Of a DNA stretch of 64,000 nucleotides, positions 1-64,000 are shown in pieces; position 1 is the first letter of the stretch; every line of letters begins with the position of its first letter. The stretch comes from Albimonas donghaensis (GTDB taxonomy: Bacteria; Pseudomonadota; Alphaproteobacteria; Rhodobacterales; Rhodobacteraceae): contig NZ_FNMZ01000008.1 in NCBI RefSeq assembly GCF_900106695.1, forward strand, positions 1 to 64,000, written 5' to 3'. A model generated the notes under the pieces. The model was given only the letters and a program-made list of their open reading frames with translations, was not told where the DNA came from and searched no databases. The translations under genes and the position numbers were made by a program.

Positions 1-95
1 ATCGCCGCCGTCAGCGTCGTCTTGCCGTGGTCGACGTGACCGATCGTGCCGATGTTCACGTGCGGCTTGTTGCGCTCGAATTTCGCCTTGGCCAT
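1..95 (-). CDS. tuf: Elongation factor Tu, N-terminal fragment (runs off window)
   Basis: Only the first 31 codons are inside the window; the gene continues past base 1. The translated start is [17 protein letters not shown], followed by the GTPase P-loop [10 protein letters not shown], which is diagnostic for EF-Tu. EF-Tu delivers aminoacyl-tRNA to the ribosome as a GTP complex in the cytoplasm. The ATG lies at 95-93. A tRNA-Gly gene on the same strand about 750 bp upstream fits the common bacterial arrangement of tRNAs near tuf, although a separate rightward gene lies between them. Identity is certain at family level; whether it is tufA or tufB cannot be told. Confidence 0.97.
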
Positions 96-305
96 CGCGG
101 GTGTCCTCAGTCGTGGCGGGTCTCGCGGCGGACCCTCAGGATTTGACCGCGCCCGCATAGTGCGATTTCGCGGGAGGCGCAACAGGCGCCGGCGCCTCGG
201 GGCGAAATCGCACGCGCGAATTGCGCGCGGCGCGGCGTCATGGTCCGATGCGAAGCGCCGGTATGGCGGACCGCGAAACGCGGCAATGACGGGAGGAGCG
301 ACGAA

Positions 306-716
306 ATGACGATTCAGGGCGGATGCTATTGCGGCGCGACGCGCTATGAGGCGGCGGGCGACCCGGTGATGAAGGCGCAGTGCCATTGCCGGGAGTGCCA
401 GTACATCTCGGGCGGCGGGCCGAACTACTTCATGATGATGCCGGAAGACGGATTCTCCTGGACGCAGGGGACGCCGGCGACGTTCACCCGCACGGATATC
501 GAGGGCGCGCGCACCCGCGAATACTGCCCGACCTGCGGCACGCACATGACCACGCGCCTGCCGGGGCGGCCGCTGGTGGTGGTGAAGGTGGGCACGCTGG
601 ACGATCCCGCAGGGGCCTATGGCGGGCCGGATCTCGCGATCTTCACCTGCGACTCCCAGCCCTTCCACCAGGCGCCCGAGGGCAAGCCCAGCTTCGACAA
701 GCTGCCGCCCCGCTGA
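306..716 (+). CDS. GFA / CENP-V domain zinc protein
   Basis: The 136-residue protein has the cysteine pattern of the GFA family (glutathione-dependent formaldehyde-activating enzyme fold): GGCYCG near the N-terminus, CHCREC around residue 30 and CPTCGTH around residue 75, which together bind two zinc ions. The length is normal for the single-domain family. The start at 306 is chosen because a GGGAGGAG ribosome site lies directly upstream and the domain begins at residue 5; the longer in-frame start at 240 adds 22 residues unlike the family. Members are widespread and mostly without known function; some act in glutathione-linked detoxification. It sits alone between tuf and tRNA-Gly and faces the opposite way. 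No specific substrate can be assigned. Confidence 0.85.
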
Positions 717-841
717 GCGAGCGGGGGCCGGGCGGGCCGGGGGGGGGCGAATGCGCGCGCCTCCGCCCGTCCGGCGAATCGCCGGCCCGCAAGCGCGTTT
801 CGAAATCGATGATGCGCCGAGACCCTCGACGCCGGGGGGGG

Positions 842-915
842 TGGAGCGGGCGGCGGGAATCGAACCCGCACGTTCAGCTTGGAAGGCTGACAGGCTACCA
901 CTACATCACGCCCGC
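842..915 (-). tRNA. tRNA-Gly (anticodon TCC)
   Basis: Read on the minus strand the gene begins GCGGGCGTGATGTAG and ends in a matching acceptor strand GCCCGC, discriminator T and an encoded CCA at 844-842. The anticodon stem-loop CAGCCTTCCAAGCTG gives the TCC anticodon, and the T-arm GCGGGTTCGATTCCCGC is perfect. Cloverleaf pairing is complete by eye. It reads GGA and GGG glycine codons. Confidence 0.96.
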
Positions 916-1011
916 CTCGCGCCCGGACCTACGGCGCGGCGAGGGCTCCGTCAAGAACCCCCGCGCGCCGCGCAGGCCCCCGCCGGACCCGCGACGGGGA
1001 TCAGTCGGGGT

Positions 1012-1713
1012 TCAGTCGGGGCCGGCCTTGCCGCCATGGGCCGCCGACCAGGCGTAGGGATCGGCCAGGAACGCGCCGACCTGATCCAGCGTCGCCCGGT
1101 CGAACTTGCGCCCCAGGTGATCGCCCGAGCGCGCCAGCGCCAGCACGTCCCGCCAGGAGGCGAGGTTGTGGAGCGTCAGCCCCTCCTTCGCCAGCCCGTC
1201 CCGCGCGCCGGGGAAAACGTCGTAGAAGAACAGCACCAGCGTGTCGGTGCACGCGGCCCCGGCCTTCCTCAGCGCCTCGGCGAAGACCAGCTTGGAGCCG
1301 CCGTCGGTGGTCAGATCCTCGACCAGCAGCACGTTGGCGCCTTCCTCGAAATAGCCCTCGATCTGGGCGCCCTTGCCGAACCCCTTGGGCTTCTTGCGCA
1401 CATAGAGCATCGGCAGGCCCATGCGCTCGGCGATCCAGGCGGCGAAGGGGATGCCGGCGGTCTCGCCGCCCGCCACCGCGTCGAACTTCTCCATGCCCGC
1501 GTCGCGCATCACCCGCGCGGTGGCGAGATCCATCAGGGTCGAGCGCACCCGGGGGAAGGAGATCAGCTTGCGGCAGTCGATATAGACCGGCGAGGCGAGC
1601 CCCGAGGTGAGCTTGAAGGGCTCGTCGGCGCGGAAGTTCACCGCCTCGACCTCCAGCAGCGCGCGCGCGGTCAGCTCGGCGGCGAGTTCGGGGTCGTGGT
1701 AGGCGAAGGACAT
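1012..1713 (-). CDS. pyrE: Orotate phosphoribosyltransferase
   Basis: This 233-residue protein transfers phosphoribose from PRPP to orotate, giving OMP, the fifth step of pyrimidine synthesis. The PRPP-binding loop [14 protein letters not shown] is near residue 130, and the early segment [17 protein letters not shown] is the OPRTase substrate region. Length is within the usual range for alphaproteobacterial PyrE, which run slightly longer than the enterobacterial enzyme. It is monocistronic here; pyrC, a frequent partner, is not adjacent in the visible sequence. The start is the ATG at 1713 ([15 protein letters not shown]), and no better upstream start is seen. Confidence 0.95.
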
Positions 1714-1834
1714 GGCGCGTCTCCGGGGCAGCGGCGCCGGGCGCGGGACCAGGGGCCGGGCCGGGCGGAGGAACGGGGCGGGGGCGGACGGGTCCGCGCC
1801 CCTCGGCGTTCCGATTAGCCGTTGAGAGGGGCGG

Positions 1835-1857
1835 AGGGAAGCCCGTCGGGCCTCCCT
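1835..1857 (-). terminator. Possible terminator after the GntR gene
   Basis: An imperfect inverted repeat, AGGGA-A-GCCC (1835-1844) with GGGC-C-TCCCT (1848-1857), has a three-base loop and one mismatch. It lies about 75 bp past the stop of the leftward GntR gene and before the pyrE start. It has no clear T-tract on the exit side, so function is uncertain. Confidence 0.3.
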
Positions 1858-1929
1858 TCGGCCGGGAATGGCGCGCCCGGCCCGGTCGCGGGGCGGCGCC
1901 CGCGCCGGCGGTCGGCGGGGCGCGGAGCG

Positions 1930-2922
1930 TCAGCGATCGGGGTCGCCTTCGGAGCCGCCCCCGGCGTCATGGTCCGAGCCGGGGTCCGAGCCGGGGTTCG
2001 AGCGGGGCCGGGCGCCCCGGCGCGACGCGTCGTCGGAACCCGCCGAAGGGCCGCTTGCGTCCCTTGAGGAGGGCGGGAGCGAGGACGGGGATAGGGGCGG
2101 GGACGGGAATGGGGGCGCGCGCCGGCGGCCCTTCGGAGCGGCGGGCTTGCGCGGCGCGCGGCGCGGCCCGGGCCCGTCCCCCGGCCGCTTGCCGCGGCCG
2201 TCGGCGTCGGCGTCGGCGTCGCGCAGCGCGCTTTCCCGCGAGATGGCGTCGAGCTCCCATTCCATCCGCTCGGCCATGTGCAGGAGATGGCCGCGCATGG
2301 CGTTGGCGGCGTCCTCGGGATCGCCGGCGGCGATGGCCTCGATCAGCGCGCCGTGATCGGCCGCGCCCAGGGGCCGGCCCTCGTAGCGCGACCATTCGGT
2401 GCGCTCGGCGAGGTCGCGCCACTCCGGCGACTCCCGGTGGTCGTCGATGCTCTCGAACGCCGCCAGCAGCGCGGGATTGCGCGCGACGGTCGCCACGGCC
2501 CGATGCAGAGCGCCCGACCACAGCTCGGCGTCCTCGCTGTCCGAGGACGCGACCTCGCGCGCGGCCAGCCGGCGCAGCAGGCGCAGATCCCCGGGCGTGG
2601 CCCGCATGGCGGCGAGGGCGGCGATTTCGGGCTCCAGCCGCAACCGCGCCTCCAGCTGGGACATGGCGGGGCCGAGCGCCGCGGCGCGGCGCACCGAGTG
2701 GATGCCATAGGCGACACCCTGCTTGTTGAGCCAGATCAGGGCTTCGAACTCCAGCACCGCCTGCGCCCGAAGCAACGCGCGCGGCGTCACATGGAGGCGG
2801 CGGGCCAGGACCTCGGTCGGCGGCAGGCGCGCGTCGGACCGTTCGGGCGGCGCGCGCAGCACGTCGCGAAGGGCCCGAAGGGCGGTCTGGGCGCTGTCGT
2901 CCGGTTTCGGCGTGTCGTTCAA
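1930..2922 (-). CDS. GntR-family regulator with FCD-like domain and long disordered tail
   Basis: The N-terminus carries a winged-helix of GntR type (residues about 12-75: LPPTEVLARRLHVTPRALLRA), followed by an all-helical FCD-like ligand domain (about 85-235) containing the DDHRES and HGALIEAIAAGD segments typical of that domain. Residues after about 245 are low complexity: Asp/Ala, Lys/Arg/Pro and Ser/Asp/Pro/Gly runs, about 85 residues with no FadR-family counterpart. The start codon is TTG at 2922-2920, supported by a strong GGAGG six bases upstream; no in-frame ATG is near. FadR-like regulators usually repress genes for acid or amino-acid catabolism, so the adjacent leftward aminotransferase is a plausible target. 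The ligand is unknown. Confidence 0.8.
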   Translation of the reverse strand: MNDTPKPDDSAQTALRALRDVLRAPPERSDARLPPTEVLARRLHVTPRALLRAQAVLEFEALIWLNKQGVAYGIHSVRRAAALGPAMSQLEARLRLEPEIAALAAMRATPGDLRLLRRLAAREVASSDSEDAELWSGALHRAVATVARNPALLAAFESIDDHRESPEWRDLAERTEWSRYEGRPLGAADHGALIEAIAAGDPEDAANAMRGHLLHMAERMEWELDAISRESALRDADADADGRGKRPGDGPGPRRAPRKPAAPKGRRRAPPFPSPPLSPSSLPPSSRDASGPSAGSDDASRRGARPRSNPGSDPGSDHDAGGGSEGDPDR

Positions 2923-3074
2923 TCCAGACCTCCGGCCCCGAGGGCGCAGGAGGATCCCGGCGCGGCCGCGCCCGGGATTCGCGAGCCGCGGCGCGGGGGC
3001 CTGCCGGCTCGGTCAGCCCCTGCCCGAACCGGAGCGGTTTCGCGACGGCGCGATTCGAGACTGACGTAGCGCGC

Positions 3075-3102
3075 AGCCTAGATCAGTTTGACAGGAAATC
3101 AA
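3075..3102 (-). promoter_or_regulatory. Likely promoter and operator of the GntR gene
   Basis: In the only AT-rich patch of this intergenic region, the minus strand shows TTGATT (3102-3097), a 16-base spacer and TAGGCT (3080-3075). Overlapping the -35 is a dyad TTGA-N7-TCAA (3088-3102), a possible site for autoregulation by the GntR protein. The rest of 2923-3186 shows no gene. Confidence 0.35.
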
Positions 3103-3186
3103 TTCTCTCATGAAACTTACGCGCCCGGCCGGCGCGGCGACGGGCGCGGGCCCCGCTTCGGTCCGCTCCCCCCGGTCGGCGGACCG

Positions 3187-4566
3187 TCACGCGCGCCCTC
3201 GGACCCGCCCCAGCGCCCGGCGAACGGCGCCGACGGCGCGCTCGGCGGCCTGCTCGATCTCGGCCTCGGTGCTGATGAAGGCGGGGGCCAGCAACAGGTG
3301 ATCGCCGCAGCGCGCGGGCGTTCCGTCGGGTTCGATCCATTCCGCGCCGGGCGACGGATAGCAGATCAGCCCGCCCGCCATGCCCTCTGCCCGCACCCGG
3401 TCGGCGAGTCCGTCCGAGGCCGGGAACGGCGCCCCCGTGTCCCGGTCGGCGACCAGCTCCACCGCCCGGAACAGGCCGCGCCCGCGGATGTCGCCGACAT
3501 TGCGGTCCTCGCCCAGCAGGTCGCGCAGCGCGGCGTCGAGATGCGCGCCCAGCGGCGTCACGCGGGCCAGCAGGTCCTCGGCCTCGATGGTCTCCAGCAC
3601 CGCGAGCGCCCCGGCGCAGGCGAGCGCGTGGGACATGTAGGTGTGGCCATTGGCGAGCCGGGCCGAGCCCGCCCGCATCGCCCCCGCCACCCGGCCGGAG
3701 ACCAGCACCGCGGAGACCGGCATGAACCCCGCCCCCAGCCCCTTGGCGATGACGATCAGGTCGGGGGCGACGCCCTCCTGCTCGAAGGCGAAATACGTCC
3801 CGCAGCGGCCCATGCCGCACATGACCTCGTCGGCGATGAACAGGGCGCCGTCGGCGTCGCAGATCTCGCGGATGCGGGCGAAGTAGCCCGCGGGGGCCGG
3901 CGCCGCGCCCAGCGAGGCGCCCGACACCGTCTCCGCCGCGAAGGCCGCGGTGCGGCCGGGGCCGTTGGCGTCGAGCGCGGCCTGCAGGCCCGCGGCGGCG
4001 CGGGCGGCGTAGGCGGTCTCGGTCTCTCCCGCCCGGGCGAGCCGATGGGCGAAGGCGGCGGGGGCGCGGGCCACGTCCATCAGCAGCGGCGCGTAGGGCG
4101 CGCGGCGCGACGGATGCCCGCCCAGCGCCAGCGCGCCCAGGGTGTTGCCGTGATAGGCCATGTCGCGGGCGACGAAGCGGTCGCGGCCGGGCTCGCCGAC
4201 CTCCAGCCAGTATTGCCGGGCGAGCTTGATCGCGGCCTCCATCGCCTCGGATCCGGAGCCCAGGAACAGCACCGCGCCGCCGCGGAAGGTTTCTGGCGCG
4301 CGGGCCAGCAGCTTTTCGGCCAGCGCCTCGGAGGGGGCGTTGGCGAAGAAGCCGGAATGGGCGTAGGCGAGCCGGCCGGCCTGGTCGCGGATGGCCTCCA
4401 GGACGCGGGGATGGTTGTGGCCGAGGCAGGACACCGCCGCCCCGCCCGAGGCGTCGAGCCAGCGCCGTCCGGAGGCGTCGGCGATCCACACGCCCTCGCC
4501 GGCCTCGGCGAGCGGCAGGGAGGCGTCGAGCACCCGGTGCATGACCGGGGAGAGGGAGGCGTTCAT
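3187..4566 (-). CDS. Class III PLP-dependent aminotransferase
   Basis: This 459-residue protein is a full-length class III (omega-type) aminotransferase. Visible marks are the N-terminal WLDASGGAAVSCLGHNHP segment, the cofactor site FLGSGSEAMEAAIKLARQ, the DEV motif in FIADEVMCGMGRCG, and the lysine that forms the Schiff base in LIVIAKGLGAGFMP near residue 275. Such enzymes move an amino group between an omega-amino acid, amine or beta-alanine-like donor and pyruvate or 2-oxoglutarate. The ATG at 4566 is preceded by GGAG at suitable spacing. It follows the MaoC-Pta gene on the same strand after a 412-bp gap and lies next to a GntR regulator. The substrate cannot be told from sequence. Confidence 0.9.
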   Translation of the reverse strand: MNASLSPVMHRVLDASLPLAEAGEGVWIADASGRRWLDASGGAAVSCLGHNHPRVLEAIRDQAGRLAYAHSGFFANAPSEALAEKLLARAPETFRGGAVLFLGSGSEAMEAAIKLARQYWLEVGEPGRDRFVARDMAYHGNTLGALALGGHPSRRAPYAPLLMDVARAPAAFAHRLARAGETETAYAARAAAGLQAALDANGPGRTAAFAAETVSGASLGAAPAPAGYFARIREICDADGALFIADEVMCGMGRCGTYFAFEQEGVAPDLIVIAKGLGAGFMPVSAVLVSGRVAGAMRAGSARLANGHTYMSHALACAGALAVLETIEAEDLLARVTPLGAHLDAALRDLLGEDRNVGDIRGRGLFRAVELVADRDTGAPFPASDGLADRVRAEGMAGGLICYPSPGAEWIEPDGTPARCGDHLLLAPAFISTEAEIEQAAERAVGAVRRALGRVRGRA

Positions 4567-4978
4567 GGGCGGGCTCCGGGCGCGGTTGAGGGCGCGGCTA
4601 CGGGCGCAGCCTGCGGCGCGTCTCCCTGCGGGTCAACGGGGCGCCGCGGCAGGGGGCGGGGCCGGAGCCGGGGTCGGGACTCGCGCCCCGAGGGCGCCTC
4701 GCCCGCCCGCCGGCCCCGTCGGAATCAGGGCTCGACGGCCTGCGAAAGCGACCACGCCATGCGCCTCGATCAGACTGCGAAGGTGAATGAGCGGAAAGCG
4801 CGCCCCGGGGGACACCGATCATCCGGCATTCCGGACCTGCATCCCCGCCATGCCCTCCCCCGTCCGACATGGCGCGCGCCCGGGCCAGCGTCCAGGCCGA
4901 CGGGCGGGCCGGCGGGCGGGCGATGCGGCCCGCAGGGACGCGAGTCCCGACCCCGGCCCGCCCCCCCGGCCCCTCAAC
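4567..4978. other. 412-bp intergenic stretch without a supportable gene
   Basis: Between the aminotransferase start and the MaoC-Pta stop I see only short chance frames in all six readings. A six-base-pair hairpin GCGCCC-CGA-GGGCGC lies near 4685-4699 and might end the MaoC-Pta transcript, but it lacks a T-tract. No convincing promoter for the aminotransferase is visible. Confidence 0.4.
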
Positions 4979-6361
4979 TCACCGGTTCCCCGCCGACCAG
5001 GCCCGGCACAAGGCCGCCACCGCGCAGCTCGCCAGCCGCGCCTCCGGCCCGTCGGCCCTGGAGGTCAGCACCACCGGCGCCCGCGCCCCGAGCACCACCC
5101 CCGCCGCCTCGGCATGGGCGATATAGGCCAGCTCCTTGGCGATCATGTTGCCCGCATCGAGATTCGGCGCGATCAGCGCATCCGCCCGCCCCGCCACCAT
5201 CGACTTGATCCCCTTGGTCCGCGCAGCCCCCAGATCCACCGCGTTGTCCATCGCCAGCGGTCCGTCCACCAGCCCGCCGGTGATCTGCCCCCGCTCCGCC
5301 ATCTTCGACAGCAGCGCCGCATCCATGCTCGACGGGATCGCCGGGTTCACCAGCTCCACCGCCGAGAGCACGCCGACCTTGGGAACCTCGATCCCGATGG
5401 CCCGCGCGCAGTCGATGGCGTTGCGCACGATGTCGGCCTTGGTCTCCAGGTCCGGCGCGATGTTGATCGCCGCGTCCGAGATCAGCAGCGGGCGCCCCAG
5501 CCCCGGCACGTCCATCACGAACACATGGGTCAGCCGGCGCCCCGCCCGCAGCCCGTGGGTCCGGTCGAGAATCGCCCGGAGCAGGTGATCGGTATGCAGG
5601 TTCCCCTTCATCAGCGCCTCGGCCCGGCCCTCGCGCACCAGGGCCACGGCGGCTTCGGCCGCATGCTCCTCGGTGTCGGCGGCCACGATCTCGTAGGCGC
5701 CGAGATCCGCGCCCAGCTCCGAGGCCGCCTCGGCGATCTTCGTCGGGTCGCCCACCAGGATCGGGCGGATCAGCCCGGCCTCCGCCGCCTCCAGCGCGCC
5801 GGCCAGCGCCGACACGCCCCCCGCCGCCGCCACCGCGATGGAGACCGAGCCCAGCGCCCGCGCCTGCGCGATAAGCCGGTCGAAATGCATATGGCGCTGC
5901 ACGGTGAGGCCGGGGATCTCGGTCTCCGCGAAGCGCAGCTTCTTCAACGGCGCGCGGGCCACCGCCTCGCCGGTCAGCAGGCGGGCCCCGTCGGCGGGAC
6001 GCGACACCGAGACCGCGAAGCGCACCCGGCCCTCGCCCAGTTTCTCCAGCACCTCGACCTCGGCGCGCAGCTCCTCTCCGGCGCAGGCCCGGCCCTCGAA
6101 GCGCAGGTCCAGCCGCTCCAGCGCCACACCGGGCCCCGGCAGCCGCCAGCCCAGCAGGGCCGAGATCAGCGAGGCCACCCAGAGGCTCGGCGCCTCCGCC
6201 TCCGCCACCCCGTCGCCATCCCCGTCCCGGTCGGCGAGATGCAGCGGATTGTGGTTGCCCGAGCAATGGGCGAAGGCGAAGAGGTCGTCCGCGGCGCAGA
6301 GCCGGGTCAGCCCGGCGGTCGCGCCCGGCTCGATCTCGTCATAGGTCAGGTTCTCGCGCAT
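4979..6361 (-). CDS. MaoC-like hydratase fused to phosphate acetyl/butyryltransferase
   Basis: The 460-residue protein has two parts. Residues 1-140 form a MaoC-type hot-dog domain with the hydratase signature region DLFAFAHCSGNHNPLHL. Residues about 160-460 form a phosphate acetyl/butyryltransferase domain, with MKGNLHTDHLLRAIL and DAAINIAPDLETKADI typical of PTA/PTB enzymes. This fusion is a known family, annotated as bifunctional enoyl-CoA hydratase/phosphate acetyltransferase. It would hydrate an enoyl-CoA and exchange CoA for phosphate on a short acyl-CoA. It lies about 270 bp after the thiolase-synthetase pair on the same strand, so it may help recover energy or CoA from the acyl-CoA made there. 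The ATG at 6361 has an AGGGA ribosome site. No acetate or butyrate kinase is adjacent. Confidence 0.88.
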   Translation of the reverse strand: MRENLTYDEIEPGATAGLTRLCAADDLFAFAHCSGNHNPLHLADRDGDGDGVAEAEAPSLWVASLISALLGWRLPGPGVALERLDLRFEGRACAGEELRAEVEVLEKLGEGRVRFAVSVSRPADGARLLTGEAVARAPLKKLRFAETEIPGLTVQRHMHFDRLIAQARALGSVSIAVAAAGGVSALAGALEAAEAGLIRPILVGDPTKIAEAASELGADLGAYEIVAADTEEHAAEAAVALVREGRAEALMKGNLHTDHLLRAILDRTHGLRAGRRLTHVFVMDVPGLGRPLLISDAAINIAPDLETKADIVRNAIDCARAIGIEVPKVGVLSAVELVNPAIPSSMDAALLSKMAERGQITGGLVDGPLAMDNAVDLGAARTKGIKSMVAGRADALIAPNLDAGNMIAKELAYIAHAEAAGVVLGARAPVVLTSRADGPEARLASCAVAALCRAWSAGNR

Positions 6362-6635
6362 CGCGCCGGTCCCTCGCGTCCAGAACGCCGTCTAGCGGCG
6401 CCGCGGCGCAGACTGCCGCATCGCCGCGCGGGACGCGATGACCAAGGTCGGGCCGCGACGATTCAGGCGACCCGGCGGGCGTGGGCACGGGGTGGGGAAG
6501 CGGGCCTTCCGGTCGCCTTCGACCCTCAGCGCCGCGTCTCTCGCCCGGCCCGCCTTCGGGGCGGAGAGGCGTCAGGCCGCCTCGACGATGTCCTCCGGCG
6601 TTCCGAGGCGCCGGGCGCGCAGCCCCTCCGCCGCG

Positions 6636-8171
6636 TCATGACGTGTCACCATCTTCCGCAGCCAGCAGGGCGCGCAGTTCGGTCTTCAGCACCTTGCCGT
6701 AGCTGTTCTTGGGCAGCGCCTCGACCAGCCGATACGCCTTCGGGCGCTTGAACCCGGCGATACGGCCGCGGCACCAGGCGTCCAGAGCCTCGGAGGCGCA
6801 GGCCGCTCCCGGAACGGGCGCGACGAACGCCACCACCGCCTCCCCCCATTCGGGGTCGGGGCGGCCGACGACGGCGACCTCGAACACCTCCGGATGGGTC
6901 AGCAGCGCCTCCTCCACCTCGCGCGGGTAGATGTTGGTCCCGCCCGAGATGATCACGTCCTTCGAGCGGTCGGTCAGCGTCAGGAACCCGTCGGCCGAGA
7001 GCCGCCCGAGATCCCCGGTCATCAGCCAGCCGTCGCGCAGGGTCTCGGCGGTCGCCTCCGGGTTCCGCCAGTAGCCGAGCATGACGGTGGGCGCGCGCAC
7101 GGCGATCTCCCCGGCCTCGCCGGGCGGCAGGGGGCGGCGGTCCGGGCCGAGGATCGCCAGTTCGGCGCAGGCCTGCGCCTGCCCCACCGAATCCCGGCGC
7201 GCCCGCCAGTCCGGATGGGTTTCGTCCGCCACCAGGTCCCGCGACAGGGCGGTGATGGTCATCGGGCTTTCGCCCTGGCCGTAGATCTGCACGAAGCGGG
7301 GGCCGAGGACGTCCAGCGCCTCGTCGATATCGGCGCCGTACATCGGGCCGCCGCCATAGACCACGGTGCGCAGGCCGGTTCCGTCCCAGCCCTGCGCCCG
7401 CGCCGCGGCGGTCAGGCGCTTGATCATCGTCGGCGCCGCGAAGAAGCACAGGTTCCCGGGGGCGCCCGCCAGCCGGATGATCTCCGCCGGATCGAAGCCG
7501 CGGCTGTCGGGGACCAGATGCGCCGCCGCCGCCCGGATATAGGCCAGCGCGTAGAGCCCCGCCCCATGGGACATCGGCGCGGCGTAGAGCGACACGTCCC
7601 CGGGCAGGATGCGGTCCACGTCGGTCCCGAAGCACAGGGTCATGTGCATCAGGTTGGCATGCGAAAGCATCACCCCCTTGGGCCGCCCCGTGGTGCCCGA
7701 CGTGTAGAACAGCCAGGCCAGCGCCTCGCCCGGCAAGGCCTCGGGCGCGGGGAGGGGGGCGTCCGGGGCCAGTCCCGGCGCGATCATCGACGCGTAGTCC
7801 GGGCCGTCGACGGCGAGTTCCGGACAGGGCGCGTCGGGCACGGAGGCGCCGTCATCCGTAAGCGCCAGCGCCGCGCCGGAATGATCGAGGATCCACGCGG
7901 CCTCGGCCGGGTGCAGCTTGCAGTTGACCGGCACGGCCGCCGCGCCGATCCACCAGCAGGCGTGAAGGATCTCGAGGTATTCCGGCCGGTTGGCGAGGAA
8001 GATCGCCACGCGGTCCCCCTTGCCTACGCCGCGCGCGGCCAGCCCCGCGCCCAGCGCCGCCGCCCGCGCCGTCAGTCCGCGGTAATCCGAGAACAGCCGG
8101 TCGCCCGCATGGATCGCCGGGCGACCCGGCCAGGCCAGCGCCGACTGGCGCAGCCAGGTCGCGAGGTTCAT
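6636..8171 (-). CDS. Acyl-CoA synthetase (AMP-forming)
   Basis: This 511-residue protein belongs to the ANL adenylate-forming superfamily. The P-loop FYTSGTTGRPKGVMLSH is near residue 155, the YGQGE motif near 300, the TGDLGRL hinge region near 400, and the C-terminal lysine motif PKNSYGKVLK near residue 490. It activates a carboxylic acid with ATP and CoA, the entry step for degradation of the acid. Its ATG at 8171 lies only four bases past the thiolase stop, so the two are co-transcribed and probably translationally linked. Chain length or ring specificity cannot be read from sequence. It could supply acyl-CoA to the ACAD, hydratase and dehydrogenase genes across the LuxR gene. Confidence 0.92.
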   Translation of the reverse strand: MNLATWLRQSALAWPGRPAIHAGDRLFSDYRGLTARAAALGAGLAARGVGKGDRVAIFLANRPEYLEILHACWWIGAAAVPVNCKLHPAEAAWILDHSGAALALTDDGASVPDAPCPELAVDGPDYASMIAPGLAPDAPLPAPEALPGEALAWLFYTSGTTGRPKGVMLSHANLMHMTLCFGTDVDRILPGDVSLYAAPMSHGAGLYALAYIRAAAAHLVPDSRGFDPAEIIRLAGAPGNLCFFAAPTMIKRLTAAARAQGWDGTGLRTVVYGGGPMYGADIDEALDVLGPRFVQIYGQGESPMTITALSRDLVADETHPDWRARRDSVGQAQACAELAILGPDRRPLPPGEAGEIAVRAPTVMLGYWRNPEATAETLRDGWLMTGDLGRLSADGFLTLTDRSKDVIISGGTNIYPREVEEALLTHPEVFEVAVVGRPDPEWGEAVVAFVAPVPGAACASEALDAWCRGRIAGFKRPKAYRLVEALPKNSYGKVLKTELRALLAAEDGDTS

Positions 8172-8175
8172 CGGC

Positions 8176-9348
8176 TCAGGCCCGGTCGGCGGCCAGCACG
8201 GTGGCGTAATTGGCCACCGCCGCCCCGCCCATGTTGAACAGCAGGCCGGTCTCGGCGCCCTTGCGCTGCATGTCGCCGGCCCGCCCGGTCAACTGCCGGA
8301 AACCCAGCGCGTGCATCGACACGCCCGTCGCCCCCACCGGGTGCCCCTTGGCCTTCAGCCCGCCGGAGAGGTTCACGGGCGTCGCCCCCACCGCCATCAC
8401 CACGCCCTCGGCCAGCGCGTCGCCGCCCCGACCCGCGGGGGCGAGGCCCATGGCCTCGTAGATCAGCAGCTCGGCGATGGTGAAGCAGTCATGCACCTCG
8501 GCGAAGTCGAGATCCGCCACGGTGATCCCCGCCGCCGCATAGGCCTGGGCGATGGCGCGGGCCGGGCCCTCGAATTTCAGGAAATCGCGGCGCGACATGG
8601 GCAGGAAGTCCGAGACATGCTCGGCCGCCGCCACCCGAACCCGGCGCGGCGCGTCGGCGGCCGCATCCTCGGCCTGCAGCACGATCGCCGCCGCCCCGTC
8701 GGTGATCAGCGAGCAGTCCGACAGCCGCAGCGGCGGCGCGATCAGCGGATTCTTGTCGGTCACCGTGGCGCAGGCCTCGACGCTCATCTCCCGGTGCATC
8801 TGGGCGAGCGGGTTCCTCATCGCGTTGCCGTGGTTCTTCGAGGCGATGCGCGCCATGTCCCCCAGCGGATCGCGATGCCGGTCCGCGTAGCCCTGCGCGG
8901 CCAGACCGAAGACCTGAGGGAAGCTCAGCGCGGCCTCGGCGGGGTCGTTCTGGTAGCCGGCGCCGGCCAGCGCCGCGGTCACGTCGGGCGTGGGCCGGTG
9001 GGTCATCTTCTCGGCCCCCACCACCAGCACCGTGCGCGCCCGCCCGGCCCGGATCGCGTTCATGCCCGCATGGATCGCCGCGGCGCCCGAGGCGCAGGCG
9101 TTCTCGCAGCGCGCCGCCGGGGTGAAGCGCAGGTCCGGATGCGCCTGGTGGATCAGCGAGGAGGCGAAGCCGTCCGAGGCCAGCCCCGAATTGAAATGCC
9201 CGAGAAACACCGCGTCGATCTCCGAGGGGGGGACCTGCGCCTCCTCCATCGCCTCGCGGGCGGCCTCGACGATCAGGTCTTCGAGGCTGTCGGGCAGGCG
9301 CCCGAATTTCGTGTGGCCGCTGCCGGTGATGTGGATCGCGTCGCCCAT
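8176..9348 (-). CDS. Thiolase (SCP-x type acetyl-CoA acetyltransferase)
   Basis: A 390-residue thiolase of the SCP-x-like branch. The nucleophilic cysteine is in ENACASGAAAIHAG near residue 87, the HDCF motif that replaces the NEAF loop of classical thiolases is in EVHDCFTIAELL, and the C-terminal catalytic His is in GGLKAKGHPVGATG. It cleaves 3-ketoacyl-CoA with CoA, releasing acetyl- or propionyl-CoA; SCP-x thiolases often accept branched or steroid-like chains. The start at 9348 is chosen for its GGAGGGAG ribosome site and because MGDAIHITGSGHTKF matches the family N-terminus; the frame stays open further upstream but that part is not thiolase-like. It heads a leftward operon with the acyl-CoA synthetase and is divergent from the LuxR gene. 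Confidence 0.93.
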   Translation of the reverse strand: MGDAIHITGSGHTKFGRLPDSLEDLIVEAAREAMEEAQVPPSEIDAVFLGHFNSGLASDGFASSLIHQAHPDLRFTPAARCENACASGAAAIHAGMNAIRAGRARTVLVVGAEKMTHRPTPDVTAALAGAGYQNDPAEAALSFPQVFGLAAQGYADRHRDPLGDMARIASKNHGNAMRNPLAQMHREMSVEACATVTDKNPLIAPPLRLSDCSLITDGAAAIVLQAEDAAADAPRRVRVAAAEHVSDFLPMSRRDFLKFEGPARAIAQAYAAAGITVADLDFAEVHDCFTIAELLIYEAMGLAPAGRGGDALAEGVVMAVGATPVNLSGGLKAKGHPVGATGVSMHALGFRQLTGRAGDMQRKGAETGLLFNMGGAAVANYATVLAADRA

Positions 9349-9434
9349 GGCGTTTCTCCCTCCGCCGCGCCCTCCCGGCGCGTTTCGGCAGCGAATGTCG
9401 CGCCTCTGGCGCGCCACCGCCATGCGTGGGACTA

Positions 9435-9448
9435 CGTAGAGACCTACG
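9435..9448. promoter_or_regulatory. Small dyad in the thiolase/LuxR divergent region
   Basis: CGTAG-N4-CTACG lies 22 bp before the luxR-type start and about 90 bp before the thiolase start. Position between divergent genes makes it a candidate site for the LuxR-type protein, but the arms are only five bases and no second copy was seen. Confidence 0.25.
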
Positions 9449-9469
9449 CGTTCGTCACGGAGCCCCGAT

Positions 9470-10027
9470 ATGGCCGATCCCGAGCTCGCCGCCCTCGCCT
9501 TCCGCGCCGCGCCGCTGGCGATGATGGCGCTGGGGGACCGCCGCATCCTCGCCGCCAACGCCGCCGCCGCGCGGCTGTTCGGCTGGCCGGAGGCGGAGCT
9601 GACCGGGCGGTCGGTGCGCCTGCTCTACCCCTCCGCCGGCGACTTCCGCGCGACGGGGGAGCGCTGGCTGAGCGTCCTGCGCTCCCGCCCCGATCACGTC
9701 GACGAACGCTTCATGCAGGCCCGCGACGGAGAGGTGTTCTGGACCCGCGTGCGCGGCCGCACCCTGACGCCGGAGAACCCGTTCGAACGCTCGGTCTGGA
9801 CCTTCGAGCGGCTGGAGACCGGCGGCGCAGGCGGCGGCCCCTCGACCCTCACCGCGCGGGAGCGCGAGATCGCCGCCCATGTCGTCAACGGCCGCACCAG
9901 CAAGGAGATCGCCCGCGCGCTCGCCATCTCTCACCGCACGGTGGAGGTTCACCGGGCCGCCATCCTGCGCAAGCTGGACGCCAGGAACGCCGCCGAACTG
10001 GTGACGCGGATCGTCGTCGCCGGGTAG
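9470..10027 (+). CDS. PAS-LuxR two-domain transcription regulator
   Basis: This 185-residue protein has an N-terminal PAS fold (residues about 8-120, with ILAANAAAARLFGWPEAELTGR) and a C-terminal LuxR/GerE helix-turn-helix (about 125-185, LTAREREIAAHVVNGRTSKEIARALAISHRTVEVHR). It has no receiver domain and no membrane segment, so it is a one-component cytoplasmic regulator whose PAS domain may sense a small molecule or redox state. The ATG at 9470 has GGAG at good spacing. It is divergent from the thiolase-synthetase operon and precedes an enoyl-CoA hydratase, so it probably controls one or both. Nothing in the PAS sequence reveals a bound cofactor. Confidence 0.87.
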   Translation: MADPELAALAFRAAPLAMMALGDRRILAANAAAARLFGWPEAELTGRSVRLLYPSAGDFRATGERWLSVLRSRPDHVDERFMQARDGEVFWTRVRGRTLTPENPFERSVWTFERLETGGAGGGPSTLTAREREIAAHVVNGRTSKEIARALAISHRTVEVHRAAILRKLDARNAAELVTRIVVAG

Positions 10028-10148
10028 GCCGCCCGCCCGCCGCTCCGCCTGCCGTGGACGTCACGTCCCGACTTGACCGCCCCGCGCCGCCCCCCGAGGG
10101 TGAGCGCGGAAACGGGGCCGCGCGCCCCGGCGACAGGAGGAGCCCCCG

Positions 10149-10958
10149 ATGACCACCCCCGAGACCCCCGCCGAGACCCCCGAGACCCCGCAGGCGATCG
10201 TCGAACGCGACGGCGCGGTGATGTGGATCACCCTGTCCAACCCGGCGAAGAAAAACGCCATCAACGGCGCCATGTACAAGGGCGTGGCCGACGCGCTGGC
10301 CTCCGCCGACGCCGACCCGGCCATCGCCGTGGCCGTCATCAAGGGCGCGGGCGAGGTGTTCACGTCGGGCAACGACGTCTCCGACTTCACCGCCCGCAAG
10401 CCGGGCGAGCCGTCGCCGGCCTTCGTCTTCCTCGACGCCATCTCGACCTTCGGCAAGCCGCTGATCGCGCAGGTCGACGGGCTGGCCATCGGGGTCGGCT
10501 GCACCATGCTGCTGCATTGCGACCTGGTCTACGCCTCGGACCGGGCGCGGCTGCAGCTGCCCTTCGTCAATCTCGGGCTGGTGCCGGAGGCCGCGTCCTC
10601 GCTGCTGCTGCCCCGTCTCGCGGGCCATGCCAAGGCCGCCGAACTGATGATGTTCGGGGAGATGTTCCCGGCCTCCGAGGGCAAGGAGGTCGGCATCGTC
10701 AACGCGGTCCTGCCCGCCGAGGCGCTCGCCGCCCATGTGGCCGAGCGCGCCGCGGCGCTCGCCGCCCGTCCGCGGGCCGCGATGAAGCTGACCAAGGCCC
10801 TGCTGCGCGATCTGCCCGCCGACCGGATCAAGGCCCGCATGGCGGAGGAAGGCGCGATCTTCGCCAAGTGCATCGCCGGGCCGGAATTCCGCGAGGCCGC
10901 CACGGCGTTCCGCGAAAAGCGCGCGCCCGACTTCAGCCGGATCGCGGCGGAGAGCTGA
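10149..10958 (+). CDS. Enoyl-CoA hydratase/isomerase family protein
   Basis: A 269-residue crotonase-fold protein. The oxyanion-hole segments are visible at AVIKGAGEVFTSGNDVSDF (about 55-75) and DGLAIGVGCTMLLHCDLVYAS (about 110-130), and the acidic residue of LVPEAASSLLLPRL (about 145) sits where hydratases and isomerases place a catalytic Glu. The N-terminal Thr/Pro/Glu repeats are a short disordered lead. It would hydrate or isomerise an enoyl-CoA in the cytoplasm. The start has a strong AGGAGG. It lies downstream of the PAS-LuxR gene and upstream of two redox/isomerase genes on the same strand, all probably working on the same acyl-CoA. Confidence 0.9.
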   Translation: MTTPETPAETPETPQAIVERDGAVMWITLSNPAKKNAINGAMYKGVADALASADADPAIAVAVIKGAGEVFTSGNDVSDFTARKPGEPSPAFVFLDAISTFGKPLIAQVDGLAIGVGCTMLLHCDLVYASDRARLQLPFVNLGLVPEAASSLLLPRLAGHAKAAELMMFGEMFPASEGKEVGIVNAVLPAEALAAHVAERAAALAARPRAAMKLTKALLRDLPADRIKARMAEEGAIFAKCIAGPEFREAATAFREKRAPDFSRIAAES

Positions 10959-10993
10959 GGGGCGGACGGCTGAGGGACGGGGGGCTGAGGGGC

Positions 10994-11009
10994 GGGCGCC
11001 CCGGCGCCC
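10994..11009 (+). terminator. Weak hairpin after the enoyl-CoA hydratase
   Basis: GGGCGCC-CC-GGCGCCC followed by TTTCCC lies 36 bp after the hydratase stop. The two-base loop means the inner pairs cannot all form. An AT-richer stretch at 11027-11070 follows and may hold a promoter for the next gene. Confidence 0.35.
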
Positions 11010-11154
11010 TTTCCCTCCGCCGCCTTTCCTTTTCTTTGCATTCCATTTCGGAACGCTCTACCCGTTGGAAAAGCCGCCCGCCCCGCGCGGGCGGCGTCCA
11101 TATCGAACCGGAGGCCGGCCCCGCGTCGCGACCCCCGGCGCAAAGGGGAGAGTC

Positions 11155-11898
11155 ATGCAGCCTCGCAACGCCTCCGTCGCCGTCGTCGGCGCCGGCAGCT
11201 TCATCGGCGCCGCCATCGCCCGGCGCTTCGCCCAAGAGGGATTCGCCGTGCATCTGGGCCGGCGCGGCGGCGACAAGCTCGCCCCCCTGATCGCCGAGAT
11301 CGAGGCCGAGGGCGGCCGCGCCACCGGCCGCAGCCTGGACGCCCGCGACCCCGAGGACCTCGCCGCCTTCCTGGACGAGGCCGAAGCCATCGCCCCGCTG
11401 GAGGTCTGCATCTTCAACATCGGCGGCAATGTCAGCTTCCCGCTGACCGAGACCACCGACCGCGTGTTCCGCAAGGTCTGGGAAATGGGCTGCTTCGCCG
11501 GCTTCGTCACGGCGCGGGAGGCTGCGCGGATCATGGTCCCGCGCGAACGCGGCGCGATCTTCTTCACCGGGGCCACGGCGTCCCGGCGCGGGGGCTCGGG
11601 CTTTTCGGCCTTCGCCGCCGCGAAGTTCGGCCTGCGCGCCGTCGCCCAGTCCGCGGCGCGGGAGCTGGGGCCGAAGCATATCCACGTCGCTCACCTGGTC
11701 ATCGACGCCGGCGTGGACACCGATTTCGTGCGGGAGCGCATCGCCGCCCGCGAGGGGCGGGAGGCGCTCGCCGCCCTGCCGCCGGGACGGCTGATGAACC
11801 CCGCCTCGGTCGCCGAGACCTACTGGGCCCTCTATTCCCAGTCCGAGGACGCCTGGTCCTTCGAGACCGAGATCCGTCCCTTCGCGGAGAAATGGTGA
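11155..11898 (+). CDS. Atypical short-chain dehydrogenase with Phe at the catalytic Tyr
   Basis: A 247-residue Rossmann-fold protein of the SDR superfamily. The nucleotide-binding loop reads VVGAGSFIGAAIA, which departs from the standard TGxxxGxG. The catalytic YxxxK motif reads FAAAK (near residue 157-161): the tyrosine codon is TTC (Phe). The Ser-rich segment FFTGATASRRGG before it and the NIGG motif (usually NNAG) are in place. The enzyme may be a weak or non-canonical oxidoreductase, or may have lost redox activity. The start at 11155 has AAGGGGAG upstream and matches the domain; upstream codons are not SDR-like. Its TGA overlaps the next start. Confidence 0.82.
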   Translation: MQPRNASVAVVGAGSFIGAAIARRFAQEGFAVHLGRRGGDKLAPLIAEIEAEGGRATGRSLDARDPEDLAAFLDEAEAIAPLEVCIFNIGGNVSFPLTETTDRVFRKVWEMGCFAGFVTAREAARIMVPRERGAIFFTGATASRRGGSGFSAFAAAKFGLRAVAQSAARELGPKHIHVAHLVIDAGVDTDFVRERIAAREGREALAALPPGRLMNPASVAETYWALYSQSEDAWSFETEIRPFAEKW

Positions 11899-12506
11899 CC
11901 CCCATGACACCCATCGAGTTCCTGTTCGATTTCGGCAGCCCCAACGCCTATTTCTGCCACCGCGTCATCCCCGGCCTCGCGGCGCGGGAGGGGGCGCGCT
12001 TCGACTACGTTCCGATCCTGCTCGGGGGCGTGTTCAAGGCCACCGGCAACGTCTCGCCGATGCAGGCCTTCGCCGGCGTTCCGGCCAAGCTCGCCTATTC
12101 GAGCCGCGAGATGGAGCGTTTCGCGCGCCTTCACGGCCTGACCGCGTATCGCCGCAACCCGCATTTCCCGGTCAACACGCTGGGCGTCATGCGCGGGGCC
12201 TTCGCGGCCCGCCGGACGGGCGTGTTCGAGGCCTATGTCGACGCGGTCTACGCCGCGATGTGGGAGCAGGGGCTGAAGATGGACGATCCGGACGTGGTCG
12301 TCGCGGCGCTCGACGCGGCGGGGCTGGACGGGGCCGGGCTGATGACGCTGGCCCAGACGCCGGAAGTGAAGGCCGAACTGGTCGCCAGCACCACGGCGGC
12401 GGTGGAGCGGGGCTGCTTCGGCTCCCCCACCTTCTTCGTGGGCGAGGAGATGTGGTTCGGCAAGGAGCACCTGCCCGACGTCGTCCGCTTCGCCCGCGAG
12501 GCCTGA
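11892..12506 (+). CDS. 2-hydroxychromene-2-carboxylate isomerase family protein (DsbA fold)
   Basis: This roughly 200-residue protein belongs to the DsbA/GST-kappa-like HCCA isomerase family: IEFLFDFGSPNAYFCHR at the N-terminus, RNPHFPVNTLGVMRG in the helical insert and the cis-proline region GCFGSPTFFVGEEMWFGK near the C-terminus. The active-site Ser of the family lies in FDFGSPNAY. The founding member isomerises a naphthalene catabolite with glutathione, but many homologues lie in acyl-CoA clusters with other or unknown roles. Two starts are possible, ATG 11892 (overlapping the SDR stop) and ATG 11904; the domain starts right after either. It is translationally linked to the SDR gene. Confidence 0.85.
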   Translation: MVTPMTPIEFLFDFGSPNAYFCHRVIPGLAAREGARFDYVPILLGGVFKATGNVSPMQAFAGVPAKLAYSSREMERFARLHGLTAYRRNPHFPVNTLGVMRGAFAARRTGVFEAYVDAVYAAMWEQGLKMDDPDVVVAALDAAGLDGAGLMTLAQTPEVKAELVASTTAAVERGCFGSPTFFVGEEMWFGKEHLPDVVRFAREA

Positions 12507-12549
12507 CGCCGACGGCGACGGCGACGGCCCTGACCCGGCGCCCGATCCC

Positions 12550-12599
12550 GGGCGGGCGGACGGGAGGGCAGGCGGGCGGACGGGCGGGCGGGCAGGCGG
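12550..12599. repeat. G-rich direct repeats, possible G-quadruplex
   Basis: The plus strand has closely spaced runs of three G, with GGCGGGCGGACGGG present twice. It lies between the isomerase stop and the ACAD promoter. A transcript reading through could fold as a quadruplex and act as a block or terminator. This is inference from base pattern only. Confidence 0.35.
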
Positions 12600-12757
12600 T
12601 GACATTCCCGCGCGTATGTCCCGCTTGCGCGACTCCCCGGGATCAAGCAGGGTTCCCCCACGATCCGCGCCCGCGGACCGACGCTCGCGCCTCGACGCAA
12701 GCAATGGCGCCCGCGGGACCGCTTATGGTCGAAACGCCCCCCAGCCGTCCCGGCCGC

Positions 12758-12787
12758 TTGACCGGAGGGCCGCTTGGGCTTAACAAT
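12758..12787 (+). promoter_or_regulatory. Promoter of the ACAD10/11-type dehydrogenase
   Basis: TTGACC (12758-12763), a 17-base spacer and TAACAA (12781-12786) make a good sigma-70 promoter. The palindrome at 12788-12803 begins right after the -10, covering the expected start of transcription, the classic place for a repressor. Confidence 0.65.
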
Positions 12788-12803
12788 CCTGACAACAGTC
12801 AGG
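12788..12803. promoter_or_regulatory. Operator 1 of the putative TetR regulon (CCTGAC-N4-GTCAGG)
   Basis: CCTGACAACAGTCAGG is a perfect 6+6 palindrome with a four-base centre. The inner 14 bases (12789-12802) match four other sites near 14.5, 20.1, 20.3 and 22.3 kb. It controls the dehydrogenase gene starting at 13024. Confidence 0.75.
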
Positions 12804-12850
12804 TCAAGCGCGGCGCACCCAACGACGCCGCGTGATCGGGAGGATTGGGA

Positions 12851-13027
12851 ATGTCGCTCGGGTTCGGCCTGCAAGGTCCGACCATCTCCGCCGCGCGCGC
12901 CGCCATGACGGCGCGCGCCGGCCGGCCGAGCCGCCGTTCCCCCTGCGCCTTCCGGTCCAAGCCGAATTCGACCTTCGCCGCCCCCACGCGGGCGCCCCGC
13001 CGTTCACCCTGGAAGGACCGCACATGA
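12851..13027 (+). CDS. Possible 58-codon leader frame upstream of the ACAD gene
   Basis: An ATG at 12851 has a very good GGGAGG site seven bases upstream, and the frame ends in TGA at 13025-13027, overlapping the dehydrogenase ATG as ATGA. The predicted peptide is rich in Arg, Ala, Ser and Pro and resembles no family I know, so it may be a leader that couples translation rather than a functional protein. Similar short frames precede the kinase and carboxylase genes. The composition is what unselected GC-rich DNA would give, which keeps confidence low. Confidence 0.3.
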   Translation: MSLGFGLQGPTISAARAAMTARAGRPSRRSPCAFRSKPNSTFAAPTRAPRRSPWKDRT

Positions 13028-14337
13028 CGATGTCGCCGCATGACGAAATGAACAACCTGACGATGTCCGAGAAGGCCAAGCCGCTTCTCGACGCCGTGGT
13101 CAAGCATATCCGTGACAATTGCGACCCGGCGCTGGAGGAATACGAGCGCCTGGGCGCCAACCGCGCCGAGCGCTGGGGTTATGGCGAAGGCCAGCTCGAG
13201 ATCCTCGAGGGTCTGAAGAACAAGGCCAAGGAAGCCGGCCTGTGGAACTTCTTCCTGCCCAACGCCGAAACCGGCGAGGGCCTGTCCAACCTCGACTACG
13301 CCTTCATCGCCGCCGAGCTGGGCAAGAACCCGCTGGCCTCGCAGTCGATGAACTGCTCCGCCCCCGACACCGGCAACATGGAAGTGCTGGAGCGGGTCGG
13401 CACCCCCGAGCAGAAAGAGCAGTGGCTCAAGCCCCTGCTGGCCGGCGAGATCCGCTCGGCCTTCGCGATGACCGAGCCCGACGTCGCCTCCTCGGACGCC
13501 CGCAATGTCGGCACCCGCGCGGTGCTGGAGAACGGCGAGTGGGTGATCAACGGCGAGAAGTATTACATCTCCGGCGCCGGCGACCCGCGCTGCAAGATCA
13601 TGATCACCATGGTCAAGACCTCGCCCGACGCCGAGCCGTTCCGCCAGCAGTCCCAGATCCTGGTGCCCATCGACACCCCCGGCGTCGAGATCGTCGGCCC
13701 GATGTGCGTGTTCGGCCATGACGACGCGCCCCACGGCCACATGCAGATCCGCTTCAAGGACGTCCGCGTGCCGGAGAGCAACATGCTCTGGGGCGAGGGC
13801 CGCGGCTTCGAGATCTCGCAGCTTCGCCTCGGCCCGGGCCGCATCCATCACTGCATGCGCTCGATCGGGGCCGCCGAGAAGGCGCTCGACCTGATGATCG
13901 CCCGCGGTCTGTCCCGCGAGGCCTTCGGCAAGAAGATCATCGACCTGGGCAAGAACATGGAGACCATCTCCCGTTCGCGCATCGAGATCGAGGCCTGCCG
14001 CCTGATGGTGCTCAAGGCCGCCAAGGCCATGGACGTGCTGGGCAACAAGGAGGCCCGCGTCTGGGTGTCGATGGTCAAGGCCATGGTGCCCGAGAAGGCG
14101 TGCAAGATCATCGACGACGCCATGCAGGTCCACGGCGCCACCGGCGTGTCGCAGTGGTCGCCGCTGTCGGGGATGTACACCAAGCAGCGCACCCTGCGCC
14201 TGGCCGACGGCCCGGACGAGGTGCATCACGCGGTGGTCGCGCGCGCCGAGGTCAAGGACTTCCGGAACTCCAACGACCGCCAGGCGGCGATGGCCGACGC
14301 CACCAACCGCGGCTCGCGGATGTTCGACGGGCCGTGA
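13024..14337 (+). CDS. Acyl-CoA dehydrogenase of the ACAD10/ACAD11 type
   Basis: A 437-residue flavoprotein of the acyl-CoA dehydrogenase family. Its sequence closely follows the dehydrogenase part of vertebrate ACAD11 as I recall it: NCSAPDTGNMEVLERVG (about 115-131), FAMTEPDVASSDARNVG (about 155), GRGFEISQLRLGPGRIHHC (about 260) and LRLADGPDEVHHAVV near residue 400. In ACAD10/11 and in P. putida LvaC, this type removes the phosphate from 4-phosphooxyacyl-CoA made by a partner kinase, giving an enoyl-CoA for beta-oxidation. A matching kinase lies at 20416 behind the same operator. The start at 13024 has GGAAGGA upstream and the domain begins there; the frame upstream is open but not ACAD-like. 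It is monocistronic, ended by a strong hairpin. Confidence 0.9.
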   Translation: MTMSPHDEMNNLTMSEKAKPLLDAVVKHIRDNCDPALEEYERLGANRAERWGYGEGQLEILEGLKNKAKEAGLWNFFLPNAETGEGLSNLDYAFIAAELGKNPLASQSMNCSAPDTGNMEVLERVGTPEQKEQWLKPLLAGEIRSAFAMTEPDVASSDARNVGTRAVLENGEWVINGEKYYISGAGDPRCKIMITMVKTSPDAEPFRQQSQILVPIDTPGVEIVGPMCVFGHDDAPHGHMQIRFKDVRVPESNMLWGEGRGFEISQLRLGPGRIHHCMRSIGAAEKALDLMIARGLSREAFGKKIIDLGKNMETISRSRIEIEACRLMVLKAAKAMDVLGNKEARVWVSMVKAMVPEKACKIIDDAMQVHGATGVSQWSPLSGMYTKQRTLRLADGPDEVHHAVVARAEVKDFRNSNDRQAAMADATNRGSRMFDGP

Positions 14338-14361
14338 TTTCGGCCTCCGGCGAATGAGACG

Positions 14362-14387
14362 ACGGGGCGCCCCACCGGGCGCCCCGT
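14362..14387 (+). terminator. Terminator of the ACAD gene
   Basis: A perfect ten-base stem ACGGGGCGCC (14362-14371) pairs with GGCGCCCCGT (14378-14387) around a six-base loop, 24 bp after the stop, followed by TCGCGTTT. Confidence 0.7.
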
Positions 14388-14482
14388 TCGCGTTTCGGGC
14401 CGCGTCGGCGGGCGCCGGCGGGCCTCGGCGCCGGGAGCGCGAAAAGCGCGACGTCCTACGCAACCCTTATTGTCCTTGCGTC

Positions 14483-14496
14483 CTGACAACCGTCAG
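14483..14496. promoter_or_regulatory. Operator 2 of the putative TetR regulon
   Basis: CTGACAACCGTCAG, the same palindrome as at 12789, lies 131 bp before the CoA transferase start. A TATTGT at 14468-14473 could be the -10, as its place relative to the operator matches the other sites, but no good -35 is seen. The rest of 14388-14627 holds only a 21-codon frame (14558-14623) ending four bases before the transferase ATG. Confidence 0.7.
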
Positions 14497-14627
14497 AGCA
14501 CCATGCCCCTGCGCGAAAAGCGCCCGCCGGACGCAAGCGACAGGCGACCGGAAAGGCATGCAACGACGAATGGGAGGGCCGGCGCCTTGCGGGAACGCCG
14601 CGGCGCGCGGGCCGGAAAGGTGACGAC

Positions 14628-16964
14628 ATGACGGACGCGACCGGACCGCTCGCGGGGTATCGCGCGACCGAGATCGCCGGCGGCGTCGGCGGCGCCTGGA
14701 CGGGACGGCTGCTGGCCGCGCTCGGCGCCGACGTGGCGCGGCTGGAGCCCGAAGGCGGCGACCCGCTGCGCCGACGGCGCGAGGACCCGGACGCCCCGGA
14801 AACCGAAGGCCTGCTCCACGCCTGGCTCTCGCAAGGCAAACGGTCGCTGGACGCGGCCGGGCTCGATGAGGCCGTCGCCGCTTCCGACCTGCTGATCCTG
14901 GGCGAGGACGCCCCCCGCGCGCCGATCAACGCCCGCCCGCGTCACGCCACGCTGGACCTGAGCTGGTTCGGCCCCCGCGGCCCCCGCGGGGCCTGGCGGG
15001 GCGCGGATCTCGCCGTCCAGGCGCTGACCGGCATGATCCACCCCTGCGGCCCGGAGGACGGCCCGCCCCTGCCGCTCGGCGACCTTCAGGCGGCGATGAT
15101 CGGCGGGGTGGCGGCCGCCACGGCGGGGCTCGCCGCGCTCTACGCCGGGCGGACGCACAGGCTTTGCGAGGTCTCGATCCTCGAATCCTGCCTGGTGCTC
15201 TCGGATCTTCAGATCAACGACGCCCAGTCGCTCGACCGCCCCTGCCCGCGCAACGGGGTCAACCGCTTCCACCCGACCTGCCCGGTCTCGATCCACCGCT
15301 GCAAGACCGGCTGGCTGGGCGTGACCTGCATCACCGCCGCGCAATGGGCGGGCCTGTGCGAGATGCTGGAACGCCCCGACCTGGCCACCGACCCGCGCAT
15401 GGCGACGATCCACACCCGGTCCGAGCATTCGGACGAGATCGAGGCCGCCATCGACGCCGTGCTTCCCGGCAGGTCCGCCGAGGACTGGGCCGCGCTGGGC
15501 CGCGAGCTGAAAGTCCCCTGCGTGGTGGTGCCCGACGCCGGCGGCCTGCTGAGCCATCCGGTCTTCGCCACGCGCGGCACGTTCGCCAGGATCGACGGGC
15601 GCGAGGACGCGACCGGCCCGGCCTCTCCCTTGCGGGTCGAGGCGCCGGGCGGGCCGGGAACGGGAACCCCGCCGCAGGGCGCCGCGGACCCTCTGGCGCC
15701 GCTCTCGGGCCTGCGGATCGCGGATTTCTCCATGGGCTGGGCGGGGCCGCTGGCCACGAGGATCCTCGCGGATCTCGGGGCCGAGGTCATCAAGATCGAG
15801 GCCGGACGCTATCCCGACTGGTGGCGCGGCACGCTGTGGGACGCGGACTCCATCGCCGCCGCGCAATACGAGACCTCGCGCCGCTTCTCCGCGGTGAACC
15901 GCAACAAGGCCAGCGTCTCCTTCGACCTGACGACGGAAGAGGGCAAGGCCCTGGCCCGGGCGCTGGTCGCGGCCTCCGACGCGGTGGTGGAGAACCACGC
16001 CGCCGGGGTCATGCCGCGGCTGGGCATGGGCTGGGAGCAGCTGAGCGCCGGGCGCGAGGATCTGGTGATGCTGTCGATGTCGGCCTTCGGGTCCGGCAAC
16101 CTGTGGTCCGACACGCGGGCCTATGGCTCGACCCTTGAACAGGGCTCGGGCCTGCCGAGCTTCCGCGGCGCGCCGGACGGGCCGCCGACCATGGGCCATA
16201 TCGCCTATGGCGACCCGGTCGGGGGCATTCACGGGGCGGCCTGCCTCCTGGCGGCGCTGATCCATCGCAAGCGCACGGGCCTGGGCCAGTGGATGAATGT
16301 CAGCCAGTGCGAATGCCTGCTGCCCTTCACCGCGCCGGCGGTGCTGTCGCGCTCGGTCACCGGGCGGGAGCCGCCGAGGCCCGGCATGCGTCATGCCGCG
16401 ATGGCGCCGCACGGGATCTATCCGGCCGCCGGCGAGGACGCCTGGATCGCCATCGCCGCGCCCGACGACGCCGCATGGCGGGCGCTGGCGAAGGCCATCG
16501 GGCGCCCGGACCTGGCCGAGGCGCATCCCGATTTCGCCGCGCGCCGCCGGGCAACGGCGGAGATCGACGCGGCGATTGCGGCGGCCTCCGCCGGGCGGGA
16601 GGCCGAGGCGATGGCCGTCGCCCTGCAAGCCGCCGGCGTGGTCGCGGCGCCGGTTCTGAAGCCCGAGCAGGTGATCGAGGACCCGCATCTCGACGCCTGC
16701 GGGACCTATGTGGACGTGCTCCGCGCCCATGTCGCGCCGCAGCGGCAGTTCGCGCTGTCCTGGACGGTGGACGGAGCGCGGACCCGGCTGCGCGGACCCG
16801 CGCCCCTGCTGGGGGCCGACACGCAGGATGTGCTGACCCGCGTGCTGGGCCGCGATCCGGGCGACTACGATGCGCTGACCGCCAGCGGCGTCATCAGCCT
16901 GCGTCCCACCGCCCTGCGCAGCGCCGCGCCGGCCAGGACCCCCGAGCCGGCCGCCGGAGGCTGA
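14628..16964 (+). CDS. Double-length class III (CaiB/BaiF) CoA transferase
   Basis: At 778 residues this is twice the usual class III CoA transferase. Two family copies can be seen. The first (about 8-345) starts LAGYRATEIAGGVGGAWTGRLLAALGADV. The second (about 360-765) starts LSGLRIADFSMGWAGPLATRILADLGAEVIKIE and has the usual NRNKASVSFDL segment. Class III enzymes move CoA between acyl groups using an Asp ester; the first half keeps an Asp at D127 in GADLAVQALTG, while the matching place in the second half reads RAYGSTLEQGSG, without Asp, as in some subfamilies. The fusion would mimic the natural interlocked dimer. The start has GGAAAGG at good spacing. It is expressed from operator 2 and ended by a shared hairpin. 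Confidence 0.88.
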   Translation: MTDATGPLAGYRATEIAGGVGGAWTGRLLAALGADVARLEPEGGDPLRRRREDPDAPETEGLLHAWLSQGKRSLDAAGLDEAVAASDLLILGEDAPRAPINARPRHATLDLSWFGPRGPRGAWRGADLAVQALTGMIHPCGPEDGPPLPLGDLQAAMIGGVAAATAGLAALYAGRTHRLCEVSILESCLVLSDLQINDAQSLDRPCPRNGVNRFHPTCPVSIHRCKTGWLGVTCITAAQWAGLCEMLERPDLATDPRMATIHTRSEHSDEIEAAIDAVLPGRSAEDWAALGRELKVPCVVVPDAGGLLSHPVFATRGTFARIDGREDATGPASPLRVEAPGGPGTGTPPQGAADPLAPLSGLRIADFSMGWAGPLATRILADLGAEVIKIEAGRYPDWWRGTLWDADSIAAAQYETSRRFSAVNRNKASVSFDLTTEEGKALARALVAASDAVVENHAAGVMPRLGMGWEQLSAGREDLVMLSMSAFGSGNLWSDTRAYGSTLEQGSGLPSFRGAPDGPPTMGHIAYGDPVGGIHGAACLLAALIHRKRTGLGQWMNVSQCECLLPFTAPAVLSRSVTGREPPRPGMRHAAMAPHGIYPAAGEDAWIAIAAPDDAAWRALAKAIGRPDLAEAHPDFAARRRATAEIDAAIAAASAGREAEAMAVALQAAGVVAAPVLKPEQVIEDPHLDACGTYVDVLRAHVAPQRQFALSWTVDGARTRLRGPAPLLGADTQDVLTRVLGRDPGDYDALTASGVISLRPTALRSAAPARTPEPAAGG

Positions 16965-16982
16965 GCCCCGCCCGAAACGCGA

Positions 16983-17015
16983 CCGCCCGCCGCCGGGAGC
17001 TCCGGCGGCGGGCGG
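16983..17015. terminator. Bidirectional terminator between convergent genes
   Basis: A perfect 14-base stem (16983-16996 with 17002-17015) and five-base loop GAGCT lies between the CoA transferase stop and the stop of the leftward SDR, so it can end both transcripts. Confidence 0.8.
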
Positions 17016-17037
17016 CGCGCAGGTCGGCGATGTCGGC

Positions 17038-17817
17038 TCAGCCGGCCCTGGCCAGCGGGTTGAATCGCCGGTTCAGCTTGCGCATCCCGCCCAGCCAGCG
17101 GTCGTAATCCGCGGTCTTGCGGCGCATGTATTCCAGCACCTCCGGATGCGGGAGCACGAGGAACGTCTCCGCCTCGATCGCCTTGAGGCAGGCCTCCGCC
17201 ACCGGCTCGGGCTCGATCAGACCGTTGACCGCGGCGACCCCGTCCTCCTTGCCCTTGATCATGTTGGTGTTCACCGCCTGCGGGCACAGGACCGAGACCT
17301 TGATCCCCTGATCCCCATAGGTCAGCGAGATCCATTCCGCGAAGGCCACCGCGGCATGTTTGGTCACGGCGTAGGGGGCCGAGCCGACCTGGCTCAGCAG
17401 ACCCGCCGCCGAGGCGGTGTTGAGGAAATAGCCCCCGCCCCGCGCGATCATCCGCGGCGCCAGGTGACGCGCGGCCCAAATATGGGCCATCACGTTGATC
17501 TCCCAGATCTTCTGCCAGGCGGCATCCTCCACTTCCGGGCCGCCGCGCATGGAGATGCCGGCATTGCAGCAATAGAGGTCGATGGGGCCGATCTCGGTCT
17601 CCACCTTCTCGATCAGGGCGCCGGTCGCGGCCTCGTCGGCCACGTCGAGCCGCAGGCCCACGCCCCCGACCTCGGCCGCGGTCTGCTTCGCGCCCAGCTC
17701 GTCGAGATCCACGCAGACGACGGTTTTCGCCCCCGCCTGCGCGAAACGCTGCGCCAGCGCCCGCCCGATGCCTCCGGCCGCGCCGGTGACCACGACGATC
17801 CTGTCTTTCACGTCCAT
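17038..17817 (-). CDS. Short-chain dehydrogenase/reductase
   Basis: A 259-residue classical SDR. The NAD(P) loop VVTGAAGGIGRALA is at residues 9-22, D of the adenine pocket in CVDLDELG suggests NAD, the CCNAGI motif is at about 90, and YAVTKHA with the catalytic Tyr and Lys is near 155. It probably oxidises a hydroxyl or reduces a keto group on an intermediate of this cluster. It is the last gene of a leftward set (3-hydroxyacyl-CoA dehydrogenase, SDR, SDR), 28 bp after the preceding SDR. The C-terminus extends past the usual SDR core with HPEVLEYMRRKTADYDRWLGG. Confidence 0.9.
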   Translation of the reverse strand: MDVKDRIVVVTGAAGGIGRALAQRFAQAGAKTVVCVDLDELGAKQTAAEVGGVGLRLDVADEAATGALIEKVETEIGPIDLYCCNAGISMRGGPEVEDAAWQKIWEINVMAHIWAARHLAPRMIARGGGYFLNTASAAGLLSQVGSAPYAVTKHAAVAFAEWISLTYGDQGIKVSVLCPQAVNTNMIKGKEDGVAAVNGLIEPEPVAEACLKAIEAETFLVLPHPEVLEYMRRKTADYDRWLGGMRKLNRRFNPLARAG

Positions 17818-17845
17818 GACGGTCTCCTCCCGTGTCGCGGGGCCT

Positions 17846-18625
17846 TCAGGCCCACATGTTGGTGCCGCCGCAGACGGTCAGCGCCTGCCCGGTCATGTAT
17901 TTGCTGGCGTCCGAGGCGAGGAACACCGCCACGCCGCCGAAATCGTCCGCCTGGCCCAGCCGGCGCAGGGGGATCTGGGAATTGGCGCGGGCCTCGGCCT
18001 CCGGGTTGTCCCACAGGGCCTTGGCGAAGTCGGTGCGGATCAGGCCCGGACAGATGGCGTTGGCGCGCACGCCCTGCGGCCCGAATTCATCCGCCAGGTT
18101 CCGCACCAGCCCGATCAGCGCCAGCTTGGAGATGCCGTAGAGCCCCAGCGTCGAGGACGGCTTGAACGCCCCCACGGAGGAGGTGAACATCATCGAGCCC
18201 CCCCCGCGCGCGATCATGTCGCCCACCACCAGCCGCGCCAGCCACAGGTTGGACTGCACGTTGGTGGCCATGGTCTTCTCATAGGCCACGTCGGGGATCT
18301 CGGAGATCTTGCCGTAGTGGATGTTCACCCCGGCGTTGCCGACCACGATGTCCACCGGGCCGGAAAGCTCCCGCGTCTTCGCGACCAGCGCCTCAAGCTC
18401 CGCGTGCCGGCCGGCGTTCGCGGCCACCGCATGAACCCGGTCGGCGCCGATATCGGCGTTGATCTCGGCCGCCGCGGCGTCGAGCTGGTCCTGCTTGCGC
18501 GAGCTGATCACCACCGTCGCGCCATGGGCGGCGAGCGCGTGCGCCATCGCCCGGCCCATGCCCTTGGAGGCGCCGGTCAGCAGCGCGGTCTTGCCGGTGA
18601 GATCGAAAAGGGTCGTGTCGACCAT
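17846..18625 (-). CDS. Short-chain dehydrogenase/reductase
   Basis: A classical 259-residue SDR with LLTGASKGMGRAMA at residues 14-27, GNAGVN near 93, YGISKLA with catalytic Tyr and Lys near 160, and a C-terminal ASKYMTGQALTVCGG, which is common in 3-oxoacyl-ACP reductase-like enzymes. SSRKQDQLD after beta-2 suggests NADP preference. The start at 18625 is chosen since GGGAGGA sits seven bases upstream; two earlier in-frame ATGs overlap that site. Second gene of the leftward operon behind the 3-hydroxyacyl-CoA dehydrogenase, from which it is separated by 120 bp with no obvious terminator or promoter. Confidence 0.9.
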   Translation of the reverse strand: MVDTTLFDLTGKTALLTGASKGMGRAMAHALAAHGATVVISSRKQDQLDAAAAEINADIGADRVHAVAANAGRHAELEALVAKTRELSGPVDIVVGNAGVNIHYGKISEIPDVAYEKTMATNVQSNLWLARLVVGDMIARGGGSMMFTSSVGAFKPSSTLGLYGISKLALIGLVRNLADEFGPQGVRANAICPGLIRTDFAKALWDNPEAEARANSQIPLRRLGQADDFGGVAVFLASDASKYMTGQALTVCGGTNMWA

Positions 18626-18746
18626 GAGCATTCCTCCCATATGGCCCGCGACCCGCCGCGTTTCGCGGTCGCTCCCCGTGCGGCGGGGAGGGGTCGTCGG
18701 GGAGCCGGGAGGGGACGGCGCGCCCCCTCCCCGTGTCTTCAGGCGA

Positions 18747-20045
<1,299 letters not shown>

Positions 20046-20127
20046 CGAACCTCTCCGAATGTCGCGTGGCCCGGGCGGGGCGCGGAGGTGGATCCTCCTT
20101 CGGCTCCCGTCGCGGGCTCCTCCCGTA

Positions 20128-20141
20128 CTGACAGTTGTCAG
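20128..20141. promoter_or_regulatory. Operator 3 of the putative TetR regulon
   Basis: CTGACAGTTGTCAG, perfect 5+5 palindrome with four-base centre, 82 bp before the hydroxyacyl-CoA dehydrogenase start. On the minus strand TTGACG (20152-20147) can be the -35, so the palindrome falls between -35 and -10. The -10 itself is poor. Confidence 0.7.
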
Positions 20142-20227
20142 CCCTACGTCAAGCACAGGTCACGGGCAAGACGCTTGCGCGGATCGGAGGCGAGCGGCGC
20201 GAGCGGCGAGGCCCCCGGCGCGAGCGA

Positions 20228-20256
20228 TTGACGCAACCGGCGGGCGTGGCTACCGT
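20228..20256 (+). promoter_or_regulatory. Promoter of the ACAD11-type kinase gene
   Basis: TTGACG (20228-20233), exactly 17 bases, then TACCGT (20251-20256). Operator 4 begins five bases after the -10. Confidence 0.6.
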
Positions 20257-20261
20257 CCGTC

Positions 20262-20275
20262 CTGACATTCGTCAG
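20262..20275. promoter_or_regulatory. Operator 4 of the putative TetR regulon
   Basis: CTGACATTCGTCAG, with a leading C as at operators 1, 2 and 5. The right half GTCAGCACGACG is repeated once more 15 bp downstream (20286-20297), giving a possible extra half site. Confidence 0.72.
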
Positions 20276-20371
20276 CACGACGAGCGTCAGCACGACGTCC
20301 GCAAGCCCGGCGCGCCTCAGACGCCGGCGGCGGGTCGCGGTCCGGTCCGGGCCGCAAGGGAGGAACGACCG

Positions 20372-20419
20372 ATGACCATGACCGCCGCGGCGCCGCGCCG
20401 CCGGGGAGGGGCCGCATGA
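20372..20419 (+). CDS. Possible 15-codon leader frame before the kinase gene
   Basis: The ATG at 20372 is preceded by GGGAGGAACGACCG, a strong ribosome site, and the frame (MTMTAAAPRRRGGAA) ends in TGA at 20417-20419, overlapping the kinase ATG as ATGA. The kinase has its own GGGGAGGGG just upstream, inside this frame. Ribosomes ending the leader could start the kinase directly. No function for the peptide itself is suggested. Confidence 0.35.
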   Translation: MTMTAAAPRRRGGAA

Positions 20420-21510
20420 GCGGTTCGCCCTACGCCATCACCGACACGCCCGTGGTGATCGAGCCGCTGCCCGTCCACCGCTTCGACGAGGCCGCGCTGC
20501 AGGCCTGGCTGGACCCGCGCCTGCCGGACGGCGCCGCGGGGCTGGAGGTGCGCCAGTTCCAGGGCGGGATGTCGAACCCCACCTTCCTGCTGACCCTGCC
20601 GGACGGGACGCGCTATGTGCTGCGCAAGAAACCCCCCGGAAAGCTGCTGCCCCGCGCCCATGCGGTGGACCGCGAATACCGGGTGATGGACGCCCTGCGC
20701 GACACGCCGGTCCCGGCGCCGCGCATGGTCGCCTATTGCGACGATCCGGACGTGATCGGCGCCGAGTTCTACGTCATGGCGCATCTTGCGGGCCGCATCA
20801 TCCCGCCCCCCGCCATGGACCCGGTGGCCCGCGCCGACCGCCCGGCGCTGGCCCACGCGCTGATCGACACGCTGGCCGACCTGCATGGGGTGGATCAGAC
20901 GGCCGTGGGGCTGGCGGATTTCGGCCGGCCCGAAGGCTATCTCGGCCGCCAGACCGCCCGCTGGGCCACGCAATACGAAGGCGCCAAGTCCGCCCTGCCC
21001 GCGGATTTCGACTACGCCCGCTTCGACTGGCTGCGCGACTGGCTGATGGAGCGCGCGCCCGCCGCGGCGGACGAGACCTCGATCGTCCACGGCGATTTCC
21101 GGCTGGGCAACATGGTGGTCCACCCGACCGAGCCGCGGATCATCGGCGTGCTGGACTGGGAGCTGGCGACGCTGGGCCATCCGCTGGCCGACCTCGCCTA
21201 TCTGTGCCTGCCCTGGCGCACGCCGAAGGACCTGCCCGGCGGGGCCGACATGGCGGCGGCGGGCCTGCCCTCGGAGGCGGAGATGGTGGCCCGCTACTGC
21301 GCGCGGTCCGGCCGCGCGGGCATTCCGGAATGGCCGCTGTTCCTCGCCTTCGCCTGCTTCCGCTCGGCCGCGATCATCCAGGGCGTGGCGGCGCGGGCGG
21401 CGATGGGCAACGTGTCCTCGGCCTCGGCCGACCCGGTGGCGTTCGGCTATCGCGCGCGGCGCATCGCCGAATGCGGCGCCGCGATCGCGCAGGAATTCGA
21501 CGCCGGCTAA
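20416..21510 (+). CDS. Phosphotransferase of the ACAD10/11 kinase type (APH fold)
   Basis: A 364-residue aminoglycoside-phosphotransferase-fold kinase. Nucleotide-binding features are FQGGMSNPTFLLTLPDGTRYVLRKKPPGKLL (split here by family as the Gly-rich loop and the Lys of VLRKKP near residue 73), the catalytic loop IVHGDFRLGNMV near 225 and the metal site VLDWELATLGHPLADLAY near 247. These forms match the N-terminal kinase domain of ACAD11 and LvaA rather than antibiotic-resistance enzymes. The family phosphorylates the 4-hydroxyl of 4-hydroxyacyl-CoA. The dehydrogenase that would use the product is at 13024, under the same kind of operator. Convergent with tetR and separated by a strong hairpin. 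Confidence 0.88.
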   Translation: MSGSPYAITDTPVVIEPLPVHRFDEAALQAWLDPRLPDGAAGLEVRQFQGGMSNPTFLLTLPDGTRYVLRKKPPGKLLPRAHAVDREYRVMDALRDTPVPAPRMVAYCDDPDVIGAEFYVMAHLAGRIIPPPAMDPVARADRPALAHALIDTLADLHGVDQTAVGLADFGRPEGYLGRQTARWATQYEGAKSALPADFDYARFDWLRDWLMERAPAAADETSIVHGDFRLGNMVVHPTEPRIIGVLDWELATLGHPLADLAYLCLPWRTPKDLPGGADMAAAGLPSEAEMVARYCARSGRAGIPEWPLFLAFACFRSAAIIQGVAARAAMGNVSSASADPVAFGYRARRIAECGAAIAQEFDAG

Positions 21511-21520
21511 GAACCCGGGA

Positions 21521-21554
21521 GACGGCGCGCGCCGGGGCGGGGGCGCGCGCCGTC
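21521..21554. terminator. Bidirectional terminator between kinase and tetR
   Basis: A perfect 13-base stem GACGGCGCGCGCC (21521-21533) with its complement at 21542-21554 and an eight-base G-rich loop lies 10 bp after the kinase stop and 3 bp from the tetR stop. Confidence 0.8.
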
Positions 21555-21556
21555 CG

Positions 21557-22240
21557 TCAGCCGTCCTCGCCCGCGCTTTCGGCCAGCCGGGCCACCATCG
21601 CGGCGACGCCCGCGGCGACGACGTCGAGCATCACCTCGTCCTCCACGTCGCGGGTCAGCCAGTCCCGCATCGGGCCGAAGGCGGTCATGAAGATGATCAT
21701 GTTGGCCATGACCTCGGTGCGCGGATCGCGCTCGGGCAGGCCCACGCGCTCCGCCAGCTCCCCCGACAGGTCCGCGAGCAGCGCCTTGTCGCGCACCCGC
21801 ATGGCGCGGCGGTCCTCCTCCAACATGTGGGGGACCGAGCGGTAGACCAGCAGCGTGCCCTTGCGCTTCTTCTCCCACGCCTCGCGCAGGTAGCGGCGCA
21901 GCACCTCCTCGAACCCGGCCTCGGGCGCGGCGCGCAGCATCTCGGGCAGGGTCGGCACGTCGGGGTTGAACCACAGCTGGTTCAGCAGCCGGCGCAGGAT
22001 ATCGTTCTTGTTGGCGATGTAGTCGTAGATGCTGGCCTGGTTGACCCCGGACTTCGCGCAGATGTCGCGAATCGTGGTCGAGGCGAAGCCCTTCTCAAGG
22101 AACAGCTCCAGCGCCGCCTGGCAGATCTGCTCCCGCCGTCGGTGGATGAGGGATTCGTTCTGCACGACCGTCAGCTCGGCTTCCGACAGCGTCGCCGCCG
22201 CCGGATCGGGTGTCTCGCCGTCGCCCTGTCCCCTGGCCAA
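21557..22240 (-). CDS. TetR-family repressor, candidate regulator of the acyl-CoA regulon
   Basis: A 227-residue TetR-type protein. The HTH is at residues about 36-80 (ICQAALELFLEKGFASTTIRDICAKSG followed by VNQASIYDYIANKND), and the remaining helices form the ligand domain. The start codon is TTG (22240-22238) with GGGGAG at proper spacing; no ATG is available before the HTH, and a 30-residue lead precedes it. TetR repressors bind short palindromes as dimers and leave DNA when an acyl-CoA or similar ligand binds. The perfect palindrome at 22342 lies between this gene and the divergent carboxylase, and four copies stand before neighbouring acyl-CoA genes, making it the likely regulator of all of them and of itself. 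Overall situation resembles AtuR, PsrA and LiuR/Q-type control. Confidence 0.88.
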   Translation of the reverse strand: MARGQGDGETPDPAAATLSEAELTVVQNESLIHRRREQICQAALELFLEKGFASTTIRDICAKSGVNQASIYDYIANKNDILRRLLNQLWFNPDVPTLPEMLRAAPEAGFEEVLRRYLREAWEKKRKGTLLVYRSVPHMLEEDRRAMRVRDKALLADLSGELAERVGLPERDPRTEVMANMIIFMTAFGPMRDWLTRDVEDEVMLDVVAAGVAAMVARLAESAGEDG

Positions 22241-22302
22241 TGATCCGCTCCCCTTGTCTGCATCGCCGCGCCCGGCATGACGCCCGACACGCCCGCGGCC
22301 GG

Positions 22303-22331
22303 TTGACCGATCCGCGAGCCGCCCCTACGGT
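22303..22331 (+). promoter_or_regulatory. Promoter of the acyl-CoA carboxylase gene
   Basis: TTGACC (22303-22308), 17 bases, TACGGT (22326-22331). Operator 5 starts ten bases after the -10, over the expected initial transcribed region. Confidence 0.62.
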
Positions 22332-22341
22332 ATCCCAAATC

Positions 22342-22355
22342 CTGACGAATGTCAG
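22342..22355. promoter_or_regulatory. Operator 5 of the putative TetR regulon
   Basis: CTGACGAATGTCAG with leading AATC as at operator 1. It lies 102 bp before the tetR start on the minus strand and 130 bp before the carboxylase start, so one dimer site can control both. Confidence 0.75.
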
Positions 22356-22416
22356 CCCGCGTATCATCCGGCGCAAGTCCGGAACCGCGCGAGGATCTCT
22401 TGGGAGGAGAAGCGCC

Positions 22417-22488
22417 ATGCATGCGCCCTGTGTCAACCGTTCGACGCCCGTCGGGCGCGAGTTCCCCAGCCCGGCGCTCGCCCTATGA
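22417..22488 (+). CDS. Possible 23-codon leader frame coupled to the carboxylase
   Basis: The ATG at 22417 follows GGGAGGAGAAGCGCC, one of the best ribosome sites in the window. The frame ends CTATGA, so its TGA (22486-22488) overlaps the carboxylase ATG at 22485. The carboxylase itself has no purine-rich ribosome site in the 20 bases before its ATG. This strongly suggests that carboxylase translation depends on ribosomes finishing this frame. The peptide has Cys and Asn codons early (MHAPCVNRST) but no known motif. Confidence 0.45.
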   Translation: MHAPCVNRSTPVGREFPSPALAL

Positions 22489-25400
22489 GCGACGCCGCGC
22501 AGATGGCCGCGGGAACCGGCCCCGCCTTCGCCCCGCCCCGCCGCCTGCTGATCGCCAATCGCGGCGAGATCGCGCTGCGCATCGCGCGCACGGCGCTCGA
22601 TCTGGGCGTCACGCCCATCGCCATCGGGCCGCAGGATGACGCGGAAAGCCTGCACATGCTCCGCGCTCCGACGCGCGAAACCCTGCCCGGCCGCGGCGCG
22701 CGGGCCTATCTGGACGTGGCGGAGGTGGTCGAGGCCGCCCGCCGCGCCGGCGCCGACGCGGTGCATCCCGGCTACGGCTTCCTGTCGGAGAACGCCGAGT
22801 TCGCCGCCGCCGTCGAAGCCGCCGGCATGACCTTCGTCGGCCCCACCCCCGCCGCGCTGGCGCTGCTGGGCGACAAGCTCGCCGCCCGCAGGCGCGCCGC
22901 GGAACTGGGCGTGCCGATCCTCGCCGGCGGCGATCTCGCCAATGCGGGAAGCGCCAGCCTCGACGAGGCCCGCGCCTTCTTCGCCGCCCTCCCCCCCGGC
23001 GCCGCCATGCTGGTCAAGGCCGTCGCCGGCGGCGGCGGGCGCGGCATGCGCGTGGTCCGCGCCGAGACGGAGGTCGAGGACGCCTGGACCCGCTGCCGCT
23101 CCGAGGCCGAGGCCGCTTTCGGGCGCGCCGACGTCTATGTGGAGCGGTTCCTGCCCGCAGCCCGGCATCTCGAAGTCCAGGTGCTCGGCGACGGCACCGG
23201 CGCCTGCATCCATTACGGCGAGCGGGAATGCACGCTTCAGCGCCGTCACCAGAAGGTGGTGGAGATCGCGCCCTCCCCCTCGATCACCGAGGACCAGCGC
23301 GCCCGCCTCTGCGCCCATGCGCTGAGGCTGGCGCGTTCGGCCGACTATCGCAGCCTGGGCACGTTCGAATTCCTGGTGGCGGCGGAGCCGACCGAAGGCG
23401 AGGACGTCTTCTTCATCGAGGCCAACCCCCGCATCCAGGTCGAGCACACGGTGACGGAGGAGATCCACGGCGACGACCTCGTGGCCCGCCAGCTCCGCAT
23501 CGCCGGCGGCGAGACGCTCGCCGGCATGGGCCTCGCCGACGGCCCCCGCGCGCCGGAGGGCTGCGCCGTGCAGCTTCGCGTGAACATGGAGCGGATGGAC
23601 GAGACCGCGCAGGCCCTGCCCGCCGGTGGCCGGGTCGCGGTCTATGAGCCGCCTTCGGGCGCCGGGGTGCGGGTGGACGGCTTCGCCTATGCCGGCTACC
23701 GGACCTCGCCGCACTATGACAGCCTGCTCGCCAAGGTGATCGTCCATGCGCGCGCCGGCGGCTGGACCGCGGCGCTGGCCCGCGCCGAACGGGCCTTGTC
23801 CGAATTCCGGATCGAGGGGGTGGACACCAACCTGCCCTGGCTGCGCGCCCTGCTCGCCCGGCCGGAGGTCGCCGCGGCCTCCGTCACCACCACCTTCATC
23901 GAGGCCGAGGCCAGGGCGTTGTTCGACGCCGCCGCCGCCTTCGCCCCCGCCGCCCTGCCCGGCGCCGAGATCGGCGGGCCCCAGGCCGCCGCCGCCGCCG
24001 CGGCCATCCCCGAGGGCGCGGTCCCCGTGCCCGCGCCGATGCAGGCGACTGTGGTCACGCTGTCGGTCTCGCCCGGCGATGTCGTGGCCGCGGGTCAGCA
24101 GCTCGCCATCCTCGAAGCGATGAAGATGGAGCATGTCGTCTCCGCCCCCGTCGGCGGGGTGGTGCGCGCCATCTTCGGCGCGCCCGGCCAGACCCTGATG
24201 GACGCCGAGCCCCTGCTGGCCATCGAGCCCGATCCCGGCGCCGCCGCCGGCGCCGCCGCGGAGGCCGAGATCGACCTCGACCGCATCCGCCCCGACCTGG
24301 CCGAAGTCACCGCCCGCCGGGCCTTCGGACAGGACGAAAACCGCCCCGAGGCCGTCGCCAAGCGCCATGGCCGCGGCCATCGCACGGCGCGGGAGAACCT
24401 CGCCTCGGTCTGCGATCCGGGCACGTTCCGGGAGTTCGGCGAATTCGCCATCGCCGCCCAGCGCCAGCGCCGCTCGGAAGAGGATCTGATCGCGAACACC
24501 ACCGGCGACGGGATGCTGACCGGCATCGGCCATGTGAACGGCGCGCAGTTCGGCCCGGAGCTGACGCGCTGCGCCTTCGCGGTGGGCGACTACATGGTGC
24601 TGGCCGGCACCCAGGGCCAGCGCCACCACCGCCGGCTGGACCGCATCTGCTCCACCGCCAAGGAGTGGAACCTGCCGCTGGTGTTCTTCGCCGAAGGCGG
24701 CGGCGGGCGCCCCGGCGACACCGAGCGCGCCACCTATGCCGGCATCTCCAACGGCACCTTCTCCAAGTTCGCGGAACTGTCGGGACAGGTGCCGGTGGTG
24801 GGCATCGTCTCGGGCCGCTGCTTCGCGGGCAACGCCGCCCTGCTGGGCTGCTGCGACGTGATCATCGCGGACGAGTCCTCCAATATCGGCATGGCCGGCC
24901 CCGCCATGATCGAGGGCGGGGGCCTGGGCATCTACAAACCAGAGGAGATCGGGCCGATCGACGACCAGTGCGCCAACGGCGTCGTCGACATCCGCGTGAA
25001 GGACGAGGAAGAGGCCTGCGAGGTCGCGAAGAAATACCTCTCCTATTTCCAGGGCCCGATCACGGACTGGACCGCCCCCGATCCGCGCCGCGCCCGCCAC
25101 GTCATCCCCGAGAACCGCCTGCGGGTCTATTCCCCGCAGGACGTGGTGGAGTCGATCGCCGACGAGGGCTCGGTGCTGGAGCTGCGCCGCGAATTCGGCA
25201 TCGGCATCGTCACCGCCTTCATCCGGATCGAGGGCAAGCCCTTCGGGATCATGGCCAACAATCCCCGCCATATCGGCGGCGCCATCGACGGGCCGGCGGC
25301 GGACAAGGCCAGCCGCTTCATGCAGCTCTGCGACGCCTTCGACATCCCGCTGATCTCGCTGTGCGACACGCCCGGCTTCATGGTCGGGCCGGAGGCGGAG

Positions 25401-25841
25401 CGGACCGGACTGGTGCGCCATGTCTGCCGGATGTTCGTCACGGCGCGGTCCATCTCGGTGCCCCTCTTCGCCGTGGTGCTGCGCAAGTGTTACGGGCTCG
25501 GCGCGCAGGGCATGGTCGGGGGCGGGACCTACGACAACTTCTTCACCGTCTCCTGGCCCACCGGCGAATTCGGCCCCATGGGGCTGGAGGGCGCGGTGAC
25601 GCTGGGCTATCGGCGCGAACTGGACGCGGTCGAGGACCCGGTGGAGAAGAAGGCGCTCTATGACCGGCTGCTCGACGAATATTACCAGCAGGGCAAGGCC
25701 ATCCGCGTCGCCTCGACGCTGGAGATCGACGCGGTGATCGACCCGGCGGAGACTCGGGCCTGGGTGCTTTCGGGCCTCGGCTCGGTCCGCCTGCGCCCGC
25801 CGCTCTCCGGACGCAAGCGGCCCTTCGTGGACACCTGGTAA
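22485..25841 (+). CDS. Single-chain acyl-CoA carboxylase (BC-BCCP-CT)
   Basis: At 1118 residues this protein carries all parts of a biotin-dependent acyl-CoA carboxylase. Biotin carboxylase: residues about 18-465, with LLIANRGEIALRIART, HPGYGFLSENAEFA and the ATP loop AVAGGGGRGMRVV. Biotin carrier: about 510-585, with biotinylated Lys547 in LEAMKMEHV. Carboxyltransferase: about 605-1105, with GRPGDTERATYAG, the N-half AGNAALLGCCD and C-half LCDTPGFMVGPEAE. Two-subunit enzymes split this into alpha and beta chains; the fused form matches the long-chain acyl-CoA carboxylase family known from mycobacteria and some proteobacteria. It adds CO2 to the acyl-CoA alpha (or vinylogous gamma) carbon. 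Operator 5 and a leader frame precede it, SMP-30 and SDR genes follow. Confidence 0.93.
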   Translation: MSDAAQMAAGTGPAFAPPRRLLIANRGEIALRIARTALDLGVTPIAIGPQDDAESLHMLRAPTRETLPGRGARAYLDVAEVVEAARRAGADAVHPGYGFLSENAEFAAAVEAAGMTFVGPTPAALALLGDKLAARRRAAELGVPILAGGDLANAGSASLDEARAFFAALPPGAAMLVKAVAGGGGRGMRVVRAETEVEDAWTRCRSEAEAAFGRADVYVERFLPAARHLEVQVLGDGTGACIHYGERECTLQRRHQKVVEIAPSPSITEDQRARLCAHALRLARSADYRSLGTFEFLVAAEPTEGEDVFFIEANPRIQVEHTVTEEIHGDDLVARQLRIAGGETLAGMGLADGPRAPEGCAVQLRVNMERMDETAQALPAGGRVAVYEPPSGAGVRVDGFAYAGYRTSPHYDSLLAKVIVHARAGGWTAALARAERALSEFRIEGVDTNLPWLRALLARPEVAAASVTTTFIEAEARALFDAAAAFAPAALPGAEIGGPQAAAAAAAIPEGAVPVPAPMQATVVTLSVSPGDVVAAGQQLAILEAMKMEHVVSAPVGGVVRAIFGAPGQTLMDAEPLLAIEPDPGAAAGAAAEAEIDLDRIRPDLAEVTARRAFGQDENRPEAVAKRHGRGHRTARENLASVCDPGTFREFGEFAIAAQRQRRSEEDLIANTTGDGMLTGIGHVNGAQFGPELTRCAFAVGDYMVLAGTQGQRHHRRLDRICSTAKEWNLPLVFFAEGGGGRPGDTERATYAGISNGTFSKFAELSGQVPVVGIVSGRCFAGNAALLGCCDVIIADESSNIGMAGPAMIEGGGLGIYKPEEIGPIDDQCANGVVDIRVKDEEEACEVAKKYLSYFQGPITDWTAPDPRRARHVIPENRLRVYSPQDVVESIADEGSVLELRREFGIGIVTAFIRIEGKPFGIMANNPRHIGGAIDGPAADKASRFMQLCDAFDIPLISLCDTPGFMVGPEAERTGLVRHVCRMFVTARSISVPLFAVVLRKCYGLGAQGMVGGGTYDNFFTVSWPTGEFGPMGLEGAVTLGYRRELDAVEDPVEKKALYDRLLDEYYQQGKAIRVASTLEIDAVIDPAETRAWVLSGLGSVRLRPPLSGRKRPFVDTW

Positions 25842-25871
25842 GCTGGGCGCCGAACAAGGAAGAGGGTGACA

Positions 25872-26795
25872 ATGAACTTCGAGATCGTGACCGAGGGGCT
25901 GGAGTTCCCCGAGGGGCCGGTGGCCATGGATGACGGCTCGGTCGTGCTGGTGGAGATCCGGCGCGGCGCCCTCACCCGGGTGCGCCCGGACGGGAGCAAG
26001 GAGATCGTGGCGGAGCTGGGCGGAGGGCCGAACGGCGCCGCCATCGGTCCGGACGGCCGGGTCTATGTCTGCAACAACGGCGGCTTCGTGTGGGCCGAGC
26101 GCGGGGGGATCAAGGTCCCCGCCGGCACGCCGGACGACTACGCCTCCGGCTCCATCCAGGCGGTGGACCTGGCGACCGGGGCGGTGGAGACGCTCTACAC
26201 CGAATGCGACGGCATCCCCCTGCGCGGGCCCAACGACATCGTCTTCGATGCGCAGGGCGGCATGTGGTTCACCGATCTCGGCAAGACCATGGCCGAGACC
26301 ATGCACCACGGCGCGGTCTACCACGCCAAGGCCGACGGCTCCGCCATCAGCCGCCAGCGCTTCCCGCTGATCACCGCCAATGGCTGCGGGCTGTCGCCGG
26401 ACGGCAAGGTCCTGCATGTGGCGGAGACCCGGACCTCCCGCGTGTGGTCCTTCGACATCACCTCCCCCGGCGTGCTGGCCCCGCCCGAGGGCTTCCGGCC
26501 GGGCCGCCTGCTGGCGACGCTGCCGGATTACCAGCTGCTCGACAGTCTCGCGGTCCAGGCGGACGGGGCGGTCTGCGTCGCCACCCTGATGCGCGGCGGG
26601 ATCAGCATCGTCGACGCGGACACGGGCGAGGTCGAGTTCATCCCGGTCCCGTTCGACCCCCACGACCCCTACATCACCAACATCTGCTTCGGCGGCGCGG
26701 ACATGCGGGATGCGTGGATCACCTGTTCGGCCTCGGGGCGGCTGGTGAAGACCCGCTGGGCGAAGCCGGGGCTGAGGCTGAACTTCAACGCCTGA
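25872..26795 (+). CDS. SMP-30/gluconolactonase family lactone hydrolase
   Basis: A 307-residue six-bladed beta-propeller of the SMP-30/gluconolactonase/LRE family. Likely metal ligands can be seen: Glu in GLEFPEGPVAMDDG (near residue 15), Asn in LRGPNDIVFDAQGGMWFTD (near 120) and Asp in LLDSLAVQADGAVC (near 222). The family opens lactones; gamma-lactones are the cyclic forms of 4-hydroxy acids, so a lactonase fits a 4-hydroxyacyl pathway very well, though this is inference. The start at 25872 has AGGAAGAGGG upstream; GTG at 25866 is an alternative. It follows the carboxylase stop by 30 bp and is almost surely in the same operon. No signal peptide, so it acts in the cytoplasm. Confidence 0.88.
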   Translation: MNFEIVTEGLEFPEGPVAMDDGSVVLVEIRRGALTRVRPDGSKEIVAELGGGPNGAAIGPDGRVYVCNNGGFVWAERGGIKVPAGTPDDYASGSIQAVDLATGAVETLYTECDGIPLRGPNDIVFDAQGGMWFTDLGKTMAETMHHGAVYHAKADGSAISRQRFPLITANGCGLSPDGKVLHVAETRTSRVWSFDITSPGVLAPPEGFRPGRLLATLPDYQLLDSLAVQADGAVCVATLMRGGISIVDADTGEVEFIPVPFDPHDPYITNICFGGADMRDAWITCSASGRLVKTRWAKPGLRLNFNA

Positions 26796-26868
26796 GCCGT
26801 CCCCCCCGTTGCGCCCGCCCCCGAGCCGTCGCAGGGTCGGGGGCGGTTGCATGACAGGAGGTCAGGGC

Positions 26869-27651
26869 ATGGGCGACAGGCTTGCGGGGCGCAGGGCGCT
26901 GATCACCGGCGGCAGCCGCGGCATCGGACTGGCCATCGCCGAGGCCTATGCGGCCGAGGGCGCGGACGTGGTCCTCGCCGCCACCAATCCCGCGAAACTG
27001 GAGGAAGCCCGCGCCGCCGTCGCCCCCCATGGCGGTCGGGTCGAGGCGATGGTCTGCGACGTGACCGACCGCGCCGCCTGTTTCGCGCTGGTCGCGAAAG
27101 CCGAGACCGCGCTGGGCGGGCTCGACATCCTGGTGAACAGCGCGGGCGTGCATATCCCCAGCGGGTTCCTCGACCAGACGCCCGAAGACTTCTCCCGCAC
27201 CTTCACGGTCAACGTGGACGGCCCCTTCCACCTGATGCAGGCGGCGCTGCCCGGCATGATCGCGGCGGGCTACGGCAAGATCGTCAACATCGCCTCGACC
27301 GCGGGCAAATGGGCCTCGGCCAATCAGGCGGCCTACAACGCCTCCAAGCACGCGGTGGTGGGGCTGACCCGCTGCCTGGCGGTGGAGATGGGCCCGAAGG
27401 GCGTGCGGGTGAACGCCATCTGCCCCGGCATCGTGACCACCGACATGGGCGACGCCTTCCTGCCCGCCCATGCCAAAGCCGCCGGAACCACGCCCGAGGC
27501 GATCCGCGACGCCGCGCTGAAGCGCGCCGCGCTGGGCCGCTTCATGGGGGCCGACGACGTGGCGCCGCTCGCGGTCTATCTGGCGGCGGCGGAGTCCGAC
27601 GGGATGACCGGCCAGTCCATCGCGCTCGACGGGGGCATGGTCTTCGTCTGA
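26869..27651 (+). CDS. Short-chain dehydrogenase/reductase (3-hydroxybutyrate dehydrogenase-like)
   Basis: A 260-residue classical SDR: LITGGSRGIGLAIA at residues 11-24, VCDVTDR near 62, NSAGVH near 91, AAYNASKHAVVGLTRCLAVE with the catalytic Tyr and Lys near 158. VNAICPGIVTTDMGD and the C-terminal SDGMTGQSIALDGG are typical. Resemblance to 3-hydroxybutyrate dehydrogenases is noted because P. putida LvaD, from the same enzyme group, reduces 4-ketovaleryl-CoA to the 4-hydroxy form in the levulinate route; this gene or a sister SDR could do a similar step here. A strong AGGAGG precedes the ATG at 26869. Third gene after operator 5. Confidence 0.88.
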   Translation: MGDRLAGRRALITGGSRGIGLAIAEAYAAEGADVVLAATNPAKLEEARAAVAPHGGRVEAMVCDVTDRAACFALVAKAETALGGLDILVNSAGVHIPSGFLDQTPEDFSRTFTVNVDGPFHLMQAALPGMIAAGYGKIVNIASTAGKWASANQAAYNASKHAVVGLTRCLAVEMGPKGVRVNAICPGIVTTDMGDAFLPAHAKAAGTTPEAIRDAALKRAALGRFMGADDVAPLAVYLAAAESDGMTGQSIALDGGMVFV

Positions 27652-27678
27652 CCCCGCCCGCGCCCGCCCGCGCCCGCC

Positions 27679-27705
27679 CGCCCCCGCCGAGCCCCGCCGG
27701 GGGCG
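27679..27705 (+). terminator. Terminator of the carboxylase operon
   Basis: CGCCCCCG (27679-27686) pairs with CGGGGGCG (27698-27705) around an 11-base loop, 27 bp after the SDR stop. It lies in a C-rich repeat tract, so other foldings compete. Downstream at 27742 and 27760 are two direct copies of GTTATCC, possibly regulatory for the next operon. Confidence 0.5.
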
Positions 27706-27918
27706 TCGCGCCGGGCCGATCACGATCCGCCGCGGCGGGTGGTTATCCGGCGCGGCCGTGTTATCCTTTCGGTTGAGCCGCGCCGCCTCTTGCGCCGCCG
27801 CAGCCAGCCTTCGGCCCCGGCTCACGCTCCGGGACCGCGCCAGCCACGCACAAGAAGCCCCGCGCCCGCGCCTTCGAGCCGGACCGTCCCGACGGGGCCC
27901 GCAGGAAGGAGCCCCCAG

Positions 27919-28368
27919 ATGAAGCTGACCGTCAACGGAGAGACCCGCGACCTCGACATCGAGCCCGACACCCCCCTGCTCTGGGCCATTCGCGAGGAGC
28001 TGGAGCTGCAAGGCACGAAATACGGCTGCGGCATCGGCATGTGCGGCGCCTGCACGGTGATGATCGACGGGGTCGCGACGCGATCCTGCGTCACCCCGGT
28101 CGACGGGCTGGAAAGCGCCGAGATCACCACCATCGAGGCGATCGAGACCGATCCGGTCGGCGCCCGCGTGGTCGAGGCCTGGGTGAAGCACGAGGTCGCC
28201 CAGTGCGGCTACTGCCAGTCCGGCCAGGTGATGGCGACCGTGGCGATGCTCAGGGAAAACCCCCGGGCCACCGCCGAGGACGCGGCCTACGCGATCTCCA
28301 ATCTCTGCCGCTGCGGGACCTACAACGCCATCGACGCGGCGCTCGCCGACCTGACGTCGAAAGCCTGA
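27919..28368 (+). CDS. [2Fe-2S] subunit of an IorA-type molybdenum hydroxylase
   Basis: A 149-residue protein with a plant-type [2Fe-2S] cluster (YGCGIGMCGACTV with a later Cys in TRSC) and a second cluster domain (CGYCQSGQV and LCRCGTY). It passes electrons from the molybdenum subunit encoded next, 15 bp downstream. This small-subunit form goes with two-gene hydroxylases such as isoquinoline 1-oxidoreductase and some periplasmic aldehyde dehydrogenases, which lack a FAD subunit and give electrons to a cytochrome or respiratory acceptor. The ATG at 27919 follows CAGGAAGGAG. No own signal peptide; it would be exported together with the Tat-bearing partner. No dedicated cytochrome gene is adjacent. 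Confidence 0.92.
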   Translation: MKLTVNGETRDLDIEPDTPLLWAIREELELQGTKYGCGIGMCGACTVMIDGVATRSCVTPVDGLESAEITTIEAIETDPVGARVVEAWVKHEVAQCGYCQSGQVMATVAMLRENPRATAEDAAYAISNLCRCGTYNAIDAALADLTSKA

Positions 28369-28382
28369 GGGAGGAGCCCGCC

Positions 28383-30659
28383 ATGCACGATCACGCCCGC
28401 CCGACCCCCGACACGCCCTTTCCCGCGGCCCGGACGTCCGACCTGTCCCGGCTCGCCGCCGCCGAAACCGCCCGGATCGAGGCCGCCGCCGGCGCCCCGG
28501 TCAAGCTCTCGCGCCGCCTGTTCATGGGCGCCGCCGGCCTGACGCTGGCGGTGGCGCTGGCGCCCCGCGCGTCGCGCGCGCAGGACGCCGCCGGGGCCGC
28601 GCCGGGGGCCTCGCTCTCGGCTTTCCTCGACATCCGGCCCGACGGCACGGTCGAACTGCGCTCCCCCTTCGTGGAGGGCGGCCAGGGCATCCACACCGCC
28701 ATGGCGCAGCTGGTGGCGGAGGAGCTCGACCTCGACATCGCCGCGATGGAGGTGGTCACCGCCCCCGCCGGGACCGACTACCAGATCCTCGGCGGCATGC
28801 GCATGACCGGGGGCAGCAGCTCGGTCCGCGGCGGCCACATGACCATGCGCCGTCTGGGCGCCGCCGCCCGGTCCATGCTGATCGACGCCGCCGCCGAAAA
28901 ACTCGGCGTGCCGGCGGGGGAACTGACCACCCGCCCCGGCGAAGTGGCGCACGAGGCCTCCGGCCGCGCCCTGCCCTATGGCGAACTTGCCGGGGCCGCA
29001 TCCCTGGGCGAGGTTCCCGCCGACGTGACGCTCAAGCAGGACGGGTTCCGCTATATCGGCGCGCGGGTTCCGCGCATGGACCTGCGCGACAAGTCCACCG
29101 GCAAGGCCCGCTACGGCATCGACTCGACCGTGCCCGACATGCTCCACGCCGCCGTGCGCCACGCCCCGCGGCGCGGCATGGCGCCCGAGGCGCCGGCCAA
29201 CCAGGCCGAGGTCGAGGCCATGCGCGGCGTGCATTCGGTCCATCTCCTGCCCGACGCCGTCGCGGTCTGCGCGGAGCGCTGGTATCTCGCCCGCCGCGCG
29301 GTCGAGGCGCTGGAGATCTCCTGGACCGAGGGCGAGGCCGAACGCCCGATGCCCGCGGATTTCTCCTCCGCCGCCTTCCGTCAGGCGCTGGACGCCGCGG
29401 ATGGCGAAAGCGCCGAGGCGGAGGCGAAAGGCGACGCCCTCGGCGCCCTGGCCGGGGCCGGGACGGTGATCGAGGCCACTTACACCGCCCCGATGCTGGT
29501 CCACGGCCAGCTTGAGCCGCCCTCGGCCATCGCCAGCTTCGACGCCGATGGCGGGCTGGAGCTGAACATGCCCAACCAGGCGCCCGAGATGTTCCAGGCC
29601 GCCGCCGCCGCCATGACCGGGCTGGCGCCGGAAAAGATCACGGTGGTCTCGCCGGGGCTGGGCGGCTTCTTCGGGCGCCATTTCCCCTATGCCGATTCCA
29701 ACCCCTGGCCGCAGGCGGTGACGCTGGCCCGGGCCACGGGCCGGCCGGTGAAGGTGCTGTGGACGCGGGAGGAGGAGTTCCTGCGCGACGCCATGCGCCC
29801 GGTCGGCCACGCCAAGTTCCGCGCCGCGCTGGATGCGGACGGGATGCCGGTGGCGCTGGCCGCGGACCTGGTGGGCGAGGGGCCGACGGGCCGCTGGTGG
29901 GGCGCGCCTCCGGGCAAGGACGGCTCGGCGGTGGAGGGCGTGACGGGCAAGCCCTACGCCATCCCCAACGTGCGGGTCGGGCAGCGTTTCGTCGCGAACC
30001 CGGCGGCCATCGGCTACTGGCGTTCGGTCGGGCATTCGATGCACGACTATTTCTACGAGAGCTTCCTCGATGAGCTCGCCCTCGCCGGGGGCAAGGACCC
30101 GATGGCCCTGCGCCGGGCGCTTCTGGCCGACAATCCGCGCCTGATCGCCCTGCTCGACGCGGTGGAGACCCTGTCGGGCGGCTGGCGCCCCGGCCCCTAC
30201 GAGATGGAGGGGACCACGCGGGCCCGCGGGCTGGCCATGGCCTCGCCCTTCGGCTCGGAAGTCGCGACCATCGCCGAGGTCTCGCTCGACGCGGGCCAGG
30301 TGCGGGCGCACCGGATCTGGGTGGCGATCGACCCGGGCTCGGCGGTGAACCCCTCGACCATCGAGGCGCAGGTTCGCGGCGCGGTGGCGCTGGGACTGAG
30401 CCAGACCCTGCTTGAGGAAGTGGTCTACGAGGGGGGCGAGCCGCTGGCCCGCAACTTCGACATGTACCAGATCCTGAGCCGGGACATGATGCCGGCGGTC
30501 GAGGTGGCGATCGTGGAGAGCGGCGCCCCCATGGGCGGGATCGGAGAGCCCGGCCTGCCCGGCGTCGGCGGCGCGGTGGCCAACGCCGCGGCGACGCTGA
30601 CCGGGGTGCGGGCGCGCGCGACGCCGCTCATCAACGTGGATTTCACGTCGCAGGGCTGA
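28383..30659 (+). CDS. Molybdopterin-binding subunit of an IorB-type hydroxylase, Tat-exported
   Basis: A 758-residue subunit of the xanthine-dehydrogenase superfamily. A Tat signal with [19 protein letters not shown] lies at about residues 42-60, so the enzyme works in the periplasm. The molybdopterin regions include [40 protein letters not shown] and, near the C-terminus, the conserved catalytic Glu in [12 protein letters not shown]. Length agrees with IorB-like chains. IorAB-type enzymes hydroxylate N-heterocycles or oxidise aldehydes; the substrate cannot be told. It forms an operon with the [2Fe-2S] subunit. A maturation factor of the XdhC type is not in the window. The start at 28383 has GGGAGGAG upstream. 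Confidence 0.92.
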
Positions 30660-30721
30660 CCATCGCCCGGAAGCGGGACCTCGATGGCGAAACCCGGACG
30701 GGGCGCGTTCTCCGACGCGCC

Positions 30722-30826
30722 CCGTGTCATGTCCCGCCGTGTCATGTCCCGCCGTGTCATGTCCCGCCGTGTCATGTCCCGCCGTGTCATGTCCCGCCGT
30801 GTCATGTCCCCCCGTGTCATGTCCCC
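30722..30826 (+). repeat. Minisatellite: seven 15-bp units
   Basis: Unit CCGTGTCATGTCCCG occurs seven times head to tail; the first five are identical and units six and seven differ only in the last base. A further degenerate copy lies at about 30838-30851. The array fills the gap between the molybdenum hydroxylase and the cupin gene. Being a multiple of three without stop codons, it is open in several frames, one of which is in phase with the cupin gene (repeating Val-Ser-Cys-Pro-Ala). Copy number is likely to vary between strains. Confidence 0.95.
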
Positions 30827-30978
30827 GCGGCGTGTTCCCGTGTCATGTCGAAGATTGCGGGCTGACGCGGGCCCCGGCCGGCGCCATGCTCGGCGCCGAT
30901 GTCGGCGCGCCCGGCGCGCGCCCAGCCCGACCCCGCCGACGCCCGACCCGAGGCGCCGGCGCCCTGAAAGGACCCCCC

Positions 30979-31374
30979 ATGAAAATCACCCGCGCGGGCG
31001 ACACGCCCTCCGCCCCCGGCCCGGCCGACTATTTCACCGGAACCGTGCGCGTCGACCGCCTGTTCCAGGCCGAGGAGCCGGGCCGCGCCGGCGGCGCCCA
31101 TGTCACCTTCGAGCCCGGCGCCCGCACCGCCTGGCACACCCATCCCGCCGGCCAGACCCTGATCGTCACTTTCGGCCGCGGCCGGGTCCAGCGCGAGGGC
31201 GGCCCGGTCGAGGAGATCCGGCAGGGCGACGTGGTCTGGTTCCCCGCCGGGGAAAAGCACTGGCACGGCGCCTCTCCCGACACCGCGATGAGCCATATCG
31301 CGATCCAGGAGAGCCTCGACGGCGCCGCCGTCACCTGGCTGGAGCAGGTCTCGGACGCCGATTACGGCGCCTGA
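30979..31374 (+). CDS. Cupin related to manganese-dependent (R)-hydroxynitrile lyases
   Basis: A 131-residue single-domain cupin. It resembles closely, as I recall it, the hydroxynitrile lyase of Granulicella tundricola: [13 protein letters not shown] at the start, [20 protein letters not shown] in the middle and [14 protein letters not shown]. The metal ligands H53, H55, Q59 and H94 are all in place, as are the nearby pocket residues A40, V42, T50, H106 and Q110. That family cleaves or forms cyanohydrins, though most members probably have another native role, since many bacteria with it make no cyanohydrins. The start at 30979 has GAAAGGA; the frame is open through the repeat array upstream but that part is not conserved. 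Cytoplasmic, apparently monocistronic. Confidence 0.85.
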
Positions 31375-31559
31375 GCCCCCCGCGAACCCGCATCGGACTG
31401 CGGCCCGCGCTTTCCGGCGTTCGCTCGCCCTGCGCGCCCGCGGGCGATCCCGCGGATCGTCAGCCCCGTCGCCGCCCGTTTCTCGAATGCCGGTAGGCGC
31501 CGCGCCCGCCCGCCTCGCCGCCCCGCCCGCCTCGCCGCCCCAACCGCTGGAGATGCCGA

Positions 31560-32081
31560 ATGACCGACGCCACGCCCGACGCCGCCCCGAAAACGGAAGC
31601 CGACTGGATCGCGGAGGCCGTCGCCCTCTCCGCCACCGCGCTGGATCGACCGGGGACCGAGCCCTTCGGCGCGCTGGTCGTGCGCGACGGCGAGGTCGTG
31701 GGCCGCGGGCTGAACCACTCCCGCGCCAACATGGACCCGACCTCGCACGGGGAGACGGAGGCGATCCGCGACGCCTGCCGCAATCTCGGCCGGCTCGACC
31801 TGTCGGATTGCGCGCTGTATTCGAGCTGCGAGCCCTGCCCGCTCTGCGTCGCCGCCGCCGGGATCGCGGGGATCGAGCGGATCGGCTTCGCGCTGGGGCT
31901 GGGAGAGGCCAACGCGGTGCTCTCCGCCATCCCGCCCTCCATCCGCCCGACCAAGAACGCGGCGAAGCTGCGCGCGATGGCCGGGCGTCCCGCGGGCGAG
32001 GGCCCGGGCGGGTTCCAGTCGCCGGTGACCGGCGCGCTGGACATCCTCGAACGCTGGGCGGCCGAACGCGCCAAGGGTTGA
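31560..32081 (+). CDS. Nucleoside/cytidine-type deaminase (guanine or tRNA-adenosine deaminase fold)
   Basis: A 173-residue zinc deaminase of the CDA fold. The zinc and catalytic motif reads SHGETEAI near residue 64 (usual form HAE, here HGE) and the second zinc motif CEPCPLC is near residue 98. FGALVVRDGEVVGRGLNHS is the usual N-terminal strand. Such proteins remove an amino group from guanine, cytosine or an adenosine in tRNA; the extended C-terminus and internal position suggest a free-base deaminase like guanine deaminase rather than TadA, which would carry other conserved residues. A purine link would fit the NCS2 permease and xanthine-dehydrogenase-like genes 10 kb away, but this is weak. 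The start lacks a clear ribosome site (TGGAGATGCCGAATG gives GGAG). Confidence 0.8.
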   Translation: MTDATPDAAPKTEADWIAEAVALSATALDRPGTEPFGALVVRDGEVVGRGLNHSRANMDPTSHGETEAIRDACRNLGRLDLSDCALYSSCEPCPLCVAAAGIAGIERIGFALGLGEANAVLSAIPPSIRPTKNAAKLRAMAGRPAGEGPGGFQSPVTGALDILERWAAERAKG

Positions 32082-32362
32082 GGGCGAGCCCCGGATCGCC
32101 GGGGGGGGGAGGGGGGGCGGCGCCTCAAGGGGGGAGGGGGGCGACGCCTCAAGGCGCGCGCTCGACCTGATCGCCTTCGTTCGCCGCGCCTTGACCAGAC
32201 CTGCGATTTCGCCCTCCGGCAGGCCGATATGGCCGAACCCGCAGGGCTGGCCCCGCCCCCGCCCCTGCCCCCGCCCCCGCCCCGCCCCCGCCGCGCCTTG
32301 CTTTTCCGCCGGGCCGCGGTCGATGATGCCGGCCGTTGAGACCCATATGCGGAGCGGCGCGA
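32082..32362. other. Low-complexity intergenic stretch
   Basis: G runs at 32100-32120, two copies of a CGCCTCAAGG-like element (about 32121 and 32145) and a C-rich tract at 32254-32300. No gene or clear promoter is visible. The tract may fold in RNA as a terminator substitute. Confidence 0.4.
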
Positions 32363-34816
32363 ATGCGGATCCTGCTGGCCCTGTCCACCCTCGCGCTCGT
32401 CGCCTGCTCTCCCGACGGCGGCCTCCGCCTGCCGGCCTCCGACCCGCCGCCCCCGCCGCCCGACCTGGCCGCGATGCTGCCGGCCGAGGCCATGTCCCGC
32501 CCCGACCCGCAGACCGTCCAGCGCATCGTCGACCGCCGCTGCGTGGTCTGCCATGGCTGCTACGACGCGCCCTGCCAGCTGAAGCTCGCCTCGGCCGAGG
32601 GGCTGGTCCGCGGCGCCTCCTCCGAAGACGTCTACGACACCGAGCGGCTGCGCGACGCGCCCCCCACCCGGCTGGGCGTCGACGCGACGGACGAGGCCGG
32701 CTGGCGGGCGCTCGGCTTCCATTCGGTGCTGGCGCGGGCCGAGGCCGGGGACCCCGCCTCCTCTCTCATGGCGCGGATGCTGGCGCTGGGGCGGGCGCGG
32801 CCCTTCGCGATGAACGCGCCCCTGCCGGACACGGCGGAGATCGGCCGCGACCGCGCCCAGGTCTGCCCGACGCCCGAGACCTTCGCCCGCTACGCCGAGG
32901 ACAGGCCCTGGGCCGGCATGCCCTTCGCCACCGCGCCCCTGCCCGAGGACGAGTTCGCCGCGCTGGGCGCCTGGTCGCTGGCCGGCGATCCCCTGCCCCC
33001 GCGCGCCGGGGCCGTCCCGCCCGCCGCCGCCGCACGGCGCATCGCGGACTGGGAGACGTTCCTCAACGCCCCCGACCCGCGCGCCCGGCTGGTGGCGCGC
33101 TATGTGTTCGAGCACCTGTTCCTCGCCCATCTGCATCTGGAGGGCGACGCGCCCGACCGCTTCTTCCGGCTGATCCGGTCCTCGACCCCGCCGGGCGAGC
33201 CGCCGCGCCCGATCGCCACCCGCCGCCCCTATGACGACCCCGGCCCGGCCTTCTTCTACCGCATCGTCCCCATCGCCGAGGCGATCACCCACAAGGACCA
33301 CCTGGTCTACGAGATCGGGCCCGGGCGCATGGACCGCCTGCGCGCCCTGTTCCTCGCCCCCGACTGGCAGGCCGGCCCGGCGCCGGGCTGGGGGGCGAAG
33401 GCCGGCGGCGCCCCTTTCGTCACCTTCGCCGCGATCCCGGCCGAGGCGCGCTACCGCTTCCTGCTCGACGACGCGCTGTTCTTCGTGCGCAGCTTCATCC
33501 GCGGGCCGGTCTGTCGCGGACAGGTGGCGACCGACGTGATCGAGGACCGCTTCTGGGTGACCTTCCTCGCGCCCGAAGCCGACCTTTCGGTCGCCGATCC
33601 GGGCTTTCTGGCGGAGGGGGCGCCGCTGCTCACCGTGCCCGCCGCGGCCAACGACGCGCCGAACTTCCTGCGCCTGCAGCCGCTGCTGCTGAACGGTCAT
33701 GCCGAATGGCTCGCCTTCCGCGACGCCCGCTACGAAGCCAGCCCCGCGCATGCCGGAGGTTTCGGGCTGGGCGACATCTGGGACGGCGCCGGCGCCGGCG
33801 GGCGCGACGGCCCTCCGACCGAGCGGCTGACCGTGTTCCGCAATCACGACAACGCCTCGGTCCTGCCCGGCTTCGTGGGGACCCCGCCCGAGACCGCCTG
33901 GGTGCTCGACTACCCGACCTTCGAGCGCATCGTCTACGACCTGGTGACGGGCTACGACGTCTTCGGCTCGGTCGAGACGCAGCTGACCACCCGGCTCTAC
34001 ATGGACCACCTGCGGCGGGAGGCGGAGAACCTGTTCCTCGCCTTCATGCCGGCGGACGCGCGGCGCGGGATCCATGCGGAGTGGTATCGCGGCCCGCTCT
34101 CGGACCTGCACGCCTCGGGGCGCGAGCGGCGGCCCGCCGAACGCCTCCCCACCGCGGTGCGCTACGCCACGGACGCCCCCAAGGACGAGCTTCTGGCGCG
34201 AATCGAGGCCAGGGGGGAGACGCGGGGGGAAGCGCGGGACGAGGCCGGGGCGCCCGCCGCCCGCCGCGGCGATCCGCTGAACCGTTGCCAGGGCGCGGCC
34301 TGCGCCGGCCTGCCGGAGGTCGAGCGGGCGCTGGCCCGCATCGCCGGCGAGGGCGGGGACTGGGTGCGCTGGCTGCCCGACCTGTCGGTGCTGCGGGTTA
34401 CCGGGGCGCCCAGCGCTCCCGGCGCGCCCGACGCGCCTGACGGGGCGCGGGTCTTCACCCTGTTCCACGACAAGGCCCATACGAATGTCGGCCTGATGCT
34501 TGCCGAGACCCTGCGCCGGGAACCGGAGCGCGACCGGCTGACGATCATCGCGGGCCAGGTGGGAAGCTATCCCAACCTGTTCTTCGAGGTCGACGCCGCG
34601 GATCTGGGCGGCTTCGTCGCCGAGCTCTCCGCCATGCGGAGCGAGGCCGACTGGCTGGAGGTCGTCGCCCGCCACGGCGTCCGCCGCATGTCGGAAAGGT
34701 TCTGGGCGGTCGCCGACGCCCTCACCGACGACATGCTGCGGCGCGATCCGCTCCAGGCCGGGCTGCTGGACCTCAACCGCTATCTGGACCCGAAACCCGC
34801 CGCCCTGATCGACTGA
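32363..34816 (+). CDS. cti: Fatty acid cis/trans isomerase, haem-containing periplasmic protein
   Basis: An 817-residue Cti homologue. A signal peptide with lipobox-like LALVAC lies at residues 6-14. The cytochrome-c type haem site CVVCHGCYDAPCQ has C60, C63 and axial H64, identical in layout to known Cti proteins. Later segments such as FFYRIVPIAEAITHKDHLVYEIG and YNLVF-like VFTLFHDKAHTNVG match the family. Cti turns cis-unsaturated membrane fatty acids into trans forms, making the membrane less fluid under solvent or heat stress, without new synthesis. The start at 32363 has GGAGCGG upstream; a 27-base in-frame extension is possible. It stands apart but is followed by lipid-transport type genes, giving an envelope-stress theme. 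Confidence 0.93.
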   Translation: MRILLALSTLALVACSPDGGLRLPASDPPPPPPDLAAMLPAEAMSRPDPQTVQRIVDRRCVVCHGCYDAPCQLKLASAEGLVRGASSEDVYDTERLRDAPPTRLGVDATDEAGWRALGFHSVLARAEAGDPASSLMARMLALGRARPFAMNAPLPDTAEIGRDRAQVCPTPETFARYAEDRPWAGMPFATAPLPEDEFAALGAWSLAGDPLPPRAGAVPPAAAARRIADWETFLNAPDPRARLVARYVFEHLFLAHLHLEGDAPDRFFRLIRSSTPPGEPPRPIATRRPYDDPGPAFFYRIVPIAEAITHKDHLVYEIGPGRMDRLRALFLAPDWQAGPAPGWGAKAGGAPFVTFAAIPAEARYRFLLDDALFFVRSFIRGPVCRGQVATDVIEDRFWVTFLAPEADLSVADPGFLAEGAPLLTVPAAANDAPNFLRLQPLLLNGHAEWLAFRDARYEASPAHAGGFGLGDIWDGAGAGGRDGPPTERLTVFRNHDNASVLPGFVGTPPETAWVLDYPTFERIVYDLVTGYDVFGSVETQLTTRLYMDHLRREAENLFLAFMPADARRGIHAEWYRGPLSDLHASGRERRPAERLPTAVRYATDAPKDELLARIEARGETRGEARDEAGAPAARRGDPLNRCQGAACAGLPEVERALARIAGEGGDWVRWLPDLSVLRVTGAPSAPGAPDAPDGARVFTLFHDKAHTNVGLMLAETLRREPERDRLTIIAGQVGSYPNLFFEVDAADLGGFVAELSAMRSEADWLEVVARHGVRRMSERFWAVADALTDDMLRRDPLQAGLLDLNRYLDPKPAALID

Positions 34817-34902
34817 GCCGCGCGGCGGCGCCGGCGGGGGTTGGGAAATCGGCGCCGGCTGTGGCATCTTCCGCGGATGTCCGCTCCAGGGGGTCCGCCG
34901 CC

Positions 34903-35949
34903 ATGCCGCTCATGTTCCGGGGGATCCGCCGCTCCGCGCCGCCGCCATCGTCCCTGGCCGCGGGTCTCGCGCTGACCGTCGCCGCGCTGGCGGCGCCGGC
35001 CGCCCTCGCCCAGGGGACGGGCCCCGACCCGCTGCGCGAGGCGCTGGAGCGTCTGGCGACCAGGGCCGCCGAACCGCTGCTGGACCGCGCCAGCGCCTCC
35101 GCCGCGCCGGACCCCGACGCGGCCTTCCCCGAAGGCGTGCCCTTCCTGATCCGGTTCGAGGGCGATCTGCGCGGGCTGGAGGCGGGGGCCCCGGTCACCA
35201 TCCTAGGCCGCCGCGTCGGCACGGTGCGCGCGGTGGCGCTGGACTACGACCCCGAGGGCGGCGTCTTCGTGGCGCCGGTGCTGATCGACCTCGCCCCCGC
35301 CCGCGTCTCCGTCGCCGGCCGCCAGCCGACCACGCCGGAGGCGACGGAGGAGATGGTGGACCTGCTGGTCGCCCGCGGCCTGCGCGCCCGTGTGGCGCCG
35401 GCGGGGCTGATGGACCGCACGCCGCGCGTCGAGCTCGCCATCGTCGAGGGCCTGCCCGCCCGCGCCCTGCTTCACGACGGCCCCGCCGCCGAGATCCCCG
35501 CCGCCCCGGACCCCGAAGCCGCCCTGCGCGCCGCGCTTGCGGATCTTCTGGAACGGGTGCAGGCCCTGCCGCTGGAGGCCTTCGTGGCCGAGGGGCGCGA
35601 GACCCTGGCCGAGGCCCGCGCCCTGCTCACCGGCCCCGAGATCCGCGGCGCCCTGGCCGAGATCGGAACCGCGACGGAGGCCTTCGCGCTCACCGTCGCG
35701 GGGCTGGAGGCGCGGCTCGACCCCGCCTTCGAGGAACTGACCGGCGCCGCCCGCGAGGCCCGCGCCGCCGCCGCCCGCGCCGGGGCCACCGCGGCCTCGC
35801 TGGACCGCACGGTGGGCGCGCGGGCGCCGATCTGGACCGATGTGGACCAGCTGATGCGGGAGCTGACCGCCTCGGCCCGCGCGATGCGCCAGTTCGCGGA
35901 ATATCTCGAACGCCACCCCGAGGCGCTGATCACAGGCAAGTCGCAATGA
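34903..35949 (+). CDS. MCE (MlaD/PqiB-like) lipid-transport domain protein
   Basis: A 348-residue protein with a signal peptide ending APAALAQ near residue 38 and one MCE domain at about 75-165 (FLIRFEGDLRGLEAGAPVTILGRRVGTV). The rest is helical, rich in Ala and Glu and probably coiled coil up to the C-terminus. MCE proteins form hexameric rings or tubes that move phospholipids between inner and outer membranes. Usual MlaD/PqiB proteins keep an N-terminal anchor; here a cleavable signal seems present, so the protein may be soluble or the signal may stay as anchor. The gene overlaps the next one by ATGA. No ABC permease, ATPase or PqiA gene is next to it. The start at 34903 is likely but GTG 34861 is also open. 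Confidence 0.82.
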   Translation: MPLMFRGIRRSAPPPSSLAAGLALTVAALAAPAALAQGTGPDPLREALERLATRAAEPLLDRASASAAPDPDAAFPEGVPFLIRFEGDLRGLEAGAPVTILGRRVGTVRAVALDYDPEGGVFVAPVLIDLAPARVSVAGRQPTTPEATEEMVDLLVARGLRARVAPAGLMDRTPRVELAIVEGLPARALLHDGPAAEIPAAPDPEAALRAALADLLERVQALPLEAFVAEGRETLAEARALLTGPEIRGALAEIGTATEAFALTVAGLEARLDPAFEELTGAAREARAAAARAGATAASLDRTVGARAPIWTDVDQLMRELTASARAMRQFAEYLERHPEALITGKSQ

Positions 35950-36590
35950 CCCGCATGACCTCTTTCCGCTCCCGTTCCGGCCTCCGCCTCGGCGCGCTCG
36001 GCCTCGCGCTGATCCTCGCGGGCTGCGGCGCCTCGCCGGAGGCGAAGCGCTACCTGCTGACCTCCGCCGCCGCGCCGGCCCCGGCGGCCGTGGCCTCCGG
36101 CCCGCGGGTGATGGTGGCCGAGGCGACGGTGGCGCCCTATTTCGACCGCTCGCAGCTCGTCTCCCGGCCCGACGATTTCCGCGTCGAGTGGGACGAGTTC
36201 GAGGTCTGGGCCGAGCCCATCGGCCGCCTGGTCACCGCCAAGCTGGTCGACGATCTCGCCGCGCGCTACGGCCGCGCGCGGGTGATGGCGGCGCGGACGG
36301 GACGGGCGCTGGACGCGGATTTCACCGTCGGCGCGGATGTGCTGCGCTTCGACTCGGACGCCGGCGGCGCGGCGGTGGTGGAACTGCGCTGGACCCTCGC
36401 CTCCGAACGGCGCGGCTGCCTGGTCGCCACCGACCGGATGCGGGTTTCGCGCGCCTTCGACGCCTCGGACGCGGCCGACGAGACCGCCCCCGACCCCCGC
36501 GTGCAGGCCTACAGCGAGGCGATGGAGGAGATCTCCGCCCGCATCGCCGAGGCGATCGAGGCGGCGCGGACCGGCGCCGCCTGCCTCTGA
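35946..36590 (+). CDS. PqiC-like ABC-type auxiliary lipoprotein
   Basis: A 214-residue lipoprotein. The signal ends in a clear lipobox LILAGC (Cys near residue 27), followed by the family opener ASPEAKRYLLTS, as in PqiC and other members of the ABC-type transport auxiliary lipoprotein family (membrane integrity-associated). Motifs such as VMVAEATVAPYFDRSQLVSR and EYAVWAEPIG-like FEVWAEPIGRLVTAKLVDDL are typical. PqiC sits in the outer membrane and docks the MCE tube made by PqiB. It is translationally coupled to the MCE gene by ATGA, so they form one unit. The two Cys in RRGCLV and the last-but-one residue (ACL end) may form a disulfide. Confidence 0.85.
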   Translation: MTRMTSFRSRSGLRLGALGLALILAGCGASPEAKRYLLTSAAAPAPAAVASGPRVMVAEATVAPYFDRSQLVSRPDDFRVEWDEFEVWAEPIGRLVTAKLVDDLAARYGRARVMAARTGRALDADFTVGADVLRFDSDAGGAAVVELRWTLASERRGCLVATDRMRVSRAFDASDAADETAPDPRVQAYSEAMEEISARIAEAIEAARTGAACL

Positions 36591-36599
36591 CCTCGCAAC

Positions 36600-36690
36600 C
36601 CCGGCCCCGCCCCCCCGGCCCCGCAACACCGGCCCCGCAACTCCGACCCCGCACCCCTGGCCCTCCGGCCCCGGTTCCGATCCCGTTCCG
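36600..36690 (+). repeat. Degenerate C-rich repeats
   Basis: Variants of CCGGCCCCGCAAC recur about five to six times with a period near 15 bp, just after the lipoprotein stop. The 260-bp gap up to the AI-2E gene shows no other feature. Confidence 0.55.
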
Positions 36691-36850
36691 CATGGCCCTG
36701 TGTCCGCGCGCGCACGGCGATGCGGAACGGCGCCGGCGGATCGTCCCATGCGGACGCGCCGCGCTTCCCAAGCGGCGCCTTACGCGCGATGATGCGCCCG
36801 CCGGCCGCGCGACCCAGCGGCTCCTGCGTCAGTCCAGAAGGGCCCGAGTC

Positions 36851-37975
36851 ATGTCCACTCCCGCCGATCCCACCCGCCAGCGCGTCGTCACGCTATCGGT
36901 CGACGTGTTCGTCACCCTCGGCGTGCTGGCCCTGTTCATGACCTTCAGCTTCCGGCTGATCGCGCCCTTCGCCTCGATCCTGATCTGGTCGGTGATCCTG
37001 GCCGTGGCGCTGGCCCCCGCCTTCGACTGGCTGAACGCCAGGATGGGCGGCAAGCGCGGCCGCACAGCCACCGTGATGGCGCTGGTCGGTCTGGTCATCG
37101 TCATCGGCCCGACGGTGATGATCGCCAATTCGCTGATCGACTCGGTCGGCCAGATGGTCGCCCACCTGTCGGACGGCGCGCTGCGCCTGCCGGCCCCGCC
37201 CGAGACGGTGCGCGACTGGCCGCTGATCGGCGCCAAGCTGTTCGACATCTGGCGCCAGGCCAGCGTCGACCTGCTGTCGCTGTCGGCGCAGTATGGCCCC
37301 AAGATCCGGGATTTCGCCGCCACCCTCGCCGGCGCCGGGGCCGGCGTGATGATCGGCGTGCTGCAATTCGCCGTTTCGGTGATCTTCGCCGCGGTCTTCC
37401 TGGCCTGGGCCGGACCGCTGGGCGAAGCCACCGACCGGGTGGCGGGGCGCATCTCGGGGCGCGGGCGGACGATGACCGCCATGGCCTCCAAGACCATTCA
37501 GAACGTGTCGCGCGGGGTGATCGGCGTGGCCATCGTGCAGGGCGGGCTCGCGGCCATCGGGATCATCGTGGCGGGGCTGCCGCTGGGCGGCTTCCTCGCC
37601 GCGGCGGCGGTGCTGGCCTGCGTCATCCAGATGCCGCCGCTGGTCATCATCCCGCTGATCATCCTGGACTGGGCGATCAACCCGACCCTGCACGCGGTGC
37701 TGTTCACCGCCTTCATGCTGCCGGTGCTGTTCCTCGACAACGTGCTCAAGCCGATCCTGATGGCCCGCGGCCTGACCACGCCCATGGTGGTGATCATGAT
37801 CGGCGTGATCGGCGGCACGCTTTCCATGGGCCTGCTGGGCCTGTTCATCGGTCCGGTGATCCTCGCCCTGTTCTACGAGATGGTGCAGACGTGGATCGCC
37901 TATGAGAGCGAGGGGCTCGACCCGGTGGACGAAACCCTGCCCGGCGCCGACGCGCCCCCCACGCAGGCCGGCTGA
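36851..37975 (+). CDS. AI-2E family transporter (permease)
   Basis: A 374-residue polytopic membrane protein of the AI-2E exporter family. About eight hydrophobic segments are seen: two near residues 15-60, one near 80-100, a soluble part with the helix-rich insert, then IGVLQFAVSVIFAAVFLAWAG, GVIGVAIVQGGLAAIGIIVAGLP and the C-terminal VVIMIGVIGGTLSMGLLGLFIGPVILALFYEM, which is the family signature. Members move autoinducer-2, nucleosides, or act as Na+/H+ antiporters, and most have no known substrate. The start at 36851 has AGAAGGG at fair spacing; the open frame upstream is not membrane-like. No related genes adjoin, so the cargo is unknown. Confidence 0.88.
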   Translation: MSTPADPTRQRVVTLSVDVFVTLGVLALFMTFSFRLIAPFASILIWSVILAVALAPAFDWLNARMGGKRGRTATVMALVGLVIVIGPTVMIANSLIDSVGQMVAHLSDGALRLPAPPETVRDWPLIGAKLFDIWRQASVDLLSLSAQYGPKIRDFAATLAGAGAGVMIGVLQFAVSVIFAAVFLAWAGPLGEATDRVAGRISGRGRTMTAMASKTIQNVSRGVIGVAIVQGGLAAIGIIVAGLPLGGFLAAAAVLACVIQMPPLVIIPLIILDWAINPTLHAVLFTAFMLPVLFLDNVLKPILMARGLTTPMVVIMIGVIGGTLSMGLLGLFIGPVILALFYEMVQTWIAYESEGLDPVDETLPGADAPPTQAG

Positions 37976-38096
37976 GCGGCGGCTCCGACGCGCCGGGCGC
38001 GGGCTGAGGCCGCGCCCCGGCGCGTCCGCCCGTCTGCTCGTCTCCCCCTCCGCGCCGCCGCCCTGCGCCCGCCTCCCGCGCCCGAGGACCGTCCCC

Positions 38097-38828
38097 ATGA
38101 TCGCCATCGTCGAGAAGAGCGTCGAGCGCTTCCGCTACCGTCTGCTGCTGGGGCTGGCGGTGGCGCTGCTGCTGGGCCAGCCGCTGCTGCAGGGAACCGA
38201 AGCCGGGATGATCGCGCTGGACGCGCTGTTCGCGCTCACCGCCGCGGCGACCGGACTGGTCACCCGCTCGGCCAGCGTGGCGCGGCCGCTGAAAGTCGCC
38301 ACGCCGGCGCTGTGGCTGGCGCTGCACCTGCTGGCCCGCTTCACCGAGGCCTCCGCGATCGAGGCCATCGCCTTCCTCGCCACCCTGTGGCTGGTGTTCC
38401 AGACCGTGTGGCTGACCGTCGAGGCCCTGGTGCGCGAGCGCAAGGCGGATGGCGATGCGCTGGCCGGCGCGGTGTTCGGCTATTTCATGCTGGCGCTGAC
38501 CTGGTCGCAGCTCTACGCCGCGGCGCTGCTGGTCGATCCCGGCGCGCTGTCGGCGCCCGGCCTGGCGGAAGGGGCCCGGCCGCTGGGCTCGGATCTCGTC
38601 TATTACAGCCTGGTGACCCTCACCACGCTGGGCTATGGCGACGTGCTGCCGGTCACGCCGCTGGCGCGCATCCTGGCGGCGGCCGAGGCGGTGCTCGGCG
38701 CGCTCTATATCGCGGTGCTGATCGGGCGCATCGCCTCCGATCTCAAGCCTCGCGGGGGGCGGGGCCGGGACGCGTCCGGTCCCGGTGACGACGGATCAGC
38801 CGCCGGCCCAGAGGCGCCAGCAGACTGA
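38097..38828 (+). CDS. Potassium-channel-type ion channel
   Basis: A 243-residue membrane protein with about six hydrophobic helices. The K+ selectivity filter with its context, LVTLTTLGYGDVLPVTPLARI, lies at about 170-190 (split by me as TTLGYGD), followed by the inner helix ILAAAEAVLGALYIAVLIGRIAS. There is no voltage sensor with regular Arg repeats and no nucleotide-binding domain. Family: ion channel, Ion_trans_2. The tail after 230 is short and charged. Its last 86 bp overlap the end of the leftward DUF2955 gene, so the two converge. The start at 38097 has only a weak GAGGA site. Confidence 0.87.
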   Translation: MIAIVEKSVERFRYRLLLGLAVALLLGQPLLQGTEAGMIALDALFALTAAATGLVTRSASVARPLKVATPALWLALHLLARFTEASAIEAIAFLATLWLVFQTVWLTVEALVRERKADGDALAGAVFGYFMLALTWSQLYAAALLVDPGALSAPGLAEGARPLGSDLVYYSLVTLTTLGYGDVLPVTPLARILAAAEAVLGALYIAVLIGRIASDLKPRGGRGRDASGPGDDGSAAGPEAPAD

Positions 38829-39837
38829 CCGCGCAGAGCGTGTAGAGCGCCCCGACCGCCACCTGCCCCAGCCGCGACAGCGCCGCCACGTCGCCGCCGC
38901 CCAGCGTCGGCGACAGGGTCATGCCGTAAAGCACCACGAAGGTGATGAAGCCCGGCATCCACACCGCGGCGAAGCGCGGCCCGCGGCAGACCTGCCAGGC
39001 GAAGGCCAGCGAGGCCGCGGCGATCAGCGCGAAGATCAGCACCCCCTGCCCGTGCAGCGAGGCGATGCCGTTCACCGCCACCGCCGCCGCTCCGCCCGCC
39101 GCGGTGCCCGCGAGCCGGTCGAAGCTGTCGCGCATCGACGCCTCGATCCCCGGTTGGCGCAGCATGGCCGAGCAGGTGAACAGAACCGGCATCGCCGCCA
39201 CCCCGTCCGAAGTCAGCCACATATGCACCGGCAGCATGACCAGCGTGGCCAGCGCCGCGCGCCAGGCCAGCGGCAGCCGCTCGACCCCGCTTGCGGGCGG
39301 GGGCGGCGGCGCCTTGGCGGCGGCCCCGGCGGGCGCGGGCGGCGGCGGGAACAGCGCGAAGGCCAGGTAGACCATGGCCCCGCCCGACAGGATCGACAGC
39401 AGCAGCGACAGCGCGATCCCCGCCGCCGCCACCGTGGACGCCGCCGACAACGAGCCCACCACGATGGTCATGGTCAGCGCCATCGCGCCCAGCGGCGCGG
39501 TCTTCGGGTTCAGCGACAGCGCGAAGCACCACAGGTAGAGCACGCCCATCCCCAGCGGATAGGCGCCGGGAATGGAGACGGTGACCGCCGCGATCACCCA
39601 GGCCGCGAGCGACGACGCCGCCGCCGCCCCGAACAGCATCCCCACCATCTTCGCCCCCGGCGGGCGCGGCGACAGCGCCAGAAGCTGCAACGCGATCATG
39701 GGCGCGAGCGTGGGCAGGTCCGCGCCCCGCAGCGCCTCGATCGCCAGGGAGACGGTGACCCCGAAGGCCATCCGATAGCCGCGCGCGGTCAGCGTCGCGT
39801 CGGCGCCTCCCGCAGGCTTCCCCGCCTCACGAGACAT
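38743..39837 (-). CDS. DUF2955 / FUSC-like membrane protein of an efflux pair
   Basis: A 364-residue protein with about nine to ten hydrophobic helices arranged in two sets, e.g. MAFGVTVSLAIEAL, LWCFALSLNPKTAPLGAMALTM and FALIAAASLAFAWQVCRGPRF. It matches the DUF2955 family, related to aromatic acid exporters such as AaeB/YccS in layout. Members almost always stand next to a HlyD-type periplasmic adaptor, as here, with an 11-bp overlap of HlyD stop and this start. Together they would push organic anions or toxic aromatics out of the cell. The C-terminus ends in a basic tail that overlaps the ion channel gene. Substrate unknown. Confidence 0.8.
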   Translation of the reverse strand: MSREAGKPAGGADATLTARGYRMAFGVTVSLAIEALRGADLPTLAPMIALQLLALSPRPPGAKMVGMLFGAAAASSLAAWVIAAVTVSIPGAYPLGMGVLYLWCFALSLNPKTAPLGAMALTMTIVVGSLSAASTVAAAGIALSLLLSILSGGAMVYLAFALFPPPPAPAGAAAKAPPPPPASGVERLPLAWRAALATLVMLPVHMWLTSDGVAAMPVLFTCSAMLRQPGIEASMRDSFDRLAGTAAGGAAAVAVNGIASLHGQGVLIFALIAAASLAFAWQVCRGPRFAAVWMPGFITFVVLYGMTLSPTLGGGDVAALSRLGQVAVGALYTLCAVSLLAPLGRRLIRRHRDRTRPGPAPREA

Positions 39838-40990
39838 AGGTGAGCAGCGCGATCAGCCGGATCCGCGCCCAGGCGATGGCGTCCATCACCGGATTGCCGG
39901 CGGCGTAGACGATCACCGCCGCCCGACTGCCGTATCGCGCGCCGCGGGGCAGCTGGTCCTCGTCGAAGCTCAGGATCACCGGGAACCGCTGCGGATCGGT
40001 CAGCCAGCCCTGCGAGGCGGTGGACTTGGGCAGCCCCGTCGCCGGGTCCACCGCGTCCGGCGCCACGCCCCAGCCGACCGAGCGCACGGTCGCGCCGAAG
40101 ATCCGGCCCGGCAGCGCGTCGAGCACCACCTCCGCCCGCTGCCCCTGCTCCAGCACGCCGAGGCTGTTCTCACGCAGGGCGGCGCGCAGCCAGATGTCCT
40201 CGGCCGAGATGAAGGTCATCGCGGAGGCGCCGGCCGTCACCGTCTGCCCGATGGCGAGCTGAAGGTTGGTCACCACGCCCATGCCCGGCGCCGTCATCTC
40301 GGTGCGCGCGAGGTTGTAGCGCGCGGTCTCCAGGGCGGCGAGCGCGTCCTGGACGGCGGGGTTGCTCTCGCCCTCCGGCCCCAGCTGCTCCTGGGCGCGG
40401 CGCAGATCGGCTTCGGCGGCCTGCACGGCGGCCTCGGCCTGTTCGATGGCCGACACCGCCTGGTCCTCGCGGGCCTGCGCATAGACGCCCTTGCGCACCA
40501 GTTCCATGATGCGGGCGGTCTGGGCGCGGACGTTCTCGGCATTGGCGCGCGCGCGGTCGAGCTGGGCCTGTGCCGCGTCCACGGCCGCGGTGTTGGCGCC
40601 GACCGACTGGCCGGCCTGCTCCAGCCGCGCCTGGGCCTGGGAGACCGCGATCTCGAAGGGCTCCGGGTCGATGGCGAACAGCGCGTCGCCCTGCTGCACG
40701 ACCTGGTTGTCGACCACGCCGACCCTGTCGACATGGCCGGTCACCTCGGGCGCCACGCGCAGGACGAAGGCCTGCACCTGCGCGTCGCCGGAGAACGGCG
40801 TGGTGCGGTCGGCGATGACGAAGTAGAGGAACAGCGCCGCCGCCACGCCCAGCGCCCAGAGCGTCGCGCGGCGCAGCCCGGCGAGCCCTCCGCCGGACTT
40901 CTCGGCCGGCGCCTCCGGCCGCCCGTCCGGCCCGGTTCCGCCGCCCGTCGTCTCTCCTCCCGCCGACGCGCCGCCATCGAGCTCGCTCAT
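39827..40990 (-). CDS. HlyD-family periplasmic adaptor (membrane fusion protein)
   Basis: A 387-residue adaptor. A 35-residue Gly/Ser/Glu-rich cytoplasmic lead is followed by one membrane helix (ATLWALGVAAALFLYFVIADR, about 42-62), the first biotinyl-lipoyl-like half (VQAFVLRVAPEVTGHVDRVGV), a long coiled-coil hairpin (about 110-230) and the second lipoyl and barrel parts (GVVTNLQLAIGQTVTAG and so on). It links the DUF2955 pump to the periplasm or an outer-membrane channel, as AaeA does for AaeB. The start at 40990 has GGAGGGG; an in-frame upstream ATG is possible. No TolC gene is near. Confidence 0.9.
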   Translation of the reverse strand: MSELDGGASAGGETTGGGTGPDGRPEAPAEKSGGGLAGLRRATLWALGVAAALFLYFVIADRTTPFSGDAQVQAFVLRVAPEVTGHVDRVGVVDNQVVQQGDALFAIDPEPFEIAVSQAQARLEQAGQSVGANTAAVDAAQAQLDRARANAENVRAQTARIMELVRKGVYAQAREDQAVSAIEQAEAAVQAAEADLRRAQEQLGPEGESNPAVQDALAALETARYNLARTEMTAPGMGVVTNLQLAIGQTVTAGASAMTFISAEDIWLRAALRENSLGVLEQGQRAEVVLDALPGRIFGATVRSVGWGVAPDAVDPATGLPKSTASQGWLTDPQRFPVILSFDEDQLPRGARYGSRAAVIVYAAGNPVMDAIAWARIRLIALLTYVS

Positions 40991-41110
40991 GCAGGTCCCC
41001 TCCTTCGCCGTTTCCATGCCCGCGCCGTCCCGGCGTTCCGCGCCGGCACGATAGCCCAGCGGACGGCGCCCCGAAACGGCATTCGGCCGGCCTCGCCCCC
41101 CGCAACGACG

Positions 41111-41143
41111 AGAGGCCGCGCCGGGGGGACCGGCGCGGCCTCT
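41111..41143 (-). terminator. Terminator of the NCS2 permease gene
   Basis: A perfect 14-base stem (41111-41124 with 41130-41143) around loop GGGGA, 28 bp past the permease stop. It also separates it from the HlyD start. Confidence 0.75.
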
Positions 41144-41171
41144 CTTCAACGGCGCGGCTTGCGCGTCCGGC

Positions 41172-42764
41172 TTACTCCGCCGGGGCGCGGGAGGGGGCGG
41201 GCGCGGGCTCGTCCACCACCGGGTCCCCCCGCTCCCCGGCCCTGTCGCCGAGGACCATCGGATAGATCAGGAAGAACGCCCCGGCGATCAGGTAGCCGCC
41301 CGTCGGCCCCTCCAGCGAGGGAAACTGCAGGCTCGCCCCGTGGATGATCCCCACCGAGGACATCGCCGCCCCGGCCAGCGTGAAGCCTGCGGCGACCTTG
41401 AACCGGCCGTCGATCAGCGAGGCCACGATCGCCCCCCAGATCAGCCCGGTCAGGATCGCCCCCTGGCTCAGCGCCAGATGCCCCGAGTAATGCGCCCCCT
41501 GCTGGAGCAGCGCCGCGGTCAGCGCCGGATCGCCGAGCGAGGGCAGCCCCTCGACCCCCGTCGCCCCCAGCGCGCCGATCAGCGAGCCCCATTTGACGAT
41601 CAGGAAGTCCGAGACATGCGGCAGCATGGCGAACCCGACCGCCGCCATGTGCTCGGGCCGCACCGACTGGGCGGTGTTGGCGACCAGCGACAGCGCCACG
41701 AAGACCAGCACCGGCGCCGCGGCCGCCACCGGCATCAGGTCGCCCAGGAAGGCGAGCAGCCCGAAGATCGCCGCCAGCGGGATCACCACGCCGACCCCGA
41801 TGATATAGCCCGCATGGGCGCCCATCCGCTTGTAGGCCGGGTGGCCGATATAGGCGGTGGTCGGGAAGGGCGAGCCGAAGAGCGCGCCGATCATGGTGCC
41901 GGCGCCGTCGGTCACCTGGCAGAGGGCGACGGGATATTCGTCGCCCGCGGCCTCGGCGCTCTCGACGTTGTTCATGGTCTCGATGAAATTGTAGATCTGC
42001 ACCGGGATCAGCACCAGGAACAGCTCCGGATTGGCCCAGAGATGCTGGATGCCCGCCACCAGGTCCCCGAAATAGGGCATGGGCGGGTAGAAGCCGAGCC
42101 CGTCCGCGCTGATCCTCGACTCGCCCAGGATCATGGCGATGACCACGCCGACCGCCAGCGCCACCAGGCCCGCCGGCATGTCGAAGGGCAGCTTGAACCG
42201 CCCCACCAGCCCCCACAGGATGATGGCGAGCGAGGCGAAGCCGATCAGCGGCTGCTCGAACACTTCGGCCAGCGGCACGGCGCCGATATAGACCAGCGCG
42301 ATCCCGCAGAGCGTGCCGAGCATCCCCGCCCGCGGCGTCACCGCCTTGAGCATCGGGCCGACGATGGCCCCCAGCCCCGCCACGATGCCGCCGATGAAGC
42401 CGGCGCCGATGCCCACCTGCCAGGCCAGCATCGGGTCCGAGGTCGCCCAGTAGATCGGGCCGATGACCCCGAAGAGATAGACGAACATCACCGGGGTGGA
42501 GATGCCGTAGGGCAGCGCGGTGACATCCCGCCCCGCCCTGGCCGCGGCGCGTCTGGCCAGCAGCGTGTAGATCACGATGCCGAAGACGATGGCCACCGCG
42601 GCGCCGGGCAGGATGCGTCCGAAGACGATCTCGGCCGGCATCCCGAACACGAACCGGCAGACGCCCGAAAGCACCAGAAGATTGATCAGGTTGTCGGTGA
42701 ACAGGGCCCAGAAGGCGCTGTAATCGCTCTTCTCGAACAGCTTGTAGCTATAGCTCGGGGTCAA
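41172..42764 (-). CDS. NCS2-type purine/xanthine-uracil permease family protein
   Basis: A 530-residue transporter with 12-14 hydrophobic helices. The NCS2 family layout can be seen: an N-terminal helix with TDNLINLLVLSG, DVTALPYGISTPVMFVY around 90 (the substrate helix half), TPRAGMLGTLCGIALVYIG and the C-half ETMNNVESAEAAGDEYP where NCS2 permeases keep an acidic residue for substrate binding. Members of this branch move purines or related compounds by H+ symport, many being unstudied. It lies 147 bp after a xanthine-dehydrogenase-like operon on the same strand, so it may import the hydroxylase substrate. The tail after 505 is Pro/Ala-rich. Confidence 0.82.
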   Translation of the reverse strand: MTPSYSYKLFEKSDYSAFWALFTDNLINLLVLSGVCRFVFGMPAEIVFGRILPGAAVAIVFGIVIYTLLARRAAARAGRDVTALPYGISTPVMFVYLFGVIGPIYWATSDPMLAWQVGIGAGFIGGIVAGLGAIVGPMLKAVTPRAGMLGTLCGIALVYIGAVPLAEVFEQPLIGFASLAIILWGLVGRFKLPFDMPAGLVALAVGVVIAMILGESRISADGLGFYPPMPYFGDLVAGIQHLWANPELFLVLIPVQIYNFIETMNNVESAEAAGDEYPVALCQVTDGAGTMIGALFGSPFPTTAYIGHPAYKRMGAHAGYIIGVGVVIPLAAIFGLLAFLGDLMPVAAAAPVLVFVALSLVANTAQSVRPEHMAAVGFAMLPHVSDFLIVKWGSLIGALGATGVEGLPSLGDPALTAALLQQGAHYSGHLALSQGAILTGLIWGAIVASLIDGRFKVAAGFTLAGAAMSSVGIIHGASLQFPSLEGPTGGYLIAGAFFLIYPMVLGDRAGERGDPVVDEPAPAPSRAPAE

Positions 42765-42815
42765 GTCGGGTCTCCTCGGTCTTCAGGGGGCGGGGCCGTT
42801 GGCCGGCCTGTCATT

Positions 42816-42875
42816 GTCATGCCTGGCGGGTCGGGGTCATGCCTGGCGGGTCGGGGTCATGCCCGGCGGGTCGGG
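42816..42875 (+). repeat. Three 20-bp tandem units
   Basis: GTCATGCCTGGCGGGTCGGG occurs three times in a row (third copy with one T to C change and shortened end) in the gap between the hydroxylase stop and the permease start. No coding role is seen. Confidence 0.9.
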
Positions 42876-42911
42876 TCGACCGGCGCGCGGCGTTGCGCGC
42901 GCCGGGGAAGC

Positions 42912-45743
42912 TCACTGCGCCGCGACGGCGTCCGCCCCGATCTCCGCCTCCGCCTCCGCCGCCCTCAGCCGCGCGTGCAGCGCATCGGCGAGGAACGGGG
43001 TCGCGGTCAGCCGCAGCCCGGTCGCGTCGCGGATGGCGGAGCCGAGCGCGGCGGCGACGGGGTTGTAGGGGCTCTCGGACATCGACTTGGCGCCGAGCGG
43101 GCCGATGCGGTCATGGGTGTCGGCGAAATGCACCTCCGTCACCGGCAGGTCGCCCATCGCCGGCAGGTGATAGCCGCGGAAGGCGGGATTGGCGACATGG
43201 CCCGCGTCGTCGATCAGCACCCGCTCCCACAGGGCCGCGCCCAGCGCCTGGGCGACCCCGCCCTCGACCTGGCCGCGGCACTGGCGCGGGTTCACCACGA
43301 AGCCCGCATCCGCCGCGTGGACCGAGCGCAGGATCCGGATCTCGCCATGGCGCCGATGCACCGCGACCTCGAACCCCTGCACGTTGAAGGCGACGGAACG
43401 GGGCGTGCCGTCGGAGCGGCCCTCGGCCGCGAGCCCCTCGAAGACGGAAAGCGGCAGGCTGCGCCCCGCCCCGGTCACGCCATCGGGACCGAGCGCGCAG
43501 GCCTCCGGGGCGATCCCCAGCCGGTCCGCCGCGGCCTCGCGCAGGTCCGCGGCCAGCGCCCGGGCGGCGCGCAGGGTGGCGGCGCCGGCGACCACCGTGC
43601 CGGTGGAGCCGAAGGCCCCCGAGTCATGCCCCGACGCGTCGGTATCGGACTGGCGCAGGCGGATGCGGTCGGGCGCGGTCCCCAGCGCCTGCGCCGCCAC
43701 CTGAGCATGGACGGTGGTGGTTCCGTTGCCGAACTCGGCGGTGCCGAAGGCGAGGACATAGTCCCCGTCCTCCACCGCGATCCGGCTTTCGGCGACATGG
43801 CCGCGGGGCGGGATGGTGTCGATCATCCCCACCGCCACGCCCCGGCCGATCAGCCAGTCCGCTCCCAACGTGCCCTTGATAAGGTCGCGGGAGGAGCCCT
43901 CCCCAGACGGCGCCTCCCGCGTGAGCCCGGCCGCGCTGCAAGCGCCGTTGCCGGACCCCTTGCCGGAGACCCGCTCCCCAGCGGGCGCCCCTCCGGCTGT
44001 CTCTTCGGCCACGCCGTCGGCCAGCGCGCGCTCGACGATGTCGAGGCACTGCGCGAGCCCGTAGCTGCCGTATTCCACGTCATGCGGTCCGTCATCCCAG
44101 GACGTCATCGCGTCCCCCGGGACCACCACGTTGCGGCGCCGGAAGGCGATGGGGTCGATGCCCAGCGCGCGCGCCAGCTCGTCCATCGCGCTTTCCACCG
44201 CGAAATTGGTCTGCGACAGCCCGTAGCCCCGGAACGCGCCCGAGGGCAGCTGGTTGGTGTAGACCGCGAAACCGTCCACCCGCTTGTTGGGGCAGCGATA
44301 GAGCGACACCGCCTCCCCCGCCCCGTGGAACAGCACGCCGGGACCATGGTTCCCGTAGGCGCCGGTATTGGAGAGCATCCGCATCTGGATGGCTGTGAGC
44401 GTCCCGTCGGACCTCGCGCCCACCTTCACCGTCACCTTCATCGGGTGACGGGTGGAGGTCAGGGTGAACTGCTCGGCCCTCGTCAGCTCCAGCTTCACCG
44501 CGCGCCCGGTGCGCAGGACGGCGAGGGCCACGATGTCCTCGACCATCATCTCCTGCTTGCCGCCGAAGCCGCCGCCGACCCGCTCGCAGAACACCCGCAC
44601 GCCGTCGCGCGGCAGATCGTAAAGCGCGGCCAGCGCGTCGCGGGTCAGGAACGGGGTCTGCGAGGAGGTGCGCAGGACCAGCCGCCCGGCCTCGTCCCGC
44701 CAGCCGATGCAGCCATGGGTCTCCAGCTGACCATGGCTGACGCGCTGGCTTTCATAGACGCCTTCGTGGATGGCGTCGGCCTCGGCGAAACCGGCGGCGA
44801 CGTCGCCGCAGCCGCCATGCAGCTCCGCCACGATGTTGCGGGCGGGGTCGGCGATGCGCGAGGACGCGGGCTTGTCATGGATCACCGGGGCGCCGGGGGC
44901 CATGGCGGCCTCCGGGTCGAAGACGGCGGGCAGGATCTCGTAATCCACCGCGATCAGGGCGCGGGCGGCCTCGGCGGCGGCCTCGGTCTCGGCCACCACG
45001 GCGGCCACGCGCTGGCCGGCGAAACGGATCACCGGGTCGAGCACGCGGGTGTCGTCCACATCGTCCAGCGGGTTCTCGTGCCGGGCGGTGGAGAAAAGGC
45101 GGTCCGGCGCGTCGGCATGGGTGAGGATCGCGATCACGCCCGGCACGGCGGCGGCGGCGGTCGCGTCGATGGCGCGGATCCAGGCCGAGGCGTGAGGGCT
45201 CTGCAGGATCTTCATATGGGCGAGGTTCTCGATGGCCGCGTCCATGGTGAAACGCGCCCGCCCGGTCACGATCTCCGGTCCGGCGGGGGCGGGGGCGTCG
45301 CGCTCGCAGGTCGGCGCGGGCGCTCCCCGGATCGCGTCGCGAATGGCGCGGTAGCCGGTGCAGCGGCACAGATTGCCCTTGAACAGCCGGTCCGGGTCCG
45401 CCCGCTGGCCCTGGTCGAGCGCGGCGGCGGTCATCACCATCCCCGCGGTGCAGAAACCGCACTGGAAGCCCTGCGCGTCGAGGAAACGCTGCTGGGCGGG
45501 GTGCAGGTCGTCGCCCTCGGCGAGCCCTTCGATGGTGGTGATCTCCCGCCCCTCGGCGCGGGCGGCGGGCATCAGGCAGGAATGCACGGGCTTGCCGTCC
45601 ACATGCACGGTGCAGGCGCCGCAATCGCCGGAATCGCAGCCCTTCTTCACTCCGAACCAGCCCTGGTCGCGCAGGAAGGTGCGCAGGCACTGGCCGGGGC
45701 GCGGGGTCGCCTCGGCGTCGAGACCGTTGACGCGGAAGGTCAT
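42912..45743 (-). CDS. Xanthine-dehydrogenase-family protein, fused [2Fe-2S] and molybdopterin parts
   Basis: A 943-residue fusion. Residues 1-160 are the two-cluster iron-sulfur part (GVKKGCDSGDCGACTVHVDG, FQCGFCTAGMVM, NLCRCTGYRAI). Residues about 175-930 are the molybdopterin part (GGGFGGKQEMMVED, SGAFRGYGLSQ, HDSGAFGSTGT, and GAKSMSESPYNPVAAAL with the catalytic Glu). No FAD domain lies between them; it is encoded by the upstream gene, overlapping by ATGA. The order Fe-S then Mo without FAD differs from animal xanthine dehydrogenase. A low-complexity Gly/Ser/Glu insert (roughly residues 565-610) breaks the Mo part. It should hydroxylate a purine or other heterocycle in the cytoplasm. No signal peptide. 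Substrate unknown. Confidence 0.9.
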   Translation of the reverse strand: MTFRVNGLDAEATPRPGQCLRTFLRDQGWFGVKKGCDSGDCGACTVHVDGKPVHSCLMPAARAEGREITTIEGLAEGDDLHPAQQRFLDAQGFQCGFCTAGMVMTAAALDQGQRADPDRLFKGNLCRCTGYRAIRDAIRGAPAPTCERDAPAPAGPEIVTGRARFTMDAAIENLAHMKILQSPHASAWIRAIDATAAAAVPGVIAILTHADAPDRLFSTARHENPLDDVDDTRVLDPVIRFAGQRVAAVVAETEAAAEAARALIAVDYEILPAVFDPEAAMAPGAPVIHDKPASSRIADPARNIVAELHGGCGDVAAGFAEADAIHEGVYESQRVSHGQLETHGCIGWRDEAGRLVLRTSSQTPFLTRDALAALYDLPRDGVRVFCERVGGGFGGKQEMMVEDIVALAVLRTGRAVKLELTRAEQFTLTSTRHPMKVTVKVGARSDGTLTAIQMRMLSNTGAYGNHGPGVLFHGAGEAVSLYRCPNKRVDGFAVYTNQLPSGAFRGYGLSQTNFAVESAMDELARALGIDPIAFRRRNVVVPGDAMTSWDDGPHDVEYGSYGLAQCLDIVERALADGVAEETAGGAPAGERVSGKGSGNGACSAAGLTREAPSGEGSSRDLIKGTLGADWLIGRGVAVGMIDTIPPRGHVAESRIAVEDGDYVLAFGTAEFGNGTTTVHAQVAAQALGTAPDRIRLRQSDTDASGHDSGAFGSTGTVVAGAATLRAARALAADLREAAADRLGIAPEACALGPDGVTGAGRSLPLSVFEGLAAEGRSDGTPRSVAFNVQGFEVAVHRRHGEIRILRSVHAADAGFVVNPRQCRGQVEGGVAQALGAALWERVLIDDAGHVANPAFRGYHLPAMGDLPVTEVHFADTHDRIGPLGAKSMSESPYNPVAAALGSAIRDATGLRLTATPFLADALHARLRAAEAEAEIGADAVAAQ

Positions 45744-46576
45744 GGGGCGGGCTCCCCCAGCTCGGCCGCGATCTCGGCGGCGAAGTCGAGCGTGACGGCG
45801 CGCCGCCAGGCGGGAGCCCCGTGGAGGTCGTCGAACCAGAGACCGGCGGGGATGGCGGCGTCGAGCGCCGCGGCCGCCCGTTCCGGAGCGGGGAGGGTCG
45901 GGAAGGCGATCCGGACCGGGCGGCGGACGCCCCCGGTGACGGTCAGGTCGAGCCCGCCGCCGGGCGTGAGCGCGCCGATGGCCAGCGCACCGGTCCGCCC
46001 CATCGGTGACAACGAGATCCGCCGGAACGCCGTCCGCCGCCGCAGCCGGTCGGCGGGGATGCGGATGGCGCGCAGCAACTCCCCCCGCGCCAGCGCGTTG
46101 GCGCCGGCGTCGCGCACGAAGTCCAGCGCCGCGACCTCCCGCGTCGCGCCATCGCGCCCGAGGATCCGGCAGGTTCCGTCCAGCGCGGCGGTCAGCGAGA
46201 TCATCGGCCCCGCCGGCAGCGCCAGGCACAGGTTCCCCCCCACCGTCGCCACGTTCCAGATCTTGAAGGAGGCGAGGAAGGCCCGGCAGCATCGCCCGAT
46301 CAGCGGCGCGGCGGCCCAGTCCGCCGGCGTCTCCAGCGCGTCGAGCTCGGCGATGGTGCAGGTGGCGGCGATCTCCAGGCCGTCGGCATCGATCGTCAGC
46401 GGCGTCCAGCCGGCGGCCTCGAGGTCCACCAGGCGGCGCAGGCCCGGTTGCGGTTCGGAGAACAGCCAGGTGCCCCCGGCCAGCCACGCCTCGCCCGCCG
46501 CAAGCCGCCCCGCGCGGGCCGCCGCCGCCGCCTCGCCCCGGGGCCGCTCCAAAGCCTCGACGCCGTTCAGATCCAT
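45740..46576 (-). CDS. FAD-binding subunit of the molybdenum hydroxylase
   Basis: A 278-residue protein of the CoxM/XdhB FAD-binding type (FAD_binding_5 with CO dehydrogenase flavoprotein C-terminal domain). AGGTWLFSEPQPGLRRLVDL at about 32-51 and NVATVGGNLCLALPAGPMI at about 105-123 are the usual FAD-contacting motifs. It takes electrons from the iron-sulfur part of the next gene product and gives them to NAD or oxygen. Stop and next start overlap as ATGA, so a 1:1 product is likely. The start at 46576 is chosen as the family begins with an acidic PxxxxEAL-type lead (MDLNGVEALERP); the frame remains open upstream to 46630. Confidence 0.87.
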   Translation of the reverse strand: MDLNGVEALERPRGEAAAAARAGRLAAGEAWLAGGTWLFSEPQPGLRRLVDLEAAGWTPLTIDADGLEIAATCTIAELDALETPADWAAAPLIGRCCRAFLASFKIWNVATVGGNLCLALPAGPMISLTAALDGTCRILGRDGATREVAALDFVRDAGANALARGELLRAIRIPADRLRRRTAFRRISLSPMGRTGALAIGALTPGGGLDLTVTGGVRRPVRIAFPTLPAPERAAAALDAAIPAGLWFDDLHGAPAWRRAVTLDFAAEIAAELGEPAP

Positions 46577-46728
46577 GCGCGCACGTCTCCGTCCTGCGAA
46601 AGGCCGGAGCCTTCGCCGTATGGTTTTCAACCGCTTGTTGCGTCAGTCAGGGCCTTCGGACAGAAATGCCCGGAGACCGGCGACGAGACCCGCCGCCTTG
46701 AAAAAGACAATAAGCAAGCCTCACGAAT

Positions 46729-46758
46729 TTGAAACATTCAATAAGAGAGCACTATGAT
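46729..46758 (+). promoter_or_regulatory. LysR gene promoter with overlapping dyad
   Basis: TTGAAA (46729-46734), 18 bases, TATGAT (46753-46758) form a good promoter facing the LysR gene. The -35 lies in a perfect dyad TTGAA-ACA-TTCAA (46729-46741). A LysR protein binding there could repress itself and activate the divergent hydroxylase operon. Confidence 0.5.
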
Positions 46759-46805
46759 GCCGAACCCGCAACACCTGCGCCGCCATGTCCCCAGCGAGAG
46801 ACGCC

Positions 46806-47831
46806 ATGCACGATAACGACGCCGACCCGGCGCCCGGCCCCGACATCTCGCCGACGGGTCACGATGATGACGGCCGCCCGCGCAAGTCGCCGCTGTCGCC
46901 GCTGCTGCTGGCGCGGGTGTTCCACCAGCCGGCCCTGATCTATTTCAACGCGGTCGCCGAACATCTGTCGATCCGCGAGGCGGCGCGGCGGCTCAACGTC
47001 TCGTCCTCGGCGGTGTCGCGCCAGATCACCCAGATGGAGGACGCGCTGGGCATCGCCCTGTTCGAACGCGAAACCCGCCGCCTGAAGCTCGCCCCCGCCG
47101 GCGAGATCCTGTTCCGCCACACCACCCGCGTCTCCGCCCCGCTGGAATCCGCGGTGGCGGAGCTGGACATGCTCCGCGGGTTGCGCACCGGGCGCGTGCG
47201 CATCGCCACGATCGAGAGCGTCGGGCTGTCCTTTCTCCCCGGCCTGATCGCGGATTTCGGGCGACGCCACCCGCGCATCCACCTCGACGTCGCGGTGCTG
47301 CCGGGCTCGGAGGTGATCTCGCGCCTCGCGGCGGGGGAGGTGGACGTGGGTTTCGGCTTCATCGCCTCGCCCCCGGCCAAGATCGAGGTGGCGCTGCGCC
47401 GCGACGTGCGCATCGGCGCGCTGATGCGGCCGGACCACCCGCTGGCCGACACGCCCCATCTGACCATCGCCGATTGCATTTCGCATCCGCTGGCGGTGGC
47501 CAAGCCCGAGATCTCCTTCCGCTCGGTGATCGAGCCGTTCCTGGTGCGGGCCGCCCCCGCCCTGCCCCCGATGGTGGAGGCGGACTCGATCCGGATGCTG
47601 GTGGAACTGGCGCGCACCGGCCGCTACGCCTCGGTGATGACCCCGATCGGGGCGCAGGGGGAGATCGCCTCGGGCGCCCTGCGGTTCAGGCGGCTGGAGG
47701 ATGCGGGCCTGCCGACCAACCGCTTCGCGTTGATGGTCGGGGCGGGCGGCGGGCTGCGTTTCGCCCCGGCCGCGTTCTTCGAACACGCCAAGCTTTTCCT
47801 CTCGACCATCGAGCTGCCCGGCGCGGTCTGA
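46806..47831 (+). CDS. LysR-family regulator of the molybdenum hydroxylase operon
   Basis: A 341-residue LysR-type regulator. An unusual 40-residue disordered lead (many Asp, Pro, Gly) comes before the HTH, which is at about 50-110 (FNAVAEHLSIREAARRLNVSSSAVSRQITQMED). The effector domain follows (VRIATIESVGLSFLPGLIADFG to the end). It is divergent from the FAD/Mo hydroxylase genes, 229 bp apart, the usual place for a LysR regulator that activates its neighbour. Two starts are possible: 46785 without ribosome site and 46806 with GCGAGAG; I chose the latter. Confidence 0.87.
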   Translation: MHDNDADPAPGPDISPTGHDDDGRPRKSPLSPLLLARVFHQPALIYFNAVAEHLSIREAARRLNVSSSAVSRQITQMEDALGIALFERETRRLKLAPAGEILFRHTTRVSAPLESAVAELDMLRGLRTGRVRIATIESVGLSFLPGLIADFGRRHPRIHLDVAVLPGSEVISRLAAGEVDVGFGFIASPPAKIEVALRRDVRIGALMRPDHPLADTPHLTIADCISHPLAVAKPEISFRSVIEPFLVRAAPALPPMVEADSIRMLVELARTGRYASVMTPIGAQGEIASGALRFRRLEDAGLPTNRFALMVGAGGGLRFAPAAFFEHAKLFLSTIELPGAV

Positions 47832-47971
47832 GGGGCGGAGCCGCCGTTTTCACGGACGCAGGCAGGGAAAGCCGGCGCGGCGCCGGGTTTCCCGCGGTGA
47901 TGCCGAGGGCCGCCGCCGCGCCACGCCCCGCCGCGTGACCGCGGTCGGCGCCGGCCCGGCGGGGCCCGCGA

Positions 47972-49192
47972 TCAGTCGCGCAGGAAGCCGGCGGCGGAAG
48001 CGGCGATGGCGGCGGCGAGCGCGGGAAGCTCGTCCACCGCCAGCGCCTCGTCCGGGGCGCCGAGATTGCGCGGGGTCAGGCCCATCGCCACCGTGTCGAA
48101 CCCCGCGCGCCGCCACAGCCGCGCGTCGGAGCCGCCGATCCGCCCGTCGAACCAGGCGGCGCCCAGCTCCTCCCACGCCCCCGTCAGGCAGGCCGAGGCG
48201 ACGGCGCTCGTCGACGGGGTCCAGGTCGGCTCATAGCGGCGCACGATCTCCAGCCCCAGCCGATGCGGCGCGAGCAGGCGGCGCGCCTCGGCCTCCACCT
48301 CCGCGCAGGTCAGCCCCACGGGGATGCGCACGTCGCAGGCGGCGCGGGCGGTCTCGGGCACCAGGTTGGCGGAGACCCCGGCCTCGATCCGCCCGAGATT
48401 GACCGTCAGGCGGCGCAGGGTCCGGCGCGGCTCGGCCCCGTCGGCGCCGGGGACCGCCGCGGCGGCGTCCAGCACGCGGGCGGCCTCCTCCGGCTCCCGC
48501 GGGGGCATCGCCTCCAGTCCGCGCAGGGCCCGCAGCCCGTCCAGCAGCCGGTCCGCGGCGTTGTCGCCGGCATGGACATGCGCGCCATGGGCGGCCCGGC
48601 CCTCGGCCGAAAGCTCCAGCCACAGCATCCCCTTTTCGCCGATCCGCACGGCGGAGGCGCCGCCGACATCGGCCACGATCACCCCGTCGCCGCGGGCGCG
48701 GGGCAGGTCGTCGATCATCGCCTGGGTTCCCAGCTCGCCCATCCGCTCCTCGTCCCCGCCGAAGACCAGGGCGATCTCGCCGGCGAAAGGGGTGGCGGCG
48801 ACGGCGCGGGCGGCCTCGATCAGCGCCACCAGCCCACCCTTCATGTCCGCCGAGCCGCGGCCGTAGAGCATCCCGTCCGCGATCTCCCCGCCCAGCGGGT
48901 CGAAGCGCCAGCCGGCGCGGTCGCCGATGGGATAGGTGTCGAGATGCCCGTTCAGCACCAGCCGCCGCCCCGGGCGGGCGCCGCGGATGACGGCGAGCAG
49001 GTTGGCGACCGGGGCGGTGCGTTCGTGGAACGCGATCTCCACCCCCGGCAGGTCGCCCATCATCTCCGCGCAGGCCCGCGCCATGGGAGCGGTGGCCGAG
49101 GGCGGGGTCTGGCTGTCGATGCGCACCAGCGCCTGCGTGGCCTCGGCCATCAGCCCGGCGCGCGCGCGCATTCGGGGGAGAAAGCGGGTCAT
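47972..49192 (-). CDS. M20-family metallopeptidase/deacylase
   Basis: A 406-residue M20 enzyme (ArgE/DapE/carboxypeptidase G2 group). The zinc-site motifs are in order: NGHLDTYPIGD near residue 80, GRGSADMKGGLVAL near 112 (bridging Asp), GGDEERMGELG near 147 with the catalytic Glu, and a His in GRAAHGAHVHAGDN near 200 at the lid domain. M20 enzymes cut N-acyl amino acids or dipeptides in the cytoplasm; the exact substrate cannot be told. It is the last gene of a leftward operon (ATPase, binding protein, permease, ureohydrolase, M20), overlapping the ureohydrolase stop as ATGA. A role downstream of the imported compound is likely. Confidence 0.88.
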   Translation of the reverse strand: MTRFLPRMRARAGLMAEATQALVRIDSQTPPSATAPMARACAEMMGDLPGVEIAFHERTAPVANLLAVIRGARPGRRLVLNGHLDTYPIGDRAGWRFDPLGGEIADGMLYGRGSADMKGGLVALIEAARAVAATPFAGEIALVFGGDEERMGELGTQAMIDDLPRARGDGVIVADVGGASAVRIGEKGMLWLELSAEGRAAHGAHVHAGDNAADRLLDGLRALRGLEAMPPREPEEAARVLDAAAAVPGADGAEPRRTLRRLTVNLGRIEAGVSANLVPETARAACDVRIPVGLTCAEVEAEARRLLAPHRLGLEIVRRYEPTWTPSTSAVASACLTGAWEELGAAWFDGRIGGSDARLWRRAGFDTVAMGLTPRNLGAPDEALAVDELPALAAAIAASAAGFLRD

Positions 49193-50193
49193 GCGTCCGC
49201 CCCCGAAGCACGCCCCGCGGGCGCGTGGGAGAGCGGCGCGCCGTGCATCCGCCGGGCCTCGCGGATCGCCATCAGGATCTCGAACGTGGTAGCGGCGGCG
49301 AGAAAGGCGGTCATGCCGTTCACGTCATGGGGCGGGCTGACGGTGTTGACGTCCGCCGCCACGATGTTCAGGCCCCAGAGCCCGCGGATCAGCGCGAAAC
49401 CTTCCCGCGCGCTGAGCCCGCCCCAGACCGGCGTGCAGACCCCCGGCGCGCAGGACGGGTCGAAGACGTCCATGTCCCAGCTCAGATAGACCGGGCGGTT
49501 CCCCAGCCGGTCCTTCAGCTCGGCGATCACATCCGCCTGCCCGCGCTCCAGAAACTCGGCCAGCGTCAGGGTGTTGTAGCCCAGCGCCCGCGCGTGGTCA
49601 TGGGCGCCCGCGCAGATGGTCGTGCCCCGCAGGCCGAGATGCCAGGACAGGCCCGGCACGGTCCGCTGCTCCTGCGCCGCATGGGTGAACTGGGTCGAGG
49701 GGTCGATGGGATGCGCCGGGTTCACCGGATAGGCGTCGGTATGGCTGTCGACATGCAGCACCGCGATGCCCGGATGCACCCGGCTGACCCCGCGCAGCAG
49801 CGGCAGCGAAATCGAGCCGTCGCCGCCGAAGCCCACCGGCGCCGTTCCCTGCCGGGTCAGGCGAAAGACGGCTTCCTCGATGGCGGCGAAGCTTTCCTCG
49901 ATGCGCGAGGGGGTGCAGATCACGTCGCCCGCGTCGATCACCCCCATCTCGGCGATCACGTCGAGATCGGCGCGCTCGCTGTCATAGCGGCGCACGAGAC
50001 CGGATTGCGCGCGGATCGCCTCCGGACCCTGCCGCGACCCGATGCGGAAGGCGTGGATCCCGCAGTCGAAGGGACAGCCCAGGATCGCCGCCTGCGCGCG
50101 GGAGGCGTCCTGCGAAAAGGGCGCGGACATGAAGGTCTGCGGGCCGCGCAGCAGCGCCGCGTCGGGAAGCTCGGCGAGGGACATGGAGGGCAT
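49189..50193 (-). CDS. Ureohydrolase (arginase/agmatinase) family protein lacking one metal His
   Basis: A protein of about 334 residues with the ureohydrolase fold. The metal motifs read VGFGGDGSISLPLL (near 125), LHVDSHTDAYP (near 147) and YLSWDMDVFDPSCAPG (near 232). The second and third agree with the family (DxHxD and DxD). The first should be GGDHS; here the His ligand of one Mn is Gly (codon GGC). The activity may be changed, with another metal or substrate, or lost. N-terminal GCPFDCGIHAFRIGSRQGPEAIR is typical for agmatinase-like members. Two starts, 50193 and 50184, neither with a clear ribosome site. It stands between an amino-acid type ABC transporter and an M20 peptidase, so a guanidino or amide compound is the probable substrate. 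Confidence 0.83.
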   Translation of the reverse strand: MPSMSLAELPDAALLRGPQTFMSAPFSQDASRAQAAILGCPFDCGIHAFRIGSRQGPEAIRAQSGLVRRYDSERADLDVIAEMGVIDAGDVICTPSRIEESFAAIEEAVFRLTRQGTAPVGFGGDGSISLPLLRGVSRVHPGIAVLHVDSHTDAYPVNPAHPIDPSTQFTHAAQEQRTVPGLSWHLGLRGTTICAGAHDHARALGYNTLTLAEFLERGQADVIAELKDRLGNRPVYLSWDMDVFDPSCAPGVCTPVWGGLSAREGFALIRGLWGLNIVAADVNTVSPPHDVNGMTAFLAAATTFEILMAIREARRMHGAPLSHAPAGRASGADA

Positions 50194-50225
50194 CCGGCAG
50201 GGGAAGACAGGGGGACGGGCGGGGC

Positions 50226-50891
50226 TCAGCGGCTGGAGAGCCGGCGCTCCCACACCCGGATGGCCATGGCGAGCGGCCAGCAGATCAGGAAATACACCAC
50301 CGCGATGAAGGTGAAGATCTCCAGCGGCCGGAACATCGAGGACGACAGCTCCATCCCCCGCCGCGTGATCTCGCCGACCGAGATCACCGAGCCCAGCGAG
50401 GAATACTTGATCAGCTGCACGAAATTCGCGGCCAGCGGCGGCAGCGTCATGCGCACCGCCTGGGGCAGCGTGACCCGCGTGAAGGTCTGGAAGGGCGACA
50501 TGCCCAGCACCTGCGCCGCCTCCCGCTGGCCCAGCGGCACGGACTGGATGCCGGCCCGATAGGCCTCGGCGATGAAGGCGGAGGAATAGAGCGACAGCCC
50601 GATCACCAGCGCCGTCCAGGCGTCGAGATTGATGCCGAGCGTGATCGGCATGACGTAATAGACCCAGAGCAGCTGCACCAGGATCGGCGTGTTGCGGATG
50701 ATCTCGCCCACGGTCAGGCCGATCATGCGCAGCGCCCGCCAGCGCGACAGGTCGAGCAGCGCGATGATCAGCCCGCCGACCAGCGCCAGCGCCAGGGTGA
50801 TGGCCGAAATCAGCAGCGTCTGCTGCAGGCCGCTCATCAGGAAGTCGAAATGGGTGGGGATGACGTCCCACCGGAACTTGTAGTCGCCCAT
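50226..50891 (-). CDS. Polar amino acid ABC transporter permease
   Basis: A 221-residue permease of the His/Glu/Arg (HAAT) family with five hydrophobic helices. The EAA-loop that contacts the ATPase reads QSVPLGQREAAQVLGMSPFQ near residue 125 (shown in part), and IGEIIRNTPILVQLLW-like VGEIIRNTPILVQLLWVYY is typical. It works as a homodimer here, since only one permease gene is found, against two in many such operons. It lies between the binding protein gene (upstream) and the ureohydrolase gene (32 bp downstream). Confidence 0.92.
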   Translation of the reverse strand: MGDYKFRWDVIPTHFDFLMSGLQQTLLISAITLALALVGGLIIALLDLSRWRALRMIGLTVGEIIRNTPILVQLLWVYYVMPITLGINLDAWTALVIGLSLYSSAFIAEAYRAGIQSVPLGQREAAQVLGMSPFQTFTRVTLPQAVRMTLPPLAANFVQLIKYSSLGSVISVGEITRRGMELSSSMFRPLEIFTFIAVVYFLICWPLAMAIRVWERRLSSR

Positions 50892-51008
50892 CGTGGCGGG
50901 ACTCCGTGGCCGGTATGCCGAAGGCGCGGAACCCGCGCGTCAGGGGAGGCGCGGGCCGCCGCCGCGCGGATGGCGCGACGGCGGCCCGCAGGCGTCAGGC
51001 GGTCGCGA

Positions 51009-51827
51009 TCAGGGGGCCACGATCGGGCCGAGCGCGTTCTTCTCGGCGAATTTCTCCAGCCGGCCGTCCAGCTTGATGGTCGACACGAAGAGGTTGACGT
51101 AGTTCAGCCAGATCTGGTCGCCCTGCGGCACCACGTAGGAATAGGGGGTGGGGCGCAGGTCGCCGTCGGGCTCGATGGTCTGGGCCCAGTCGAACAGCGA
51201 GCCGAGCTTCACCGAGGTCGGGTAGTCGGTCATCAGCACCTCGGCCCGGCCGGCGACGACCTCGCCCTCGCGCGAGGCGGGGGGGGCCACGGTGACCAGC
51301 TCGGCCTTCTTGAGATAGTCGCGCATGAACGGCTCGATATAGGAGCCGAGGGTCACGACGACGCGCACGCCCTCCTGGTCGATGTCGTCCCAGGTCTGGA
51401 CCGGGCCGCCGGCCTTCACCACCGCGTAGATCGACGAGATCAGGTAGGGGTCCGAGAACGCCACCGCCTGCGCGCGGGTCAGGGTGGCGCCGATGCCGAA
51501 CATGCCGATCTCGCATTTGTCGGCCTGCAGGTCGGCGATGAAGGTGCCGAAGGAGCTCTCGACGATCTCCAGCTCGACGCCCAGCTCCCTGGCGAGCTCC
51601 TTGGACAGGTCGGCGTCGATGCCCTCGATCTCGCCCGAGGTCGGGCTGCGATAGCTGATCGCGTAGTAGTTCGGATACTGGCAGACGCGCAGCTTGCCCG
51701 AGGAGGTCACGCGGTAGAGCCGGCTGTCCTGGCTCTGCGCCTCGGCGGGGGCGGGGACGGACGCGAGGCCGGCGGCGGCGATGGCGCCCGCGAGCGCCGC
51801 TTTCGAAAGGGTTTTCATCGTCTTCAT
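51009..51827 (-). CDS. Periplasmic amino-acid-type substrate-binding protein
   Basis: A 272-residue PBP2-type solute-binding protein. A signal peptide ([22 protein letters not shown], cut near residue 30) is followed by [43 protein letters not shown], the family motif, and later [18 protein letters not shown]. It delivers its ligand to the permease. The ligand pocket residues do not clearly show the class of amino acid. It follows the ATPase gene by 60 bp and precedes the permease by 117 bp. Confidence 0.92.
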
Positions 51828-51887
51828 GGTCGATCTCCTCTGGGAGGGGGGGAGGGGGGGAGTGCGGCGGTCGGTCTACGGGGGAAT

Positions 51888-52661
51888 TCAGTCCTCGAGC
51901 CGCGCGAGAAAGCGGCGCGCGCGTTCGGTCGTCGGCGCGTCGAAGAAGGCGGCCGGGGCGCCTTCCTCCACGATCTCGCCGCCGTCCATGAACACCAGGC
52001 GGGTGCAGGCGCGGCGGGCGAAGTTCATCTCGTGGGTGACGGCGAGCATGGTCATGCCCTCCTCCGCCAGCGCGCGCATGACGGCGAGCACCTCGGCCTT
52101 CAGCTCGGGGTCGAGCGCCGAGGTCGCCTCGTCGAACAGCATCAGCCGGGGCTTCATGGCCAGCGCGCGGGCGATGGCGACGCGCTGCTGCTGACCGCCC
52201 GAGAGCCGGCCGGGGGAGGCGTCGCGCTTCTCGGCCAGGCCGACCTTCTCCAGCAGCGCCTCGGCCTCGGCCACCGCCTGGTCGCGGCCCAGGCCGCGCA
52301 CCCGCATCGGGGCTTCGATGACGTTGCCCAGCACCGACATGTGCGGCCAGAGATTGAAGTGCTGGAACACCATGCCGATGTCCGAGCGCACCGCGCGGGC
52401 GGCCTTGCGCACGGCGCGGCCGTTCTCGCCATCGGCGATCACCGTCCCGTCCATCAGCACCTGGCCGCCGCTCGGCGCCTCCAGCAGCGCCATGGAGCGC
52501 AGGAGCGTGGTCTTGCCCGAGCCGGACGGCCCGATCACGCAGACCACTTCGCCGCTGGCGACCCCCATCGAGACGTCGCGCAGCACGGTGTTGTCGCCGA
52601 ACCGCTTGGAAAGCGCCTTCGTTTCGATCAGAGGCGCGCCGGTTGGCTGGTCGAAAGGCAT
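51888..52661 (-). CDS. Amino-acid-type ABC transporter ATPase
   Basis: A 257-residue ABC ATPase. Walker [13 protein letters not shown] near residue 47, Q-loop [12 protein letters not shown], signature [15 protein letters not shown] near 150 and Walker [17 protein letters not shown] near 172 are all intact, and the switch His lies in [10 protein letters not shown]. It powers import via the permease at 50226. The start at 52661 is chosen since AGGA lies nine bases upstream; 52670 is also possible. First gene of the leftward operon, divergent from a LysR gene. Confidence 0.92.
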
Positions 52662-52708
52662 CCGCGTCATTCCTGCTGGTGATTCCTTACTCATTAACAA
52701 TCGTTATG

Positions 52709-52770
52709 CCTTGACCCCACATTGCGATCAAGGATAAAAATTTGGCCTATAGACATGGGCTTAAGTCCAT
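52709..52770. promoter_or_regulatory. Divergent LysR/ABC promoter region with two dyads
   Basis: CCTTGA-N13-TCAAGG (52709-52733) looks like a LysR-type site. Its arms give a rightward TTGACC (52711-52716) with ATAAAA 17 bases on, and a leftward TTGATC with CATAAC 17 bases on, so both promoters overlap it. A near-perfect palindrome ATGGGCTTAAGTCCAT (52755-52770, one unpaired base per arm) lies 12 bp before the LysR start. Confidence 0.5.
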
Positions 52771-52781
52771 AAGGAGTTGGA

Positions 52782-53708
52782 ATGGTCTTCGATCCCCGCC
52801 TGCTGGAGGCGTTTCGCACCGTGGTCGAGGCCGGCTCGGTCACCGCCGCCGCGAAGATGCTCGGCGTCACCCAGCCCGCCGTCAGCGCCCAGATCGCGCG
52901 GCTCGAAACCCAGGCCGGGTTCGAGCTGTTCGAGCGCGCCAGCGGCCGGCTGGTCATCACCTTCCGCGGCCGACGCTTCTACGAGGAGATCCGCACCGCG
53001 CTCGACGCGCTGGAGCGGCTGGGTCAGGCCGCCCGCGGCATCCGCTCCGGCGAAACCGAGAGCCTGGCGGTGGCGGGCCATCCCTCCGCCTCGATCTCGC
53101 TGCTGCCCGAGGTGGTGGCGGAGCTGCGGCGGCGCCGGCCGGACGCGCGGATTTCGCTGATCAACCGCTCGTCGGAAGAAGTCGCCGCGGCTTTCGAGGC
53201 CGGCGCCGTGGACCTCGCGGTGGCCGAATGGCCGATCCATGTGCAGGGGGTGGAGCTGCGCCGCCACGCCGCCGATTGCGTGGCCATCGTGCCCGCCGGC
53301 CACCCGCTGGCGGCGCGGGACGCGCTGACGCCCGCCGATCTTGCAGCCCATCCGATCGTCGGCATGTCCGACCGCCGACTGATCGGGCACCGGGTGCGGG
53401 AACTGTTCCTGGAGGACGGGCTCGGCTACGACCCGGTGATCGTAAGCGAGTTCTTCTCGGCCATCTGCGGACTGGTCGCGGCCGGCGCCGGGGTGGCGAT
53501 CGTCGACGCCTGGTCGGCGCGCACCTTCGCGCCCATGGGCATCGTCGCCCGCCCCTTCCGCCCTGCCCTGCGCTACGAGATCGGCGTGTTCCGCCGCGCC
53601 TCCGCCTCCCCCACGCCGCTGGCCGAAGAGCTGATGGCGCTGATCGAGACGCGGCTCGCCGCGCCCCTCTCTTCCCAATCCGCCCCCGCTCCGGAGACCG
53701 ACCGATGA
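52782..53708 (+). CDS. LysR-family regulator
   Basis: A 308-residue LysR-type regulator. The HTH is at about 5-62 (LEAFRTVVEAGSVTAAAKMLGVTQPAVSAQIARLE) and the two-part effector domain follows (LAVAGHPSASISLLPEVVAEL and on). It is divergent from the ABC-ureohydrolase-M20 operon and overlaps the M28 peptidase start by ATGA. It most likely senses the imported compound or a product and controls both arms. The sequence around 95-110 and the HTH recall the NocR/ArgP-like amino acid responsive branch, but I cannot name the effector. Confidence 0.88.
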   Translation: MVFDPRLLEAFRTVVEAGSVTAAAKMLGVTQPAVSAQIARLETQAGFELFERASGRLVITFRGRRFYEEIRTALDALERLGQAARGIRSGETESLAVAGHPSASISLLPEVVAELRRRRPDARISLINRSSEEVAAAFEAGAVDLAVAEWPIHVQGVELRRHAADCVAIVPAGHPLAARDALTPADLAAHPIVGMSDRRLIGHRVRELFLEDGLGYDPVIVSEFFSAICGLVAAGAGVAIVDAWSARTFAPMGIVARPFRPALRYEIGVFRRASASPTPLAEELMALIETRLAAPLSSQSAPAPETDR

Positions 53709-54955
53709 CCGACGCCCGCTTTATCACCCGCGCTTTCGAGGCGATCTGCGACTGCGGGGGCCGGCTGTGCGGCACGGAGTCGGAGCGCGCGGCGACCGCC
53801 CTGCTGCACGACCTGGGGGCCGAGGCCGCCGGCGCCCCGGTCCGGGCCGAGCCCTTCGCCTATCGCGGCTGGCGCCCGCTGTCCTGCGCGCTGGAAACCC
53901 CCGCCGGCCCCGTCCCCGCCCATCCGCTGGTGCGCAGCGCGGGCGGCGAGGTGGAGGCCGAAGTCATCGACCTGGGCCGGGGGGAGCCCGAGTCCTTCGC
54001 CGCCCATGCCGACGAGATCCGCGGCCGCATCGCGCTGGTCCGGCACGAGCTGATGTTCAACCCCGGCACCCTCCATCGCCGGATCAAGTACCGCGCGGCG
54101 GTGGAGGCGGGGGCGGTCGGCTTCCTGATCGCCGGCCCCGCCGCGGGGGGCATGGTCGCCGGCTCCTCCGGCCGCGGCGACGAGCCCGGGATCCCCGCCT
54201 TCGGCATCTCTCCCGAGACCGCGGCCGCCTTCGCCCGCACCTCCGCCGGGCGTCCCGTGGCGCGGATGTCGCTGGAGACCGAGGAATTCGACGCGACCGC
54301 CGACAACCTGTTCGTCGACCTGCCCGGCGCGGGGCCGGAGACCGTGGTGCTCTGCGCCCATATCGACGGGCACGACCTGGGCGAAAGCGCCATCGACAAC
54401 GCCGCCGGTCTCGCGGTGGCGCTGGAGGCGGCGCGGCGCATCGCGGCGGACCGGCCCGCGGGCGGGTGGCGGCGCGGGCTGCGGCTCGCCTTCTTCAACG
54501 CCGAGGAATGGGCGCTGACCGGCTCGGCGCGCCATCTGGATGGCCTGACGGCGGCGGAGCGGGCGGGGATCTCGCTTTGCGTGAACATCGACTCGCCGGT
54601 GGGCGGGGCGGGGCTGGCGGCCCTGACCTGCGGCGCGGCGGGGATCGAGCCGATGCTGCTGCGCGCCGCGGAGGCGCGGGGCGAGACGCTGCGCCTGCAC
54701 CGCCCCTTCCAGGCCAATTCCGACCACGCCAATTTCGCGCGCGCCGGCATTCCCGGCTTCCGCCTTGTGGCCGGCTTCGGCGAGCATGACGCGGCCGCCC
54801 GGCTGGTGCTGACCCCGTTCGACCGTCGCGACCTCGTCTCCGACGCCGCCCTCCGGCGCGCCGCCGACCTGGCCGAGACCATCACCCGCGCCGCCCTCGA
54901 CGCCAACGACGCCGAGGCCGCGTCCTGGCGGGCCGGGATGATCGAAGCGGACTGA
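53705..54955 (+). CDS. M28-family zinc peptidase/aminopeptidase
   Basis: A 416-residue M28 enzyme. A PA-like insert lies at about 100-175 (GRIALVRHELMFN and AGAVGFLIAGPAAGG). Zinc ligands and catalytic residues are seen in CAHIDGHDLGESAIDNAAG (about 218-236), FFNAEEWALTGS (about 262, Glu pair), VNIDSPVGGAG (Asp) and NSDHANFARAGIPGF (His, about 340). No signal peptide, so it works in the cytoplasm, unlike most secreted M28 peptidases. It overlaps the LysR stop by ATGA and probably processes a peptide or amide taken up by the ABC system. End hairpin follows. Confidence 0.88.
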   Translation: MTDARFITRAFEAICDCGGRLCGTESERAATALLHDLGAEAAGAPVRAEPFAYRGWRPLSCALETPAGPVPAHPLVRSAGGEVEAEVIDLGRGEPESFAAHADEIRGRIALVRHELMFNPGTLHRRIKYRAAVEAGAVGFLIAGPAAGGMVAGSSGRGDEPGIPAFGISPETAAAFARTSAGRPVARMSLETEEFDATADNLFVDLPGAGPETVVLCAHIDGHDLGESAIDNAAGLAVALEAARRIAADRPAGGWRRGLRLAFFNAEEWALTGSARHLDGLTAAERAGISLCVNIDSPVGGAGLAALTCGAAGIEPMLLRAAEARGETLRLHRPFQANSDHANFARAGIPGFRLVAGFGEHDAAARLVLTPFDRRDLVSDAALRRAADLAETITRAALDANDAEAASWRAGMIEAD

Positions 54956-54983
54956 CGGGGGGAGACGGGGAAAACAGGGAAGA

Positions 54984-55003
54984 CGGGAGCCCGAAGGCTC
55001 CCG
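54984..55003. terminator. Bidirectional terminator, M28 and tctC
   Basis: CGGGAGCC (54984-54991) and GGCTCCCG (54996-55003) pair around the stable tetraloop CGAA, between the convergent M28 and tctC stops. Confidence 0.72.
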
Positions 55004-55009
55004 CCGGTT

Positions 55010-55978
55010 TCACTGCTTGGGCACGCCCGCGGTCGCGATCACGTCGGCCCAGCGGTCGATCTCCGCCTCGATGAAGTCGGTCGCCGCGTCGCCCTTCACC
55101 AGCAGCAGCGTCGAGCCGTATTTCTCGTAGTAGTTCTTCACCGTGTCCGACCGGATCGCCTTCTCGGCCGCATCCGTGAGGATCTTCATCCGGTCCTCCG
55201 GCACCCCGGCGGGAACCATGATCATCGACCATGACCCGGCGGTGGCGTCCGGATACCCGGATTCCGCCAGCGTCGGCGCGTCGGGCAGAATGGCGATCCG
55301 CTCCGGCGAGTTCACCGCCAGCACCTTCAGCGTCCCCGCCTCCGCATGCCCCAGCGACGACACCGGATAGTCGAACAGCACGTCCACACGCCCGGCCAGC
55401 AGGTCGTTCATCGCGGGCGCCGAGCCCTTGTAGGGCACGTGCAGCCCCTCGATCCCGGCGATGGTCTTGAACAGCTCCATCGACAGATGGGTCGAGGTGC
55501 CGACCCCGGCGGAGCCGAAGTTGAGCTCGCCCGGATGGGCCTTGCCGTAGTCCACCAGCTCCTGGATCGTGCTGTAGGGCGCGTCGGCGTAGGTGACCAC
55601 GGTGTTGACCGAGGCGCCCATGCCGTGCACCGGGGCGAAGTCGGTCAGCGGGTCGTATTTCAGCGCCTTGCGCAGCGACACGTTGGCCGCCATCGTCCCC
55701 TGCGTGCCGTAGAGGATGGTGTAGCCGTCGGGCTCGGCGCGGGCCACGTATTCCGTGCCCACCATGCCGCCGGCGCCGGGGCGGTTCTCCACCACCACGG
55801 TCTGCCCGAGCTCCTTGCCCAGCACCTCCGCGATGATGCGCGAGCCGGTGTCGGTGATGCCGCCCGGCGTATAGGGCACGACCCAGGTGATCGGCCGATC
55901 CGGGAACTGCGCCGCCGCCGGGACGGCCGTCAGACCCGCGACGACGCCGGCCGCGGCAAGTGTTGCGATGATCTTCAT
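55010..55978 (-). CDS. tctC: Tripartite tricarboxylate transporter binding protein
   Basis: A 322-residue TctC (Bug) protein. A signal peptide ends VPAAAQ near residue 22, then FPDRPITWVVPYTPGGITDTGSR, the family opener, VVVENRPGAGGMVGTEYVA and DGYTILYGT with the loop contacting carboxylates. It catches a carboxylate in the periplasm for TctAB. These proteins occur in great number with varied ligands; citrate is not implied. The start at 55978 has GGAGGAAA; it is the last gene of the leftward tctBAC set. Confidence 0.92.
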   Translation of the reverse strand: MKIIATLAAAGVVAGLTAVPAAAQFPDRPITWVVPYTPGGITDTGSRIIAEVLGKELGQTVVVENRPGAGGMVGTEYVARAEPDGYTILYGTQGTMAANVSLRKALKYDPLTDFAPVHGMGASVNTVVTYADAPYSTIQELVDYGKAHPGELNFGSAGVGTSTHLSMELFKTIAGIEGLHVPYKGSAPAMNDLLAGRVDVLFDYPVSSLGHAEAGTLKVLAVNSPERIAILPDAPTLAESGYPDATAGSWSMIMVPAGVPEDRMKILTDAAEKAIRSDTVKNYYEKYGSTLLLVKGDAATDFIEAEIDRWADVIATAGVPKQ

Positions 55979-56102
55979 GGTCGGTTTCCTCCGCATCGGA
56001 CCCTTGAGGTCCCTTTCAGGGAGCGGGGCGCCGCGCGGCCTGCGCGCGACTCTCTCCGCTTCGGGGCCCCGCCTTCTGCCGGGCGGGGACTCCAGGCCGC
56101 GC

Positions 56103-57620
56103 TCAGGCGGCGGCCGTCGGCTCCGCGGCCCGCCGGCGCTTCTTCCACGAAGACCGGACGGTGGAGACGACGAGGATCACGGACAGCAGCAGCAGCCCCG
56201 CGCTGATCGGCTGGGTGAGGAACACGGTCGCGTCCCCCCGCGCGATCAGCAGCGCGCGGCGGAAATGTTCCTCCATCATCGGGCCGAGCACGAGACCCAG
56301 CAGCGCCGGCGCCGCCGGCAGCTGCAGCACCCGCATGCCGTAGCCGATCACGCCGAAGGCGATCACCAGGAACACGTCGAAGGGATTGTTCTGGCTGGAA
56401 TAGGCGCCGAGGCAGATGAAGAACAGGATGCCGGGATAGAGCACGTGATAGGGGATGGTCAGCATCCGCACCCAGACCCCGATCAGCGGCAGGTTCAGGA
56501 CCAGCAGCAGCGCGTTGCCGATCCAGAAGCTGGCGATCAGGCCCCAGAACAGCTCGGGGTTGGTGGTCATCACCAGCGGCCCCGGCTGGACCCCGTGGAT
56601 CAGCAGCGCGCCGAGGATCAGCGCCATGGTGACCGAGCCCGGAATGCCCAGCGCCATGGTCGGGATGAAGGCCGCCTGCGCCGCCGAATTGTTGGCGGAT
56701 TCCGCCGCGGCCACGCCCTCGATGACGCCCGTGCCGAACTTCTCCGGGTGCTTCGAGACCCGCTTCTCCACCGAATAGGCGATGAAGGACGCGATGGCCG
56801 CCCCGGCGCCCGGCAGGATGCCGATCACCGCGCCCAGCCCCGCGCCCCGCCCGATGGGAAAGGCGCTGTCCTTCCAGTCCCTGCGGCTCGGCATCAGCGC
56901 CTTCCAGGACACGTCCACCTTCTCGACCTGGGCGCTCTTCTGGCCTTCGGTGAAGTTCCAGAAGATCTCGCCCACGCCGAACATGCCCATGGCCAGCACC
57001 ACGATGTTCACGCCGTCGAGGAACTCGTCCACCCCGAAGGTGAAGCGGTCATAGCCGGAATTGACGTCGGTCCCCGCCATCCCCACCAGCAGCCCCACCA
57101 CCACCATGGCGATCCCCTTGATCGGAGAGCCCGCCGACAGGGTCGAGGCCGCGAGCAGCCCCAGGATGGTCATGGAGAAATATTCCGGGCTTCCGAAGGA
57201 GGAGGCCACCGCCACCAGCGGCGGCGCGAAGGCCATCATCAGCACGATCGAGAAACAGCCGCCGATGAAGCTGGCGAAGGTGGTCATGGCCAGGGCCACG
57301 CCGGCCCTTCCCTGCTTGGCCATCGGGTAGCCGTCGAAGCACACCACAGCCGAGGTCACCGTGCCCGGCAGGTTCAGCAGGATGGCGGCGGTCGAGGACC
57401 CGTACATGGTCCCGTAATAGATCCCCGCGAGCATGACGATGGCGTCCACCGGGGTCTGGGTGAAGGTCAGCGGCAGCAGCAGCGAGATCCCGGCCAGCGG
57501 CCCGATCCCCGGCAGCACGCCGATGAAGGTGCCGACGGTGACGCCGATCAGGCAGGCGAGCAGGCTGGACCACGACAGGGCGACGCCGAAGCCCAGCGCC
57601 ATGTTGTCAAGCAGTTCCAT
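56103..57620 (-). CDS. tctA: Tripartite tricarboxylate transporter large membrane subunit
   Basis: A 505-residue membrane protein with about 12 helices. It has the double TctA signature: GVLPGIGPLAGISLLLPLTF near residue 40 and GILPGAGAAIASFIAYSVEK near 265, each in a re-entrant hairpin. TctA is the Na+- or H+-driven transport subunit. The next gene downstream on the strand is tctC, 124 bp on; tctB ends 7 bp upstream. The C-terminal tail is short and basic (SWKKRRRAAEP). Confidence 0.93.
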   Translation of the reverse strand: MELLDNMALGFGVALSWSSLLACLIGVTVGTFIGVLPGIGPLAGISLLLPLTFTQTPVDAIVMLAGIYYGTMYGSSTAAILLNLPGTVTSAVVCFDGYPMAKQGRAGVALAMTTFASFIGGCFSIVLMMAFAPPLVAVASSFGSPEYFSMTILGLLAASTLSAGSPIKGIAMVVVGLLVGMAGTDVNSGYDRFTFGVDEFLDGVNIVVLAMGMFGVGEIFWNFTEGQKSAQVEKVDVSWKALMPSRRDWKDSAFPIGRGAGLGAVIGILPGAGAAIASFIAYSVEKRVSKHPEKFGTGVIEGVAAAESANNSAAQAAFIPTMALGIPGSVTMALILGALLIHGVQPGPLVMTTNPELFWGLIASFWIGNALLLVLNLPLIGVWVRMLTIPYHVLYPGILFFICLGAYSSQNNPFDVFLVIAFGVIGYGMRVLQLPAAPALLGLVLGPMMEEHFRRALLIARGDATVFLTQPISAGLLLLSVILVVSTVRSSWKKRRRAAEPTAAA

Positions 57621-57627
57621 TGAAACG

Positions 57628-58122
57628 TCACTCCGGGAGAAGCTGGATATTGACGGCGCCGTAGAACGCCCAGGCGAGCACGGACATGAAGGCGATGGCG
57701 GCGAGCGCGATCCCGGCCAGCGTCTTCGGGCGGAATTTCGGCTCGGCGAAGCCCACCAGCACCACCAGACCGACGATGGCCGCGATGGCGCCCATGCGCT
57801 CGACCAGCAGGCCGAAGGCCGCCAGCCCGGCGCAGATCGCGAGGATCGGGCGCCACGGCGCCCTTGGCGCGACGCTCATCGACCGCCGTCCGTCGAAGAT
57901 CACCGCCACGCCCATCAGCGCCAGGACGATGCCGAGGCACATCGGGAACATGCCCGGCCCCACCTGCCGCAGCGTGCCCAGGCCATAATTGGCCGAGGCG
58001 ATGGCCGCCGCGATCCCCACCGCGGAGAGCACGCCCCCTCCGACCAGCTCCACCACGTTGAAACCGGCGATCCTCACCGGCTTTCCGTCAGGCTCGCCCA
58101 TTGCGTCAGGTTCGTCCGTCAT
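57628..58122 (-). CDS. tctB: Tripartite tricarboxylate transporter small membrane subunit
   Basis: A 164-residue protein with four hydrophobic helices, e.g. VVELVGGGVLSAVGIAAAIAS and FGLLVERMGAIAAIVGLVVLV, the TctB layout (LGTLRQVGPGMFPMCLGIVLALMG is the family mark, shown in part). It helps TctA, role not fully known. The start at 58122 has GGGGAGCGG; an upstream frame stays open but is Arg-rich and not membrane-like. Confidence 0.88.
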   Translation of the reverse strand: MTDEPDAMGEPDGKPVRIAGFNVVELVGGGVLSAVGIAAAIASANYGLGTLRQVGPGMFPMCLGIVLALMGVAVIFDGRRSMSVAPRAPWRPILAICAGLAAFGLLVERMGAIAAIVGLVVLVGFAEPKFRPKTLAGIALAAIAFMSVLAWAFYGAVNIQLLPE

Positions 58123-58868
58123 CCGTTCCGCTCCCCGAGTTCGGGCGCCTTGCGCGGCGCCGCGTTCTTGCCGGCCTTGCGCGCGCGGCGCGGGATCTTC
58201 CGCATCGCGCGCGGTTGCGTGGACCGCCTGGGCGCCGCCTCGCGCCCGGACGCCGAGGCATCTGCGCCGACGCCGGCGCGAACCGGACGCGCTTGTCCGG
58301 GAGGGCATGTCCGGGCGGGAATGATCGGGCGAGGGGTCCATGCGGTCATCGGGAGACGGACCGCGTCAGCGCCGCGCGTCCACGCGCGGAACGGCTTCCC
58401 ATCCGCATGGCATGACGTCCTCCCCTGGCATCGGGCGCCTTCCCGGCCGCTCCGCTTGATTGGTCTCTTTAAAATCCATTTCTACCATTCAGACAACGAT
58501 TCTACTTAACGGTCAAAACCATTGTCTCGAATTCCGCCCACGCCCGGCGATCGCGCGACGCGCCGTCGCCATGGCGACGGCGCCGCGAGGGCGCGGGAGC
58601 GGGGGTTGGGGGCGGGGTGGGGGCGGGCAGGCGCCCGAACGGACGCGGGCGAAACCGCGGGAGAGCGGCGCGCGCACCCGAAGACGCCTCCGCCCGCCAC
58701 GGGGCCGGCGGCGGGAGAGGGCGCGGACGACTGCGCCGGCTGGACATGGCTGCGGGCCCGCGGGACAGGCGCGGGGACGGCGCCGGACATTTCAAGCGAC
58801 GGCGGCGTTCGAACCCAGACCGCTCGCGCCCCGACGCATAGGCGCCGGGGCGGCGGCGGGCGGCGGGA
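58123..58868. other. 746-bp stretch between tctB and the P450 gene
   Basis: No convincing gene. The half next to the P450 gene (58540-58868) is GC-rich low complexity with a loose hairpin CGCCCCG/CGGGGCG (58827-58852) that may end the P450 operon. An AT-rich island at 58455-58530 holds the tct promoter. Confidence 0.5.
58468..58496 (-). promoter_or_regulatory. Likely tctBAC promoter
   Basis: On the minus strand, TTGTCT (58496-58491), 17 bases, TTTAAA (58473-58468). The -35 is one arm of a dyad AGACAA (58491-58496) / TTGTCT (58522-58527), perhaps for a regulator not encoded nearby. It leaves an untranslated leader of about 340 bases before tctB. Confidence 0.42.
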
Positions 58869-60080
58869 TCAGGCGGCGTGCAGGCGCAGCGGGAGCGAGG
58901 CCAGGGACCGCAGGTTGTTGTTCAACCGCCGCTCCGGCGCGCCGGCGGGCTCGATCCGCGCGACATGGCGGGCGACGGCGCGCAGGGCGGCCTCGCCCTC
59001 GGCCTTGGCGATCATCTGCCCGATGCAGCGATGCACGCCCTCGCCCAGCGCCAGGTGAGCGCGGTTGTCCCGGGTCATGTCGAAATCGTCGGGATGCGCG
59101 AACGCGGTCTCGTCGCGGTTGGCGCAGGCCAGGATCACCAGGATCTTGGCGTCGGCCTCCAGATCCACGTCGCCGATCCGGACCTCGGCCATGGTCAGGC
59201 GGCAGACATTGGGGATCGGCGTCTCGATCCGCATCGCCTCGTCGAAGGCCCCGCGCGCAAGCCTGGGATCGGCGCGCAGCATGTCGAACTGGCCGGGGCG
59301 CGCGGACAGGTGCATCAGCGTCGCCGAGATCGTGGCCGCGGTGGTGTCGAGCCCGCCGCGGATGAAGCTGCGGGCCAGCAGGGGGGCGACCTCGGGCTCG
59401 ATCTCGCCCCGATCGGCGGCCTCGAAGATCTGGGCGCCGAAACCGCCCTCCACCATCGCCTCGCGGGTCATCGACCACTTGAACCAGGCGTCGATTTCGT
59501 CGGCGCGGGCCTGGGTGGCGCGATAGCGGGCGTTGAAGGGGCCCTGCCCGTCGAAATTCAGCTCGCCCAGCAGATACAGGTTCTCGGTCCGCTCCGGGCT
59601 GTCCTTCAGACCCAGCGCGTCGGGGAAGGTGGAGGCGACGAAGTCCTCCGAGAAATCCTTGACCCCGTCGATCTCGCCGCCCCGCTCCAGCAGGGCGCGC
59701 ACCTTCTCGTCGGCCACGCGGTCGAACGTCTCCTGCCACGAGCGGATCATGCCGGGCGACAGGATCTTCTGCAGCACCCGGCGCACATGGGAATGCCGGG
59801 GCGGGTCGACCTCCACGATGGGCGAGGCGGGGCGCCAGGCCTCGGGGCTGCGGATGTCGCCGAGTCCCGAGCCGCCGGTGGAGGAGAACGTCTCCCAGTC
59901 CTTCAGCAGCGGGCGGATCGAGGCGTGACGGCCCATGCAATAGACCCCGTAGCGGGGCAGCCACACCACGTCGCCGGCGGCGCGCAGGGCCTTCCACGTC
60001 TCGTGCGGGTCGGCCAGGACCGCGTCCGCATAGGGGTCGATGTCGAGGACGGGCGCGCCGCGTTCCCGGATCTCGGTCAT
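58869..60080 (-). CDS. Cytochrome P450, CYP199A-like
   Basis: A 403-residue soluble bacterial P450. The I-helix oxygen motif is GGLDTTAATI (near 245), ExxR is EAMR (near 285), and the haem Cys is in LGEGVHRCIGQ (near 350), where the usual first Phe is Leu. The N-terminal third, with YGVYCMGRHASIRPLLKD and IVEVDPPRHSHVRRVL, is close to CYP199A enzymes, which demethylate or hydroxylate para-substituted benzoates. It needs a ferredoxin and reductase, not seen nearby. The gene is the last of a leftward liv-SDR-P450 operon, 37 bp after the SDR, which suggests an imported aromatic acid as substrate. The ATG at 60080 has GCGAGG. Confidence 0.9.
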   Translation of the reverse strand: MTEIRERGAPVLDIDPYADAVLADPHETWKALRAAGDVVWLPRYGVYCMGRHASIRPLLKDWETFSSTGGSGLGDIRSPEAWRPASPIVEVDPPRHSHVRRVLQKILSPGMIRSWQETFDRVADEKVRALLERGGEIDGVKDFSEDFVASTFPDALGLKDSPERTENLYLLGELNFDGQGPFNARYRATQARADEIDAWFKWSMTREAMVEGGFGAQIFEAADRGEIEPEVAPLLARSFIRGGLDTTAATISATLMHLSARPGQFDMLRADPRLARGAFDEAMRIETPIPNVCRLTMAEVRIGDVDLEADAKILVILACANRDETAFAHPDDFDMTRDNRAHLALGEGVHRCIGQMIAKAEGEAALRAVARHVARIEPAGAPERRLNNNLRSLASLPLRLHAA

Positions 60081-60117
60081 GGGAGCCTCGCTGGGGGTTG
60101 GAGGAGCGGTGGAGCGT

Positions 60118-60882
60118 TCAGAGCAGCCGGCCGCCGTCCACCGGCAGGGCGATGCCGGTGGTGAAGGCGGCGTCGTCGGACAGAAGATAGGTCACCGCGG
60201 CCGCGATCTCGACCGGCTTGCCGAAGCGGCCAAGCGGGATGCCCGACAGCATGAACTTCGCGCGCTCCAGCTGCGCGGCCTCGTCGCCGACGATGCGGAA
60301 GCTTTCGTCGGTCATCGGGCCTTCGATGGTGCCGGGCGCGATGCAGTTGACCCGGATGTTGTCGGGCGCATGGTTCAGCGCCATGGCCTTGGTCATCAGC
60401 GTGATCGCCCCCTTGGAGGCGGAATAGAGCGACAGCGTCGGCGACCCCGCCAGCCCGGCGGTGGAGGAGAACAGCACGATCGCCCCGCCCCCGAGTTCGC
60501 GAAGCTGGGGCACGAAGGTCTTGCAGGCCAGCCACGGCCCCTTGACGTTGACCGCGAAGAGCCGGTCGAAATCGGCCTCCTCGTTGTCGATGGCGGCGCC
60601 GGCCTTGCCGAGGATGCCGGCGGCGGGCAGCAGGAACTCGGCCGGGCCGAAGGCGGTCCTGGTCTCGTCGGCGAAGCGCGCCAGGTCGGCGGCGGAGGTC
60701 GAATTCCCCACCACCTGGATCGCGCCCGGACACAGGGCGGCGGTGTCCGCCAGCCGGTCCGGGTCCATGTCGAACAGCGCCAGCCTGGCGCCCTCGGCCG
60801 CCATCTTCGCGGCGATGGCCCGGCCCAGCCCGCCGCCGGCGCCGGTGATCGCCGCCACGCGGCCCTCGAAACGGTCGGTCAT
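60118..60882 (-). CDS. Short-chain dehydrogenase/reductase in the P450 operon
   Basis: A 254-residue classical SDR: ITGAGGGLGRAIA at residues 13-25, DMDPDR suggesting NAD, PAAGIL near 90 (usual NNAG changed to PAAG), SLYSASKGAI with catalytic Tyr and Lys near 155, and TTGIALPVDGG at the end. It may oxidise the alcohol made by the P450. It shares one base with the livF stop (TGATG overlap), so it is translationally coupled to the transporter genes. Confidence 0.88.
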   Translation of the reverse strand: MTDRFEGRVAAITGAGGGLGRAIAAKMAAEGARLALFDMDPDRLADTAALCPGAIQVVGNSTSAADLARFADETRTAFGPAEFLLPAAGILGKAGAAIDNEEADFDRLFAVNVKGPWLACKTFVPQLRELGGGAIVLFSSTAGLAGSPTLSLYSASKGAITLMTKAMALNHAPDNIRVNCIAPGTIEGPMTDESFRIVGDEAAQLERAKFMLSGIPLGRFGKPVEIAAAVTYLLSDDAAFTTGIALPVDGGRLL

Positions 60883-61595
60883 CAGTGCGCTCCGCTCAGA
60901 TAGAAGTCCCGAAGTTCGTCCATTCCCACGCCGTCGTCCACCGCGCGTTCGAAGGCGATGCGGCCGCCGCGGATCACGTAGAGATAATCCGCCACCTCCA
61001 GCGCCATGCCCACGTTCTGCTCGACCAGCAGCAGGGTCAGGCCCAGGTCGCGCAGGCTCAGGATCGCCTCGGCGATCTCCTCGACCACACGGGGGGCGAG
61101 CGCGGCGGAGGGCTCGTCGAGCAGCAGCATCGTCGGCCGGCTCATCAGCGCGCGGCCGATGGACAGCATCTGCCGCTCGCCCCCCGACAGCATCCCGGCG
61201 AGAACCCTGCGGCGCTCCTTCAGGCGGGGAAAGCGGGTGTAGACGCCCTCCAGGTCCGCGGCGACGCCGGCCTTGTCCCGGCGCCGGTGATAGGCGCCCA
61301 TCATCAGGTTCTCGGCCACCGACATGCCGCCGAAGATCTCCTTGCCCTGCGGGACCAGGGACAGGCCCATGGCGGTGCGATCCTCGGCGGCGACGTCGTT
61401 GATGACGCGGCCGTCGAGCGCGACGGTCCCGTCCTGCGGCGTCACCAGCCCGGCGATGGCCTTCAGGCAGGTCGACTTGCCGGTCCCGTTGCCGCCCAGC
61501 AGGGCGACCAGACCACCCCTGGGGACCTCCAGCGACAGGCCGTGCAGGATGCGGGTGCGGCCATATCCGGCCACCACGTTCTCAAGCTTGAGCAC
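60882..61595 (-). CDS. livF: Branched-chain-amino-acid-type ABC ATPase LivF
   Basis: A 237-residue ATPase. Walker A GGNGTGKSTCLKAI near residue 35, signature LSGGERQMLSIGRAL near 135, Walker B TMLLLDEPSAALAP near 155. The short length and VLAGMLSGGERQ are LivF-like. It overlaps livG by 14 bp. In such catabolic operons the HAAT/LIV transporter often imports aromatic acids or other non-amino-acid substrates. Confidence 0.92.
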   Translation of the reverse strand: MLKLENVVAGYGRTRILHGLSLEVPRGGLVALLGGNGTGKSTCLKAIAGLVTPQDGTVALDGRVINDVAAEDRTAMGLSLVPQGKEIFGGMSVAENLMMGAYHRRRDKAGVAADLEGVYTRFPRLKERRRVLAGMLSGGERQMLSIGRALMSRPTMLLLDEPSAALAPRVVEEIAEAILSLRDLGLTLLLVEQNVGMALEVADYLYVIRGGRIAFERAVDDGVGMDELRDFYLSGAH

Positions 61596-62370
61596 GGCGC
61601 TTCCACCCCCTGCCGATATAGGCCTCGACCACCACCGGATCCTGGGTCACCGCCGCGGGCGGGCCCTCGGCGATCTTCGTGCCGGAGTCCAGCACCACCA
61701 CCCTGTCGCACAGGTCGCGCACCACGCGCATGTCGTGCTCGACCAGCAGGATCGAGATCCCGAACTCGTCGCGCATCCGGCGGATCAGGGCGATCAGCCG
61801 GTCGACATTGGGCGGCGACAGGCCGGCGGCGGGCTCGTCCAGCACGAACAGGCGCGGGTCGGCGATGACCCCGCGAGCCAGCTCCACCATGCGCTGCTGG
61901 CCGATGGACAGCGCCGTGACCTTGCGGTCGGCGAACGGGGCGAGGTCGAACCAGCCCAGCAGTTCGCGGGCGCGGGCGCGGACGGCCTCCTCCTCCTCCC
62001 GCGCGGGGCGGGCGCCGAGCACGCTTTCCCACATGCTGCGCTTCATCGAGATATGGCGGGCCAGCAGCAGGTTGTCCTCGACCGAGAGCGAGCCGAACAG
62101 CCGCAGCATCTGGAAGCTGCGCGCCATGCCCAGCCGCGCGCGGCGCCAGGCGGGCAGCGCGGTGATGTCCCGGCCGTCGAAGCGGAAGGTTCCGGAATCG
62201 GCCGGCATCTCCCCCGTCACCATGTTGACCATGGTCGACTTGCCCGAGCCGTTGGGCCCGATCAGCCCCACGATCTCGCCCGCCCCGACGCTAAGGCCGG
62301 CGCCGTCGACGGCGGTGACGCCGGCGAAGCGCTTGACCACGCCTTCGACCGACAGGATCGGATCGCTCAT
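61582..62370 (-). CDS. livG: Branched-chain-amino-acid-type ABC ATPase LivG
   Basis: A 262-residue ATPase with Walker A GPNGSGKSTMVNMV near residue 38, signature LSIGQQRMVELARGV near 155 (changed from LSGGQ, usual for LivG), Walker B LFVLDEPAAGLSP near 175 and the LivG insert with FQMLRLFGSLSVEDNLLLARH. The start at 62370 overlaps the livM stop as ATGA; the frame is open far upstream but that stretch overlaps livM. Confidence 0.92.
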   Translation of the reverse strand: MSDPILSVEGVVKRFAGVTAVDGAGLSVGAGEIVGLIGPNGSGKSTMVNMVTGEMPADSGTFRFDGRDITALPAWRRARLGMARSFQMLRLFGSLSVEDNLLLARHISMKRSMWESVLGARPAREEEEAVRARARELLGWFDLAPFADRKVTALSIGQQRMVELARGVIADPRLFVLDEPAAGLSPPNVDRLIALIRRMRDEFGISILLVEHDMRVVRDLCDRVVVLDSGTKIAEGPPAAVTQDPVVVEAYIGRGWKRRAQA

Positions 62371-63365
62371 GCGCTCGCCTCCGAGGGGTCTTTCGCCGGC
62401 GCGCGGCCGGAGGCCGCCTGGTCCCGGCTCTCCCGCGCCTTGCGGATGCGGCCGAGCGCGCCCTCGGGCGCCACGGTCACGCAGACCACCAGCAGCACGC
62501 CGAAGATCAGCATCTTGTAGCGCGCAAGCTCTCCGGTCAGTTCGGGCAGGATGGTCAGGGCGATGGCGCCGAGGATCGGGCCCATGAAGGTCCCGCGCCC
62601 GCCGACCACCATCATCGCCACCACCATGCACGAGATCCAGATCTGGAAGTCGTCCGGCGTGACCCCCTGCATGGCATGGGCGTTCAGCACCCCCGCCCCG
62701 CCCGCGAAGGCCGCCGAGGCGACGAAGGCGGTCAGTTTGGCGAATGTGGTGTTCAGGCCGACGGCGCCGGCCAGCGTCTCGTCCTCGCGCACCGCGACCC
62801 ATTCGCGGCCCAGGCGCGAATGCACCAGCCGCCAGGCGATGAACACGAAGACCGCCGCCATGACCAGCGCGACCCAGTAGAGATCCCGAAGGCTGGTGAC
62901 CTCGAACAGGCGGACGCCGAACAGCGTGGTCTCGCCGATCGGCGGCACGGCGAGGCCGTTCTGCCCCCCGGTCAGCGAGTTCCACTGCACCAGGCCGAGA
63001 TAGACCAGCGTCTGCACGGCGATGGTGACGATGGCCAGGAAGTGCCCCTTGAGCCGCAGCGCCGGCAGCCCCAGCGCGAGGCCGAACAGGCCGGTGACGA
63101 CGATGCCCGCCGGCAGGTTCATCCAGAAACCGGTTCCGACGTCCCGCGACAGGATGCCGGCGGTGTAGCCGCCGATGCCGTAGAAGGCGCCCTGGGCGAA
63201 GCTGAACTGGCCGCAATAGCCGGTGGCGAGGTTCAGCCCCACCGCGAGGATGACGTAGAGCAGCGCCACCATCAGCACGTTGAGCTCATAGCCCCCCAGC
63301 AGGAAGGGGGCGGCGACGAAGCCGACCGCGAGGATCGCGAGGGTGATCAGCGCGGCCCGGGTCAT
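62367..63365 (-). CDS. livM: Branched-chain-amino-acid-type ABC permease LivM
   Basis: A 332-residue permease with about ten helices. LNLATGYCGQFSFAQGAFYGIGGYTAGIL near residues 44-70 (given here as the family mark LNLATGYCGQFSFAQG) and RAVRDDE-like WVAVREDETLAGAVGLN near 190 identify LivM. A charged tail follows the last helix. The start at 63365 overlaps the livH stop by ATGA. Confidence 0.92.
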   Translation of the reverse strand: MTRAALITLAILAVGFVAAPFLLGGYELNVLMVALLYVILAVGLNLATGYCGQFSFAQGAFYGIGGYTAGILSRDVGTGFWMNLPAGIVVTGLFGLALGLPALRLKGHFLAIVTIAVQTLVYLGLVQWNSLTGGQNGLAVPPIGETTLFGVRLFEVTSLRDLYWVALVMAAVFVFIAWRLVHSRLGREWVAVREDETLAGAVGLNTTFAKLTAFVASAAFAGGAGVLNAHAMQGVTPDDFQIWISCMVVAMMVVGGRGTFMGPILGAIALTILPELTGELARYKMLIFGVLLVVCVTVAPEGALGRIRKARESRDQAASGRAPAKDPSEASA

Positions 63366-64000
63366 GACCGCTCCAGCGACCGGCCGAACAGGCCCTGGGG
63401 CCGGAACAGCAGCACCGCGATCACCAGGAGGAAGCCGACGACGTCGCGCAGCCCGTTGGTGAGATAGGCCGAGGTCATCGACTCGATGACCCCCAGCAGC
63501 AGCCCGGCGGCGGCCGCGCCCAGCGGGCTGCCCATGCCGCCGATGATGACCACGATGAACGCCTTGAGCACGATCATGTTCCCCACCAGCGGGTGAACCA
63601 TGTAGACCGCCGACATCATGAAGCCGGCCACGCCCGCCAGCGTCGCGCCCAGCATGAAGGTGATCACCGCGACGCGGCGCACCTTCACGCCGCACAGACG
63701 GGCGACGGTCTCGTGCTGGGCCATGGCGCGCAGGGACCGCCCGGTCCAGGTCCAGCGCAGCGCCGCGAACAGCGCGCCGACGATGATCAGCATCGCCGGC
63801 GGGATCAGCGCGCGCGGGGCCGGCAGGAACACCGGCCCCAGCTCGATGGCCTTGTAGGCCAGCTCGGTATGCATCAGCTCCGGCTGCGGACCCATGGTCA
63901 CCATGACCGCGTTCTGCAGCGCCACGGCCAGACCGAAGCTCGCGATGATCGAACTGGTCTGGTCCTGGTTCTTCAGCCCCCGGTGCAGCAGCGCCTCGGC
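63362..64000 (-). CDS. livH: Branched-chain-amino-acid-type ABC permease LivH (partial, runs off window)
   Basis: The C-terminal 212 residues of LivH are inside the window; the frame is open to base 64000 and the N-terminus lies outside. RSLRAMAQHETVARLCGVKVRRV, the EAA-like cytoplasmic loop (shown in part as MAQHETVARLCGVKV), and IVVIIGGMGSPLGAAAAGLLLG are typical for LivH. The reading AEALLHRGLKNQDQTSSIIA at the window edge matches the periplasmic part. It is coupled to livM by ATGA. The substrate-binding protein of this system must lie outside the window if it is in the operon. Confidence 0.92.
   Translation of the reverse strand, partial: AEALLHRGLKNQDQTSSIIASFGLAVALQNAVMVTMGPQPELMHTELAYKAIELGPVFLPAPRALIPPAMLIIVGALFAALRWTWTGRSLRAMAQHETVARLCGVKVRRVAVITFMLGATLAGVAGFMMSAVYMVHPLVGNMIVLKAFIVVIIGGMGSPLGAAAAGLLLGVIESMTSAYLTNGLRDVVGFLLVIAVLLFRPQGLFGRSLERS

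What the first reader, a model, noticed from the sequence alone, without database searches (positions are those of the whole stretch)
12788..22355. Five identical-class palindromes define a compact TetR regulon for acyl-CoA degradation
CTGAC-N4-GTCAG occurs at 12789, 14483, 20128, 20262 and 22342. Each copy is intergenic and stands before a gene of acyl-CoA metabolism: ACAD10/11-type dehydrogenase, double CaiB transferase, 3-hydroxyacyl-CoA dehydrogenase operon, ACAD11-type kinase, and acyl-CoA carboxylase/tetR. Four share a leading C (CCTGAC). I saw no copy in any other intergenic region. A TetR-family gene lies among them with one copy in its own divergent promoter region. Known: TetR repressors bind such palindromes and are released by acyl-CoA-like ligands. 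Inference: this TetR controls all five transcripts.
Basis: partly seen in the sequence, partly recalled or inferred. Interest (0 to 1): 0.82.

Follow-up and report, generated by a model that had tools for sequence, protein, structure and literature searches.

The report
TetR switch for hydroxy-acid breakdown
A short mirror-image DNA sign that stands before the genes of a small-acid degradation pathway is very probably the landing site of one repressor protein that switches the pathway on and off as a whole, and the sign keeps company with that repressor in distant bacteria.

Summary
In detail: exactly five CTGAC-N4-GTCAG palindromes in the window (0.02 expected), outside called genes and before the genes named. 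The set is real and wider than claimed. Of 62 loci around relatives of the TetR gene, 48 hold the palindrome (92 copies, 0.6 expected). Central bases not used in the search are purine..pyrimidine in 88 of 92 distinct contexts. 43 of 95 sites lie on or just behind a TTGAC-N17-19-TAnnnT promoter (0.17 in shuffles): repressor geometry. Eleven family genomes have the ACAD-SDR-SDR genes but no such TetR; 0 of 11 has the operator around them or around the kinase. Another contig of the same genome has operator and promoter before a second CaiB-carboxylase operon. ACAD and kinase keep the catalytic residues of mammalian ACAD11 and a lactonase follows the carboxylase. So I read the pathway as 4-hydroxy/4-keto acid (gamma-lactone) catabolism, lva-like but under TetR instead of sigma-54 control. 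Binding, inducer and substrate are untested; the carboxylase is unexplained. New member of a known kind.

The parts
12758..12786 (+). predicted promoter TTGACC-17-TAACAA directly before operator 1
   Evidence: read; scored (7.9)
12789..12802 (.). operator 1 (CTGACAACAGTCAG), before ACAD; centre does not fit R..Y
   Evidence: counterparts before ACAD orthologues in 6 loci
13024..14337 (+). ACAD10/11-type acyl-CoA dehydrogenase (LvaC-like)
   Evidence: mouse ACAD11 8v3u, 408 bits; R626, H634, R637, D753 columns conserved
14483..14496 (.). operator 2 (CTGACAACCGTCAG), before double CaiB; promoter weak
   Evidence: sites before CaiB2 orthologues in L053, L054, L060
14628..16964 (+). fused double class III (CaiB) CoA-transferase
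17038..17817 (-). SDR_b, short-chain dehydrogenase, end of HCDH operon
17846..18625 (-). SDR_a, short-chain dehydrogenase
18747..20045 (-). 3-hydroxyacyl-CoA dehydrogenase, first gene of the minus-strand operon
20128..20141 (.). operator 3 (CTGACAGTTGTCAG), before HCDH operon; -10 weak
20228..20256 (+). predicted promoter TTGACG-17-TACCGT for the kinase
   Evidence: (score 8.1)
20262..20275 (.). operator 4 (CTGACATTCGTCAG), before kinase; 134 bp from operator 3
   Evidence: 22 close pairs 97-171 bp apart in window plus loci
20416..21510 (+). APH-fold kinase, ACAD10/11 kinase-domain type (LvaA-like)
   Evidence: 3dxp 298 bits; ACAD11 262 bits; D220 column conserved
21557..22240 (-). TetR-family repressor, predicted owner of the operator
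22303..22331 (+). predicted promoter TTGACC-17-TACGGT for the carboxylase operon
   Evidence: read by eye (one search scored only the tetR direction of this site)
22342..22355 (.). operator 5 (CTGACGAATGTCAG), divergent tetR/carboxylase region
   Evidence: same divergent arrangement in L017, L018, L025, L034, L044, L054
22503..25841 (+). single-chain acyl-CoA carboxylase (LCC type); start 22485 also possible
   Evidence: 4rcn 1057 bits, residues 14-1093 of the query
25872..26795 (+). SMP-30 beta-propeller lactonase, 30 bp after the carboxylase
   Evidence: 7ris/8djf 320 bits
26869..27651 (+). SDR, possibly the same operon

Best explanation
The TetR protein (21557-22240) is a repressor that binds CCTGACRNNYGTCAGG-type palindromes laid over the -10 box or start site of several promoters, and so shuts off, often together with itself, a catabolic regulon. 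The regulon is most likely a 4-hydroxy-/4-keto-acid (gamma-lactone) pathway. The SMP-30 lactonase opens lactones. The CaiB transferase adds CoA (an AMP ligase in many relatives). SDRs interconvert keto and hydroxy groups. The kinase phosphorylates 4-hydroxyacyl-CoA, and the ACAD10/11-type enzyme removes the phosphate to give 2-enoyl/3-hydroxyacyl-CoA. The 3HCDH passes it into beta-oxidation. A pathway CoA thioester probably releases the repressor. Shown by sequence: the operator, its co-occurrence with TetR, promoter overlap, and the catalytic residues. Inferred: binding, repression, inducer, substrate, and the carboxylase's role.
For: Five sites against 0.02 expected. 92 sites in 48 of 62 TetR-relative loci against 0.6. 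CTGAC-N4 is the half-site present in most of the 63 sequences (49; next best 30). 79 of 97 sites are fully intergenic where 8.9% is non-coding; 88 of 92 distinct contexts have an R..Y centre. 96 of 97 have a gene start within 400 bp. TTGAC at -42..-20 in 57 of 95 (shuffled mean 1.3) and TTGAC-N17-19-TAnnnT in 43 of 95 (0.17). The five TetR+ genomes of 199 in the family have 7, 6, 1, 3 and 7 sites; 194 TetR- genomes average 1.16, none above 5 (p 0.001). 0 of 11 TetR-less genomes has a strict operator in the stretches around the ACAD or the kinase. Residues N67-Y74 of the recognition helix are invariant in 32 of 32 aligned. Operator plus -10 overlap on another contig before an ABC-CaiB2-LCC operon. 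ACAD11 residues kept; a kinase homologue in 24 of 24 tested genomes with the ACAD and 2 of 10 without.
Against: 14 of 62 loci have no strict site; many of these are Sulfitobacter/Roseobacter-type loci with a different neighbourhood. 12 of 97 sites lie inside a called frame. Only 17 of 60 tetR relatives have a strict site within 450 bp upstream, 21 with one mismatch. G214 has the TetR but no strict site before its ACAD operon (a one-mismatch copy nearby), and G117 has TetR and one site only. 26 of 194 TetR-less genomes have three or more copies. Two window sites lack a good promoter. The genome has 11 copies outside the window, some intragenic or before unrelated genes. The carboxylase has no obvious step in a 4-hydroxy acid route. 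The window ACAD's close group (76% or more) is apart from a 50-58% group that in several fetched loci sits beside a kinase, so its substrate may differ from LvaC's.
Confidence: 0.72

Rival explanations
1. The same TetR regulon, but the pathway degrades another acid (branched, aromatic or terpenoid) and the ACAD10/11-type pair handles one unusual hydroxylated intermediate; the carboxylase then acts as in geranyl- or methylcrotonyl-CoA carboxylation.
For: Single-chain acyl-CoA carboxylase, a paralogue of it also behind the operator, varied ligases and transporters among relatives.
Against: Kinase-ACAD pairing with all named catalytic residues and the adjacent lactonase point to a 4-hydroxy acid.
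Confidence: 0.3
2. The palindrome is bound by another regulator, for example a CRP/FNR-type protein; TTGAC-N4-GTCAA is the HcpR consensus in PMC1274295.
For: The inner TGAC-N4-GTCA is shared with that consensus (passages read).
Against: The operator follows the TetR and is missing at the ACAD and kinase genes of genomes without it. TTGAC-N4-GTCAA occurs 0 times in the same 63 sequences. Operators overlap the -10/start, a repressor position.
Confidence: 0.04
3. Chance or structural palindromes (terminator or attenuator stems) in GC-rich spacers.
For: Some copies elsewhere in the genome are intragenic (L001); TetR-less genomes still average 1.16 copies.
Against:: enrichment, placement, unselected central bases, promoter overlap.
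Confidence: 0.01

Closest known systems
lva operon (LvaA kinase, LvaC ACAD, LvaD SDR, LvaE ligase) of Pseudomonas putida with the sigma-54 regulator LvaR (passages of PMC6692424; the original 2017 paper is not held)
   Same: kinase, ACAD10/11-type dehydrogenase and SDRs in one regulon; CoA activation by a ligase in many relatives
   Different: TetR with a palindromic operator instead of LvaR; CaiB transferase, 3HCDH, single-chain carboxylase and SMP-30 lactonase in the regulon
mammalian ACAD10/ACAD11 (passages of PMC12440821 and PMC11342911)
   Same: homologous kinase and ACAD parts with the same named catalytic residues
   Different: two separate bacterial proteins, co-regulated through a shared operator; activity untested
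acyl-CoA-responsive TetR regulators: Thermus FadR, DesT, Bacillus FadR (structure hits)
   Same: TetR fold; control of acyl-CoA metabolism is the same kind of job
   Different: modest structural match only (TM about 0.45-0.7; best hit is PhlH); their operators differ as far as I recall; ligand here unknown
long-chain acyl-CoA carboxylase LCC (PDB 4rcn)
   Same: nearly full-length match
   Different: context of a TetR regulon; substrate here untested

Membership tests
TetR-family repressor | TetR_N helix-turn-helix and all-alpha ligand domain | tested here: met
   Pfam PF00440 48.2 bits; AlphaFold model pLDDT 86.9, all-helical, TetR structures as best hits
TetR-family repressor | palindromic operator overlapping promoters of targets and of itself | tested here: met
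   before tetR a strict site in 17 of 60 only. Sequence evidence, no binding data
TetR-family repressor | DNA binding released by a small ligand | not testable with these tools
   needs EMSA
FadR / PsrA / AcuR named regulators | NCBIfam equivalog cut-off | tested here: not met
   PsrA 31.6 of 300, FadR 26.8 of 200, AcuR 23.3 of 247 bits
ACAD10/11-type 4-hydroxyacyl-CoA enzymes | ACAD residues R626, H634, R637, D753 (mouse ACAD11 numbering) and kinase D220 | tested here: met
   read off the alignments by counting, with the residue list from PMC12440821; D753 is fixed by the D-to-N mutant chain 8v3v
ACAD10/11-type 4-hydroxyacyl-CoA enzymes | activity on 4-hydroxyacyl-CoA | not testable with these tools
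   needs enzyme assay
lva operon | LvaR sigma-54 regulator next to the operon | tested here: not met
   none among the genes called and Pfam-scanned in window 4979-30659; the only other regulator there is a PAS-LuxR type at 9470-10027
lva operon | LvaB small partner of LvaA | not tested
   -
single-chain long-chain acyl-CoA carboxylase | biotin carboxylase, biotin carrier and carboxyltransferase domains in one chain matching LCC end to end | tested here: met

The most novel reading that the evidence does not exclude
An undescribed catabolic regulon, patchily spread over proteobacteria as repressor plus operator (perhaps by horizontal transfer, not tested), that joins import (TRAP, TRAP-TAXI or ABC), lactone opening, CoA transfer, ACAD10/11-type phosphorylation-elimination and a single-chain acyl-CoA carboxylase into a new route for hydroxylated or lactone acids.
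Probability: 0.35. Interest if true: 0.7.

Novelty: new member of a known kind. Interest (0 to 1): 0.55.

Why it matters
It gives an operator, a repressor and a target list for a kind of chemistry recently recognised in mammals (ACAD10/11) and known in bacteria from the lva operon with its sigma-54 regulator. Because the operator also marks genes elsewhere in the genome, it points to transporters, lactonase, CoA-transferase and carboxylase as probable partners of the pathway. If the ligand is a hydroxy or keto acid or its CoA ester, the repressor could serve as a sensor for it.

Tried and rejected
Rejected: chance; an FNR-type owner; filing under FadR, PsrA or AcuR. Led nowhere: literature searches for this TetR or motif (only listings seen, except passages of four papers: PMC12440821, PMC11342911, PMC6692424, PMC1274295); a search for a paper on lactonase structures 7ris/8djf (nothing relevant); the structure search gave no specific ligand class. 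My first gene caller chose antisense frames and was replaced. The G000 site at C10:108493 has no clear -10 and stands before a glutathione-transferase-like gene; I do not count it as a target. Site L001 lies inside a flavin oxidoreductase gene and is not counted. Site L119 lies between a TRAP-TAXI operon and thiamine genes, so its target is ambiguous.
Full report
Observation. The shuffle expectation is 0.02 and 0 of 100 shuffles reached five. Gene calls and Pfam confirm the neighbours: ACAD, double CaiB transferase, 3HCDH with two SDRs, APH-fold kinase, TetR, and a single-chain acyl-CoA carboxylase followed on the same strand by an SMP-30 lactonase and an SDR.

Genome-wide. The genome has 16 copies (reversed control 2), 5 of them in 9.6 kb here. 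With the R..Y centre learned from relatives 7 remain: 4 of the window's 5, one inside a flavin oxidoreductase gene, one before a glutathione-transferase-like gene, and one on contig C25. The C25 site was picked by motif alone. It stands before an oligopeptide-type ABC transporter, a second double CaiB (38% identity) and a second carboxylase (53%), and its -10 (TAGTCT, 18 bases behind TTGACA) runs into the operator. The assembly is a draft and the window starts at the end of contig C10, so I cannot say how far C25 lies from it; operator 1 is 12.8 kb from that contig end.

Relatives. A pattern-and-tblastn scan of one genome for each of 84,980 species with the TetR gave 62 loci: roseobacters and other Alphaproteobacteria, Alcanivorax and Alloalcanivorax, Marinobacter, Pseudomonas/Halopseudomonas, Ectothiorhodospiraceae, a Burkholderiaceae MAG, a Nitrospinaceae MAG, and one remote hit in Bifidobacterium. 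48 of 62 hold the palindrome, 92 copies, 0.6 expected. The loci are not independent: several come from one genus. CTGAC is the half-site present in most sequences at spacer 4 (49 of 63; next 30); TTGAC-N4-GTCAA occurs 0 times. Of 97 copies with the window, 79 are fully intergenic where non-coding DNA is 8.9%, 12 lie inside a called frame, and 96 have a gene start within 400 bp. Positions not used in the search are constrained: the central four read R..Y in 88 of 92 distinct contexts, and the outer base is C in 59%.

Targets. Gene starts within 400 bp of a site, either side, window included: AMP-ligase-like 26, tetR 20, kinase 19, enoyl-CoA hydratase-like 13, ACAD 10, carboxylase 7, 3HCDH 6, double CaiB 4. 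A further 16 belong to 397/398-residue proteins, of which one was scanned and is a TRAP-TAXI binding protein. DctP-type TRAP operons follow sites in L104 and L117. Outside the window, the genes of all five window sites have counterparts: ACAD in 6 loci, double CaiB 3, HCDH 3, kinase 9, carboxylase 6, tetR 17. 22 pairs of sites lie 97-171 bp apart, mostly in divergent regions such as that between kinase and ACAD/HCDH operons. Sites away from tetR also stand before these genes: before ACAD on another contig in G007 (L116), and on the tetR contig but outside the first-fetched loci in G023 (L114, L115) and G016 (L122).

Promoter geometry. Oriented to the nearer gene, 57 of 95 distinct sites have TTGAC at -42..-20 (shuffled mean 1.3, largest 6 in 500 shuffles), and 43 of 95 have TTGAC-N17-19-TAnnnT before or overlapping the operator (0.17, largest 2). 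Among sites with a good promoter score the -10 starts at -4 (27 sites) or -12..-9 (32 sites) relative to the operator. In the window this is clear for sites 1, 4 and 5 (5 read by eye) and weak for 2 and 3. A protein bound there blocks the polymerase or the start: a repressor's place.

Which protein. In 199 family genomes the TetR occurs in 5; a second draw over the order gave 6 of 292, with overlap. The five have 7, 6, 1, 3 and 7 sites; the 194 others average 1.16, largest 5, and 26 of them have three or more (Mann-Whitney p 0.001). Fifteen of the 199 have an ACAD at least 76% identical; 11 of these lack the TetR. All 11 keep ACAD-SDR-SDR, and six also the HCDH-ECH genes. In the 12-18 kb fetched around the ACAD there is no strict operator in any (0 of 11), nor in the 7-15 kb around their best kinase homologue (0 of 11). 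The operator follows the TetR and not the genes. Residues 67-74 (NQASIYDY) of the recognition helix are invariant in 32 of 32 aligned; L060 and the second TetR of G000, not in that alignment, have L for I71. In 25 genomes that I chose among the 62 loci, the R..Y pattern occurs 95 times against 13 for the reversed control (sums by eye).

Against. 14 of 62 loci have no strict site; three of these have CTGACAAATGTCCG before tetR. A strict site within 450 bp before tetR is seen for 17 of 60, so autoregulation is not universal. G214 lacks a strict site before its ACAD operon. G117, at 55% TetR identity, has one site only, not in its tetR neighbourhood. The genome carries a second TetR (51%) with nearly the same helix and no strict site in the 16 kb around it; it could share the operator.

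Pathway. The ACAD aligns to mouse ACAD11 over 400 residues (408 bits), and the kinase to its kinase domain (262 bits) and to 3dxp (298 bits). The residues that PMC12440821 names (R626, H634, R637, D753; kinase D220; passages) are all kept. LvaA and LvaC carry out the same two steps in Pseudomonas, and LvaD, an SDR, makes the 4-hydroxyacyl-CoA (passages of PMC6692424 and PMC11342911). A kinase homologue occurs in 24 of 24 tested genomes with an ACAD hit (E up to 1e-130, including the 50-58% group) and in 2 of 10 without. In 9 of the 11 TetR-less genomes a kinase homologue (44-48%) lies about 12-16 kb from the ACAD, by the coordinates of those calls. The lactonase 30 bp behind the carboxylase (320 bits to 7ris/8djf) and the TRAP-type transporters of relatives fit 4-hydroxy acids and gamma-lactones. 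The carboxylase (4rcn, 1057 bits) is unexplained in this scheme. Chain length and inducer are unknown; the structure search brings up acyl-CoA-binding TetR proteins among many others, which proves little.

Novelty. None of my searches listed a paper on this TetR or motif; the library holds open-licence papers only, and regulon databases were not searched. A TetR repressor with a palindromic operator is an ordinary kind; the content of the regulon is what appears new.

Noticed in passing
L159:7638-8369 (G000:C12:137697-138323): Second TetR in the same genome, 51% identical with almost the same recognition helix, beside another TetR gene and an acyl-CoA ligase/dehydrogenase/hydratase cluster; no strict operator in the 16 kb fetched.
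   Followed up: partly
L161 (G000:C25, 11.5 kb contig): Second double-CaiB plus carboxylase operon behind an oligopeptide-type ABC transporter, with the operator over its -10 box.
   Followed up: yes
window 4979-9348, minus strand: Phosphate acetyl/butyryltransferase-domain protein with a long N-terminal part, an acyl-CoA ligase and a thiolase in a row, without the palindrome.
   Followed up: no
window 27919-30659: 2Fe-2S protein and molybdopterin oxidoreductase downstream of the carboxylase-lactonase-SDR genes; may or may not belong to the regulon.
   Followed up: no
L166, L168: In these TetR-less loci the ACAD genes are accompanied by a beta-lactamase-fold esterase, an acyl-CoA thioesterase and an AMP ligase; the regulator there is unknown.
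   Followed up: partly
L028, L037, L038, L045, L059, L069: Sulfitobacter/Roseobacter TetR relatives sit between a 494-residue protein and transporter-like genes and have at most one operator in the fetched locus; their target set seems to have shifted.
   Followed up: partly
L035:15738 and L036:15737: The operator lies between an acyl-CoA ligase and an 857-residue protein (MutS in L035); it probably serves the ligase.
   Followed up: no
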